Assembly (NCBI GenBank): GCA_017452325.1
Contig: JAFTMR010000013.1
Span: 1 to 38,707 of the forward strand
Source of the DNA: Phascolarctobacterium sp.
GTDB lineage: Bacteria; Bacillota; Negativicutes; Acidaminococcales; Acidaminococcaceae
Direction: 5' to 3'
DNA: 38,707 nt
Shown: in pieces, positions 1-38,707 of the stretch
How positions within the stretch are numbered: position 1 is the stretch's first letter
Layout: each line of letters starts with the position of its first letter
The notes under the pieces: generated by a model
Database searches by the model: none
Told to the model about the DNA's origin: nothing
What the model saw: only the letters and a program-made list of their open reading frames with translations
Position numbers and translations under genes: made by a program

Positions 1-902
1 AAATTTTCAAGCTTATGCGTGGGGTTCAAGAATCTCTTGCCGGCAGAGTAGCTGTTTTATCCATGACAACTCTTTCCCAAGCAGAAATAAGCAATGGAAG
101 AATGGAACCCTTTGCTTTAGATTTGGAAAAACTTGCCATTAGGCAACAGGAAAGAACTCCTGCTGATACTCATGAAATCTTTAAGCGTATCTTCAATGGT
201 TCAATGCCAGCAATAATTAGCGGTGTTAATAATAACAACCAAATCTTTTACAGCAGCTACATCAGCACTTACATAGAGAGAGATGTAAAAGAATTGTCTG
301 ACACCATTGACTCTCTTAAATTCTTAAGATTTATGACTGCTGTAGCTGCAAGATGTAGTCAAATTTTGAACGTCGCTGAAATTGCGCGAGACGCAGACAT
401 AAATCAGCTTCAAGCTAAAAATTGGCTTGGCATTTTAGAAACCTTAGGTATAATATTTTATCTACATCCATATTCAAATAATTTGTTGAAGAGATTAGTA
501 AAAACTCCCAAATTATATTTTTATGACGCAGGGTTGGTATGCCATCTAACGCGTTGGAGCAGCGCAGAAACTTTAGAAAGCGGTGCAATGAATGGTGCTA
601 TTTTAGAAAACTATGTTGTCTCTGAAATAGCTAAAACTTATTTGAACTGTGGTAAAGAGCCATATATATATTACTATCGTGACAAAGATGCTAAAGAAAT
701 TGATATCGTTTTGGAACACGACGGTGTCTTAAATCCGATTGAAATTAAAAAGACTGCTAACCCCGGTACAGAACTTATCAAAGTCTTTAACCTGTTAGAT
801 AGAGCTTCTACCCCAAGAGCAAAAGGTGCAGTTATCTGTATGAAACCAACACTCAGCGCTATCGACAAGGATAATTACATTGTACCCGTTTGGATTATTT
901 GA
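1..902 (+). CDS. DUF4143-family AAA ATPase, 3' part (cut by left window edge)
   Basis: The reading frame is already open at the left edge (codons from base 3 read I-F-K-L before the first ATG at 15), so this is the C-terminal part of a longer protein and the ATG at 15 is internal. It aligns by eye along its whole length with the complete protein at 18928-20151: both have FKLM..V.ESLAGR, then YIERDVKEL, KTPKLYFYDAGL and a C-terminal E-I-D...P-I-E-I-K-K. In this family an N-terminal P-loop ATPase is followed by a DUF4143 domain with a PD-(D/E)XK-like motif, and the D...E-x-K pattern near the end fits. The Walker A part lies outside the window. Cellular role is unknown; family members are common accessory genes often seen as paralogues. 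It ends just before a strong hairpin. Confidence 0.85.
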   Translation, partial: IFKLMRGVQESLAGRVAVLSMTTLSQAEISNGRMEPFALDLEKLAIRQQERTPADTHEIFKRIFNGSMPAIISGVNNNNQIFYSSYISTYIERDVKELSDTIDSLKFLRFMTAVAARCSQILNVAEIARDADINQLQAKNWLGILETLGIIFYLHPYSNNLLKRLVKTPKLYFYDAGLVCHLTRWSSAETLESGAMNGAILENYVVSEIAKTYLNCGKEPYIYYYRDKDAKEIDIVLEHDGVLNPIEIKKTANPGTELIKVFNLLDRASTPRAKGAVICMKPTLSAIDKDNYIVPVWII

Positions 903-919
903 CAGCTTCCCACTACTAC

Positions 920-955
920 AAACGCCCCGCCAACCAGAAGGTTGACGAGGCGTTT
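920..955. terminator. Bidirectional terminator hairpin
   Basis: A near-perfect inverted repeat (AACGCCcCGcCAACC against GGTTGaCGaGGCGTT, 4-nt loop) sits between two convergent genes: the plus-strand ATPase ending at 902 and the minus-strand receptor ending at 1022. Short T runs flank it on both sides, so it can serve both. Confidence 0.8.
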
Positions 956-1021
956 TATAATTTTAGGAATGAAGTAGGTTGTAAGAATTAAGTTGTCGCT
1001 TGCCTGCGAGGAAACTTTATA

Positions 1022-2893
1022 TTAGAAGGTATGGGTATACATTACGCGCCAGTTAAACGGAAGATCCAAGTTACCATATCTATTAGCATAATTTTTATGA
1101 TCTAAGAGATTGTTAAGAGTAACTGTGATATTATCATTTTTAGTAATATCATAAGAAGTATTCCAGGTCAGGCGCTTTCTATCAGGGATATCCTGGGTTT
1201 TATAATATTCTCTATCCCCCAAATGTTTATACTGCAAGGAACTAGTTAAAGAACCATTGGTATAGGTAACAGATGCAACACCATCTATTCTAGCATTGTC
1301 TTGAATCCAACCACTGCCATCATTTATTTCCGGATTCCCATATCCAACACCCAATAAATATGACCAATTATCATCCACTATATGCTTATATTCAAATTCT
1401 ACACCAGTATTCTTATAATCACCTTTATTGATAGCAAATTGCTCATTAGTCAAAGGATCTTTTTCAGACCAACCAAGCTTATCCTTAAAATCCATATGAT
1501 ATACACTAAATTTTATTGACTTATCATCAAAAAGTTTTTTAATACCAGTTTCATAAGTCCAACCAACTTCTGGACTAAGAGTGTCACCTGCGGGTCTTTT
1601 CTTGCTACTATAACTGCCCAATGCAGGTGTTTGGAAACCACGCCCAATGTTAGTAAACCAAGAAGTGTCATCATTAATCATATATAGTGTTTGTAATTGA
1701 GGGTTAAAAATCTCTTCATCCACATATGTACCAGAAACTTTCTCTCCACGCAACCCAAAAGTTACACTAAATTTATCAGTTATCTTTTTATCATAAGATA
1801 CATATAATGAATTGCTATGTCTTTTATCTTCTGCATATCCATAAGATTCTCCACCCAATCCCTCAAAGTTTTCTCTTTTATAAGAATAACCTGCAATAAT
1901 ATTATCTTTGCCAACTTCCCAATTCTTTTGAATGTCAACTATTTGACTATTCATTTCGCATGCACCACTAATAATACCAGTGCTATTCAAATAATCTTCA
2001 CCATCGCATTTGCGATAATTATACCCAACAGTAGCGATAAAGCCATCATCATTTTTGTAGGTTAGTCCTGCTAATGCTCTTGTATCTTCATAACTGTAAT
2101 CATTACTTAAATTATTATTTTTATACGCACCACGTTTTACTTTACCAGTTTGATAAAATCCATTAAAGCTCAACTCATCAGACAAGTCGGCAATAATATT
2201 TGCTTTTGTAGATTGGCCCTTACCAAGAAACCAGTCATATGCTGAACCTTTAGGATAATCATTACAATCATCATAACTATCGTTATGTTCTTTAGATGCA
2301 CTAATAATCATTTTGTCAGTTGAATAAACAAAACCATAGTCTTTATAATAGTTACCATACGTACCTTTAACCTTAAACTGAGATGCCCCCTGAGGACGCT
2401 TTGTAATAATATTAACTACACCACCCATAGCTTCTGCACCATAAAGAGTACCAGCCGCACCTTTCAATACTTCTACCTTCTTAATCATATCTACAGGTAT
2501 ACCAGCTAATGAATTGTAGTTTTTTAAATTCATCGGAATTCCATCGACCATTACGAGAGTGCCACGATCATAACCACGAATAATAGTCCTGCCAGAAGAC
2601 ATGCCAAAATCTTGTCCAGCATCACCATAACCATTACTGGTAACACCTAATTGATTATCAATGACATCAAAAGCATTTTTATATCCAAAATCTTTAATTT
2701 CTTTTTCTGTCACAATTTCAACATTTGCAGGGGTTTTCAGATCACTTGTTTCCATTCTTTGTGCAGTAACTACCATGGGGTCTAAAGTAAACTCTTGTAA
2801 TTCTTCAGCGTGGACCGCTGTACCCCCCCATTGCACAAATCCGCAAACGAGTGCTGTCATCAGCATACCTTTTGTCAGGGTTCTTTTTTTCAT
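1022..2893 (-). CDS. TonB-dependent outer-membrane receptor 1
   Basis: Predicted 623-residue outer-membrane ligand-gated porin, which would import a scarce ligand using TonB energy. I chose the ATG at 2893 because TAGGAGATG lies just upstream and the protein then opens with a classic signal peptide (MKKRTLTKGML...VQWGGTAVHA). Next come a probable TonB-box region (LDPMVVTAQR) and a plug domain with IIRGYDRGTLVMVDGIPMN, VEVLKGAAGTLYGAEAMGGVVNI in shortened form and ITKRPQG. The rest is a Tyr/Asn/Asp-rich beta barrel ending in an aromatic residue (YTHTF), as expected for Bam-dependent insertion. No promoter of its own is visible, so it is probably read from the chlI-chlD promoter. The ligand is unknown; context suggests a metallo-tetrapyrrole. 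Its plug resembles receptor 3, but its signal peptide is almost the one of receptor 2. Confidence 0.92.
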   Translation of the reverse strand: MKKRTLTKGMLMTALVCGFVQWGGTAVHAEELQEFTLDPMVVTAQRMETSDLKTPANVEIVTEKEIKDFGYKNAFDVIDNQLGVTSNGYGDAGQDFGMSSGRTIIRGYDRGTLVMVDGIPMNLKNYNSLAGIPVDMIKKVEVLKGAAGTLYGAEAMGGVVNIITKRPQGASQFKVKGTYGNYYKDYGFVYSTDKMIISASKEHNDSYDDCNDYPKGSAYDWFLGKGQSTKANIIADLSDELSFNGFYQTGKVKRGAYKNNNLSNDYSYEDTRALAGLTYKNDDGFIATVGYNYRKCDGEDYLNSTGIISGACEMNSQIVDIQKNWEVGKDNIIAGYSYKRENFEGLGGESYGYAEDKRHSNSLYVSYDKKITDKFSVTFGLRGEKVSGTYVDEEIFNPQLQTLYMINDDTSWFTNIGRGFQTPALGSYSSKKRPAGDTLSPEVGWTYETGIKKLFDDKSIKFSVYHMDFKDKLGWSEKDPLTNEQFAINKGDYKNTGVEFEYKHIVDDNWSYLLGVGYGNPEINDGSGWIQDNARIDGVASVTYTNGSLTSSLQYKHLGDREYYKTQDIPDRKRLTWNTSYDITKNDNITVTLNNLLDHKNYANRYGNLDLPFNWRVMYTHTF

Positions 2894-2987
2894 AAGTTCA
2901 TCTCCTAAAAAATTATTTATTGTATGCCTTTCAAGTACCCATAAATGGCTTGCCTGTAGATTACTCAGCACCAAAGCAAAATTATTG

Positions 2988-3015
2988 GGAGCTTACCTTC
3001 TTGTAGGTAAGCTCC
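2988..3015 (-). terminator. Stem-loop between chlD-like gene and tonB receptor 1, possible attenuator
   Basis: A perfect 10-bp stem (GGAGCTTACC / GGTAAGCTCC, 8-nt loop) lies directly after the stop codon of the ChlD-like gene. On the minus strand it is followed by CAATAATTTTG rather than a solid U run, so it looks leaky. As no promoter is seen before the receptor, it may lower receptor expression relative to chlID rather than stop transcription. Confidence 0.5.
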
Positions 3016-3028
3016 TTTTGATTATCTC

Positions 3029-4960
3029 TTAGTCTCCCAAGTTCCGCACAATCCTCAAAATTTGCTCCTTGGAAAGCTGGCGCAGGCTGTAATAGCTGGC
3101 GCCCATAGCTTGCGCTACCTTCTTGGCAACGCCTAATTTGATAAAATCATTTTCCGTATCAATGACTACGGAGGTTATCTTCGCCTTACGAATCTTCTCT
3201 GCCATTTTTATTGCGGCGGTTACAGGGTCGCCGCCGTTTTCTTCCACAGCGTTTGCCCTGCCATCCGTTACCAAAACTAAAATGGGTTCCAGCTCGCTGT
3301 CCTTTTTGTTCAGCTTCGCCAGTGTTAAAAGAGAAGTCGCCAAGCCGTCAGCCAGCGGTGTCTTGCCGCCCGTAGGCATTTCTGCCAAACATTTTTGGGC
3401 AAGGTCAACGCTCCTCGTGATGGGCAGCAGCACCTCCGCCTTTTGACGGCGGAAGCCAATCATCCCCACGCGGTCACGCTTTTGGTAAGCGTCTTGCAGC
3501 ATGTAAAAGATTGCTCCTTTAACGGCGCGCATTCTCTCCCGCGCACCCATGGAGCCACTAGCATCTACTGCGAAAAGGAAGGTGTTGCCAATGCGCTTTT
3601 CCCGCACCTTTTGGCGTAGGTCTTCCTTTTGAATGTTCAGGGCGCAGCCATTGTCTTCCCTCATTCTTTGATAAGGCGCCGCCGCACGAATGGTTGCGTC
3701 AAAGGCTAAGTCCTCTACCTTGGCTTTAGGCAGCTCTGCCCTAACGTAACGGCCTTGCTTCAAATCCGTCTTGGTAGCACTTCGCTTGCCGCTTCCTCTC
3801 CGTAAGGTAGTGTTCTTGCCCATATCAAGGACAAGCTTGGGAATTTTAAAGCTTCTATCTATGTCAGCAATCTGTTCGTCAGGAGCAAGCTGGTTGCTGT
3901 CCTGCTGTTCCTGCTCTTTTTCATCTTGCTCTTTGTTATCTTCACTGTCTTCCTCACTGCCCTCGTCCTCTTCCTCATTTGCGGGAGGGGGCGGTGGCGG
4001 AAGCTCATCAGGATTTTGAGGAGCTTCTTCCTCATTTTCCTGCGACTCTTGGTTTTCCTCCTGCTCTTGGTCAGGCTGGTCTTCTTGTTCCATTTCCTGA
4101 GGCTCCGGCGGAGTGCGCATACGGTGTGGCAAAACATAAACCGCTGCTTCCTGCATGTCCTGTGGCAGAATGTAGGTACGCTTTGCTAAAGCAGCAATGG
4201 CACGAGCGGCTTCCAGTAAGTAAATTTCTGCACGATGTCCTGCACAGAAGGCTTGAGCGCACATTTGCGCCGCCAGCTGCATCATTGCCTCGGTTACTTC
4301 CACCTGAGTCAAGGTTTCCCGGGCAGCCTGCACCTGTTCCCACAGCTCCTTGATGCTTGCTGCGTACTGCTTTCTAAATTCTGCAATGTTCTCGCCGTAA
4401 GCCAAGGCACGTTTTATGATTTCCACCCTGTCGGCAGTTTCCATTTCTCCCTGCACGTCCACGTACATTCCAAAACGGTCCAGGACATGGCTGGGCAAAA
4501 TGCCTTCTTCCGGATTCATAGTTCCGATGACGGTGTAGTTTACCTCGTGAGTAAAGCTAATACCATCACGTTCCACATGGTTAAAGCCTGCGGTGTTGGC
4601 ATCAAGCACCGCGGTCAACAGTTCTTGTCGAAGCAGGTTTGCTTCATCTATATAGAGTGCGTTACCGTTTGCTCTGCCCAAGATGCCCGGCAAGAAGCGA
4701 CGCTCGCCCTTACTAACAGCGTATTCAATATCAATACTGCCAAAGAGCATATCTTCGGTAACGTTTAAAGGCAAATCAATGAGCTTGCGTGGCGCAAGTA
4801 GTTCCTGGGTGGCACGAACCAAGGTGGTTTTTGCCGTACCCTTACGCCCGCCAATCAACAGCCCGCCTGCGTGGGGATTAACCAACGCAATGAGCAGGGC
4901 GCGTTTTGCCTGCTGCTGTCCAACTACAGCAGTGAAGGGATATCCAGCTTGCAGTAACAT
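3029..4960 (-). CDS. ChlD/BchD-like chelatase subunit (AAA+ plus VWA)
   Basis: 643 residues, cytoplasmic, probably the ATPase/integrin-type partner of the CobN-like chelatase encoded nearby. Domains in order are an AAA+ domain (Walker A GGRKGTAKTT around residues 37-46, LYIDEANLL Walker B, GTMNPEEG sensor, LDRFG), a long Glu/Gln/Pro-rich acidic linker (about residues 285-365) and a C-terminal von Willebrand A domain with a MIDAS motif DASGSMGARERM. This is the standard ChlD/BchD architecture; the Walker A looks intact, whereas many ChlD proteins have a degenerate one. The ATG at 4960 follows AAGGAG. It starts 14 bp after the ChlI-like stop, so the two form one operon. The acidic linker normally docks the AAA+ ring onto the large subunit. 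Confidence 0.93.
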   Translation of the reverse strand: MLLQAGYPFTAVVGQQQAKRALLIALVNPHAGGLLIGGRKGTAKTTLVRATQELLAPRKLIDLPLNVTEDMLFGSIDIEYAVSKGERRFLPGILGRANGNALYIDEANLLRQELLTAVLDANTAGFNHVERDGISFTHEVNYTVIGTMNPEEGILPSHVLDRFGMYVDVQGEMETADRVEIIKRALAYGENIAEFRKQYAASIKELWEQVQAARETLTQVEVTEAMMQLAAQMCAQAFCAGHRAEIYLLEAARAIAALAKRTYILPQDMQEAAVYVLPHRMRTPPEPQEMEQEDQPDQEQEENQESQENEEEAPQNPDELPPPPPPANEEEDEGSEEDSEDNKEQDEKEQEQQDSNQLAPDEQIADIDRSFKIPKLVLDMGKNTTLRRGSGKRSATKTDLKQGRYVRAELPKAKVEDLAFDATIRAAAPYQRMREDNGCALNIQKEDLRQKVREKRIGNTFLFAVDASGSMGARERMRAVKGAIFYMLQDAYQKRDRVGMIGFRRQKAEVLLPITRSVDLAQKCLAEMPTGGKTPLADGLATSLLTLAKLNKKDSELEPILVLVTDGRANAVEENGGDPVTAAIKMAEKIRKAKITSVVIDTENDFIKLGVAKKVAQAMGASYYSLRQLSKEQILRIVRNLGD

Positions 4961-4974
4961 TCAGCAGGCTCCTT

Positions 4975-6006
4975 TCATGCTTCCTGTCCTAAGAAAGCTT
5001 CTACTTTATTCCAATCCAACTGTCCTTCTTCAAAAGGACGACGACGCATTCTGTGAGGCAGTACTAATTTCGCCGCCAGCTTCACGTCTTCCATTTCTAC
5101 TTGGGCGTGCCCATTGAAGGCAGCCAAGGTCAAAGCAGTTTTGATTACAGTAATATCAGCCCTGTGACCATCAACGCCCAGCTCTACGGCAAGCTTGGCA
5201 ACGGTTTCCAGAAGCTGGTCACTTATCGTAACGCTTGCCAATACTTCCCGCGCCTGCATAATTTTCTTTGCCAGTTCTTCCTGCTCGTCCTGATAGCCTG
5301 CGATAAATTCATCAGCATTATCTTCATAGGCAAGGCGACGTTTGATAACCTCCACCCTTTGAGCAGGGTCGTGTTCACCGGTTACCACAACGGAAAGCCC
5401 GAAGCGGTCAAGAAGCTGGGGACGGATGTCGCCCTCTTCCGGGTTCATAGTGCCAACCAGAACGAAGCGCGCCGGATGGGAATAAGAAACGCCTTCGCGC
5501 TCCACAGTGTTGATACCCATGGCAGCAGCATCCAGCAGTACGTCCACCACATGGTCATCCAACAGATTGATTTCATCTACATATAAAATATTACGGTTGG
5601 CTTGTGCCAAAATACCCGCTTCAAATTTCTTTTCACCATGCTTGATGGCGTGCTCAATATCCAAAGTACCAACTACTCTATCCTCTGTAGCACTAACAGG
5701 TAACTCTACCACACGCATGGGGATTTCTTCTACATAAATATTTGCGCCAGACACATGGCTTTTTGCACAATCATCGCAAAACAAGTTAGGATTATGAGGG
5801 TCACAATTAAATCTGCAACCATGGATAGCATCCATTGCAGGGAGCAGTTCTGCCAAAGCCCGCACTGCAGTTGACTTTGCTGTACCTTTTTCACCCTTAA
5901 TCAACACCCCTCCCAAAGCAGGATTAATTACATTCAAGATTAACGCCAATTTCATATCCTCTTGACCGACAATGGCGGTGAAGGGATAAACCGCTGTTCT
6001 TTTCAT
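4975..6006 (-). CDS. ChlI/BchI-like chelatase AAA+ ATPase
   Basis: 343 residues, first gene of a chlI-chlD-tonB1 unit. It carries Walker [10 protein letters not shown] (residues 38-46), Walker [13 protein letters not shown], the [21 protein letters not shown] segment and C-terminal [11 protein letters not shown], all typical of the small AAA+ subunit of magnesium chelatase and of its homologues working with CobN-type subunits. A four-cysteine cluster (C64, C68, C77, C80) in the first insertion could bind a metal ion. In the family the protein forms a hexameric ring with the D subunit and uses ATP to drive metal insertion by the large subunit. The start follows GAGAGGTAGAG. It has its own 19-bp-spacer promoter at 6058-6088, the same type as the cobN operon, so the three chelatase subunits are probably co-induced. 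Confidence 0.94.
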
Positions 6007-6057
6007 CTACTCTACCTCTCCCTATTGCATTTATCTTCTTATTGATATTTGTTTCTG

Positions 6058-6088
6058 ATTATAAACTATATACCGCCTATATGCTCAA
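6058..6088 (-). promoter_or_regulatory. MerR-type promoter (19-bp spacer) for chlI-chlD-tonB1
   Basis: On the minus strand: -35 TTGAGC, spacer ATATAGGCGGTATATAGTT (19 bp), -10 TATAAT. The spacer holds an ATATA...TATAT dyad. Nine other promoters in the window share this layout, and the expected start site falls about 45 bp before the chlI-like ATG. Confidence 0.85.
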
Positions 6089-6111
6089 GAGAAATTTTTA
6101 AAATATATTAC

Positions 6112-6151
6112 AAAAAGCTAACAGGAAGTTTTAATTTCCTGTTAGCTTTTT
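6112..6151 (-). terminator. Rho-independent terminator of the nif-like/cobN operon
   Basis: A perfect 16-bp stem (AAAAAGCTAACAGGAA / TTCCTGTTAGCTTTTT) with an 8-nt loop. On the minus strand it begins inside the last codons of the radical SAM gene and ends with a U run. It separates the long operon from the chlI-like promoter. Confidence 0.9.
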
Positions 6152-7177
6152 TATGGTTACTCTTTTCATGGCGCACTCACTCTTGTAAGCGACACACTCC
6201 CCACTGCCATACCAACGAGCGAAGCAGCCACCGCCACAGAGTTTGAAATCAGCGCACTCCTTGCAAAAGTGCATACTCTCTGAAATTTTCCGGCTTATCT
6301 TTTCTACAAGGGCAATGTCCAACCCGTCCTGCACATTGCCAATATAAAAATTAGCATCCCCCAGAAGGGAGGAGCAAGCGTAAATTTTACCGCTGGCATC
6401 TACAAAGGCAGCCTCACCGTTCATAGCATAGCAATGTCCAAACTGGCGACAGCTTTCCTTGCACAAAAACTTTGCCCTTTCCAGCTGGGAAATTTGAATT
6501 TTATAGCCTGCCATCCGGGCAAGCAGTTCCCCTCTGGCGTAAACCTCTTCCATTGCTTTATGCATCTGTGCTTCCGTTGGAGGAGTAAGCCCCCTGCCAC
6601 GCCCCTGCCCTCGCAATAAATCGAAGCCTATTTTACGCACGCACCCAACAAAATAGCCCATCTCCACAATGCCGGCAAGCTCTTCAACATTTTCTGCAGT
6701 GACCACGCAGGTCAAGCCACAGCCAATATTGTTACGCCTTAAAACTTCCAAGCCTTGCAAGATTAAACCAGTTGCCCCTTTGCCTTCCTTGGTCAAACGC
6801 AGTTTATCGTTTATATTGGGTTTGCCGTCAAGGCTTATGCCAATGGCTACCTTATTTTTAAAAAGGTACTTGGCAATTTCATCAGTCAGGAGGGAGGCGT
6901 TGGTCTGAATCTGTAAAATTGCAGGCAACTGTTCAGCTTGAACATAGTCCACCACCGCCTGCAGGGTTGCAAAATTTAGAAGTGGCTCGCCCCCGCTGAA
7001 CTGGATGATAAATTTTTCACCTTGGGGCAGGCTGCCCACCGCCAAGCGGACGGCGGCAAGGGCAGTTTCCTCAGACATTTTTTGTGTATTATGTTCTGCG
7101 GCGTAGCAGTAACGACAGGCAAAATTACATTGCCCCGTTAAGCTTAGCACCAAGTTTTTTATTTTAGGAGTTGGCAT
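6131..7177 (-). CDS. Radical SAM/SPASM protein
   Basis: 348 residues, last gene of the nif-like/cobN operon. The ATG at 7177 follows GAGGAG and overlaps the end of the CobN-like gene by 14 bp; the longer upstream frame is shadow. The radical SAM motif is CNFACRYC (C17, C21, C24), with FSGGEP at 60-65 and an ISLDG strand at 114-118. The C-terminal half has ten further cysteines (C239, C243, C249, C268, C305, C308, C314, C318, C328, C335) in the spacing of a SPASM domain, which holds two auxiliary [4Fe-4S] clusters. SPASM enzymes usually modify peptides or proteins (anaerobic sulfatase maturases, PqqE-like, thioether formers); a few act on small molecules. Here it could modify a partner protein of the system or the tetrapyrrole itself. 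The substrate cannot be read from the sequence. Confidence 0.9.
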   Translation of the reverse strand: MPTPKIKNLVLSLTGQCNFACRYCYAAEHNTQKMSEETALAAVRLAVGSLPQGEKFIIQFSGGEPLLNFATLQAVVDYVQAEQLPAILQIQTNASLLTDEIAKYLFKNKVAIGISLDGKPNINDKLRLTKEGKGATGLILQGLEVLRRNNIGCGLTCVVTAENVEELAGIVEMGYFVGCVRKIGFDLLRGQGRGRGLTPPTEAQMHKAMEEVYARGELLARMAGYKIQISQLERAKFLCKESCRQFGHCYAMNGEAAFVDASGKIYACSSLLGDANFYIGNVQDGLDIALVEKISRKISESMHFCKECADFKLCGGGCFARWYGSGECVAYKSECAMKRVTIKKLTGN

Positions 7178-10100
7178 CACTGCGCTCCTCAATCTCCCCT
7201 TCAATTGAAAGGTATAATTTTTGCAGCTCGCTCTTGGTTTCCGGCTTAGCGTTCCACAAACCACGCTGTTCTGCTTCCAAGAGGACTTCCGCCATTCTTT
7301 GCAATGCCCAAGGATTCACATCACGCAGCCATTCCTGCACCTTGGGGTCAAAGGTATATTTTTCTGCGTACTTTTCGTACATCCAATCTTCCATAACGGC
7401 GCTGGTTGCGTCCCATTGATAGCTGTGAGCAATCATATTCGCCATATCCGCCGCGCCCTTGTAGCCATGCTTCATCATACCCTCAATGTATTTGGGGTTA
7501 ATGGATTCACTGCGGAAGATACGCTTCGCCTGCTCCTGCACGCTAAACATCTTAACCTTACTTCTATCGGTACTGTCACCACAGTAGGAACGGGGCGCAC
7601 TACCTTTGATGCTGCGCACCGCCGCAATCATACCGCCATGATAAGCGTTGTAGTCGTCACTGGAAAGCATATTGGTTTCGTGGTTGTCTTCATTTTTAAT
7701 GGTAACATCCAGGCTACCCATCCGCTTGCGGAATTGTTGGGGCAAGAACTTGCCCTTAGTCTTGCCGCCGTAAGCGTGACCGCCCCAACGGACGTAAACA
7801 TCGGCGATATCGTCAATGGTTTCCCAGTTCTTAGCTTCAAGGAGAGCGGCAACGCCTGCGCCGTACACGCCCTGCTCGTCACCAAAAATTCTAAAGGCAG
7901 CTTGTCGCCAAGCTTCTTCCTTGGTCATACCCTCCGCTTCCAGCTCAGCGCTATCTGCCAGGATATGCTTACGCACATAGTTTAGCTCCACATCCTCATC
8001 CAAGCTACCGGCAAGGAGTGTTGCTTGGTCCAGCAGTTCCATAACCGTAGGCATGGTATCGCGGAACAAACCACTAATGCGTGCCGTAACGTCAATGCGG
8101 GGACGGCGCAGTTCATTCAAGGGAATGGGCTCCAAGCTGTTGACACGCATACTGCCAGCTTGATACACAGGGCGAATCCCCATCAGATAGAGGAACTCTG
8201 CAATACACTGACCATGACTGCGCATATTGGCACCGCTCCACAAAACGATACCGATATTTTCCGGATAGTGACCTTCTTCCGCAATGAAGCGCTCAATAAC
8301 CTGGTCACCCAAGGTTTTGCCAATCTCCCACGCCGCCGGAGTAGGCAGGGTACGCGGGTCAACGCCATAGAAGTTGCGACCTGTAGGCAGTAAATCTGCA
8401 CAGCCACTGGTGGGCGCACCGGAAGGCCCTGGTTCCACATACTGACCTTCAAAACCACGCAGCATGTTCTCCTGCTCTTGAGTAGTCAGCATCAAATTAG
8501 GATAAATACTTTCGCAGATGTAGGTGCAAACCTTGGTCAAGGCTTCCTTAAACTCTTCGTTCCCCTCCTGCACCCAAGGCAATGCCAAAACTTGGGACAG
8601 AGCTTCCCCGCCAAAGTCCTTACCTTGCAAAATGGTAATAATCTCTTGGCTCTGCTCCGTAATTTTATCAAGAAGCGCCGCATTGGTAATGTTCAGCGGT
8701 TCGTAGATAAGACTGCTGTTTTCCAACAGGTAGTAATAATCATAGCCGTAGTAATGGGCAATGGCTTGGCTTAGGCTGGGCACGTCACCATTGTTCAGAC
8801 GGGTAAGCATCCACAAATATTCCGTCAAGCCCTCATCAACAGGAGGTTGTCCCAAAATATGTAAACCTGTATGTACCTCAAGGTTCTTCAGATCCGTAAT
8901 GTAGTTGTGCAGTGCCAGCACATATTCGCCAAAGGGCTTACCTTCTTCATAGGGAACCTCGTCCTGCAAATTGGCAGCCGCAACCTTTTCCTTAACCAAG
9001 GCTTCCAAATTGGGCAGGTTCTCCGGCTGGGTAACTTCAAAGTGGACGTATTCATCCATAATCTTTTCCAGTTCTTCCAGCTCGTCGTACACCCCTGCCT
9101 TACTTTGAGGAGCAGGCAAATGCTCGATTAAGCAGGCAGCACCCCTGCGTTTTGCCTGGATACCTTCGCCGGTAATCGTAATATTATAAGGATAGATATT
9201 AACCAAATCACCTAACGCCAAGTCTGGATAGCAAGTGCAGTCCAAGCCTGCGTTCTTACCCGGCAACCATTCCAAGGAGCCATGGGTACCGATATGGGCA
9301 ACTGCATCCGCCTGCCAAATGTCGCGCACCCAATGATAGAAGCCCAAGTAATGATGGGTGGGCGCACAATAAGGAGAATGGTAAATTTTGCTAGGGTCAT
9401 CACCAAAGCCGCGGGGCGGTTGTACGGTGACAAAAACATTACCGTTCATAGTTCCCGGTACCAAAAGGTCGCCGTCATATTCCATAACGCTACCCGGTGC
9501 TTCGCCCCAGTCCTTGATAAGCTGCGCCTGTACCTTGGGAGCAAAGGTAGCAAAGAATTTTTGATACTCTGCTCCCGTAACCTTATTGGCTTCTGCAATT
9601 TGCTTTTCTGTCAGTAAATTCTTATCGTTGGTTGCGTTGGCAGTAAGCTCCTTGATAAATTCCTTAGTGTCCGCAGGAATGGCATCCACCTTGTAGCCAC
9701 GCTCCTGCATCGCCGCCAAAACTCTTCTGATACTTTCGATGGTGTCCAAGCCAATGGCACTACCAATATTGGAATTGCGAGGAGGATAGTTGTGGAAGAT
9801 GATGGCAATTTTTTTATCAGCATTTGCCTTGCGACGCAGGCTCGCCCATTTGCGTGCTTTGCTTACCATTCTTTGAACACGCTCCATGATGGGCAGATAG
9901 CGCACGTCCCCATTTTCCAGAACCTTTTTGTAGCCGATGGGTACCCCATGAATGGTACCGTCAAACTCCGGCAGGGAAACAGCAATGGAAACTTCCATGG
10001 GATTCATCCCCTCAAAGCTTTCCCGCCATTCTTCCAGCTCCGTCATAATTGTATAGCCTGCCAAAATGGGTACGTTCCATTTTTTGAAGTAGTCCACCGT

Positions 10101-10883
10101 AATCGTACCGCTACTACTCAAAGAAAACTTCATTACATTGATAAGGGCATCAATGGCAGCCACGCCATCCTTGCAAAAAAAGCGGTTGAACACTTCCGTC
10201 AAGCTGGGCATCCCCATTTCCTCAACGGGCATACCATTACTGAAAACACAGACGGCGTTCATACCCTGAGCTTCAATCTCTTCAACAGTTGCGCCTTGGT
10301 AGGTTAAATCTCCCCATACCCATTCGTCCCTGTAAAAAAGCATACCGATTGTCGGTTTGGCAGGGTCACAGAAATCAGCTTGGTATTCTGCCAAATCAGT
10401 ATAAACCTTTTGGGCACGAGGATGGTAAATGCCACACCAATGAATCGGGTCGGGAGCTTCCACGTCAGCGCCAACACCTTGCAGGCAGCCGTCCACATAC
10501 TGCCACAAATTATAGTAGTTACGCTCACCGCCAAAGGAGGAATACTGTTTTAAGGTTGCCAGCTGCTCCGGAGAAAAGCCGTATTTAAGCTCCCCCTCAT
10601 TAGTTCCGGCAGCGTCTATATAATAAGGAATCTTTTTGTCGTCTAAAAACTTTACTAAATTTTTCAGAAAGGGAGTATCCAGACCACTTCCCATCCATTT
10701 CAGAAGCACCACGTCCGTAGTGGTTAAGGTTTCCACCCATTTCTTATCCCATTGGGTTTGGTCCGTAATCCAATGGCAGGCGCAAGCAGAGCTTAGCTTC
10801 TGCTCTCGTTGCAAGCGTTCCACCGTTTGCTGCATCATCCCCATACGACGGATGACATTGGTTAAAAATAAAATCTTACTCAT
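7164..10883 (-). CDS. CobN-like large chelatase subunit
   Basis: 1239 residues, the usual size of the CobN/BchH large subunit that binds the tetrapyrrole. Recognisable family segments are GGERNYYNLWQYV (about residue 138), the signature HIGTHGSLEWLPGK near the middle with nearby THHYLGFYHWVRDIW, and the C-terminal block around NPWALQRMAEVLLEAEQRG. Homologues insert cobalt into hydrogenobyrinic acid diamide (CobN) or Mg into protoporphyrin (ChlH); HmuS of Bacteroidetes, a CobN-type protein, is linked to removal of iron from haem. Direction and metal are therefore open here. It lies between a FecCD-type permease and a radical SAM gene in an operon with nitrogenase-like genes, and its AAA+ partners are in the next operon, so imported rather than home-made tetrapyrrole is the more natural substrate. 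The start follows GAGGTAGAG. Confidence 0.93.
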   Translation of the reverse strand: MSKILFLTNVIRRMGMMQQTVERLQREQKLSSACACHWITDQTQWDKKWVETLTTTDVVLLKWMGSGLDTPFLKNLVKFLDDKKIPYYIDAAGTNEGELKYGFSPEQLATLKQYSSFGGERNYYNLWQYVDGCLQGVGADVEAPDPIHWCGIYHPRAQKVYTDLAEYQADFCDPAKPTIGMLFYRDEWVWGDLTYQGATVEEIEAQGMNAVCVFSNGMPVEEMGMPSLTEVFNRFFCKDGVAAIDALINVMKFSLSSSGTITVDYFKKWNVPILAGYTIMTELEEWRESFEGMNPMEVSIAVSLPEFDGTIHGVPIGYKKVLENGDVRYLPIMERVQRMVSKARKWASLRRKANADKKIAIIFHNYPPRNSNIGSAIGLDTIESIRRVLAAMQERGYKVDAIPADTKEFIKELTANATNDKNLLTEKQIAEANKVTGAEYQKFFATFAPKVQAQLIKDWGEAPGSVMEYDGDLLVPGTMNGNVFVTVQPPRGFGDDPSKIYHSPYCAPTHHYLGFYHWVRDIWQADAVAHIGTHGSLEWLPGKNAGLDCTCYPDLALGDLVNIYPYNITITGEGIQAKRRGAACLIEHLPAPQSKAGVYDELEELEKIMDEYVHFEVTQPENLPNLEALVKEKVAAANLQDEVPYEEGKPFGEYVLALHNYITDLKNLEVHTGLHILGQPPVDEGLTEYLWMLTRLNNGDVPSLSQAIAHYYGYDYYYLLENSSLIYEPLNITNAALLDKITEQSQEIITILQGKDFGGEALSQVLALPWVQEGNEEFKEALTKVCTYICESIYPNLMLTTQEQENMLRGFEGQYVEPGPSGAPTSGCADLLPTGRNFYGVDPRTLPTPAAWEIGKTLGDQVIERFIAEEGHYPENIGIVLWSGANMRSHGQCIAEFLYLMGIRPVYQAGSMRVNSLEPIPLNELRRPRIDVTARISGLFRDTMPTVMELLDQATLLAGSLDEDVELNYVRKHILADSAELEAEGMTKEEAWRQAAFRIFGDEQGVYGAGVAALLEAKNWETIDDIADVYVRWGGHAYGGKTKGKFLPQQFRKRMGSLDVTIKNEDNHETNMLSSDDYNAYHGGMIAAVRSIKGSAPRSYCGDSTDRSKVKMFSVQEQAKRIFRSESINPKYIEGMMKHGYKGAADMANMIAHSYQWDATSAVMEDWMYEKYAEKYTFDPKVQEWLRDVNPWALQRMAEVLLEAEQRGLWNAKPETKSELQKLYLSIEGEIEERSDANS

Positions 10884-10895
10884 CTCTACCTCTTT

Positions 10896-11933
10896 CTAAA
10901 AGAATTGCTTGCGCATCCTTCTAAGTAAATATAGGAAATAGGGCGTACCTAAGAGGGCGGTCATAATACCTACCCGCACTTCGGAAGGCGGGATGATAAT
11001 TCTGCCCAGGGTATCACACAAAACTAGGAACATAGCGCCACCCAAAGCACTTGCCGGAAGCAGCACTCTATGGTCGGGGCCAAGAAGCATCCTCATCATA
11101 TGGGGGATGACCAGTCCCACAAAGCCAATGCTGCCGCTGACGCAGACGGAGGTTGCCGTTGTCATGGCAGATACGAAGAGCAAACTCATACGAAAGGCAG
11201 TAACAGGCATCCCCACAGCCTTAGCCTCCGTTTCGCCCAAGACTAAAATATTTAAATGACGTGCCATCAACAGCATAATGCAGATGCCGGTCAGGACGGG
11301 GCCGACCGCAAGGTACACATGCTCCCAACGGCGATAGTCCAAGCCGCCCACCATCCAGAACAAATATTGCTGAAGCTTTTGCTCGTTCATAAAGGTAAGC
11401 AAGCCGGAGGTTACTGCCCCAAGCAGCATCCCCACTGCCACGCCGGCAAGGAGCAGGGTCATTACCGGAATCTTGCCATTGCGCATGGCGAGGAACACCG
11501 TCAGGCACACTGCGCAGATACTTCCGCAAAAGGCGAAGGCAGGCATGGTGTACATACTACTGGTGGCACTGCCCAAGGCAATGGAAAGCACTGCGCCAGT
11601 TGCCGCACCTGCGGAAATGCCAATAAGCCCGGGGTCAGCCAAGGGATTGCTAAAAATCCCCTGCATCACCGCGCCGGAAATGCCCAGCGTTGCCCCAACC
11701 AGTAAACCCACCAGCATTCTTGGCATCCTTATAAACCAAATTACAGCAAGCTGCTCCTTGGTAAAGGCTCCCTCCGTAAAGCAGGGAAAGCCCAGCTTGC
11801 TGGAGATAATGGCAAGAGTAGCCTGTAAAGGAACCTCTATTTGCCCAAAGGTTAGGGAGCCGCAGGCAACAACCACTGTTAAAATCCCTAAAAGCATCAA
11901 TGCCAACCCACTGTTCTTTCTTTTTATCACCAA
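10896..11933 (-). CDS. FecCD/BtuC-type ABC transporter permease
   Basis: 345 residues with about ten hydrophobic segments, inner membrane. Family signatures include WFIRMPRMLVGLLVGATLG, GAVMQGIFSNPLADPGLIGIS-like text split over the fold and GFVGLVIPHMMRMLLGPDHR near the C-terminus, which in BtuC/FecD contacts the ATPase. It would move a siderophore, haem or corrinoid delivered by the lipoprotein encoded just upstream. The start is non-ATG: TTG at 11933 or GTG at 11930, both behind GAGGTGAT and both overlapping the upstream stop. No cognate ATP-binding gene (BtuD/FecE type) is anywhere in the window, so the ATPase must be encoded elsewhere or shared. Confidence 0.93.
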   Translation of the reverse strand: MVIKRKNSGLALMLLGILTVVVACGSLTFGQIEVPLQATLAIISSKLGFPCFTEGAFTKEQLAVIWFIRMPRMLVGLLVGATLGISGAVMQGIFSNPLADPGLIGISAGAATGAVLSIALGSATSSMYTMPAFAFCGSICAVCLTVFLAMRNGKIPVMTLLLAGVAVGMLLGAVTSGLLTFMNEQKLQQYLFWMVGGLDYRRWEHVYLAVGPVLTGICIMLLMARHLNILVLGETEAKAVGMPVTAFRMSLLFVSAMTTATSVCVSGSIGFVGLVIPHMMRMLLGPDHRVLLPASALGGAMFLVLCDTLGRIIIPPSEVRVGIMTALLGTPYFLYLLRRMRKQFF

Positions 11934-12931
11934 AATTTATCACCTCGAAACACTTCCGGGTAAACTGCTTGCGCAAAATTTTCTATAGTATCCACAATGT
12001 GATGACTTGCCACATAGCGGTACTTATCCGAAACAAATTTTATCTGATTATTTTTGATAGCCTTAACATCCTTATAGGCAGGGTCAAATTTTATCTGCTT
12101 GGCGTAGCCGTCCAAGTCCTGCCTGTTATCGTAGTTCCAGGTGGGAAGAAGAAAAATATCCGGGTTAATACGAACCACCTGTTCCTTACTAATATAGTTG
12201 TTAGTATATTCGCTAGGTATTTGCGCCACACCGTTAACCACATGAGCCATAGTCAGCATATTGTCGATAAGGTCACCCTTGCGCCCCATGGCAGAAATAA
12301 AATTAAAGGCTACTACTGTTCTCCGCTTAGCTTCCGGAATTTGGGAAAGCTTTGCTTCCAGCTTTGCCATCCTCTGGTCCATCTGACGAATGATGGCTTC
12401 ACCCTTTTCTTTTTCGCCCACTGCTTCTGCCAGCTTCAACACCTTTTGCTGCATTTGCTCATAATTTTTGGGACGAGAAGCTACATAAACCTTCAAGCCC
12501 ATGGCCTCTAAGGAGCCAATCACCTCATTGCTCATAGCTGCGGACACCACTACCAAATCCGGCCGTACTGCCAAAACAGCTTCCGTATTTTCCTGTAGCT
12601 TGCAACCCACCTTGCGTGCCTGCTCCTTAGTAATGAAGGTAATCTCCGGGTCGCCTGCCCAACGGCTATAAGCAACTATTCTTTTCATATCCACTAAATC
12701 CGTAAGAATCTCATCCGTACCATAGGTCAGGGAAGCAATACGCTTAGGTTTTTCCTGAAAGCTCAGCCTTCTGCCAGCTTCATCAAGCACCTCATAGGCA
12801 AGCTCCCGCTGTGTTTGCTCCTCCTGCCCCATACTCCGTAGCTCATTCTGTGAGAGTGTTTCCCTGCCGCCGCAGCCACAGGCCATTACCAATAGTAGTA
12901 AACCCACGCAGATCAGCCATAGTCTTTTCAT
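11927..12931 (-). CDS. BtuF/FepB-type substrate-binding lipoprotein A
   Basis: 334 residues. A lipoprotein signal peptide (MKRLWLICVGLLLLVMACGC) ends at a lipobox Cys, so the mature protein is expected on the periplasmic face of the inner membrane. The body is a cobalamin/iron-siderophore class III binding protein (KRIASLTYGTDEILTDL, VRPDLVVVSAA, NPDIFLLPTWNYD). It overlaps the NifK-like gene by ATGA and the permease gene by a few bases, so binding protein and permease are translationally coupled. It is a paralogue of lipoprotein B at 17703-18731: both share GTDEIL.DLV.M.RI near the N-terminus and a C-terminal S.H.V......A.AVYPE.F. Ligand unknown; haem, corrinoid or another chelate would fit the family. 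Confidence 0.92.
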   Translation of the reverse strand: MKRLWLICVGLLLLVMACGCGGRETLSQNELRSMGQEEQTQRELAYEVLDEAGRRLSFQEKPKRIASLTYGTDEILTDLVDMKRIVAYSRWAGDPEITFITKEQARKVGCKLQENTEAVLAVRPDLVVVSAAMSNEVIGSLEAMGLKVYVASRPKNYEQMQQKVLKLAEAVGEKEKGEAIIRQMDQRMAKLEAKLSQIPEAKRRTVVAFNFISAMGRKGDLIDNMLTMAHVVNGVAQIPSEYTNNYISKEQVVRINPDIFLLPTWNYDNRQDLDGYAKQIKFDPAYKDVKAIKNNQIKFVSDKYRYVASHHIVDTIENFAQAVYPEVFRGDKFW

Positions 12932-14229
12932 TTGCTCACCTGCTTATCCAAAACGCTACGGATATATACATTCCATAATTTCTGTAACATATGAGCCGCT
13001 CCCCTAATACCCACAAAGGGAGTTTCCGTCAGCAGCACCTCTTCTGCCGCAGGATAGGCAATGGTGCAGCTTGTGAACCTTGCTCCCCTACGCCGCAGGG
13101 TAGAAGCTTCACTGCTGCTCCCCAGTAGCAGTACGTCTTCCACATTCTGCAAAATTCCTTCTATTTTAATAGCATCCCTGCCTGCAAGCAGCACTTCATC
13201 TGCCATATGGCAGTAAGTATTTTGTACATCATGCTGGCAAATCACAATAAGCTCGCCCATATCTGCCCATTCATTCCGCACCGCCTGCCCCATACATAAA
13301 GCCTGGGTTCCGTTGGCAGCTATTACCACCTTGTCAAACCAGATGCTTCCCCACAAACCGCGGTAATCATTCCCTAAAGCATTAAGCCGCTCTGCCTGCT
13401 GCTCACATTCATCCAAAACCACCTGTAAGTGGGAGCAGGGCAACACTTCGTTAATTTTTCTTAGCCACTTCTGCGTTCCTTGCAGGCCGTAGGGCAAGCC
13501 CGCCACCAAGTAGGGAGTTCCAAAGCGTTTTTCCAGATGTTGGGCAATTTTCAGACCCAGCTCCTCATTACAAACAATATTCAGCTGCGCCTTGCCAAGC
13601 TGCTGCAATTCTTCCAAGCTGCTTCCACCACCGGGAACAGCATTGATTTTGTAGCCCGCCTTCTCCAGTAAGCAGCAAAGCTCTTTTCTATCGGCAACAC
13701 CATTGTAGTAAAAATCATTGAGCCCCAGAAGGTTTACCCCCTTCTGCTCAGGCTCTACTTGTTCCTGCTCCTTGGCAAATTTATCAATAACAGCCAACGC
13801 CGCCTTGGTATAGCCTTCGGCAAAGCCACCTACCAAACCGCCGCAATCCATGGTCACAAAGGGATAGGGTAAATCCATCTTCCGCACAATTCCTGCCAAA
13901 TCGTCACCAATCAAACTCAAAGAACAGCTGCTTTCCACCAGCAGTAGGGATGGCTTGCGTCCGCTGTCCAGCAAACGCTGCAAGGTTGCCGTCAAAAACT
14001 TTTCCGTTCCGTAGACGATGGCGTTGTTATCCGGCTGGCAATCGTGAAAGCGTTCCCCCATATCGTACTTGGCGTGCTCCAAATTACGAAGCGCGTAGAA
14101 ATAACACCATAGCGGGCCGTTCACCAAAACCTCCGCTCCGGGAATCCCCGCCACGAAGGTTGCCGCACCGCTCAGAGCGCAGGTATCCACGCGGTGACAA
14201 ATATTTCCACATTGGTTATTGCTATACAT
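12928..14229 (-). CDS. NifK/BchB-like component of a nitrogenase-like reductase
   Basis: 433 residues. The nitrogenase component-1 fold is indicated by the N-terminal cysteine triplet C17 (TCALSGAA), C42 (GPLWC) and C102 (VESSCSLSLIGDDL) and by the FVGIRGAAHMLQKLWN C-terminus. The spacings of 25 and 60 are close to NifK, where they are 25 and 58. Extra cysteines C7, C11 and C64 are also present. Paired with the adjacent D-like protein it should form the heterotetramer that receives electrons from the NifH-like protein. Its length is below NifK and near BchB/BchN-type tetrapyrrole reductases. The start is ATG at 14229 after GGAGGAATGATTT and overlaps the upstream gene. No cofactor-maturation genes are nearby, so nitrogen fixation is unlikely; reduction of a tetrapyrrole ring is the favoured inference. 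Confidence 0.9.
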   Translation of the reverse strand: MYSNNQCGNICHRVDTCALSGAATFVAGIPGAEVLVNGPLWCYFYALRNLEHAKYDMGERFHDCQPDNNAIVYGTEKFLTATLQRLLDSGRKPSLLLVESSCSLSLIGDDLAGIVRKMDLPYPFVTMDCGGLVGGFAEGYTKAALAVIDKFAKEQEQVEPEQKGVNLLGLNDFYYNGVADRKELCCLLEKAGYKINAVPGGGSSLEELQQLGKAQLNIVCNEELGLKIAQHLEKRFGTPYLVAGLPYGLQGTQKWLRKINEVLPCSHLQVVLDECEQQAERLNALGNDYRGLWGSIWFDKVVIAANGTQALCMGQAVRNEWADMGELIVICQHDVQNTYCHMADEVLLAGRDAIKIEGILQNVEDVLLLGSSSEASTLRRRGARFTSCTIAYPAAEEVLLTETPFVGIRGAAHMLQKLWNVYIRSVLDKQVSK

Positions 14230-15514
14230 AAATCATTCCTCCACCGCTATGCCTGCTACACAGGGTTCTGTAAATTACCCGCATAAATTCTATTTCGCCC
14301 TTCGTCCCCACCTTGGGCAACATGGGCAAAAAGATTTGTTTAATATTTTTATCCTGCAATTCGTGAGTCGTCAGTACAAGCTCTGCCTCGTGCAGTAGTG
14401 CTTCCCCATCAAAATTAGTGTAAATGGGTACGTCCGTATGAAGCTTTAAGGCCTGCTCCATCTCTTGGCGATACTCTTCCTCATAGGCGTCCAGCAAAAT
14501 TATTCCCGTCAAATCCAGCTCCAGATTCTTAATGGTTCCTAAAACTGCATCAGGGTGGAAGTACATCAACCATCTGCCAATGCAAAGAACTGTCTTTTTA
14601 TTACGGGTAACAGGCAAAAACTGTTGCAAGCTTTGGCGCAGGGCTAATCTTTCCTGTACCAAGACCTCGCAGGCCTGGGTCTCACAATTTAACAGCTTGC
14701 CAATCTCTAAAAGCCAACGCTCCGTCTGCTGCCAGCCCACAGGGTAAATGCCGGGCAGGCTCTTCAAACCAAAACGTTCCTCTAAAATTTTCGTCAGCTT
14801 GTCAAAATCAGCGTGGGTTTGTCCCCTACCGCCTAAGACCACCATAGCCTCCGCACTGGTCAGCTTGGGTAAATCCTCAAGCTTCATATAACCGGGGAAC
14901 TGCCCAATGACATTTATCCCCATAGCATTCAAAAGTCTGGTAGCCTCCGTTGCGTAATGTCCCCAAGGCCCACCACTGTCACCTAGCAACACTACCGTTT
15001 TAGGTATGTGCTCCTGAGGCTGTAAGAATCTTTCAATCAGCTTATAGGTAATTTCAAAATAGCCCTCATAATATTCTCCGTCCAGGAAGCCATAGCTATC
15101 CACTGTCAGCACAGGCAGATTGTATTCTTCCTCCGCTTCCTTGGCAACTGCTTCCACGTCATCACCAATTACGCCTGCCACGCAGGAATTTCCTAGCACC
15201 AAACATTTAGGCTGATACTTTTCCACCGCAAAGGCAATGCACTGTTTCAACCGCTCCACTCCGCCAAAGATGGAATGTTTTTCTTCCAGCTGACTGGAAA
15301 GCAATGGTACGGAAGCACGTTCCTCCTGCCTGCCCTCACCCAAGCTGCGGTAATGGGTGTTAATATCCATAGTGCGGGCAATGTGGGCGCAAGCCCTTGG
15401 ACTGTGCAAAATTACCACCACGCCATCAGTATAGGCAACAGCCCGCCACACCCCCGGCATACTACAGCTGCAACTTTTCCTACTATTAATAAAGCGCTTT
15501 GTTTTAATTCCCAT
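14222..15514 (-). CDS. NifD/BchN-like component of a nitrogenase-like reductase
   Basis: 430 residues counted from the ATG at 15514; a TTG nine bases upstream is possible but poorer. Family marks are the cysteines C17 (CSCSMPGVWRA), C42 (HSPRACAHIA) and C111 (LGNSCVAGVIGDD). Spacings of 25 and 69 resemble NifD (26 and 66). C15 is an additional cysteine next to C17. With the K-like partner this gives six cysteines in P-cluster-like positions. The protein is much shorter than NifD, in the range of BchN and CfbD-like proteins. It overlaps the NifH-like gene upstream and the K-like gene downstream, so the three are made in step. Expected role: substrate-binding half of a two-component ATP-dependent reductase acting on an imported or intermediate tetrapyrrole. 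Confidence 0.9.
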   Translation of the reverse strand: MGIKTKRFINSRKSCSCSMPGVWRAVAYTDGVVVILHSPRACAHIARTMDINTHYRSLGEGRQEERASVPLLSSQLEEKHSIFGGVERLKQCIAFAVEKYQPKCLVLGNSCVAGVIGDDVEAVAKEAEEEYNLPVLTVDSYGFLDGEYYEGYFEITYKLIERFLQPQEHIPKTVVLLGDSGGPWGHYATEATRLLNAMGINVIGQFPGYMKLEDLPKLTSAEAMVVLGGRGQTHADFDKLTKILEERFGLKSLPGIYPVGWQQTERWLLEIGKLLNCETQACEVLVQERLALRQSLQQFLPVTRNKKTVLCIGRWLMYFHPDAVLGTIKNLELDLTGIILLDAYEEEYRQEMEQALKLHTDVPIYTNFDGEALLHEAELVLTTHELQDKNIKQIFLPMLPKVGTKGEIEFMRVIYRTLCSRHSGGGMIYV

Positions 15515-16310
15515 ATTTCTCAACCAGCTTTTCTAATTCTTCAAAAGTCATGGGCGTGGGCACAGTAAGATTAGCATTTTCTACCAGTACCTTGCTCAGC
15601 TCACGATAGATTTGTGCCTGAGCACTTTCCGGTGCGTATTGCAAAACTGTCTGGCGATTATTCTCTGCCTTGTTCACCACCACATCACGAGGAATGAAGG
15701 CAATGAGCTGGGTGTTCAGGCGTTTGGCAAATTCTTCCAGTAGATTCTTTTCGTTAGGAGTGTTGCGACTGTTCCCGATGATGCCGCCCAAGCGCACGCC
15801 ACCCCGCAGAGCAAAACGCTTGATACCCTTGGCAATATTGTTGGCTGCGTAAAGACTCATCAGCTCGCCGGAAGAAACAATGTAAATATCCGTAGCATAG
15901 CCTTCGCGAATGGGTACAGCAAAGCCGCCGCACACCACGTCCCCCAAAACGTCGTAGAGCAGTACATCCTCATCTTCAATCACATTCAAGGAGCGTAGCT
16001 TCTCCAAGGCAACAATGATACCGCGTCCTGCACAGCCCACTCCCGGTTCCGGCCCACCTGCTTCCACGCATTTAATACCGTTGTAGCCCAAGTGCACAAT
16101 ATCCTCTGCCAAAACCTCTTCCTTGTCACGCACCACGTCCAGAACCGTTTGGCTACAAATTCTCCCCAGCAGCAAACGCGTAGAGTCATTTTTAGGGTCG
16201 CAGCCAATTTGGCAAACCTTTAGCCCCTGGTCGCTTAACGCAGCGGACACATTCGCCGTTGTTGTAGATTTCCCGATACCACCCTTGCCGTAGATAGCTA
16301 TCTTCTTCAT
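15504..16310 (-). CDS. NifH/BchL/CfbC-like ATP-dependent reductase iron protein
   Basis: 268 residues, first gene of the long operon. It has the deviant Walker A GKGGIGKST (8-16), CDPKNDST (37-44), the cluster-ligand motifs GGPEPGVGCAGRG (C93) and DVLGDVVCGGFAVPI (C127), and GNSRN in the nucleotide-base region. C93 and C127 are the ligands of the inter-subunit [4Fe-4S] cluster in the NifH family, so a homodimer passing electrons to the D/K-like proteins is expected. The length matches NifH and BchL without their N- or C-terminal extensions. It sits 64 bp downstream of a 19-bp-spacer promoter shared with the divergent MerR gene. Assignment to the superfamily is firm; the specific substrate is not. 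Confidence 0.95.
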   Translation of the reverse strand: MKKIAIYGKGGIGKSTTTANVSAALSDQGLKVCQIGCDPKNDSTRLLLGRICSQTVLDVVRDKEEVLAEDIVHLGYNGIKCVEAGGPEPGVGCAGRGIIVALEKLRSLNVIEDEDVLLYDVLGDVVCGGFAVPIREGYATDIYIVSSGELMSLYAANNIAKGIKRFALRGGVRLGGIIGNSRNTPNEKNLLEEFAKRLNTQLIAFIPRDVVVNKAENNRQTVLQYAPESAQAQIYRELSKVLVENANLTVPTPMTFEELEKLVEKYGN

Positions 16311-16328
16311 ACTAACCTCCTAAATTTT

Positions 16329-16357
16329 TTGCAATACATTTTAGAATATGATACAAT
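16329..16357 (+). promoter_or_regulatory. Probable promoter of the MerR-family gene
   Basis: TTGCAA, a 17-bp spacer and TACAAT lie on the plus strand ahead of the regulator. A transcript from here would run through the opposing regulated promoter at 16380-16410 before reaching the regulator's start, so binding there could block its own synthesis. Confidence 0.55.
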
Positions 16358-16379
16358 GTCCTACATAAATTTATTTTTA

Positions 16380-16410
16380 ATTTTAAACTATATAGCGATT
16401 ATATAGTCAA
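16380..16410 (-). promoter_or_regulatory. MerR-type promoter (19-bp spacer) for the nif-like/cobN operon
   Basis: On the minus strand: -35 TTGACT, spacer ATATAATCGCTATATAGTT (19 bp), -10 TAAAAT. The dyad CTATATA...TATATAG is clearest here: AACTATATA and TATATAGTC are near mirror halves around GCGAT. It lies between the divergent MerR gene and the NifH-like gene, the classic place for a MerR operator. Confidence 0.88.
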
Positions 16411-16427
16411 GAGAGGTGGGAAGCTTT

Positions 16428-17276
16428 ATGTCCTACAAGGATTCCAAGGATAGCTACTTTACGGCAGGCGAGTTAGCTAATCTATTTGGTATTTCTAAGC
16501 AAACCTTACTGTACTATGACAAAATTGACCTACTCTCACCGGATTTTGTTTGTGAAAAAGGCTACAGGCATTACTCCATCCAGCAGTATCTGGATTTGGA
16601 AATTATTGTTAATCTACGCTCCTTCAATATCAGTATTGCCGATATCAAAGCCTATTTGACCAAGCGTAGCAAAAATGATTTTATGAACCTCGTTACGCAA
16701 AAGAAGCAGGAATGTATGAAGGTCATTAAAGAAAATGAGGCCATCATAAAATCCCTAAACGTAATTTACAACAACGCCAAAACGGAAAAGCCCTATGTCT
16801 TTAACAAGCCACTGCTCACCTTTCAGGAAGAACGCTTGCTGAGAGTGACAAAGGTGTCTGAAAAAGATGACGGCAAGGACAGAATAATCCTCTTCACCCG
16901 CCACGCCCAAACTGCTTTCCACAGCAAAAAGTCTCTGGAAAAGCACATGGGCTGGATAATTTCTCAGGAAGACCTTTTCGTTGAGAAAAATTCCCATCCC
17001 ACCAAGGCTTACTTTTCCTTCGTCCCCAATACTCCTGGGCATAAGAGCAAATCAAAAATTGAAGTGCTGCCTGCAGGACTGTTTCTGGAAATTTACTTTA
17101 AGGGAACCTATTACGAAAACTTTTCTAGCCTGGTAGACATTATCAATAACTTTATGGAGCTCAATGAGCTGGAAGCAGTGGGCGATATTTACATCCTCAC
17201 CATCGAAAACCATCTGTTCTACACCAACACTGACGATTACACCAACAAAATCTTCCTCGCAGTCAAAAAGAAATAA
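16428..17276 (+). CDS. MerR-family activator with GyrI-like effector domain
   Basis: 282 residues. I prefer the ATG at 16428 (AGAGGTGGG eight bases upstream) over a GTG at 16416. The N-terminus is a MerR winged helix: YFTAGELANLFGISKQTLLYYDKIDLL, then GYRHYSIQQYLDLEIIVNLR. A dimerisation helix follows (about 80-115), then a C-terminal domain of about 150 residues of the GyrI/BmrR effector type ending in an IYILTIENH-type strand. BmrR-class regulators bind flat hydrophobic ligands in this domain, which suits a tetrapyrrole. There is no cysteine-based metal site as in CueR or ZntR. It is the only MerR gene in the window and stands divergent to one of ten 19-bp-spacer promoters, so it is the obvious candidate for their activator. 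This link is inference. Confidence 0.88.
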   Translation: MSYKDSKDSYFTAGELANLFGISKQTLLYYDKIDLLSPDFVCEKGYRHYSIQQYLDLEIIVNLRSFNISIADIKAYLTKRSKNDFMNLVTQKKQECMKVIKENEAIIKSLNVIYNNAKTEKPYVFNKPLLTFQEERLLRVTKVSEKDDGKDRIILFTRHAQTAFHSKKSLEKHMGWIISQEDLFVEKNSHPTKAYFSFVPNTPGHKSKSKIEVLPAGLFLEIYFKGTYYENFSSLVDIINNFMELNELEAVGDIYILTIENHLFYTNTDDYTNKIFLAVKKK

Positions 17277-17279
17277 GAA

Positions 17280-17318
17280 AAGGCTCAAAGCGCTGTTCAT
17301 CAGTTAGCTTTGAGCCTT
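17280..17318. terminator. Bidirectional terminator between merR-like gene and His-rich protein gene
   Basis: Inverted repeat AAGGCTCAAAGC / GCTTTGAGCCTT (12-bp stem, 15-nt loop) lies between the convergent ends of the regulator (17276) and the small protein gene (17325), with A/T runs on both sides. Confidence 0.8.
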
Positions 17319-17324
17319 AATTCT

Positions 17325-17642
17325 TTATTGGTGGCAATGACCGGAAGTGTTGCCGCTTCTTACTTTTTCAAAGATTGCGTGAGCTTCGTCAACGCTTTTG
17401 CCGTTAGCGAGAGCCTTTTGCATATGAATCATTGCGCTACGATATTTAGCGTGAGCTTCATCCTTGGGGATGGCGTCAATATTCTTCGGGTCGAACTCCA
17501 TAACTTTTTTGAAGATGGCATGGATTTCTTCAGAAGATTTGCCGGCAGCTTTAGCTGCTTCCACATGCTTCATTGCGCTTTCATAGCGATACTTAGCGTG
17601 GGGATCGTTGGGAAGTTCGTACTTGGGATGGGTACAGGTCAT
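17325..17642 (-). CDS. 105-residue His-rich duplicated helical protein, unknown function
   Basis: I do not recognise the family. The ATG at 17642 follows GAGAGGTGAATGTT. The protein has no signal peptide and no membrane segment, so it should be cytoplasmic and mostly helical. It is an internal duplication: residues 15-47 and 64-94 share the pattern HAKYR..(2)..AM.H....A...GKS..E.HAIF.KV. It has nine histidines (5, 15, 26, 41, 64, 73, 88, 102, 104), with a Cys-His pair at each end (MTCTHP and GHCHQ). Six His occupy equivalent positions in the two repeats. A metal- or tetrapyrrole-binding carrier, or a substrate of the radical SAM/SPASM enzyme, are both possible. It has a private promoter of the regulon at 17676-17706 and a terminator, so it may be made in large amounts. 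Confidence 0.85.
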   Translation of the reverse strand: MTCTHPKYELPNDPHAKYRYESAMKHVEAAKAAGKSSEEIHAIFKKVMEFDPKNIDAIPKDEAHAKYRSAMIHMQKALANGKSVDEAHAIFEKVRSGNTSGHCHQ

Positions 17643-17675
17643 AACATTCACCTCTCTTCTAATTTGGTAAAACCT

Positions 17676-17706
17676 ACTATACACTATATTCTAATCATAT
17701 AGTCAA
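17676..17706 (-). promoter_or_regulatory. MerR-type promoter (19-bp spacer) for the His-rich protein
   Basis: On the minus strand: -35 TTGACT, spacer ATATGATTAGAATATAGTG (19 bp), -10 TATAGT. The -35 hexamer contains the TGA stop codon of the upstream lipoprotein gene. Confidence 0.82.
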
Positions 17707-18731
17707 GGGAATTTTTCAGGATAAACAGCCTTCGCCATATCCTCCACTCCCAAAACGAAATGTTGGGAGCAGGTAAGAAGATGAGCGGAGGGAATGGTAA
17801 TCACGCTTCGGTTCTTGCCTGCCTTGGTTATCATGTAGGATTGGTTGGACAAAAGCTCTTGCTTTAACTTTTCAGGACTATGCTTTCCGTCAAAGTTCCA
17901 GTCGCCAATGACGAAGCTGTCCGGATTAAGCTTCACAATAATTTCTTGGGACAGGTTGCAAGCTTGGGAATAATTCAAATCTTCCGTAGCGTCCTGCACA
18001 AAAGCTTGGCGACAGGTATCGCGGAAGGTTCCTTCCGGAGAATAGTAGGCACCAATGGCGCTGATGAAAAGAACTCTGCGTTTTTCCTTGATGCCTGCCA
18101 ATTTTTCCTGCACCTTTTTAACGCGAGCGTTCATCTCCGCTACAAGCTGCTCTCCCCGTTCAGGCTCGCCCACCACCTGGGCAAGCTCCAAGATGGAATT
18201 CTGAATCTCCTTCATATTGGAAGGAGTCTTGTAAACGTAAACGGTCATCCCCATATCCCGCAGGGTTTGGTAGCTTTCGGGAGGGAAGAAGTCAGAAATA
18301 AGCACCAAGTCCGGATTCAGACCCAGCACACTTTCAGGAGAACTACCATGAGTGCGATTGGGAATGTTCTTCACCCGCTCCACGATATTAGAAATTCCCC
18401 CATCATCTGCCAAATAGGTAACGCTCAAGATTCGCTCCATAGGTACCAAATCCAAAAGAATCTCGTCCGTCCCGATGGACATGGACACAATCCGCTGAGG
18501 CTTGCCGGCAAAATCCATCTTCTTGCCGGTAATATCCGTAACGCTGTAACCACTGCCTTCCTTTTGCACAGCAGCACTTTCCTTTTCACCACAGCCTCCG
18601 CAAAGTAAAAGCCCTAGGCAAATTAAAAGCACTAACAAAAATCTGGAAGCTCCTAAAAAATTCTTAACATCTATTTTGGAAGCAACACCCAAAATTTTGC
18701 CCCCGTTATTTTTATTCAAACTCTTTCGCAC
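17703..18731 (-). CDS. BtuF/FepB-type substrate-binding lipoprotein B
   Basis: 342 residues from a GTG at 18731, chosen because GAAGGGG lies nine bases upstream; the frame stays open to a TTG at 18773, but that part runs through a parS site and lacks a ribosome site. A lipoprotein signal ends at LLLCGGC. The body is a class III binding protein with RIVSMSIGTDEILLDLVPMERIL, LNPDLVLISDFFPPE and NPDSFVIGDWNFDG. It is a paralogue of lipoprotein A in the nif-like operon, yet it has its own regulated promoter and no adjacent permease. It may feed the same permease with a second ligand. No terminator follows it, so read-through into the His-rich protein gene is likely. Confidence 0.9.
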   Translation of the reverse strand: MRKSLNKNNGGKILGVASKIDVKNFLGASRFLLVLLICLGLLLCGGCGEKESAAVQKEGSGYSVTDITGKKMDFAGKPQRIVSMSIGTDEILLDLVPMERILSVTYLADDGGISNIVERVKNIPNRTHGSSPESVLGLNPDLVLISDFFPPESYQTLRDMGMTVYVYKTPSNMKEIQNSILELAQVVGEPERGEQLVAEMNARVKKVQEKLAGIKEKRRVLFISAIGAYYSPEGTFRDTCRQAFVQDATEDLNYSQACNLSQEIIVKLNPDSFVIGDWNFDGKHSPEKLKQELLSNQSYMITKAGKNRSVITIPSAHLLTCSQHFVLGVEDMAKAVYPEKFP

Positions 18732-18756
18732 AAGACCAACCCCTTCAAAAAGAAAA

Positions 18757-18772
18757 TGTTTCACGTGAAACA
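18757..18772. promoter_or_regulatory. parS site 1
   Basis: A perfect 16-bp palindrome TGTTTCACGTGAAACA, the consensus ParB-binding parS sequence found around bacterial origins. It lies in the 5' leader of lipoprotein B, between its promoter and GTG start. Confidence 0.9.
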
Positions 18773-18809
18773 ATGAGCAATTCGCTAAAGGAAATAGCTT
18801 TCATTTAAA

Positions 18810-18840
18810 ATGATAAAGTATATAGTCGTTGTAGGGTCAA
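18810..18840 (-). promoter_or_regulatory. MerR-type promoter (19-bp spacer) for lipoprotein B
   Basis: On the minus strand: -35 TTGACC, spacer CTACAACGACTATATACTT (19 bp), -10 TATCAT. Only the downstream half of the dyad (CTATATA) is well kept. Confidence 0.8.
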
Positions 18841-18883
18841 GAGAAAATTCCTTTAAGAAATCACTTGTAATTACCGAGAAATT

Positions 18884-18916
18884 CGACTAATATATTATTA
18901 GATAATAAATTAGTCG
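18884..18916 (+). promoter_or_regulatory. Long palindrome ahead of the DUF4143 ATPase
   Basis: CGACTAAT-a-TATTAT-tag-ATAATA-a-ATTAGTCG is a 33-bp imperfect palindrome ending where the ribosome site GGAGA of the next gene begins. It could be an operator, a leader hairpin that hides the ribosome site, or both. No convincing -35/-10 pair was found. Confidence 0.5.
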
Positions 18917-18927
18917 GAGAATTGCTT

Positions 18928-20151
18928 ATGTATATCCATAGACACTTAGAAAAAATCCTCACCATGGTTTCAAAAATGTTTGGCGCTATTATCGTTGTTG
19001 GTCCTAGACAAGTAGGAAAGACTACGTTATTACGCAACTTTACGGGCAACATCACCTACGTAACCTTGGATGACCCTTTACGCTTACAATCTGCTGTAGA
19101 AGAACCAAGTACGTTTTTCAAAGATGCCAAACCACCAGTATTTGTTGATGAAATTCAATATGCTCCTCATTTATTTCCGTACATCAAAATGTATGTTGAT
19201 GTTAAACAGGAGAAGGGTCTGTTTTATCTTTCAGGTTCCCAACAGTTTAAGTTAATGAAAAATGTTAGTGAATCTTTAGCAGGAAGATTGGGTGTGCTAA
19301 ACCTTTTAGGTATTTCCATGCGCGAACGTAAGGGAATAGATTTTTCAGCACCCTTCCTACCAACAGAAGAATATTTTACCAACAGAAGCTTGTATGAAAC
19401 GCATACGGATTATGACGAACTTTGGCAAATAATCCATAGAGGAAGCATGCCCGATTTAATTGCTAACCCAGAATTTGATTGGCAAATATTTTATGCTTCC
19501 TATGTCAAAACTTATATTGAACGGGACGTAAGAGAGCTTACCCAAGTTGGTGACGAAGTATTGTTCATAAAATTTATGATTGCCGTGGCAAGTGTAACAG
19601 GTCAATTACTAAACTTAGCTTCATTAGCAAGGGATGTTGGCATTAGCAACGCCACAGCAGAACGATGGTTATCCATTTTGGTAACTTCCAATATTATTTA
19701 TCTTCTTAGACCGTATTCTAACAATGTCTTAAAACGAGCAGTAAAAACTCCGAAACTATACTTCTTAGATACTGGTCTTGCTGCATACCTTACTAAATGG
19801 AACTCTCCTGACGTACTCAAAAATGGTGCAATGGCAGGCGCCTTCTTTGAAACCTTTGTTGTTTCTGAAATACTCAAAAGCTACTATAATAAAGGTATCT
19901 TAGAACCAGCACTATACTTTTATCGTGACAAAGAGCAAAAAGAAATTGATTTGTTAATCGAAGACAATGGCACCTTATATCCCATTGAAATCAAGAAACA
20001 TTCCGACCCTAAATCTGCTGATATTAAAACTTTCGATATTTTAGACAATATCCCTGGTATGAAACGAGGTAACGGAGGAGTTGTTTGCACATACGAAAAC
20101 TTATTAACACTCAAAGGTAACGACAAGGTGATACCCATAGGTTATATTTAA
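18928..20151 (+). CDS. DUF4143-family AAA ATPase, complete
   Basis: 407 residues from the ATG at 18928 (GGAGA eight bases upstream). The N-terminal P-loop ATPase has Walker A VGPRQVGKTT (about 25-34) and Walker B PVFVDEIQ, plus LSGSQQF sensor text. A winged-helix-like middle follows (LASLARDVGISNATAERWL), then the DUF4143 domain with KTPKLYFLDTGLAAYL and a terminal EIDLLIEDNGTLYPIEIKK, which fits a PD-(D/E)XK nuclease-like D...E-x-K motif. The family is widespread and its role is unsettled. It stands on the plus strand among minus-strand genes and is bounded by its own hairpins, like an inserted cassette. A close paralogue is cut by the left window edge. No functional link with the tetrapyrrole genes is visible. 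Confidence 0.92.
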   Translation: MYIHRHLEKILTMVSKMFGAIIVVGPRQVGKTTLLRNFTGNITYVTLDDPLRLQSAVEEPSTFFKDAKPPVFVDEIQYAPHLFPYIKMYVDVKQEKGLFYLSGSQQFKLMKNVSESLAGRLGVLNLLGISMRERKGIDFSAPFLPTEEYFTNRSLYETHTDYDELWQIIHRGSMPDLIANPEFDWQIFYASYVKTYIERDVRELTQVGDEVLFIKFMIAVASVTGQLLNLASLARDVGISNATAERWLSILVTSNIIYLLRPYSNNVLKRAVKTPKLYFLDTGLAAYLTKWNSPDVLKNGAMAGAFFETFVVSEILKSYYNKGILEPALYFYRDKEQKEIDLLIEDNGTLYPIEIKKHSDPKSADIKTFDILDNIPGMKRGNGGVVCTYENLLTLKGNDKVIPIGYI

Positions 20152-20159
20152 AGCTACAA

Positions 20160-20190
20160 AAGACCACGTAACGGGAAGTTACGTGGTCTT
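20160..20190 (+). terminator. Terminator of the DUF4143 ATPase gene
   Basis: A perfect 13-bp stem AAGACCACGTAAC / GTTACGTGGTCTT with a 5-nt loop, followed by CTTGTTTT on the plus strand. Confidence 0.85.
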
Positions 20191-20214
20191 CTTGTTTTCC
20201 CCACACACGCAAAC

Positions 20215-20238
20215 AAGGCGAAGCTGTAGCTTCGCCTT
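20215..20238 (-). terminator. Terminator of TonB receptor 2
   Basis: A perfect 10-bp stem AAGGCGAAGC / GCTTCGCCTT with a 4-nt loop, followed on the minus strand by GTTTG. It lies about 45 bp after the receptor stop. Confidence 0.7.
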
Positions 20239-20283
20239 GCCCGCAAGGAGCAAGTATTATGTTTTATACGGAGAAGTTGTTTT

Positions 20284-22188
20284 TTAGAAGGAGTATTCAG
20301 CACCAACGAAGAATGCACGACCAGGCATTGCGTAATATTCTCCAGGTAGTCCATATTTAACATTAGACTCATTTGCATAAAATTTGTCAAACAAATTATT
20401 CACTTTAAAATAGAATTTATGATTTATATCTGGCTTATAATTTAATCCCAAGTCTATAATCCAATAATTGTCACACGGGAAATTCTTACCATTGGTTGTT
20501 TCATAACCCGGCTTATCAAATATACCATTAGCAGTTAAATTAGCATTAAATTTTTTCAGATTGTACCCTAAACTAATATCTACCATATGCTTCGGTATAT
20601 ATCCAAAGTTATTTACAACCTTTTGTCCACCATTTCCACTTTCCGTTTTCGTATAGGTATATGCAATAGAAGTATCCCATTTATCACTAAGTTTTTTCTT
20701 AAATTGAATATCAAAACCTTTTGCATCTTCTTCATCTTCTAGGTTATCATACTTATTTATTGCATAATTAAAAACTACTTTATCCTTTGTTTCGCGTTTG
20801 AAAATATGAGTTCTCATTGTAAAAGTATCATCAAATTTATGATTCAGACCAAATTCAACGGTTTCTCCACTTTCTGGATTCAGGCTGGAATCACCATACT
20901 CACTATTAAAAAGGGCATAAGTAGTAGGAGTATTAAAGAAAGTTCCGTAAGACACATAAACATTAGTATCATCATTAAATTTGTAGCCTACTTTACCATT
21001 ACCAGTAAATTCACTATCAAATCTGTCATTATTATCATAACGAGCACCCAAAGTAATATTTATTTTATCAGTAAATTCATGATAGTCTTGTAAATAAAAA
21101 CCAGTATTTCTTATCTTCTGACCATTCCCATTTGTATATCCAGCTCCCCAACTACTACCATCGAAACCTTCATTAAACTTATCTTCTTGATAATCAATAC
21201 CGCCTGTTAATGTATTATTATCACCAATATTCTTAGTTAATTGTTCATTCACAGAAATAGAAACAATATTAGTATCTCCCCAAGAGGGGTGTAATAATCT
21301 TTCATTTCTTGCCAAAGTTAATTTGTTTGTTAATGAATCATCAAAATTATAGTCAAAGGTTAGTCTATAACTTTCTAATTCATATGTACCTTCGTTAAGC
21401 CCTCCACCATAGGATGGAATATCATAATAAGAATACTCTGATTTAAATTTATCATATGCTAAGCTAACATTACCTTTATCACCGTTGTCCCCTAATTTAC
21501 GAGAAACCATCATGCTAATATTTCTAGAATCATTTGATTGCCTAATTTCTTCACCATTACCAGCTTCAGCATCACCAATCTTATCTTTACTAAATGCTAA
21601 TCTATAACTCCAATCTTTCTCGGTACCTTGAGTACTAATACCCATTCTAGTCTTGCTAAAATCACCACCCTCAATAAATAATTTGGTTTTATTTTCAGGT
21701 GTAGATTTAGTAATCACATTAATAACGCCGCCTTGAGCATCTGCACCATAAAGAGAAGAAGCAGAACCATGCAATACTTCAATGCGTTCAACATTATCCA
21801 TATCGTTAAGAAGCTCATATAAATTGGGCTCTGCCCCTTGATTCATACGGACACCATCAACCATAAACAGCACTTTATCCGAACCATTGATAACTATTTT
21901 GTTTTGAGTTGTATAACCAGCTCTACCATAATCACGTATTTGAACGCCAGGTACATCTTCCAAGGCTTCTTTTACATTTTGATAGTGTCTGTTTTCAATT
22001 TCTTCCTTTGTTACAACGCTAATATTAGCATTGGCATTGAACAGTTCAACCGGTGTTCTTGTCGCAGTTACTACATACTCGTCCAGAGTAAAGGTATCCA
22101 ATTTACTTGCGTGTACTGGTGTACCCCCCCATTGCACAGAACCGAGGATAAGCGCCGTTATAAGCATTGCTTTAGTCATCTTTTTCAT
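20284..22188 (-). CDS. TonB-dependent outer-membrane receptor 2 (BtuB-like)
   Basis: 634 residues from the ATG at 22188, preceded by TTTTAGGAGATGAAGTT. The signal peptide (MKKMTKAMLITALIL...VHA) is followed by the TonB-box region FTLDEYVVTATRTPVE. A plug domain has VKEALEDVPGVQIRDYG, KVLFMVDGVRMNQG, RIEVLHGSASSLYGADAQGG in part and VINVITK. The C-terminal barrel ends in FFVGAEYSF. The YVVTATRTP and VPGVQ text and the compact size resemble BtuB-type vitamin B12 receptors more than the other two receptors here, but the ligand is not proven. It has its own regulated promoter at 22330-22360 and a leader of about 135 nt in which I see no known riboswitch. The proposed partners are the FecCD permease and the two BtuF-like lipoproteins. 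Confidence 0.92.
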   Translation of the reverse strand: MKKMTKAMLITALILGSVQWGGTPVHASKLDTFTLDEYVVTATRTPVELFNANANISVVTKEEIENRHYQNVKEALEDVPGVQIRDYGRAGYTTQNKIVINGSDKVLFMVDGVRMNQGAEPNLYELLNDMDNVERIEVLHGSASSLYGADAQGGVINVITKSTPENKTKLFIEGGDFSKTRMGISTQGTEKDWSYRLAFSKDKIGDAEAGNGEEIRQSNDSRNISMMVSRKLGDNGDKGNVSLAYDKFKSEYSYYDIPSYGGGLNEGTYELESYRLTFDYNFDDSLTNKLTLARNERLLHPSWGDTNIVSISVNEQLTKNIGDNNTLTGGIDYQEDKFNEGFDGSSWGAGYTNGNGQKIRNTGFYLQDYHEFTDKINITLGARYDNNDRFDSEFTGNGKVGYKFNDDTNVYVSYGTFFNTPTTYALFNSEYGDSSLNPESGETVEFGLNHKFDDTFTMRTHIFKRETKDKVVFNYAINKYDNLEDEEDAKGFDIQFKKKLSDKWDTSIAYTYTKTESGNGGQKVVNNFGYIPKHMVDISLGYNLKKFNANLTANGIFDKPGYETTNGKNFPCDNYWIIDLGLNYKPDINHKFYFKVNNLFDKFYANESNVKYGLPGEYYAMPGRAFFVGAEYSF

Positions 22189-22329
22189 AACTTCATCTCC
22201 TAAAATTTTATTGAACTTTTTTCCATTAAGTGAACTTAAAAGCCTACCGCCCAATCTTGCATGGCCGCAGTAAATTTGTGAGAGTGAAGTTACCAAGCTT
22301 AAATAAAAAGTTCTTTTCCTACGCTCAAC

Positions 22330-22360
22330 ATTATAGTGCATATAGTAGTTTTACAGTCAA
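22330..22360 (-). promoter_or_regulatory. MerR-type promoter (19-bp spacer) for TonB receptor 2
   Basis: On the minus strand: -35 TTGACT, spacer GTAAAACTACTATATGCAC (19 bp), -10 TATAAT. Both hexamers are near consensus, yet the spacing is 2 bp too long for unaided sigma-70 use. Confidence 0.87.
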
Positions 22361-22397
22361 CAGTATTTTTGAGAAATAATCCTATTATGAAATATGA

Positions 22398-22439
22398 AAA
22401 GCGTTAAAAACACCTTACTTCCGATGTTTTTAACGCTTT
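22398..22439 (-). terminator. Terminator of the cbiZ-like/TIM-barrel operon
   Basis: A perfect 15-bp stem AAAGCGTTAAAAACA / TGTTTTTAACGCTTT directly after the TIM-barrel stop. It also separates that operon from the receptor 2 promoter. Confidence 0.82.
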
Positions 22440-22444
22440 ATTTT

Positions 22445-23401
22445 TTATCTTGCCATCAATTTTTGCTCTTGCTTAATGTAATTTTGCAGCTCTTGCATAG
22501 TTCCGTAGAACAATTCGTGGACTAGGTATGTAGGAGCTATATACTCAACAAATTCTTTGAGAGGAGCTTCCCTAAAAATACGGTGCTGGTCTATTTTGCC
22601 AACGTGCTGTAAAATTTCGCCCATGGTAATCCCTGTTGGCATTGATCCGATGGCACTCTTTTGGTACGCTCCTGAAAGGGAACAGCTAAAGTGCATACCC
22701 TTTATTAAATTTTTATTGCTTCCTAAATTTGCAACCACCCTTTTGATGTACTGCAAGGCTTCCTGCTCGGTGTGTAAGTCCATATTCGTACTCATCAGGT
22801 GTCCGCTGTCCAGCATAATCCCCACATTGCTCTTGTTCAATTTGCTAAAGAACTTGTCCACCAGCTTGGGATTAGTAAGCGTCAGCCCTGGCCACCACAA
22901 ATTTTCAAACAGCACCGTTACGTCATCAGGCACACAACTGCTAATGCTATTGAACACTTCCACCGTACAATCGATAATCTGCTCGTCGTCATAGATGAAC
23001 TTTCTCGTAAAGGCTTCTTCCAAGCCACAATGACTAACGTGCCACACCAAATATTCCGGCTTCACCGCAAGGGAAGCAGTAATATTCTTTTGGATAACCT
23101 CTAACCATTGCTCCTGATTAGCAGCACCATTAAAATACGCTTGCATATCCTGCGCACTTTTATGGTTCTTCGCCAGCTCTTCCTTATTATCTATCCAAAA
23201 ATCTAACCAGTAAGGCCAGTACTTTAAATGTACACCTGTGGCACATTCAGAATAATCTTCCTCATAGGGCTTGGTGTCGTAAACGTACAGCTCTACCCCG
23301 TCAAGATTAGTATCCTTCAAATAGCCTGCCATGCCTCCGGGATAGGAAGCTATTTCTTCTTTATAACCATGGACAGGACAATAATTTATTAGTTGCTTCA
23401 T
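22445..23401 (-). CDS. TIM-barrel protein (AP endonuclease 2/xylose isomerase-like family)
   Basis: 318 residues, soluble, no signal peptide. The fold is suggested by alternating strands and helices with conserved acidic and histidine positions: VEYLVWHVSH-type text at about residues 115-122, VLFENLWWPG near 165, GIMLDSGHLMSTN near 195 and KGMHFSCSLSG near 235. These match the E...D.GH...H metal-site pattern of the family, which contains sugar isomerases, endonuclease IV and various epimerases. It starts 12 bp after the CbiZ-like stop, so the two share the regulated promoter at 24527-24557. No TIM-barrel protein of this type has a role in corrinoid or haem salvage that I know of, so its function in the system is open. 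It could process a side-chain fragment released by the CbiZ-like enzyme. Confidence 0.8.
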   Translation of the reverse strand: MKQLINYCPVHGYKEEIASYPGGMAGYLKDTNLDGVELYVYDTKPYEEDYSECATGVHLKYWPYWLDFWIDNKEELAKNHKSAQDMQAYFNGAANQEQWLEVIQKNITASLAVKPEYLVWHVSHCGLEEAFTRKFIYDDEQIIDCTVEVFNSISSCVPDDVTVLFENLWWPGLTLTNPKLVDKFFSKLNKSNVGIMLDSGHLMSTNMDLHTEQEALQYIKRVVANLGSNKNLIKGMHFSCSLSGAYQKSAIGSMPTGITMGEILQHVGKIDQHRIFREAPLKEFVEYIAPTYLVHELFYGTMQELQNYIKQEQKLMAR

Positions 23402-23413
23402 CTTAAATTCACC

Positions 23414-24499
23414 TTAAACAGCTTGGTCAGCTACAATTTTATTGAACAGAGCCTTCCAGCTCGCCAACATTCCCTCAAGATTTGCTTGGGTAATTTGCTC
23501 GTTTCCTACATTATAATAGGTAGCTAATGTATCAAGCAAGCTTTGTCCTGCTAGCTGCATTTCTTCCTCACTGATAAGCTGCCACAAAAATTGATCCAAC
23601 AGGTGAATATACAAGGAAGTGTAGGTGAGCATTGCCTTGTCCTTTGCCAAAGCTTCTGCTGCGAGTAGGTACACAGGCTTCACTTCCGCCTTGGTGCTGG
23701 CTTGGTATTCTGCCCACATACCTCCTGGCAAAATTCCAAAGCGTTTTAAACGGCGGAACACATTGTGCTGAAAGTCAGCGTTCAAGCCTGCCTGCTTTTC
23801 CAGTGCCCGCTTCACCGCTTTAGTAACAACCTTGCCGATCAGCTCGCCAATCTTGGAATGCTTGCCAGTGCTTTCAAAATACAAGCTGCTTTGGGGATTT
23901 GCTACGATAATGGTCTGGTCCGTACCGCTTCCCGTCGCTAAGCCAGTAGAGTAATTGCTACCGGCAAGCAGTTCCTGAATGGCAGCAGTCTTCGCTTCGG
24001 TACAGGTTACCAGCGCGCGAGCCAATGCTCCCGGCGGCATATCGCAGTCCAAAACCAGCATAATGTTAATAGTACCGCACTTGTCCAAACGCTCCATAGG
24101 TTTGTAATAATCGGAAGGGTCACCTACGCGCCCACCATTAGTTTCGATACCGCCTGTTACGATGGCAGTAACGGTCAGCTCCCTGTAGGTAAGCTTTTCC
24201 ACAACGGCGTTTTCCATACTGGCAGCAGTCCCCATGCCCGTAACAAGGTCCGGGTTCAGGGCAAGACGCTTGGAAATCAAACGCATATGCTCCACGTAAG
24301 TATCTGCCAAAACCTCGCAGGGCATACCGGAGCCTTGTTTGGCATCATAGTTATAAACCGCAAGGTAATTCTCGTGGTAGCCACCGTTGTAGACGGAGGT
24401 ACTCAACACCTTACGCTTATCATTAAAGAAAATCACAATACTTTTATCATAAAAATATACCTTATCCCCTGTAGACAGGGTGCAAATTTGTTCAGCCAT
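23414..24499 (-). CDS. CbiZ-like adenosylcobinamide amidohydrolase with C-terminal extension
   Basis: 361 residues from the ATG at 24499 (GAGGAGAAGGGT upstream). The CbiZ domain occupies roughly residues 1-235: GMGTAASMENAVV, TGGIETNGGRVGDP, GTINIMLVLDCDMP, TCTEAKTAAIQEL and TGLATGSGTDQTIIV are the usual conserved blocks. CbiZ cleaves the amide bond between the corrin ring and the aminopropanol arm, turning adenosylcobinamide or pseudo-B12 into adenosylcobyric acid for remodelling. About 120 further residues follow, helical by appearance, which I do not recognise and which ordinary CbiZ proteins lack. The gene has its own regulated promoter. It is the best hint that the imported ring is a corrinoid, but the extension and the unusual partners allow a different amide substrate. 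Confidence 0.85.
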   Translation of the reverse strand: MAEQICTLSTGDKVYFYDKSIVIFFNDKRKVLSTSVYNGGYHENYLAVYNYDAKQGSGMPCEVLADTYVEHMRLISKRLALNPDLVTGMGTAASMENAVVEKLTYRELTVTAIVTGGIETNGGRVGDPSDYYKPMERLDKCGTINIMLVLDCDMPPGALARALVTCTEAKTAAIQELLAGSNYSTGLATGSGTDQTIIVANPQSSLYFESTGKHSKIGELIGKVVTKAVKRALEKQAGLNADFQHNVFRRLKRFGILPGGMWAEYQASTKAEVKPVYLLAAEALAKDKAMLTYTSLYIHLLDQFLWQLISEEEMQLAGQSLLDTLATYYNVGNEQITQANLEGMLASWKALFNKIVADQAV

Positions 24500-24526
24500 A
24501 CCCTTCTCCTCAAACATTTTCTTTTA

Positions 24527-24557
24527 ATTTTAAAGTGTATAGCTGTTGTACGGTCAA
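24527..24557 (-). promoter_or_regulatory. MerR-type promoter (19-bp spacer) for the cbiZ-like operon
   Basis: On the minus strand: -35 TTGACC, spacer GTACAACAGCTATACACTT (19 bp), -10 TAAAAT. It resembles most closely the promoter of lipoprotein B. Confidence 0.82.
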
Positions 24558-24590
24558 GTAAATTTTCCGGATGTTGCGGTCTAATCACAC

Positions 24591-24624
24591 AAAATAGGCG
24601 TAGCCAAAAGCCACGCCTATTTTT
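24591..24624 (-). terminator. Terminator of the P1B ATPase gene
   Basis: Stem AAAATAGGCGTaGC / GCcACGCCTATTTT with a 5-nt loop immediately after the ATPase stop codon, followed on the minus strand by a short AT-rich tract. Confidence 0.75.
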
Positions 24625-26876
24625 TAAAACTTCTTGTATAAAATTCTAATGGAGTTCAGCACGCACAGCATTGCCACGCCCGTATCAGCAAAGACCGCCG
24701 CCCACATGGAAGCGTAGCCCAAAAGACCAGCCACCATAATTACGGCCTTCACCCCCAAAGCAAAGCCTACATTTTGCCAAGCAATACGCGTAGTTTCTTT
24801 AGCAAGAGCAATGGCCTTGGGTATGGACGTCATCTCTGAATTCATAAAGACAACGTCCGCCGCCTCAATGGCAGCGTCAGCACCGCTCCCCATGGCAGCA
24901 CCCACGTTAGCACCTGCCAGAACAGGCGCGTCGTTGATGCCGTCGCCTACAAACATTACAGGGCCGTACTTATCACGCAGGCGGTTAAGCTCCTGCAATT
25001 TTTCTTGGGGCAAAAGCTTCGCCCGCACTTCGTCAATACCTGCCTCTTTCGCAATGGCTTCTGCCTCGCGCTTAGAGTCCCCGGTGAGCATGGCAGTAAC
25101 CAGGCCCTGAGCTTTAAGCATTGCTACCGCAGCCTTGGCATCCTCTTTCAGGGTATCATTAATCACAAGCTGACCAAGGTATTTAAAATTTTTGGCAACC
25201 AAAACTTCACTGCCGCTTTCCACTTCCCTGTAATCTTCAAGACTTACACCAAAGCGTTCCAAAAGCTTAGTATTACCGCAGAGCACAACATCCTCTCCAT
25301 AATAGGCAACCAAGCCTTCACCGGCGAGTTCTTCAAATTTATCGGGACGTACCAAATGCAAGCCACGTTCCTGCGCCGCATCCACAACGCTTACTGCAAT
25401 GGGATGGGTGGAAACCTGCTCAGCTCCTGCGCAAATTTGCAGGAGCGCTTGTTCAGTCACTCCTTTGGCAACGCGCAGCTTCTGTAAAACAAAATTCCCC
25501 TTGGTTACAGTACCGGTCTTGTCCAAAACTACAGCAGCAATTTTCCTCAATCCTTCAATGGCAACGCCACCCTTAAACAAAATGCCATACTTGGAGCCGG
25601 CGCCAATGCCGGAGAAGAATGCCAAGGGTACACTCAAAACCAGGGCGCAGGGGCAGCTGATAACAAGGAAGGTCAAAGCCGCATAAATCCATTTTTCCCA
25701 GTCCCCCGTTACAAGGGAGGGAACAATCGCCGTCAGGATGGCAGCAGCAACCACGCAGGGAGTATATACGCGGGAGAAACGGGTAATAAATTTTTCTACA
25801 GTCGGCTTGCTAGCCGCAGCGTTTTCCACGCTGTCAAGAATCTTTGTCACCATGGATTCTTCCAGTACTTTTTCCACACGCATAGTCAGCATGGCAGAGG
25901 TGTTCACGCAACCGGAAACCACTTCGTCCCCACGCACACGCTTTACCGGAACAGGCTCGCCGGTTACAGGAGAAGTATCAAGCAGGCTTTCGCCATCAAC
26001 TACAACGCCGTCCAAAGGAATGCGGTCGCCAACACGCACCAACAGTACGTCGCCAACCTTGGCATCTGCTGCAGGAATCACTTTCACTTCGTTATCCACC
26101 AGCAAGTTGACAACTTCGGGACGCATATCCACCGCCGCCATAATTTGCCCACGACTTTTTTCTACGGCACGCTCCTCAAAATATTCGCCCACCCGATAGA
26201 AGAACATAACGCCAACAGCTTCCTCCCAGGCTTGGATGGCGAAGGCGCCCAAGGTTGCTACGGTCATTAAAAAGTTTTCGTCAAAAACTTTACCTTTAGC
26301 AATATTCTTCACCGCCGCCAACACAATGCGTCCACCCAAAAGCAGGTAAGCAAAGATTAAAGCGTATAGATGATAAGCTTCGGGAACAACACCCAGCCAT
26401 TCCGTAGCGATAAAGATAATACCGCCAACTACTATTTCCAAAAGTGCCTGCTTGTTATTAGAGGAAGCTTCTGCTTGAGCAGCCTTCTCCTTCGCAACAA
26501 GCGCCTCCCTGTCGCCGCCTTCTTCCAGCACTACGCCGTCCTCTATCTTATCGCAAATAGCTTGCATTTTTTCTAGTAAGCCTTTGTAATCTTTGGCAGT
26601 TACTTTAAGCTTTTTGGTTGTAAAAGTTAGGGTTGCCGCTTCCACTTCTGGCAGCTCGTTCAAGGCACGCTCAATTTTAGCACCGCAGTTAGCGCAATCT
26701 AAATTTTTCACAAGGTAAACCTTAAAGTTCTTTCCCTTGTGTTCTTTCTCTTCGTGCTCGTGGTGGTAATGCTCTTCGTGGTGATGGTCATGTCCGCCAC
26801 AGCAGCCACCTTCGTGATGATGATGCTTATGTTCCTCATGGCAATGTTCATGAGGATTTTTAACAACTTCCTTCAT
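24624..26876 (-). CDS. P1B-type heavy-metal ATPase (Zn/Cd/Pb class)
   Basis: 750 residues, inner membrane, ATP-driven metal export. The N-terminus is a His/Cys-rich tail (residues 9-46), followed by one HMA domain with C61-A-N-C64. Next come the membrane segments, TGEP (305-308), the ion-site motif CPC (408-410), the phosphorylation site DKTGT (452-456) and GDGIND. The last membrane segments contain a lysine and FADTGVAML, the K...DTG pattern of ZntA-like Zn/Cd/Pb pumps. It lacks the 19-bp-spacer promoter of its neighbours and instead has two ArsR/SmtB-like inverted repeats upstream. So it is probably a separate metal-resistance unit, although a pump would also help if the chelatase released metal. 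Confidence 0.95.
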   Translation of the reverse strand: MKEVVKNPHEHCHEEHKHHHHEGGCCGGHDHHHEEHYHHEHEEKEHKGKNFKVYLVKNLDCANCGAKIERALNELPEVEAATLTFTTKKLKVTAKDYKGLLEKMQAICDKIEDGVVLEEGGDREALVAKEKAAQAEASSNNKQALLEIVVGGIIFIATEWLGVVPEAYHLYALIFAYLLLGGRIVLAAVKNIAKGKVFDENFLMTVATLGAFAIQAWEEAVGVMFFYRVGEYFEERAVEKSRGQIMAAVDMRPEVVNLLVDNEVKVIPAADAKVGDVLLVRVGDRIPLDGVVVDGESLLDTSPVTGEPVPVKRVRGDEVVSGCVNTSAMLTMRVEKVLEESMVTKILDSVENAAASKPTVEKFITRFSRVYTPCVVAAAILTAIVPSLVTGDWEKWIYAALTFLVISCPCALVLSVPLAFFSGIGAGSKYGILFKGGVAIEGLRKIAAVVLDKTGTVTKGNFVLQKLRVAKGVTEQALLQICAGAEQVSTHPIAVSVVDAAQERGLHLVRPDKFEELAGEGLVAYYGEDVVLCGNTKLLERFGVSLEDYREVESGSEVLVAKNFKYLGQLVINDTLKEDAKAAVAMLKAQGLVTAMLTGDSKREAEAIAKEAGIDEVRAKLLPQEKLQELNRLRDKYGPVMFVGDGINDAPVLAGANVGAAMGSGADAAIEAADVVFMNSEMTSIPKAIALAKETTRIAWQNVGFALGVKAVIMVAGLLGYASMWAAVFADTGVAMLCVLNSIRILYKKF

Positions 26877-26906
26877 TAATATATAACACCTCCCGCAAGC
26901 TTACTT

Positions 26907-26926
26907 ATGTGAGCAGTAGCTCATAT
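26907..26926 (-). promoter_or_regulatory. ArsR/SmtB-like operator, proximal
   Basis: The inverted repeat ATGTGAGC-AGTA-GCTCATAT has one mismatch. It resembles the 12-2-12-type repeats bound by CadC/SmtB repressors and repeats the TGAGCA half site of the distal operator. It lies in the leader of the P1B ATPase. Confidence 0.6.
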
Positions 26927-26968
26927 AAAATCTAAAAATAAATGAAAGCCTTTTGCTTTCGTAACCTA

Positions 26969-26998
26969 ATCATATCATATGAGTACTTGCTCATTCAA
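26969..26998 (-). promoter_or_regulatory. Promoter of the P1B ATPase with ArsR/SmtB-like operator in its spacer
   Basis: On the minus strand TTGAAT, an 18-bp spacer and TATGAT. The spacer carries ATGAG...CTCAT (26979-26994), matching the proximal operator. A repressor bound here would cover the promoter, giving metal-inducible expression. No ArsR gene is in the window. Confidence 0.6.
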
Positions 26999-27034
26999 GA
27001 ACTTTTTTAAAAATTTATGTCCCCCTCCTAAAAA

Positions 27035-27050
27035 TGTTTCACGTGAAACA
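27035..27050. promoter_or_regulatory. parS site 2
   Basis: Perfect palindrome TGTTTCACGTGAAACA in the intergenic space between the P1B ATPase promoter and the receptor 3 terminator. Confidence 0.9.
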
Positions 27051-27063
27051 TTTGGGAACGCAA

Positions 27064-27093
27064 AAAGAGCGTTGCCTTTTGACAACGCTCTTT
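27064..27093 (-). terminator. Terminator of TonB receptor 3
   Basis: A perfect 11-bp stem AAAGAGCGTTG / CAACGCTCTTT with an 8-nt loop, continuing into TTTTTG on the minus strand, about 20 bp after the receptor stop. Confidence 0.85.
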
Positions 27094-27112
27094 CTAATTT
27101 TTGCAATTGCTT

Positions 27113-29101
27113 CTAGAAAAGATACTCATACCCTAGCATAAAGTTACGTCCTAAATTATAGTAATTGCTGTTACCGGTAGATACAATATCTCTTCTGTCC
27201 AAGATGTTGTTAATGTGTAAAAACACCTTGTGGTTTTCCTCGGGCTGGTAGGAAAAATGCCAATCCGTAAATAACTGGGGCTTTATGTGGCGCTGCTCCT
27301 TGGTATCAGATGTTCTGTCCCCTACAAAATTTGCCTTTATGGTACTGCTGAACTTGGCATCCACATAGCTAAGAGCACCATTAAACTGATACCTGCTACC
27401 ATAATCATGCCAAGCTTTGTCGCCATAGCCCTTAGGATTATTGTCCCTCGCTTGAGGATTATGATAGGTTACTCCCCAACGGCTTGTCCAATTATTGTTG
27501 TGAGCAAGAGTCAGGGCAACTTCTATCCCCGTATTGCGCACGTCCTTATTAAAATAATCATAGCCTATGCCACTGGCAGACTCTACTGCTTCAACGGAGT
27601 CCTTCACCTCGTAATTAAAAAGAGCAATACGCCAAGCACTCTTCTCCGCGTTCAGCTTGTAACCTATTTCGTAGTGAGTCCCTTCTTCCGGCTTCAAGTC
27701 CAAAGCAGGACGCAGCACACCACTGCCATAAATCTGGCTCATGGTTGGCAGCTTAAAGGATTTACCCGCCTTGGCATAAACACTGCTCTCCTCATTGATA
27801 CGGTAAATATATTCTGCTTCTGGCGTGAACTTACTTAAATCATCATTCTTGGTAAAGTGCTGTGTACCGTTAAGCACTTCCCTTTGCCTGCCTTCATTCT
27901 TAGTAACCCAGGTCTCGCGCATATTCAGAATAAAATTGCTCTGCTCACCCAATGCCATGTCGTAAGAAAGAAAAATAGAATAGTTATCCCTACGCAAATT
28001 ACTATCCACTTCGGGGCTAGAAGACTTCAAAGCACTGTGAGTATCCATGTCCTCTTTCTGATAGCTTACCCCCACCAGCAGCTTGTCCTTGCCAATGTCA
28101 AACTGTTTCTGTAATTTTAAATTGGTGTTATGACCTTTGCGCCAGTTGTAATTTTCAGTGTAGGTTCTTTCTCCACTATTCTTAATATCCACCTGGTCAT
28201 TATCCTTCTCCTGAGTTCCATAAGAAATAAATGCCTGCCAACCATTCTTGTCGTAGTTCAGCAAAAAGCTATTATCTATGTTGGTGTACTGATTCATACG
28301 GTTATAAGTATTAAGAGCAGCCTTCCTACGCAAATATTTATTTTCATTTTCCGAATAGGCGTGGGTAAAGGTCAGGCCATCGCTTAACAAATAGTTCCAA
28401 CGTATACTTTGACGCTCTCCCTTGCCATAGTCATAAACATTTTCTGTCTCAGGCTCATCCCCCGGAGCAAGGCCTTTGATGTCATCCGCCTTGCCTCTAT
28501 TTTCCAAGCCGGCAAGTAAATTAAATTTACCTGCACCCACGCTGATGTCGTAACGCTCCTTGCCGTAATTACCCGCTGCAACCTTAATCCTGTTGCGCAG
28601 CTGCTTCTTGGTGATAATGTTAATGACACCGCCAGTAGCTTCACTGCCGTACAAAACAGAGCCGCCACCCTTCACTACTTCAATACGCTCGATGGCATCA
28701 CTGGGAATATCATCCAAATTATAACGCCCGTCCATATTCATAGGCACGCCATCCACCAGAACTAAGGTGCCATCCTGCACGCCACGAATCATAATTTTAG
28801 ATGTCATAGTCCCCTGATTGGTTCCGTTAAAGCCGTAGGAAGAAGCAGTAACCCCTAGAGTATCCTGCAATACATCGTAAGCATTGTTGGCACCACTGTC
28901 TTCTATTTCTTTTTCGTTAAACACTTCCACTAAAGCAGGAGTATCCAAATCCTTAGTGGCAAAGCCTTGCGCAGTTACCACCATCGGGTCCAGAACAAAC
29001 TCCTGCAAATTCTCAGCGGCTAGCCCAATTTGCTGGTTACTCCAAAAATTACAACTTAGCACCGCCAGCATAAGCAAACTTTTTTTACCTTTCTCCTTCA
29101 T
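27113..29101 (-). CDS. TonB-dependent outer-membrane receptor 3
   Basis: 662 residues from the ATG at 29101, preceded by GGTGGTG; a TTG at 29122 is in frame but less likely. The signal peptide is followed by the TonB-box region FVLDPMVVTAQG. The plug has YDVLQDTLGVTASSYGF, IMIRGVQDGTLVLVDGVPMN, RIEVVKGGGSVLYGSEATGG in part and VINIITKK. The barrel ends in MLGYEYLF. The plug is closest to receptor 1 (shared LDPMVVTAQ, NAYDV, GTLV.VDG.PMN), so these two may take related ligands. It has its own promoter of the regulon at 29137-29167 and a terminator, making it a single-gene unit. The ligand is unknown. Confidence 0.92.
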   Translation of the reverse strand: MKEKGKKSLLMLAVLSCNFWSNQQIGLAAENLQEFVLDPMVVTAQGFATKDLDTPALVEVFNEKEIEDSGANNAYDVLQDTLGVTASSYGFNGTNQGTMTSKIMIRGVQDGTLVLVDGVPMNMDGRYNLDDIPSDAIERIEVVKGGGSVLYGSEATGGVINIITKKQLRNRIKVAAGNYGKERYDISVGAGKFNLLAGLENRGKADDIKGLAPGDEPETENVYDYGKGERQSIRWNYLLSDGLTFTHAYSENENKYLRRKAALNTYNRMNQYTNIDNSFLLNYDKNGWQAFISYGTQEKDNDQVDIKNSGERTYTENYNWRKGHNTNLKLQKQFDIGKDKLLVGVSYQKEDMDTHSALKSSSPEVDSNLRRDNYSIFLSYDMALGEQSNFILNMRETWVTKNEGRQREVLNGTQHFTKNDDLSKFTPEAEYIYRINEESSVYAKAGKSFKLPTMSQIYGSGVLRPALDLKPEEGTHYEIGYKLNAEKSAWRIALFNYEVKDSVEAVESASGIGYDYFNKDVRNTGIEVALTLAHNNNWTSRWGVTYHNPQARDNNPKGYGDKAWHDYGSRYQFNGALSYVDAKFSSTIKANFVGDRTSDTKEQRHIKPQLFTDWHFSYQPEENHKVFLHINNILDRRDIVSTGNSNYYNLGRNFMLGYEYLF

Positions 29102-29136
29102 GAACACACCACCGTAAATCAATTTATCAGAGTCAG

Positions 29137-29167
29137 ATTATAAAGCATATAGCTAGTATATACGCAA
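29137..29167 (-). promoter_or_regulatory. MerR-type promoter (19-bp spacer) for TonB receptor 3
   Basis: On the minus strand: -35 TTGCGT (the least canonical of the set), spacer ATATACTAGCTATATGCTT (19 bp), -10 TATAAT. Confidence 0.8.
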
Positions 29168-29211
29168 GAGTCAAAATTTGAAGAGCCTTATAAAAATTAC
29201 TCCTGAACTAT

Positions 29212-29243
29212 GAAAGCCTCCTATCCTAGGGATAGAAGGCTTC
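29212..29243 (-). terminator. Terminator of the family-3 binding protein gene
   Basis: An imperfect stem (GAAGCCTtCTATC against GATAGgAGGCTTtC) lies just after the stop codon on the minus strand, followed by a weak tail (CATAG). Confidence 0.65.
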
Positions 29244-29246
29244 TTC

Positions 29247-30014
29247 TTATCTTACACTACCAAAATATGTTCTTACCAATTGTTTGTACGCAGGAGTCTT
29301 ACGATATTTTTCCAGTTCTGCATCAAACTGCTCCAGCAGGGCGGTGTTCTCTTTATTAACTGCAATACCAATCCTATCCTCCACCAATACATTGTCGCCG
29401 GCAAAACGTACACTATCACTAAAACCATGAGCAAGCAAAAAGGCAACTGCCAGTTTAGAAGCTACCATGCAATCAGCCCTATCTTCCACCACAGCCTTAA
29501 TAGCTTCTTCGGTACTGTCAGTTACAACAATATTGCTAGCGTGGGTATGACCCATCACCCAATCAAAAGCGATACTGCCACTTTCCACAGCAACTCTCTT
29601 ATTTTTTAAAGATTCCACCTCATTGGGGAACTTGGTGCCAACGGGAAGCACAATAGTTAAGCCATCAGAGATATACGGCTTAGTAAAAGCAGCTTTCTCT
29701 TCACGCTCCGGTGTAATTGCCAAACCGGAGATTACCGCATCATATTCTTTAGCTTCCAGTCCATCCAGAAGTTTGGGGAAATCTACATTCACAAACTCTA
29801 CCTTGTCATAACCCAAGTTTTTGCCCAGCTCACGCATCAAATCAATATCAAAGCCGGTGTGAATCCCACTGTTAGGCTGAAAATACTCAAAAGGAGGAAA
29901 ATTGGCGGTAGTAGCTACTCGCAAAACCTTCTTTTCTGCATCCGTCTTGCTACCGCAACCGGCAAGCATCAGACTAAAAACTAAGCAACAGATTAATACT
30001 AACAACTTTTTCAT
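29247..30014 (-). CDS. Family-3 solute-binding lipoprotein (amino-acid ABC type)
   Basis: 255 residues from the ATG at 30014 (GGGGG eight bases upstream). A lipoprotein signal ends at LMLAGC. The body has the bacterial extracellular family-3 pattern: RVATTANFPPFEYF, GFDIDLMRELGKNLGY, YDAVISGLAITPEREEKAAFTKPY and a C-terminal YRKTPAYKQLVRTYFG. The family usually binds amino acids or small cationic or anionic compounds for a polar amino-acid transporter. Here there is no permease or ATPase next to it, and it carries a promoter of the same regulon at 30093-30123. It may therefore bind a product or accessory ligand of the system, such as a side-chain amine or a metal chelate. Function in this context is unknown. 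Confidence 0.88.
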   Translation of the reverse strand: MKKLLVLICCLVFSLMLAGCGSKTDAEKKVLRVATTANFPPFEYFQPNSGIHTGFDIDLMRELGKNLGYDKVEFVNVDFPKLLDGLEAKEYDAVISGLAITPEREEKAAFTKPYISDGLTIVLPVGTKFPNEVESLKNKRVAVESGSIAFDWVMGHTHASNIVVTDSTEEAIKAVVEDRADCMVASKLAVAFLLAHGFSDSVRFAGDNVLVEDRIGIAVNKENTALLEQFDAELEKYRKTPAYKQLVRTYFGSVR

Positions 30015-30092
30015 GATCAAGCCCCCAGTTTATAAATTTAAACGTTACAACCGCAATAGATCTTTAAGCTTACAGCTCCAGCTTTAAAGAAA

Positions 30093-30123
30093 ATGATAGC
30101 CTATATAGTGACTTTACTGTCAA
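30093..30123 (-). promoter_or_regulatory. MerR-type promoter (19-bp spacer) for the family-3 binding protein
   Basis: On the minus strand: -35 TTGACA, spacer GTAAAGTCACTATATAGGC (19 bp), -10 TATCAT. It closely resembles the site at 31299-31329. Confidence 0.83.
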
Positions 30124-30148
30124 GGGGCTTAAACTAACGTTACAAAAA

Positions 30149-30187
30149 AATAAGATGCTCATCACAAATTAGTGATAGCATCTTATT
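30149..30187 (-). terminator. Terminator of the orphan transcription unit
   Basis: A long stem (AATAAGATGCT.ATCAC against GTGAT.AGCATCTTATT) is followed on the minus strand by a run of seven T. It marks the end of a minus-strand transcript that would start at the promoter at 30579-30609. Confidence 0.85.
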
Positions 30188-30271
30188 CCGGCATTGCTGC
30201 ACCCCTACAGAATGCACTAAGAGAGAGGAGAAGGATAAGTATAATTTCAGTTTATATCAGAACAGCATTTT

Positions 30272-30436
30272 CTATGCGTAAGCAAATGTCCAGTTTGCTT
30301 GTTCTCTTGTTAAAGGAAACCAATATTTCGCCTGCTGCTCTAGAAACGGCTATTAGTTTCGGCAAGCATGAAACCACAACCCAAGGTGCGATAAAAACAA
30401 TTCTGCCACTCTCACATAAACAGAATTATTTGTCAT
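30272..30436 (-). pseudogene. Small ORF with tandem in-frame stops in an orphan regulated transcript
   Basis: An ATG at 30436 stands six bases after GGAGGG, a good ribosome site. It opens a 27-codon frame rich in hydrophobic and aromatic residues, stopped by TAA at 30353-30355 and directly by TAG at 30350-30352. The same frame continues for 25 more codons, including PFLEQQAKYWFP, to a TAG at 30272-30274. This could be a real 27-residue peptide, a decayed small gene, or chance reading in a non-coding RNA. I recognise no family. The transcript around it is well bounded: regulated promoter at 30579-30609, strong terminator at 30149-30187. The rest of 30188-30578 holds nothing else I can support. 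Confidence 0.35.
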
Positions 30437-30578
30437 AGTACCCTCCGTCGCCGGCAGGTAGCTGATGCTATATAAAAAGACTTGTAGTTTTTAAGTAAAG
30501 CCGTTGTAACATCTTAGAACTGCCTTAAAGTTTTACCGCAAGCTTTCTATACGAAATATTGATTTATTCCTTAATCAT

Positions 30579-30609
30579 ACTGTAAAGTATATACCCGCTA
30601 TATTGTCAA
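30579..30609 (-). promoter_or_regulatory. MerR-type promoter (19-bp spacer) for the orphan transcript
   Basis: On the minus strand: -35 TTGACA, spacer ATATAGCGGGTATATACTT (19 bp), -10 TACAGT. The dyad is well kept (ATATA.CGGG.TATAT). Confidence 0.8.
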
Positions 30610-30671
30610 GCACTTTTTGGAAAAAATTTTGCTTGTTTTAGATAAAATTTTACTCTTAATCGGAATAAGTA

Positions 30672-31023
30672 TTACTTGTATCTTGAATTTATAATTTTAA
30701 TGTCCAATGTAGCATAGCTCTTCCCCTTGCTAGAGAAGCGTAACTGCCCTTTGGCAATATCATATTTGTAGATATCTTCCCTCGGAACGGCAAGCTCCAG
30801 ATTCAAAGGAACAAAGTCACCCCATTGTACTTTTTGTAAAATATCACCCGGAGAAAGCTTCTTCCATACACCCTTCTTGCTGCCTTGGGATGCGAAATTT
30901 TCTAAACCCTCAATTTCACAGCGTAGTTCCTCCACATTAGCAGGAACCTTACAGCGCAAAGGGAGCGTAGAAGAGCACAAAGCCCAAAACATACCCCAAA
31001 AGCCGCTTAATTTGGAAAGACAT
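30672..31023 (-). pseudogene. Small exported or membrane-anchored protein gene with an apparent +1 frameshift
   Basis: The ATG at 31023 has a good ribosome site (GAAGGTGA) and opens with a signal-anchor-like stretch (MSFQIKRLLGYVLGFVLFYA...), but stops at 30949-30951 after 24 codons. One base out of phase, an overlapping frame (internal ATG at 30992) runs on to 30672 with VPANVEELRCEIEGLENFAS and a soluble domain ending in DIKIINSRYK. Removing one base near 30951-30990 would give a single protein of about 116 residues with an N-terminal hydrophobic segment. The internal ATG at 30992 has no proper ribosome site. So the gene is either frameshifted in this genome, carries a sequencing error or uses recoding. 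No family is recognised. It has a promoter of the regulon. Confidence 0.6.
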
Positions 31024-31298
31024 TTTTGTCACCTTCAAATTTTTATTTGATACTCCTAATAATTTTATAAAATACCATCCTAAGACCCACACGCCCAATC
31101 GCAAGACCAAGGTTGATGTAGTGATGTGTATTTTATTGGTGGAATGTTCTTAATGAAATATAGTCAGTATTTGGTTATTAACAATCCTGTAAAAAGGGAG
31201 TAAACCCCAAGACGATATTTTATAAAAATCACTTAGGAGCGAGAGTGAAACATAATTATTATATTTGTTAAGAAGAAACTTATATTATCTTTAACAGA
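31024..31298 (-). other. Long leader between promoter and frameshifted gene
   Basis: About 270 bp of AT-rich sequence between the promoter at 31299-31329 and the ATG at 31023. I see no ORF with a ribosome site, no tRNA and no riboswitch that I can name. Confidence 0.4.
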
Positions 31299-31329
31299 AT
31301 TCTAAGCCATATAGCGACTTTACTGTCAA
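31299..31329 (-). promoter_or_regulatory. MerR-type promoter (19-bp spacer) for the frameshifted small gene
   Basis: On the minus strand: -35 TTGACA, spacer GTAAAGTCGCTATATGGCT (19 bp), -10 TAGAAT. The spacer differs from the family-3 binding protein promoter at only four positions. Confidence 0.8.
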
Positions 31330-31354
31330 GCACTTATTTCTTGCCAAGTCAAAA

Positions 31355-31370
31355 TGTTTCACGTGAAACA
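31355..31370. promoter_or_regulatory. parS site 3
   Basis: Perfect palindrome TGTTTCACGTGAAACA between the TauE/SafE terminator and the promoter at 31299-31329. Confidence 0.9.
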
Positions 31371-31381
31371 TTTACAAACAA

Positions 31382-31414
31382 AAAACTGCTGACCTCTTTC
31401 GAAGTCAGCAGTAA
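31382..31414 (-). terminator. Terminator of the TauE/SafE permease gene
   Basis: Stem ACTGCTGACcTC / GAaGTCAGCAGT with a short loop, followed on the minus strand by TTTTTTG. Confidence 0.85.
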
Positions 31415-31431
31415 ATTTTCTTCATTATATA

Positions 31432-32178
31432 TTACCACCCTATCTCCCTCACGCCGGAAATAAGCATTAGTACAGCACCAACACATACAATGACTAGTGC
31501 TAGCTTACGGAATAAAGCTTGGTCTAAATAACTAAAGAATTTTTCGCCAAGAACAATACCCGCAATCATTGCAGGAATCATTGGCAAGAGGACGTTCCAA
31601 TCCGTAATGTTATTCATATTCCCCATCAAGAAGTTTACGATTAACATTCCCACGAAGGAGATACCAAAAATCCAAATCATATTGGCGCGCATCTTGTCCT
31701 TTTCCGTACCTTCATTTAGAAAGTAAATTACTAGTGGCGGTCCGGCAACACTGGTAGACGCACCAAAGAACCCACTCAAAAAGCCAGCGGTCAAACGCCC
31801 CAAAGTTTTATTTTTAATTTCAAGCTGGTATTTCTTGCCCATAAGATAGGTAGCCATGAGTAAGACGCACCCTAAAAAAATCTTTAGATGTGCCAAAGAG
31901 ATAATCTTTAGCATATAACTTCCGGGCAACATCCCCATCGCACTACCAAGCACAGTAGTCAACACCACATCCCAGGAAAAAACCTTCCTCGTATTATACA
32001 TGGTGATGATACGCAGCAATACCGTAATAATCAGCCCGCAAATTATGGCAACCTTGACGGGTATGACTAAGGACATCAAAGGAATAGCAATCAATCCAAA
32101 GCCAAAGCCAGTAACTGTTGCAAAGAAAGACGCCAAAAATATTGCCAACGCAGGCACGCATAAAACTAAAATTTCCAT
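31432..32178 (-). CDS. TauE/SafE-family membrane permease
   Basis: 248 residues with seven to eight hydrophobic segments. The N-terminus ASFFATVTGFGFGLIAIPLM and the middle AGFLSGFFGASTSVAGPPLVIYF are the two repeated half-motifs of the TauE/SafE family, putative inner-membrane exporters or importers of sulfite, sulfoacetate and other organic anions. The start ATG at 32178 follows AGAGGTTTAGG. It stands alone between two terminators, has no promoter of the 19-bp class, and lies outside the regulon by this criterion. The substrate is not predictable. Confidence 0.88.
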   Translation of the reverse strand: MEILVLCVPALAIFLASFFATVTGFGFGLIAIPLMSLVIPVKVAIICGLIITVLLRIITMYNTRKVFSWDVVLTTVLGSAMGMLPGSYMLKIISLAHLKIFLGCVLLMATYLMGKKYQLEIKNKTLGRLTAGFLSGFFGASTSVAGPPLVIYFLNEGTEKDKMRANMIWIFGISFVGMLIVNFLMGNMNNITDWNVLLPMIPAMIAGIVLGEKFFSYLDQALFRKLALVIVCVGAVLMLISGVREIGW

Positions 32179-32199
32179 CCTAAACCTCTAAAAAACATA

Positions 32200-32227
32200 A
32201 AACACCTAGCCCTGAAGCTAGGTGTTT
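32200..32227 (-). terminator. Terminator after cvfB
   Basis: A perfect 11-bp stem AAACACCTAGC / GCTAGGTGTTT with a 6-nt loop, directly after the cvfB stop on the minus strand, followed by TATGTTTTTTA. Confidence 0.82.
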
Positions 32228-32230
32228 TTC

Positions 32231-33127
32231 TTATTTTTGCTCAGGGCTTTCTACGAGATAAGTCCAGCCGTCATCCTGACGGATTTTGCCTTGTTTCATC
32301 AGATGACCAAGGGCGCGTTTAAAGGCAGCCTTGCTGATGCCAAATTTTTGCTTGATAATTTCCAGCGGAGTGCTGTCACAGTAAGGCATCTTGCCACCAC
32401 GTTTTACCAAGAAATTGTAAATCTCTTCTGCGTCTGCTACAAGAGCATTTTCTTTTTGCAAACGCATGGAGCAGTTAAGTCTGCCATCTTCACGAATGAA
32501 GGTTACACGACAGGTAACTTCTTGACCAAAGTCCAAGCGCCCACCAGGAACCTCGCTACGATGAATGAAAGCAATAAACCTTTGGTTAGTAAAAATAAAG
32601 AAGCCATCCGGCAAAATGTTGTAAACAGTACCGGTAACATTGTCGCCAACCTTTAATCCTTCTGCCGGTTTGGAAGCCTTTTGCATATCTTCTTCCACAC
32701 GCATGGTTACAGCAGGGCGACCGCTCTTATCGCGATAAAGCTTTACCCACACCAACTGGTTAGGACTAACATGACCACGCATTTGGCTGTAAGGGAGGAA
32801 CACACCACGTTCCGCACCAATATCTACAAAGCCGCCATCTCTGGTTACGCTAATTACTTTTACATAACCAAGCTGACCTTCCCGCATTTTGGGAAGCTTC
32901 ATACTTGCGGTCAAACGCTTATTAGGGTCAAGGTATAAATAAACTTTTACCTTGTCGCCTTCCTTAACCTCTTCGGTCTGCTGCAATTTGTGCAACAAAA
33001 TATCATCACTGGTATTACCGGTGCCTGCGTCAAGGAACGCACCCATCTCGCCAATACGAGCCACTTTTAAAGTTACAACATCACCGGGCTTATATTTTAA
33101 AGCCTGTTGTGTATTCTTCTCAATCAT
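32231..33127 (-). CDS. cvfB: S1-domain RNA-binding protein CvfB/YitL
   Basis: 298 residues, cytoplasmic. Tandem S1-like OB folds are followed by a C-terminal winged helix (EIIKQKFGISKAAFKRALGHLMKQGKI), the full CvfB arrangement. The S1 segments show GEMGAFLDAG, RDGGFVDIGAERGVFLPYSQM and LPDGFFIFTNQRFIAFIHRSE. In staphylococci the homologue affects virulence-gene expression through RNA binding; in other Firmicutes the role is ill defined. It overlaps the stop codon of rsfS by a few bases, so it sits at the end of the housekeeping operon lcp, rsfS, cvfB. Confidence 0.92.
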   Translation of the reverse strand: MIEKNTQQALKYKPGDVVTLKVARIGEMGAFLDAGTGNTSDDILLHKLQQTEEVKEGDKVKVYLYLDPNKRLTASMKLPKMREGQLGYVKVISVTRDGGFVDIGAERGVFLPYSQMRGHVSPNQLVWVKLYRDKSGRPAVTMRVEEDMQKASKPAEGLKVGDNVTGTVYNILPDGFFIFTNQRFIAFIHRSEVPGGRLDFGQEVTCRVTFIREDGRLNCSMRLQKENALVADAEEIYNFLVKRGGKMPYCDSTPLEIIKQKFGISKAAFKRALGHLMKQGKIRQDDGWTYLVESPEQK

Positions 33128-33477
33128 TCTTCATTCTCCACAAAAGCCTCAGAGGGAGCATCTGCCCACAATTGTTCCAAATTGTAGAAATCGCGGTCTT
33201 CTTCCAAGAAGATGTGCGCTACAACGTCACCATAATCCATCAAAATCCAACGAGCATCAGAATAACCTTCCTTGTGCAGGAAGAAAACTTCTTCCTCAGC
33301 CAGTTTATCTTCAATATTATCTGCAATTGCTTTTACCAACATGCTGTTGGACGCACTGCAAATCACAAAATAATCAGTTACGGGGGACAAGCCTTCCATA
33401 TTCAAAAGTAAAATATCATTAGCCTTTTTATCGCTAGCGAAAGCTGCAATCTTCATTGCCAATTCTTTAGTATTCAT
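33124..33477 (-). CDS. rsfS: Ribosome silencing factor RsfS
   Basis: 117 residues, the normal RsfS/Iojap size. Typical text is KANDILLLNMEGLSPVTDYFVICSASN, the helix around NIEDKLAEEE, and WILMDYGDVVAHIFLEEDRDFYNLEQLW. RsfS binds ribosomal protein uL14 and blocks joining of the subunits during starvation. The gene follows the LytR-type gene with a 17-bp gap and lies near nadD and yqeK, the common Firmicute order, which supports the assignment. Confidence 0.96.
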   Translation of the reverse strand: MNTKELAMKIAAFASDKKANDILLLNMEGLSPVTDYFVICSASNSMLVKAIADNIEDKLAEEEVFFLHKEGYSDARWILMDYGDVVAHIFLEEDRDFYNLEQLWADAPSEAFVENEE

Positions 33478-33494
33478 TAAATTATAACCTCCTT

Positions 33495-34493
33495 TTATTC
33501 CTTCACTTTTCCTTTGTAGGGAATCTCTAATTCATCCAAAGCTTTATGAACAGAAGCTCTATCTGTTGCCCAATAGCTAACGCCGGCTTCATCGTCGAAT
33601 CGACCATACAGCATACAGGTCTTAATTTTATCATCGCCAAAAATCTTAAAGCTATTAGCTGCCTTGAGCATAGTTACAGTATTTAAATCTGTGTCAATAT
33701 ATTTATCAATGGTATCCATAATCGCGCCAATCTTGGTAATGTTTTGGAAGGAAAACATTTGCTCTGCGGCAGCTCGCAAAAATTTTTGCTGACGCTGTAC
33801 GCGACCAATATCTCCTAACTCATCACCACGAAAACGCACATACTTACCGGCGGTTTCGCCATCCATATGTTGATAACCATGCTTAATGTCAATAACCAAA
33901 TCGGCGTAGGGATCTTCGTAGTACATGTTTTTTTCTACATATAAATCTACACCGCCAATTAAATCTACAACTTCAATAAAACCACGCCAATTTGCCCACG
34001 CGTAGTAGTGCACAGTAATCTGAAGCAAGCTTTGTACTGTTTGCTTAGTCATCACTGCGCCGCCATAAGCAAAAGCAGCATTTATTTTATCAGGGTCACG
34101 ATGCCCCGGTAAAACCACCTTAGTATCACGAGGAATGGAAAGTACGGAAACCTTCTCTTTTTCCGGGTCCACACTCAAGAGTAAAATAGCGTCGGTACGT
34201 TTAGGTTCGTCAGCAGCAGCTTCACTATCACCGTCATCAATACCCAAAAGCAAGATATTGATACGCTCGCCAAGTTCTTCATCCACCACCATTGCTTCGC
34301 TCGTTCCATCTTGGTCGGGCTCCATATTAACAACAACCCTAGTAGGTGGATTAATTAAATTCCTATATACCCAGACACTTCCCCAGAATAAGCTCGCCAC
34401 CAAGGCAGATAAAGCAACGACTATGATTAACAGCTTACCCCAACGCAGCTTACGCTTCGGAGCAGGTTCATGCTGATAATTATTTTCTTCCAT
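33495..34493 (-). CDS. LytR-CpsA-Psr family protein
   Basis: 332 residues. A short cytoplasmic tail is followed by one membrane segment (about residues 19-41) and an extracytoplasmic LCP domain: NILLLGIDDGD, RTDAILLLSVDPEKEKVSVLSIPRDTKV, KINAAFAYGG and YVRFRGDELGDIGRVQRQQKFL. The arginine and aspartate positions are those that bind the polyprenyl pyrophosphate in the family, which transfers glycopolymers to peptidoglycan. In a diderm the acceptor or polymer may differ. It lies between yqeK and rsfS as in many Firmicutes. Confidence 0.93.
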   Translation of the reverse strand: MEENNYQHEPAPKRKLRWGKLLIIVVALSALVASLFWGSVWVYRNLINPPTRVVVNMEPDQDGTSEAMVVDEELGERINILLLGIDDGDSEAAADEPKRTDAILLLSVDPEKEKVSVLSIPRDTKVVLPGHRDPDKINAAFAYGGAVMTKQTVQSLLQITVHYYAWANWRGFIEVVDLIGGVDLYVEKNMYYEDPYADLVIDIKHGYQHMDGETAGKYVRFRGDELGDIGRVQRQQKFLRAAAEQMFSFQNITKIGAIMDTIDKYIDTDLNTVTMLKAANSFKIFGDDKIKTCMLYGRFDDEAGVSYWATDRASVHKALDELEIPYKGKVKE

Positions 34494-34509
34494 AACTTAT
34501 CCTTCCTTT

Positions 34510-35088
34510 TTATTTCTTCCGTTTATATTTTGCTGCCAACTGATTATAGCCGCAAATACAATTGGGATGGATAAGCAAATCATACTCTAGTAGGTATCGG
34601 ATGGTATTGCCATAGGACTTCATCATTGCTTTTTCCATATTCTCTTTGGCAAGCTTGCGCAAATCGTCAATACCTGGAAAATCCCTTGTGGGTTCAAGCA
34701 GATCTGCCAAATACACAGCCATTGCCAAAGGCGACATATTAGGTGCACCCGTAGTATGGTACAAAATTCCGTCCAAAATCTCCTGGTCTTCAATGCCATA
34801 CTTTTTACGCGCAAAAAATACTCCTAATTTAGCATGGAGCAGAATAGGCTGATTAGCCTCTATTTTGTCAACCATAATCCCCAGCTCAGTAGCTTTTGCC
34901 AAGCTGTCACGACTGGGAATCTCACGCCCACAATCATGCAACAAGGCAGAGATACCAACTTTTTGCATATCCAATTTATGAACAGAAGCCAGCTCCAACG
35001 CAGTTTCATAAACTGCGATAGAATGCTTGTAGCGCTTCAAAGGTAGGGACGCCTTTAAAATGCTTTTTAATTCTTCTAGCTTCAACAT
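34510..35088 (-). CDS. yqeK: YqeK-type HD-domain nucleotide phosphohydrolase
   Basis: 192 residues. HD-domain metal ligands are visible in RYKHSIAVYETALELA and LLHDCGREIP, with later ILYHTTGAPNMSPLA. YqeK proteins are symmetrical diadenosine tetraphosphatases. The gene lies 12 bp after nadD and just ahead of the LCP gene, the standard cluster. Confidence 0.93.
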   Translation of the reverse strand: MLKLEELKSILKASLPLKRYKHSIAVYETALELASVHKLDMQKVGISALLHDCGREIPSRDSLAKATELGIMVDKIEANQPILLHAKLGVFFARKKYGIEDQEILDGILYHTTGAPNMSPLAMAVYLADLLEPTRDFPGIDDLRKLAKENMEKAMMKSYGNTIRYLLEYDLLIHPNCICGYNQLAAKYKRKK

Positions 35089-35100
35089 AATGATACTCCT

Positions 35101-35709
35101 TTATTCAGCTGTCAGATACAGCTGATTCTTTTTAATATATTCTTCCACCGCAGCAGGCACCATACCTTCGAGGCTTGCGCCTTCGCGAATACGCTTACGA
35201 ATTTCTGTAGAGGAAACTGCGTATTCCGGTGTATCAAGCAAAACAATCTTTTCCCGGGCAATATTCCCTAATTGTTCGCAGGCTGTTTCAATAACATTGC
35301 TGTACCCAGGTCTATAGGCCGCAGCAAAAGTAACCAGTTCAAACAAATCATAAATTCTATCCCAAGTGTGTAGCAAGGGAACGGAATCAGCACCTATAAT
35401 GAAGTACAGTTCGTAATCCGGATAGAGCTTTTTCAACTCAAGCATTGTATCAATAGTGTAGGAAACTCCGCTACGTTTTAGCTCGATATCCGAAACATCA
35501 AAATAAACATAGGGCTCTGTTGCCAGTATGGTCATATTGAATCTATCTGCTGCATGAGCAAATTCCTGATCCAATTTATGAGGAGGAATATATGCAGGAA
35601 TGAACAAAACCTTTTCCAACCCCAGCTGCTCATACACAGCTTGAGCAGAACAAATATGTCCCGTATGAATAGGGTCAAAGGTTCCCCCTAAAATCCCTAA
35701 TTTTTTCAT
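35101..35709 (-). CDS. nadD: Nicotinate-nucleotide adenylyltransferase
   Basis: 202 residues. It has the nucleotidyltransferase motif GGTFDPIHTGHI near the N-terminus and the second motif SSTEIRKRIREG near the C-terminus, both at the family positions. It makes deamido-NAD from nicotinate mononucleotide and ATP. It is the first gene of the nadD-yqeK-lcp-rsfS-cvfB group, with gaps of 12-17 bp or overlap. Confidence 0.96.
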   Translation of the reverse strand: MKKLGILGGTFDPIHTGHICSAQAVYEQLGLEKVLFIPAYIPPHKLDQEFAHAADRFNMTILATEPYVYFDVSDIELKRSGVSYTIDTMLELKKLYPDYELYFIIGADSVPLLHTWDRIYDLFELVTFAAAYRPGYSNVIETACEQLGNIAREKIVLLDTPEYAVSSTEIRKRIREGASLEGMVPAAVEEYIKKNQLYLTAE

Positions 35710-35751
35710 ACAACCAACAGCCTCCTAAAAACTTTCTATCAGCTTATTATA

Positions 35752-35928
35752 TCAATTTATTAAGTTTTCAACAACCATTTGCAGGAGAATTATTACCAAA
35801 CCGATTATTACCGCAGCCTTGGCTCTATCCTTTAAATCAAAAACAGTTTTAGGCCTTCTCAGATAATCCAAGAAGGCCTGCATATATTCTTTATATGAAG
35901 ATTTATGCGAGGAATTATTTTGTTCCAT
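35752..35928 (-). CDS. Small single-pass membrane protein, unknown
   Basis: 58 residues from the ATG at 35928 (GGAAG upstream); the longer open frame above it overlaps the permease gene and is not likely to be used. A polar N-terminus with YMQAFLDYLRRPKTVFDLK is followed by one C-terminal hydrophobic helix (AAVIIGLVIILLQMVVENL). It starts 17 bp after the MacB-like permease stop, so it may belong to that operon. No family recognised. Confidence 0.7.
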   Translation of the reverse strand: MEQNNSSHKSSYKEYMQAFLDYLRRPKTVFDLKDRAKAAVIIGLVIILLQMVVENLIN

Positions 35929-35944
35929 TATCAAACTTCCTATT

Positions 35945-37159
35945 TTATTCGTAACGCAATGCGTCGATGGGATCCAAAAGCGCTGCCTTGCGAGCGGGGT
36001 AAATGCCAAAGAACAAGCCAATGCCTACAGAGAACACAACTGCAATCACAATTGCCCACCAAGAGATTACTGTGTTCCAACCGGCAAAGTGGCTGATGCC
36101 ATAAGAAGCACCAACACCCAGTGCTACACCAACAAAACCACCCACAACACCGATAACCATTGCTTCAATCAGAAATTGTAGCAGAATATTATTGTAGGTT
36201 GCGCCCAACGCCTTACGGATACCAATTTCGCGAGTACGCTCCGTAACAGAAACCAACATTATATTCATAATGCCAATGCCGCCAACCAAAAGGCTGATTG
36301 CCGCAATACAGCCAAGGAGCAAGGTAATGCTGTTGGCAGTTTCCATCATTGTATCCATAATAGCAGCCATATTGCTAATAGTAAAGTCATCATAATCGCC
36401 CTCTTTAATCTTATGGCGAGTACGCAGTACTTGTTCCACTTCTGCCTGCACATCGTTGATTACGTTTTCATTTTCCGCCTGAACGGTAATGCGTTGCACG
36501 TGAGTGATGCCCATCATACGATTTTGTGCTGTGGTCAAAGGAATGATGACAATATCGTCTTGGTCCATTCCCATTCCGGAAGAGCCCTTGCTTTTTAGCA
36601 CGCCGATAACTTGGAAGGGAGCCTTCTTAATACGCATAATTTGTCCAACTGGGTCATCACCAGGAAACAAATTATCCGCAACAGTTTTACCAATGACGCA
36701 CACTCTGGCACGACTGTTCATATCACGTTCCGTAAAAAGTCTGCCGTCATCCAGCTCGTAGTTTTGGATATAAAAATTGCTTGGGGTTGTACCCTCCACA
36801 CGACTGGTCCAGTTTTGGTTACCTGCCACCAGTTGGTAACTGGTATTCACGCTGGCAGAAATTCCGGAAATACCATCCACCTGCTTTTCTATTGCTTGCA
36901 TGTCTTCAAAAGTTAGACGTGCGCCCTCACCAGCAGCCAAGCGAGCACCGCTAGCAGTACGTCCTCCGGCAGAAACCATCAACAAATTACTACCCAGCTT
37001 AGAAATATTGTCCTTAATATTTTCCTTAACACCAAAGCCTAAGCTTACCATAGCAATTACAGCACCAACGCCAATGATAATACCTAGCAAGGTCAGGAAG
37101 GTACGCAGCTTATTGGAAACCATTCCGTCTAAAGCCATTTTAATGGATTCGTTAAGCAT
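35945..37159 (-). CDS. MacB-type ABC transporter permease
   Basis: 404 residues from the ATG at 37159, which follows AAGGAGGT at ideal distance; the longer frame to 37180 is unnecessary. Topology is that of the FtsX/MacB family: one N-terminal membrane segment (LRTFLTLLGIIIGVGAVIAMVSLG), a large periplasmic domain of about 230 residues, and three C-terminal segments with VSVTERTREIGIRKALGA. The ATPase is a separate protein encoded just upstream. Together with the membrane fusion protein this is a split MacAB-like tripartite exporter of unknown substrate. Confidence 0.94.
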   Translation of the reverse strand: MLNESIKMALDGMVSNKLRTFLTLLGIIIGVGAVIAMVSLGFGVKENIKDNISKLGSNLLMVSAGGRTASGARLAAGEGARLTFEDMQAIEKQVDGISGISASVNTSYQLVAGNQNWTSRVEGTTPSNFYIQNYELDDGRLFTERDMNSRARVCVIGKTVADNLFPGDDPVGQIMRIKKAPFQVIGVLKSKGSSGMGMDQDDIVIIPLTTAQNRMMGITHVQRITVQAENENVINDVQAEVEQVLRTRHKIKEGDYDDFTISNMAAIMDTMMETANSITLLLGCIAAISLLVGGIGIMNIMLVSVTERTREIGIRKALGATYNNILLQFLIEAMVIGVVGGFVGVALGVGASYGISHFAGWNTVISWWAIVIAVVFSVGIGLFFGIYPARKAALLDPIDALRYE

Positions 37160-37163
37160 AGCA

Positions 37164-37847
37164 CTACCTCCTTTCGTCACTCACCAGCTTGCCGTCGCGC
37201 ATTACCAGGATACGCTTAGTATAAGCAGCAATATCAGGCTCATGAGTAACCATCAGCACCGTCTTGCCCATTTCATTCATCTTCTTAAAAATATCCATAA
37301 TCTCGTAACTGGACTTAGTATCCAAGTTGCCAGTAGGTTCGTCCGCCATAATAATTGGCGGATCATTAATCAAAGCTCTGGCAATGGCAACACGTTGGCG
37401 TTGACCACCACTCATTTCCATGGGCTTATGGTCCAAGCGATCCCCCAAGCCAACTGCTTCCAAAGCTTTCTTAGCACGCTCCATCCGTTCTTCTTCGCCA
37501 ACACCTGCGTAAATCAGGGGTAACGCCACATTCGCCTGTGCCGTCAGCTTCGCTAAAAGATTAAAATTCTGAAACACAAAACCAATCTTAGCATTACGGG
37601 TGTGGGCCAGCTCATCATCATTGTAGCCGGCAATCTCCTTGCCATCCAAATAGTACTCACCGGAAGTAGGCCTATCCAAACAGCCCAAGATATTCATCAT
37701 AGTAGATTTACCACTACCGGACGCACCCATAATGGAGGTAAATTCACCATAATCTATCTGTACGTTCACATGGTTCAAAGCATGTACAACACTGTCACCC
37801 ATCACGTAAGTTTTCATTATATCTTTTAATTCAATCAAAGTAGTCAT
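37164..37847 (-). CDS. MacB/LolD-type ABC transporter ATP-binding protein
   Basis: 227 residues. It has Walker A GASGSGKST, the Q-loop in FVFQNFNLLAKLTA, signature SGGQRQRVAIARAL, Walker B IIMADEPTGNLD and the H-loop VTHEPD. The NLLxxLTAxxNVALPL text is typical of the MacB/LolD subfamily. The permease starts a few bases downstream and the fusion protein ends just upstream, so the three form one operon. Confidence 0.95.
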   Translation of the reverse strand: MTTLIELKDIMKTYVMGDSVVHALNHVNVQIDYGEFTSIMGASGSGKSTMMNILGCLDRPTSGEYYLDGKEIAGYNDDELAHTRNAKIGFVFQNFNLLAKLTAQANVALPLIYAGVGEEERMERAKKALEAVGLGDRLDHKPMEMSGGQRQRVAIARALINDPPIIMADEPTGNLDTKSSYEIMDIFKKMNEMGKTVLMVTHEPDIAAYTKRILVMRDGKLVSDERR

Positions 37848-37875
37848 ACAGTCACTCCCTTTTTCGAGCGATTGC

Positions 37876-38707
37876 TTAAATTCTTACACCGCCACCGGGT
37901 CTAACACCACTCTGTTTTGCCACAGCCTTACGCACCAGCAAAACTTCGCCCGGTTGCAACTCATTAGTTTCTACAACTATTTCGCTATCATTACTCAAGC
38001 CAAGTCTAACATCAACTTCTCTGCTCTCTTTGGTCTTGGTGTTGTAAACCTTAACAAAGCGACGTTTGCCATCAGAGTAAATGCAGTTCAACGGAACCAT
38101 CAGTACATTATCCGCTCCAGCAATGATGAAGTCAGCGCGAGCAGTCATGGTCGGAAGCAGCTTACCTTTAGAATCATCAACATCCACATATACTTTATAG
38201 TAGATAACATTATTTTCTGTCTCTGCCTTACGAGAGATGAGGCGCACTTTACCACTAAAGGTTTCGTTAGGATAAGCATCAACGGTAAAATTAACCTTCT
38301 GCCCAACTTTAACCTGACCAATGTCAGATTCATCAACCATTGCCTCGATTTGCATATCATCTAAGGTTGCAACGGACATAATCACCTGGGGTTCGCTGAT
38401 ACCGGAGCTAATAGTTTGCCCTACGGGAGTAGGTTCACCAATTATATAACCCTCGATGGGAGTTTTGATGATTGTATCCTGCACATCGGAGGCAGCTTTA
38501 TCATAATTGGTCTTTGCCACCAAATAATCTGCATACATATTGTCATATTCGTAACGGGATATTGCTCCGCTATTCACTAATTTTTCGTAGCGTTTGTAAT
38601 TGGCCTCTGCATTATCGAGCTTTGCCTTCATCTGCATCATAGTCGCCATCAAAGCAGTGTCATCTAAACGTACTAATACATCACCGGCATTAACATGCTG
38701 GTTTTCT
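37876..38707 (-). CDS. MacA/HlyD-family membrane fusion protein, 5' end cut by window edge
   Basis: The frame stays open to the right edge above the first internal ATG at 38652: codons before it read NQHVNAGDVLVRLDDTALMATM, the start of the biotinyl-lipoyl domain. A helical hairpin follows (AKLDNAEANYKRYEKLVNSGAISRYEYD in shortened reading), then DTIIKTPIEGYII, a beta-barrel domain with VGQKVNFTVDAYPNETFSG, and a C-terminal membrane-proximal domain. It is the periplasmic adaptor of the MacAB-like exporter. The N-terminal signal or anchor is outside the window. Confidence 0.93.
   Translation of the reverse strand, partial: ENQHVNAGDVLVRLDDTALMATMMQMKAKLDNAEANYKRYEKLVNSGAISRYEYDNMYADYLVAKTNYDKAASDVQDTIIKTPIEGYIIGEPTPVGQTISSGISEPQVIMSVATLDDMQIEAMVDESDIGQVKVGQKVNFTVDAYPNETFSGKVRLISRKAETENNVIYYKVYVDVDDSKGKLLPTMTARADFIIAGADNVLMVPLNCIYSDGKRRFVKVYNTKTKESREVDVRLGLSNDSEIVVETNELQPGEVLLVRKAVAKQSGVRPGGGVRI

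Follow-up and report, generated by a model that had tools for sequence, protein, structure and literature searches.

A putative carrier for imported metallotetrapyrroles or their metal beside a BmrR-like regulator in Phascolarctobacterium

What does a small, histidine-bearing protein do in the middle of a locus that appears to take up and process metal-containing rings? The question is raised by a 38,707-nucleotide stretch of DNA from Phascolarctobacterium sp. (contig JAFTMR010000013.1; the whole stretch is called the window below), in which a 105-residue protein is encoded on the minus strand at 17325..17642. To our knowledge, bacterial heme chaperones are few, and the handling of intracellular free heme and corrinoids by anaerobes is poorly known. 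A small, soluble, sequence-distinct protein, combined with a rare operator and a BmrR-like sensor, offers an easy entry point: the protein is amenable to purification, and its ligand would show which molecule is handled by the unusual CobN, nitrogenase-like, and radical SAM cluster found in Negativicutes of the gut. Our best explanation, which is held tentatively, is that the protein is a putative cytoplasmic sink or carrier that would use His ligands to hold an imported metallotetrapyrrole or the metal released from it.

The small gene and its repeated helical unit

The open reading frame, with its ATG at 17642 and its stop codon at 17325-17327, is a real, single-copy gene under strong purifying selection. 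Relative to three close homologues, 27-42 differences affect the third position of a codon and 5-7 the other two, with dN of 0.03-0.05 and dN/dS of ~0.02-0.08. The sequence places a ribosome-binding site, AGAGGTGA, 5 nt upstream of the ATG on the same strand (17648..17655). An antisense frame on the plus strand (17310-17702) was set aside because the substitutions follow minus-strand codons. A bidirectional intrinsic terminator (17279..17318, both strands, limits approximate) lies between the small gene and a convergent MerR gene; its stem is AAGGCTCAAAGC / GCTTTGAGCCTT, with an MFE of -23.2 kcal/mol and z = -5.5. A search of the window against Rfam returned no match. The protein sequence contains no signal peptide or hydrophobic stretch, and the product is thus probably cytoplasmic, in agreement with a preliminary description of this DNA.

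That description also proposed that the protein consists of two copies of one helical unit, which both alignment and modeling bear out. Residues ~10-47 align to residues 58-94 with a BLOSUM62 local score of 95, whereas shuffling the second half 5000 times yielded a mean of 24.5 (sd 4.9) and a maximum of 48. The AlphaFold2 model, built from 15 homologues (mean pLDDT 80.5, pTM 0.56), consists of four helices that form two hairpins. Unit 1 spans residues 15-48 (17499..17600, minus strand), with helices at 16-32 and 37-48 and conserved residues H15, R19, Y20, H26, G34, K35, H41, and M48. Unit 2 spans residues 64-96 (17355..17453, minus strand), with helices at 62-79 and 84-96 and conserved residues H64, Y67, H73, G81, K82, and H88. 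Both units are delimited by the model, the self-alignment, and conservation. Crude ideal-hairpin geometry allows an H26-H41 separation anywhere within 7-14 Å.

The nine His residues, which make up 8.6% of the protein, are its most conserved residue class. Among 27 promoter-bearing two-unit homologues, H5, H15, H26, H41, H64, and H88 are found in 27 of 27 and H73 in 26 of 27, such that invariance reaches at least 96% for seven of nine His versus 22 of 96 other residues (Fisher p = 0.0016). The protein has two Cys residues, and the Cys-His pair reported earlier at each end is present in the window protein. The pairs, which had hinted at a modification or metal site, are not conserved among the same 27 homologues, in which C3 occurs in 41%, H102 in 67%, C103 in 78%, and H104 in 37%. 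Divergent paralogues that lack the operator (families f34 and f35-g102) have R or Q in place of H73 and A, S, or L in place of H88, which suggests that the second-unit His residues are kept where the regulon is. Such retention is what a ligand-binding role would predict, though it is no proof, and the conserved His residues make putative metal or tetrapyrrole binding plausible.

No natural relative of the small protein was found above cut-off in Pfam, NCBIfam, PADLOC, or PDB sequences. The family does resemble the core of AhpD/carboxymuconolactone decarboxylase (PF02627), a ~20-residue helix-turn-helix (HvxAAxxAGkSsEEI), and a PF02627-like pattern is matched in 15 of 15 members (best E 9.4e-7). 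The window protein itself scores 18.8 bits, below the Pfam gathering cut-off of 23. PF02627 enzymes carry a catalytic Cys, whereas the window protein has no CxxC before the His and no Cys at all at residues 4-102; helix 1 reads AKYRYESAMKHVEAAKA. The family profile matches de novo designed helical proteins better (4.4e-9) than it matches PF02627. An AhpD identity was rejected because of this stronger match and the missing catalytic Cys, and with the sub-cut-off score the likeness is best read as a helix-capping pattern. The designed helical repeat proteins (8cws, 8cwy, 5cwb) that match the profile share a helix-loop-helix pattern with the small protein, and since they are man-made, this likeness has no evolutionary meaning. 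Structure searches with the model gave a best Foldseek E of 1.1 and a best VIA Z of 4.6, the latter over one hairpin, and this absence of a match is no evidence of a new fold. The model is all-helical, and the protein has no HMA match.

Operator sites and the BmrR-like regulator

MerR-family activators act on promoters with a 19-bp spacer and a dyad between the hexamers. Upstream of the small gene, at 17676..17706 on the minus strand, lies a promoter/operator private to it, TTGACT-19 bp-TATAGT with the dyad ACTATAT...ATATAGT, whose sequence has the 19-20 bp spacer of a MerR-family target. It is overlapped by the end of the upstream gene (17703..18773, minus strand), which encodes a BtuF-like substrate-binding protein (Pfam Peripla_BP_2, 7.9e-26). 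The private promoter and terminator that had been described for the small gene are therefore both present. An operator pattern derived from the window sites and their relatives occurs eight times in the window, always on the minus strand, versus 0.01 expected, and 11 times in the 1.8-Mb genome, with 0 sites for a reversed-pattern control. A leave-one-out weight matrix scores the small-gene site at 20.8, whereas the highest score among 60 shuffles is 7.7. By weight matrix, a good site is found 55-147 nt upstream of ~29 of 48 distinct homologues from several families.

The other sites in the window precede a nifH-like gene (16380..16410, 0 mismatches), a ChlI-like gene (6058..6088, two mismatches), the TonB receptor gene at 20284-22341 (22330..22360, two mismatches), the CbiZ gene at 23414-24517 (24527..24557, three mismatches), the TonB receptor gene at 27113-29122 (29137..29167, three mismatches), the solute-binding protein gene at 29247-30020 (30093..30123, three mismatches), and the region 30672-30992 (31299..31329, three mismatches). 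The earlier proposal that the small gene belongs to the regulon, here one of tetrapyrrole uptake, is supported. The copies at 30093 and 31299 are nearly identical and, with a weaker one near 30609, lie within 1.3 kb. They surround a 106-aa ORF without a Pfam match, and the interval 30093-31329 looks like a duplicated promoter region.

Three sites outside the window are located near genes for TonB receptors and for BtuF-like, exported CbiK, nitrilase-like, and P-type-ATPase-like proteins, and one of them adjoins a second MerR paralogue. The CbiK cobaltochelatase (L100:4877-5881, minus strand, contig C103; PF06180, 3e-84) carries an apparent signal peptide and belongs to an operator-linked cluster of the window's genome. 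The second MerR paralogue (L101:3904-4764, minus strand, contig C46), which is 49% identical to the first, adjoins an operator-bearing TonB, nitrilase-like, and P-type-ATPase-like cluster; the ATPase-like protein beside it (L101:5123-10315, plus strand) lacks the DKTGT motif. Within the window, the minus strand at 24624-26876 encodes a P-type ATPase that has a CPC motif and an N-terminus rich in His and Cys (MKEVVKNPHEHCHEEHKHHHHEGGCCGG...).

Whole-genome pattern searches of eight other genomes found one to four operator sites in each, counts that are lower bounds on the regulon because the pattern misses more diverged sites. The small gene accounts for one of these sites in P. faecium, and the same holds for six of the seven other genomes searched. 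In S. ovata (5.4 Mb) and in genome G065 (3.5 Mb), the small-gene site is the only operator found; the strict S. ovata pattern derives from this very site, and the looser, relaxed pattern was chosen with several sites in view. On the counts from all these searches, the small gene appears to be the neighboring regulator's most constant target.

That regulator is encoded on the plus strand at 16428..17276, convergent with the small gene (Pfam MerR_1, 4.5e-11). Its AlphaFold2 model (pLDDT 86) matches full-length BmrR with a Foldseek E of 8e-16 and a Z of 16.6 over 268 residues, and it also matches rhodamine-, berberine-, and closthioamide-bound relatives. In the predicted model, a MerR helix-turn-helix is joined to a GyrI-like C-terminal ligand domain that groups with GyrI-like domains binding planar or aromatic molecules, and the protein is predicted not to be of the metal-thiol MerR type with a short Cys-bearing tail. 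The predicted fold suggests an organic, probably ring-shaped effector and would fit a planar aromatic one such as a tetrapyrrole. We infer both that the regulator acts at the operator sites and that a tetrapyrrole is its effector. The BmrR-like sensor appears to control genes for the uptake and processing of a heme- or vitamin B12-like metal-containing ring as well, and for this reason the small protein is probably a binder or buffer of the cargo. The operator-linked set, which comprises TonB receptors, BtuF-like, ChlI-like, NifH-like, CbiZ, exported CbiK, and P-type ATPase-like proteins, supports this assignment.

The nature of the sensor also bears on whether the small protein could be a general cytosolic buffer for divalent metals (Fe, Co, Ni, Zn, or Cu) that makes no contact with a tetrapyrrole. 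Cys-His tails are found in many members, P-type ATPases of the regulon have HMA or His-rich ends, and in one genus a single-unit gene lies between the MerR gene and a CPC-motif P-type ATPase gene, all as a metal buffer would lead one to expect. However, conservation within the protein is lowest in the tails, and the regulator is predicted to be BmrR-like rather than of the short metal-thiol CueR/CadR type. We consider a general metal buffer unlikely.

Distribution, neighboring genes and alternative roles

Of 380 Negativicutes genomes, 51 contain a homologue of the small protein, among them those of P. faecium and S. ovata; one degenerate match is left out of this count. A profile search of 398 genomes of the phylum, up to 384 of them outside the class Negativicutes, returned the window's own gene as the sole match, and plasmid and phage collections gave no match. 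The number of units varies: most homologues have two, some have one (55-62 aa, for example in genomes G113-114 and G353-358), and genome G323 has four with a 59-residue period. The four His units of G323 (C31:15184-15855), with Cys between them, follow in frame a LysR-type HTH (PF00126, 1.8e-20) within a 348-aa ORF (L068:10151-11197, minus strand), which may be a sensor fusion that occurs in nature or else a frame that happens to stay open upstream of an internal start. The divergent f34 and f35 relatives have housekeeping-gene surroundings and no operator. Diverged paralogues that lack the unit-2 His pair are situated between deoB-like and rpsT/polA genes at three loci away from the regulon (L067, L075, and L076).

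A CobN relative is present in 46 of the 51 genomes with the small gene versus 66 of the 329 without it; the associated Fisher p of ~1e-22, like the other co-occurrence p-values, overstates independence since the genomes are related. Homologues are thus not widespread in genomes lacking the rest of the system, as the carrier proposal had anticipated. CobN accompanies the gene in most genomes, with five lacking it at the cut-off, and a radical SAM enzyme does so in only 34 of the 51. In genomes G043, G046, G050, and G056, the CobN match is split into two adjacent segments, ~1-774 and 767-1236; a short insert separates them, and all of this lies in a single open frame. Counted over 46 distinct homologues, the genes within 11 kb include MerR at 23 loci, CobN at 23, BtuF at 21, TonB at 17, CbiZ at 16, NifDK-like at 14, and radical SAM at 11.

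Two observations would suit a feedback loop, in which the BmrR-like regulator induces the small protein and the latter in turn acts as its anti-activator or co-factor, either by sequestering the inducer or by direct binding. MerR is the commonest direct neighbor of the small gene (17 of 46 loci), and a two-gene module predicts just the sole operator target seen in S. ovata and G065. A MerR relative occurs in 35 of the 51 genomes with the small gene versus 8 of the 329 without it. However, the remaining 16 of the 51 have no such regulator at the cut-off, and the conserved His residues are distributed over the full length of the protein and not gathered in one sequence patch. The LysR-type HTH in frame with four units would also suit a regulatory partner, but it is found in one genome, and because an internal Met lies just ahead of the units it may be no fusion. 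These observations make a feedback partner rather improbable.

Helical-hairpin repeats are typical of protein-binding scaffolds, and the profile matches to designed repeat proteins would accord with a non-binding scaffold that joins chelatase or nitrogenase-like subunits and whose His residues are structural. Yet structural His is not obviously called for at the positions of H5, H15, and H64, which are in the N-terminal tail or at helix starts, and the gene is present in genomes without a nearby nitrogenase-like gene. Such a scaffold is improbable on balance.

The remaining proposal of the preliminary description, that the small protein is the substrate of the cluster's radical SAM/SPASM enzyme, is disfavored by the distribution of that enzyme, whose presence was called at E <= 1e-60. 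The window encodes CobN-like and PapB-like radical SAM/SPASM proteins (7164-10883 and 6131-7177), and in Negativicutes the enzyme almost never occurs without a CobN-like protein: CobN accompanies it in 64 of 66 genomes, so that a substrate associated with CobN or with the tetrapyrrole of CobN is more likely. At the same cut-off, no radical SAM relative was found in the six genomes with the single-unit MerR/P-type ATPase form. Although both genes share a regulon, the enzyme resembles PapB-type peptide maturases, and co-occurrence is above chance (34/51 vs 32/329), a substrate role is very improbable given that the enzyme is absent from 17 of the 51 small-protein genomes (7 of 37 for full two-unit proteins), that 32 of its 66 genomes lack the small protein (leaving 34/66), and that the latter is a folded helical repeat with invariant His residues, no conserved Cys, and nothing like the leader and variable core of a precursor.

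A putative carrier and its closest known systems

These considerations return us to a carrier of the imported cargo, for which the following sequence of events can be proposed. TonB receptors and BtuCDF-type transporters, judging by their families, would import a ring that resembles heme or a corrinoid. Either this ring or an aromatic product may bind the GyrI-like pocket of the adjacent regulator, and the ligand-bound regulator would then remodel the over-long 19-bp spacer, as the site architecture and predicted fold suggest, and turn transcription on. The small protein, made from its own promoter, would hold the ring or metal through the three conserved His residues of each unit together with H5. 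In doing so it may limit toxicity and pass the cargo to the CobN-like and nitrogenase-like enzymes or to the P-type ATPase. The number of units, of which one, two, and four occur, might set the number of binding sites.

Several points stand against the carrier. Dedicated Ni/Zn storage proteins have a His share well above the 8.6% found here, five genomes carry the small gene without CobN, the f34 and f35 relatives are found in a housekeeping context, and Glu replaces H15 in single-unit forms. A wider claim, which we regard as doubtful, is that the proteins form a Negativicutes-confined family of dedicated cytosolic chaperones for a tetrapyrrole or its derived metal, made of a His-bearing helical hairpin. 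The family would be the core target of a BmrR-type tetrapyrrole sensor, unit copy number would set its capacity, and in Sporomusa the small protein and the sensor would make up a two-gene module for tetrapyrrole tolerance that stands by itself. If a tetrapyrrole is bound, a new chaperone family would be defined; if a metal is bound, the harvested metal would be named. The small protein represents a new protein family, with a putative role of a known kind. A literature search returned no paper on it or its regulon, and papers on HmuS were the nearest.

By logic, the closest systems appear to be the CopZ/GolB-type chaperones under CueR/GolS. In CueR-CopZ and GolS-GolB, a MerR-type regulator that binds metal controls a small cytosolic metal chaperone, and CopZ and GolB have a ferredoxin-like HMA fold with CxxC. 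The window shares with them a MerR activator, a 19-bp spacer, a small cytoplasmic and here putative ligand-binding protein, and adjoining P-type ATPase and transport genes. Unlike CopZ and GolB, the window protein is predicted to be all-alpha, it has conserved His residues and no conserved Cys, and its sensor is BmrR-like; an HMA fold with MxCxxC is absent.

By pathway, the heme de-chelatase system of Bacteroidota appears closest. HmuS, the de-chelatase of the Hmu heme system, is a membrane-bound, NADH-dependent enzyme (PMC12583661), and the sections of that paper available to us describe no counterpart of the small protein, the sensor, or the operator. Both systems occur in gut anaerobes and combine TonB-type uptake with a CobN-superfamily protein for metallotetrapyrroles (PMC12583661). 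Beyond these shared features, the window contains ChlI/ChlD-like, nitrogenase-like, and radical SAM genes together with MerR control and the small protein.

Follow-up and report, generated by a model that had tools for sequence, protein, structure and literature searches.

A CbiZ-like protein and a TIM-barrel partner as a candidate corrinoid tail-trimming pair in a MerR-type regulon of Phascolarctobacterium

Introduction

The closest described system to the locus analysed here is an operon of Dehalobacter restrictus, reported in 2015, which holds CbiZ, CobN and Mg-chelatase subunits and is induced by corrinoid starvation. Under that condition the proteins of this operon-2 rise 46-fold on average (PMC4285132). 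Related single proteins have also been described, among them CbiZ of archaea and Rhodobacter (papers cited in PMC3541065), CbiR of Akkermansia (PMC7733943), the heme de-chelatase HmuS (PMC12583661), and an alpha-ribazole transporter and kinase (PMC6461909). Judged from literature listings, PMC4285132 was the only close match for combinations of nitrogenase-like, CobN, CbiZ and MerR genes.

The window is the whole stretch of DNA that was analysed, 38,707 nucleotides of Phascolarctobacterium sp. (assembly GCA_017452325.1, contig JAFTMR010000013.1). It encodes CbiZx, a CbiZ-domain protein with a C-terminal extension, followed by a TIM-barrel protein, here called TIM. A first-pass annotation had suggested for the pair a corrinoid remodelling or degradation route not described before. 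That claim to novelty is not supported, as an operon of CbiZ with CobN and Mg-chelatase genes, induced when corrinoid is scarce, had already been published (PMC4285132). What is added here is the promoter common with NifHDK-like genes, the TIM clade, and a tandem of promoter and riboswitch. Comparisons within the window's family draw on 59 genomes from 18 genera. Scans of viral contigs showed no relative.

CbiZx and its C-terminal extension

CbiZx is encoded on the reverse strand at 23414..24499 (361 aa), although the open reading frame could begin at 24517. Roughly 10 bp separate the latter ATG and the promoter-like element at 24527..24557, whereas the MAEQ... start at 24499 is immediately preceded by GAGGAGAAGG; 24499 is therefore preferred. 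In a Pfam search, the CbiZ domain (PF01955) covers residues 31-235 of the 367-aa frame (E=4e-55; 187 bits, with the cut-off at 27), which bears out the CbiZ assignment of the first-pass annotation. Twenty-six positions are conserved in at least 90% of long and at least 75% of short CbiZ rows, the short percentages being taken over five rows, four real and one artefact in which a masked stretch was read as alanines (L155_4344). By its Pfam score and by these positions, CbiZx is a member of the CbiZ family. It falls outside CbiS (NF038002), scoring 63.5 bits against a cut-off of 250 and matching only model positions 2-196 of 335.

The stretch after the CbiZ domain comprises about 130 residues, close to the 120 given originally. 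Its description as an unrecognised extension has stood up to a domain search: Pfam gives no match up to E=1, NCBIfam no specific one up to E=0.01, and the PDB sequences no credible one (best E=0.39). Single-sequence structure prediction places helices in the extension at very low confidence (mean pLDDT 36.7 and 38.0).

The extension is found in all 49 aligned long CbiZ homologues, defined as those scoring above 200 bits on a long-form profile built here; one of them (L037) is cut by a contig end. Within it R256 and R259 are kept in every long row, and Q250, G261, W268, H305, D308 and W312 in 94-96%. The four real short proteins lack it. Long-type matches above 200 bits occur in about 33 of 398 sampled Bacillota genomes. 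For 31 long CbiZ genes fetched from outside the window's family, a FecCD gene lies within 4 kb in 17 cases and CobN within 9.5 kb in only 12, while 14 have no transporter gene matching the profiles used here. Restriction of the extension to CobN/NifHDK neighbourhoods is thus rejected. Since it also occurs at loci with neither CobN nor NifHDK genes nearby, the extension marks the long CbiZ subfamily and not the window, and it probably serves as an accessory or contact domain specific to that subfamily.

The TIM-barrel protein

TIM (22445..23401, reverse strand, 318 aa) begins 12 bp after CbiZx, and both this gap and the AP-endonuclease-2 type had been correctly noted at first pass, the Pfam model AP_endonuc_2 (PF01261) being reached narrowly at 31.7 bits against 31.1. 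Nine positions are invariant in an alignment of 12 sequences (H58, H121, E166, D198, H201, H237, D271, H273 and E296); we take them to correspond to the metal ligands of endonuclease IV.

The barrel is not CbiR. TIM gives no match to the CbiR model (NF041277, cut-off 105 bits) at E 0.01, and none of the 59 family genomes holds a protein above that cut-off, which Akkermansia CbiR passes with 249.6. The Akkermansia protein, located through its cobT locus, is conversely not recognised by the TIM profile. In the family of an Akkermansiaceae MAG, 60 genomes searched without a positive control gave 0 matches to the TIM profile; CbiR, later found in three of them, escapes that profile. Profile comparison with single proteins gives TIM a 93.6% probability of similarity to a deoxyribonuclease-IV-like protein and 93.3% to an isomerase-like one, against a negligible 0.4% for CbiR.

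TIM occurs in 32 of the 59 family genomes, frequently in two copies, and its clade extends over the window's Negativicutes-type class, other Bacillota and Fusobacterium. Five weak TIM matches (L071-L075, 22-29 bits), taken to be other AP_endonuc_2 proteins, were left out, as were partial matches wherever a longer match of the same gene was listed. Co-occurrence, proposed at first pass as a check, shows that the pairing is not obligatory: TIM is the immediate neighbour of CbiZx in 10 of 18 family loci, the window included (otherwise it is elsewhere, absent or past a contig end), and 8 of 17 TIM loci outside the family (L082, L083 and L086-L091 among L080-L096) have no neighbour matched by the profiles used. 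The second copy in the window's own genome (L079:9444-10400, contig C75) overlaps a BtuF-like gene, and neither a MerR-type element nor a cobalamin riboswitch was found there.

Could TIM be an unrelated metal enzyme, a sugar isomerase or DNA-repair-like protein that merely shares a transcript with CbiZx? Its profile affinities lean this way, and several copies have no corrinoid genes around them, those of Fusobacterium and Acetoanaerobium lying among unrelated genes. We nevertheless regard this as very unlikely. TIM adjoins CbiZx in more than half of the family loci, its second copy overlaps the BtuF-like gene, it stands beside BtuF/FecCD in L080 and L084, and a cobalamin riboswitch lies upstream of it in L081. 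It also scores far under the deoxyribonuclease IV cut-off (NF002199, 16 bits against 315). Lower-ligand operons of family f41 add to this: in 5/5 genomes TIM comes last, after BzaB-like, CobT, ECF S-component and AIRS-like genes, and cobalamin riboswitches are nearby in all three scanned loci. The f41 family matches were run for L092 and partly for L093, where a PilZ gene intervenes. We take the S-component and AIRS-like genes to be the alpha-ribazole transporter CblT and kinase CblS. TIM thus remains, in our preferred reading, a protein that probably opens the nucleotide loop of cobamides. Because the TIM profile does not recognise CbiR, this CbiR-like role is drawn from superfamily and gene context, and the clade may represent an as yet unassigned hydrolase of cobamides or alpha-ribosides.

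A common MerR-type promoter

Regulon genes are preceded by a 31-bp element in which 19 bp separate TTGAC-like and TATAAT-like hexamers, as is usual in MerR-type promoters. Weight matrix and pattern scan place it, on the reverse strand, before the CbiZx-TIM pair (24527..24557, 19-bp spacer), the NifHDK-CobN transcript (16380..16410), the BchI-BchD genes (6058..6088), the second BtuF-like gene (18810..18840) and the TonB receptor (22330..22360). The last site sets the receptor start nearer 22188. The matrix was built from six window sites picked by eye. It recovered four further sites (6058, 17676, 30579 and 31299) at 19.2-30.2 bits, the BchI-BchD site among them, whereas ten simulated windows scored 14.8 at most; matches of 11-16 bits were not counted, including one at 6801 whose 15.9 bits exceed the simulated maximum. 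A whole-genome pattern scan gave 12 sites against 0 for a control pattern, 9 of the 12 inside the window (binomial p ~2e-13, optimistic since the pattern was drawn from window sites).

In relatives the element lies 15-71 bp 5' of CbiZx in L024, L025 and L029, directly before its start in L026, and farther upstream in L028. Most other family loci carry it before NifH, NifD, rSAM, BchI or TonB genes, and in L080 it is found 15 bp before TIM. It was not found in L032, L038, L079 or L085, nor in nine scanned loci outside the class. The presumed binder of the element is the MerR-family regulator on the forward strand at 16416..17276 (Pfam MerR_1).

The first-pass annotation had placed the pair under the same regulator as the CobN- and NifHDK-like genes. 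The promoter sequences support a common regulator for the pair and the NifHDK, BchI, substrate-binding protein (SBP) and TonB genes, but transcription of the pair together with CobN and NifHDK is rejected. The pair has its own promoter-like element and lies between an inverted repeat at 24591-24623, which probably ends the upstream gene, and a terminator-like hairpin on the reverse strand at 22398..22439; it therefore appears to form its own transcription unit.

Several other features were seen in and around the regulon. Strong elements at 30579-30609 and 31299-31329 have no clear large gene downstream, and a 106-aa ORF of no family (30672-30992) lies between them. A 119-aa protein at 17325-17684 stands behind a weaker element and has a sub-threshold carboxymuconolactone-decarboxylase match. 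Two alike ATPase genes without the element (18922-20151 and 15-902), presumably DUF4143-like, lie inside or beside the regulon on the other strand, and two relatives carry the former at 97% identity. A further MerR-family gene of the same type (L215:1903-2763) sits beside a TonB receptor with its own element.

Chelatase and nitrogenase-like neighbours and the corrinoid link

The regulon includes, all on the reverse strand, NifHDK-like genes (12928..16310, NCBIfam matches), a CobN-like chelatase large subunit (7164..10883, TIGR02257, 904 bits against a cut-off of 822), BchI- and BchD-like chelatase subunits (3029..6006, family matches) and a BtuB-like TonB-dependent receptor (20284..22188, TIGR01779, 194 bits, below the 600 cut-off). 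We know of no assigned substrate for clusters that combine a CobN-like chelatase with NifHDK-like genes. CbiZx is present in 20 of the 59 family genomes (two matches being short fragments) and CobN in 29. CobN accompanies CbiZx in 19 of these 20 and occurs in 10 of the remaining 39 (Fisher p = 2e-7, uncorrected for shared ancestry). In 17 of the 20 it lies within 15 kb on the same contig, which supports the link to the CobN/NifHDK genes drawn at first pass. The exceptions are G024, with the two genes on different contigs, G032, with a 3.4-kb contig, and G033, with a 3.3-kb contig and no CobN found.

No cobalamin riboswitch was found in the window, nor in L029-L031, L036, L039, L040, L025 or L026. 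Riboswitches in relatives and in the window's own genome nonetheless back the corrinoid theme of the first-pass annotation. In the own genome a MerR-type element (C103:42814-42844) stands immediately before a cobalamin riboswitch (L214:12622-12795), followed by a run of TonB, BtuF-like, ABC ATPase and CbiK-type genes. The CbiK-type chelatase in this run (L214:6873-7880) has an N-terminal signal-like stretch. The relative L028 shows the same tandem before TonB and BchI/BchD. Cobalamin riboswitches also accompany 7 of 11 CobN-linked long-CbiZ loci outside the family (L081, L127-L130, L132, L134, L142, L145, L146 and L149), being absent from L127-L130. CbiZ, cobalamin riboswitches and the common MerR-type promoter in one regulon make corrinoids the first substrate to test for CobN/NifHDK-like clusters.

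Another amidated or metallated tetrapyrrole, F430-like or heme-derived, with CbiZx as a divergent amidase, is the least probable of the alternatives. TonB receptors score against heme and siderophore models too, the NifH-like protein is near both the CfbC and NifH cut-offs, and the window itself is without a riboswitch. These points are met by the riboswitches of relatives and of the own genome's regulon, by B12-type transporters adjoining long CbiZ, and by the published corrinoid response of a matching operon (PMC4285132).

Corrinoids are accordingly the substrate we favour, which leaves the question of what is done with them. The own genome encodes cobyric acid synthase, CbiA-, CbiD-, CbiF- and CobD-like proteins and CbiB, and is therefore a predicted cobamide producer; CbiB accompanies CbiZx in 19 of 20 family genomes. 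With cbi genes and a CbiK-type chelatase at hand, CobN is not obviously needed for synthesis. This is one argument for corrinoid dismantling, in which the tail would be stripped, CobN, BchI and BchD would remove or exchange cobalt, and the NifHDK-like reductase would reduce the ring, as a cobalt-harvesting or corrin-editing route analogous to HmuS acting on heme. The pair's place in one regulon with CobN and NifHDK, the CobN linkage in 17 of 20 CbiZx genomes, and the removal of iron from heme by the CobN relative HmuS (PMC12583661) speak for it as well. We consider it unlikely all the same. The D. restrictus version is induced when corrinoid is scarce, which fits saving better than destroying (PMC4285132). 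The HmuS motif LSLDHxxEFMGG was not seen when the translation of the CobN-like protein at 7164-10883 was read by eye, and in the limited stretches covered, 10 of the 11 CobN-linked long-CbiZ clusters outside the family gave no NifHDK match nearby.

Proposed function of the pair

The observed domains, conservation, common promoter, genomic linkage and riboswitch linkage lead us to favour, with some reserve, a reading of the pair as a corrinoid tail-trimming module within a MerR-controlled regulon for corrinoid uptake and processing. Cobamides would enter through TonB receptors and the BtuF/FecCD transporter. TIM, as a metal-dependent hydrolase, would open the nucleotide loop and release the lower-ligand riboside, a reaction like that of CbiR by a protein distinct from it. 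CbiZx, to judge from its conserved CbiZ domain, would cut the amide that holds the aminopropanol arm and yield cobyric acid; the order of the two reactions is likewise conjectural. CbiB could then rebuild the arm, and because the own genome encodes it, cobamide remodelling is the default outcome.

Remodelling alone does not account for CobN and NifHDK in the same regulon. The products of the pair may be remodelled, or may pass to ring or cobalt processing by CobN/NifHDK, and whether these enzymes act on products of CbiZx and TIM is the most interesting question raised by the locus. The first-pass interpretation as a whole is thus partly supported, with side-chain removal coupled to further ring processing a possible component. 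In its fullest and doubtful form, the pair would be the entry step of an anaerobic pathway of corrinoid dismantling or corrin editing under one MerR regulon: TIM would represent a second, independent lineage of cobamide loop hydrolases, and CbiZx would pass cobyric acid, through its C-terminal domain, to CobN-BchI-BchD and an ATP-driven NifHDK-like reductase. If this is true, a corrinoid would be the substrate of a nitrogenase-like enzyme.

Comparison with known systems

HmuS resembles the window's CobN in being a CobN-superfamily protein from the tetrapyrrole uptake operon of an anaerobe (PMC12583661). The window differs in having CbiZ, NifHDK and BchI/BchD subunits and in the HmuS family motif not being seen. 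Akkermansia CbiR shares with TIM the AP_endonuc_2 barrel, conserved metal-type residues and a cobamide gene setting (PMC7733943). TIM nevertheless stays below the CbiR model throughout the family and has negligible profile similarity to CbiR. CbiZ of archaea and Rhodobacter (PF01955; papers cited in PMC3541065) has the amidohydrolase domain and presumed reaction of CbiZx. Unlike CbiZx, the short CbiZ rows of our alignment, which does not include those characterised proteins, have no C-terminal extension.

Operon-2 of D. restrictus PER-K23 is most like the window, combining a transporter, CbiZ, CobN and Mg-chelatase subunits, but it has a cobalamin riboswitch in place of the MerR promoter and two CbiZ copies (PMC4285132). 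Unlike the window, the D. restrictus-type operon matched neither TIM nor NifHDK within the stretch covered. L132, equated with operon-2 by its matching gene order only, encodes a long CbiZ with the same extension as CbiZx.
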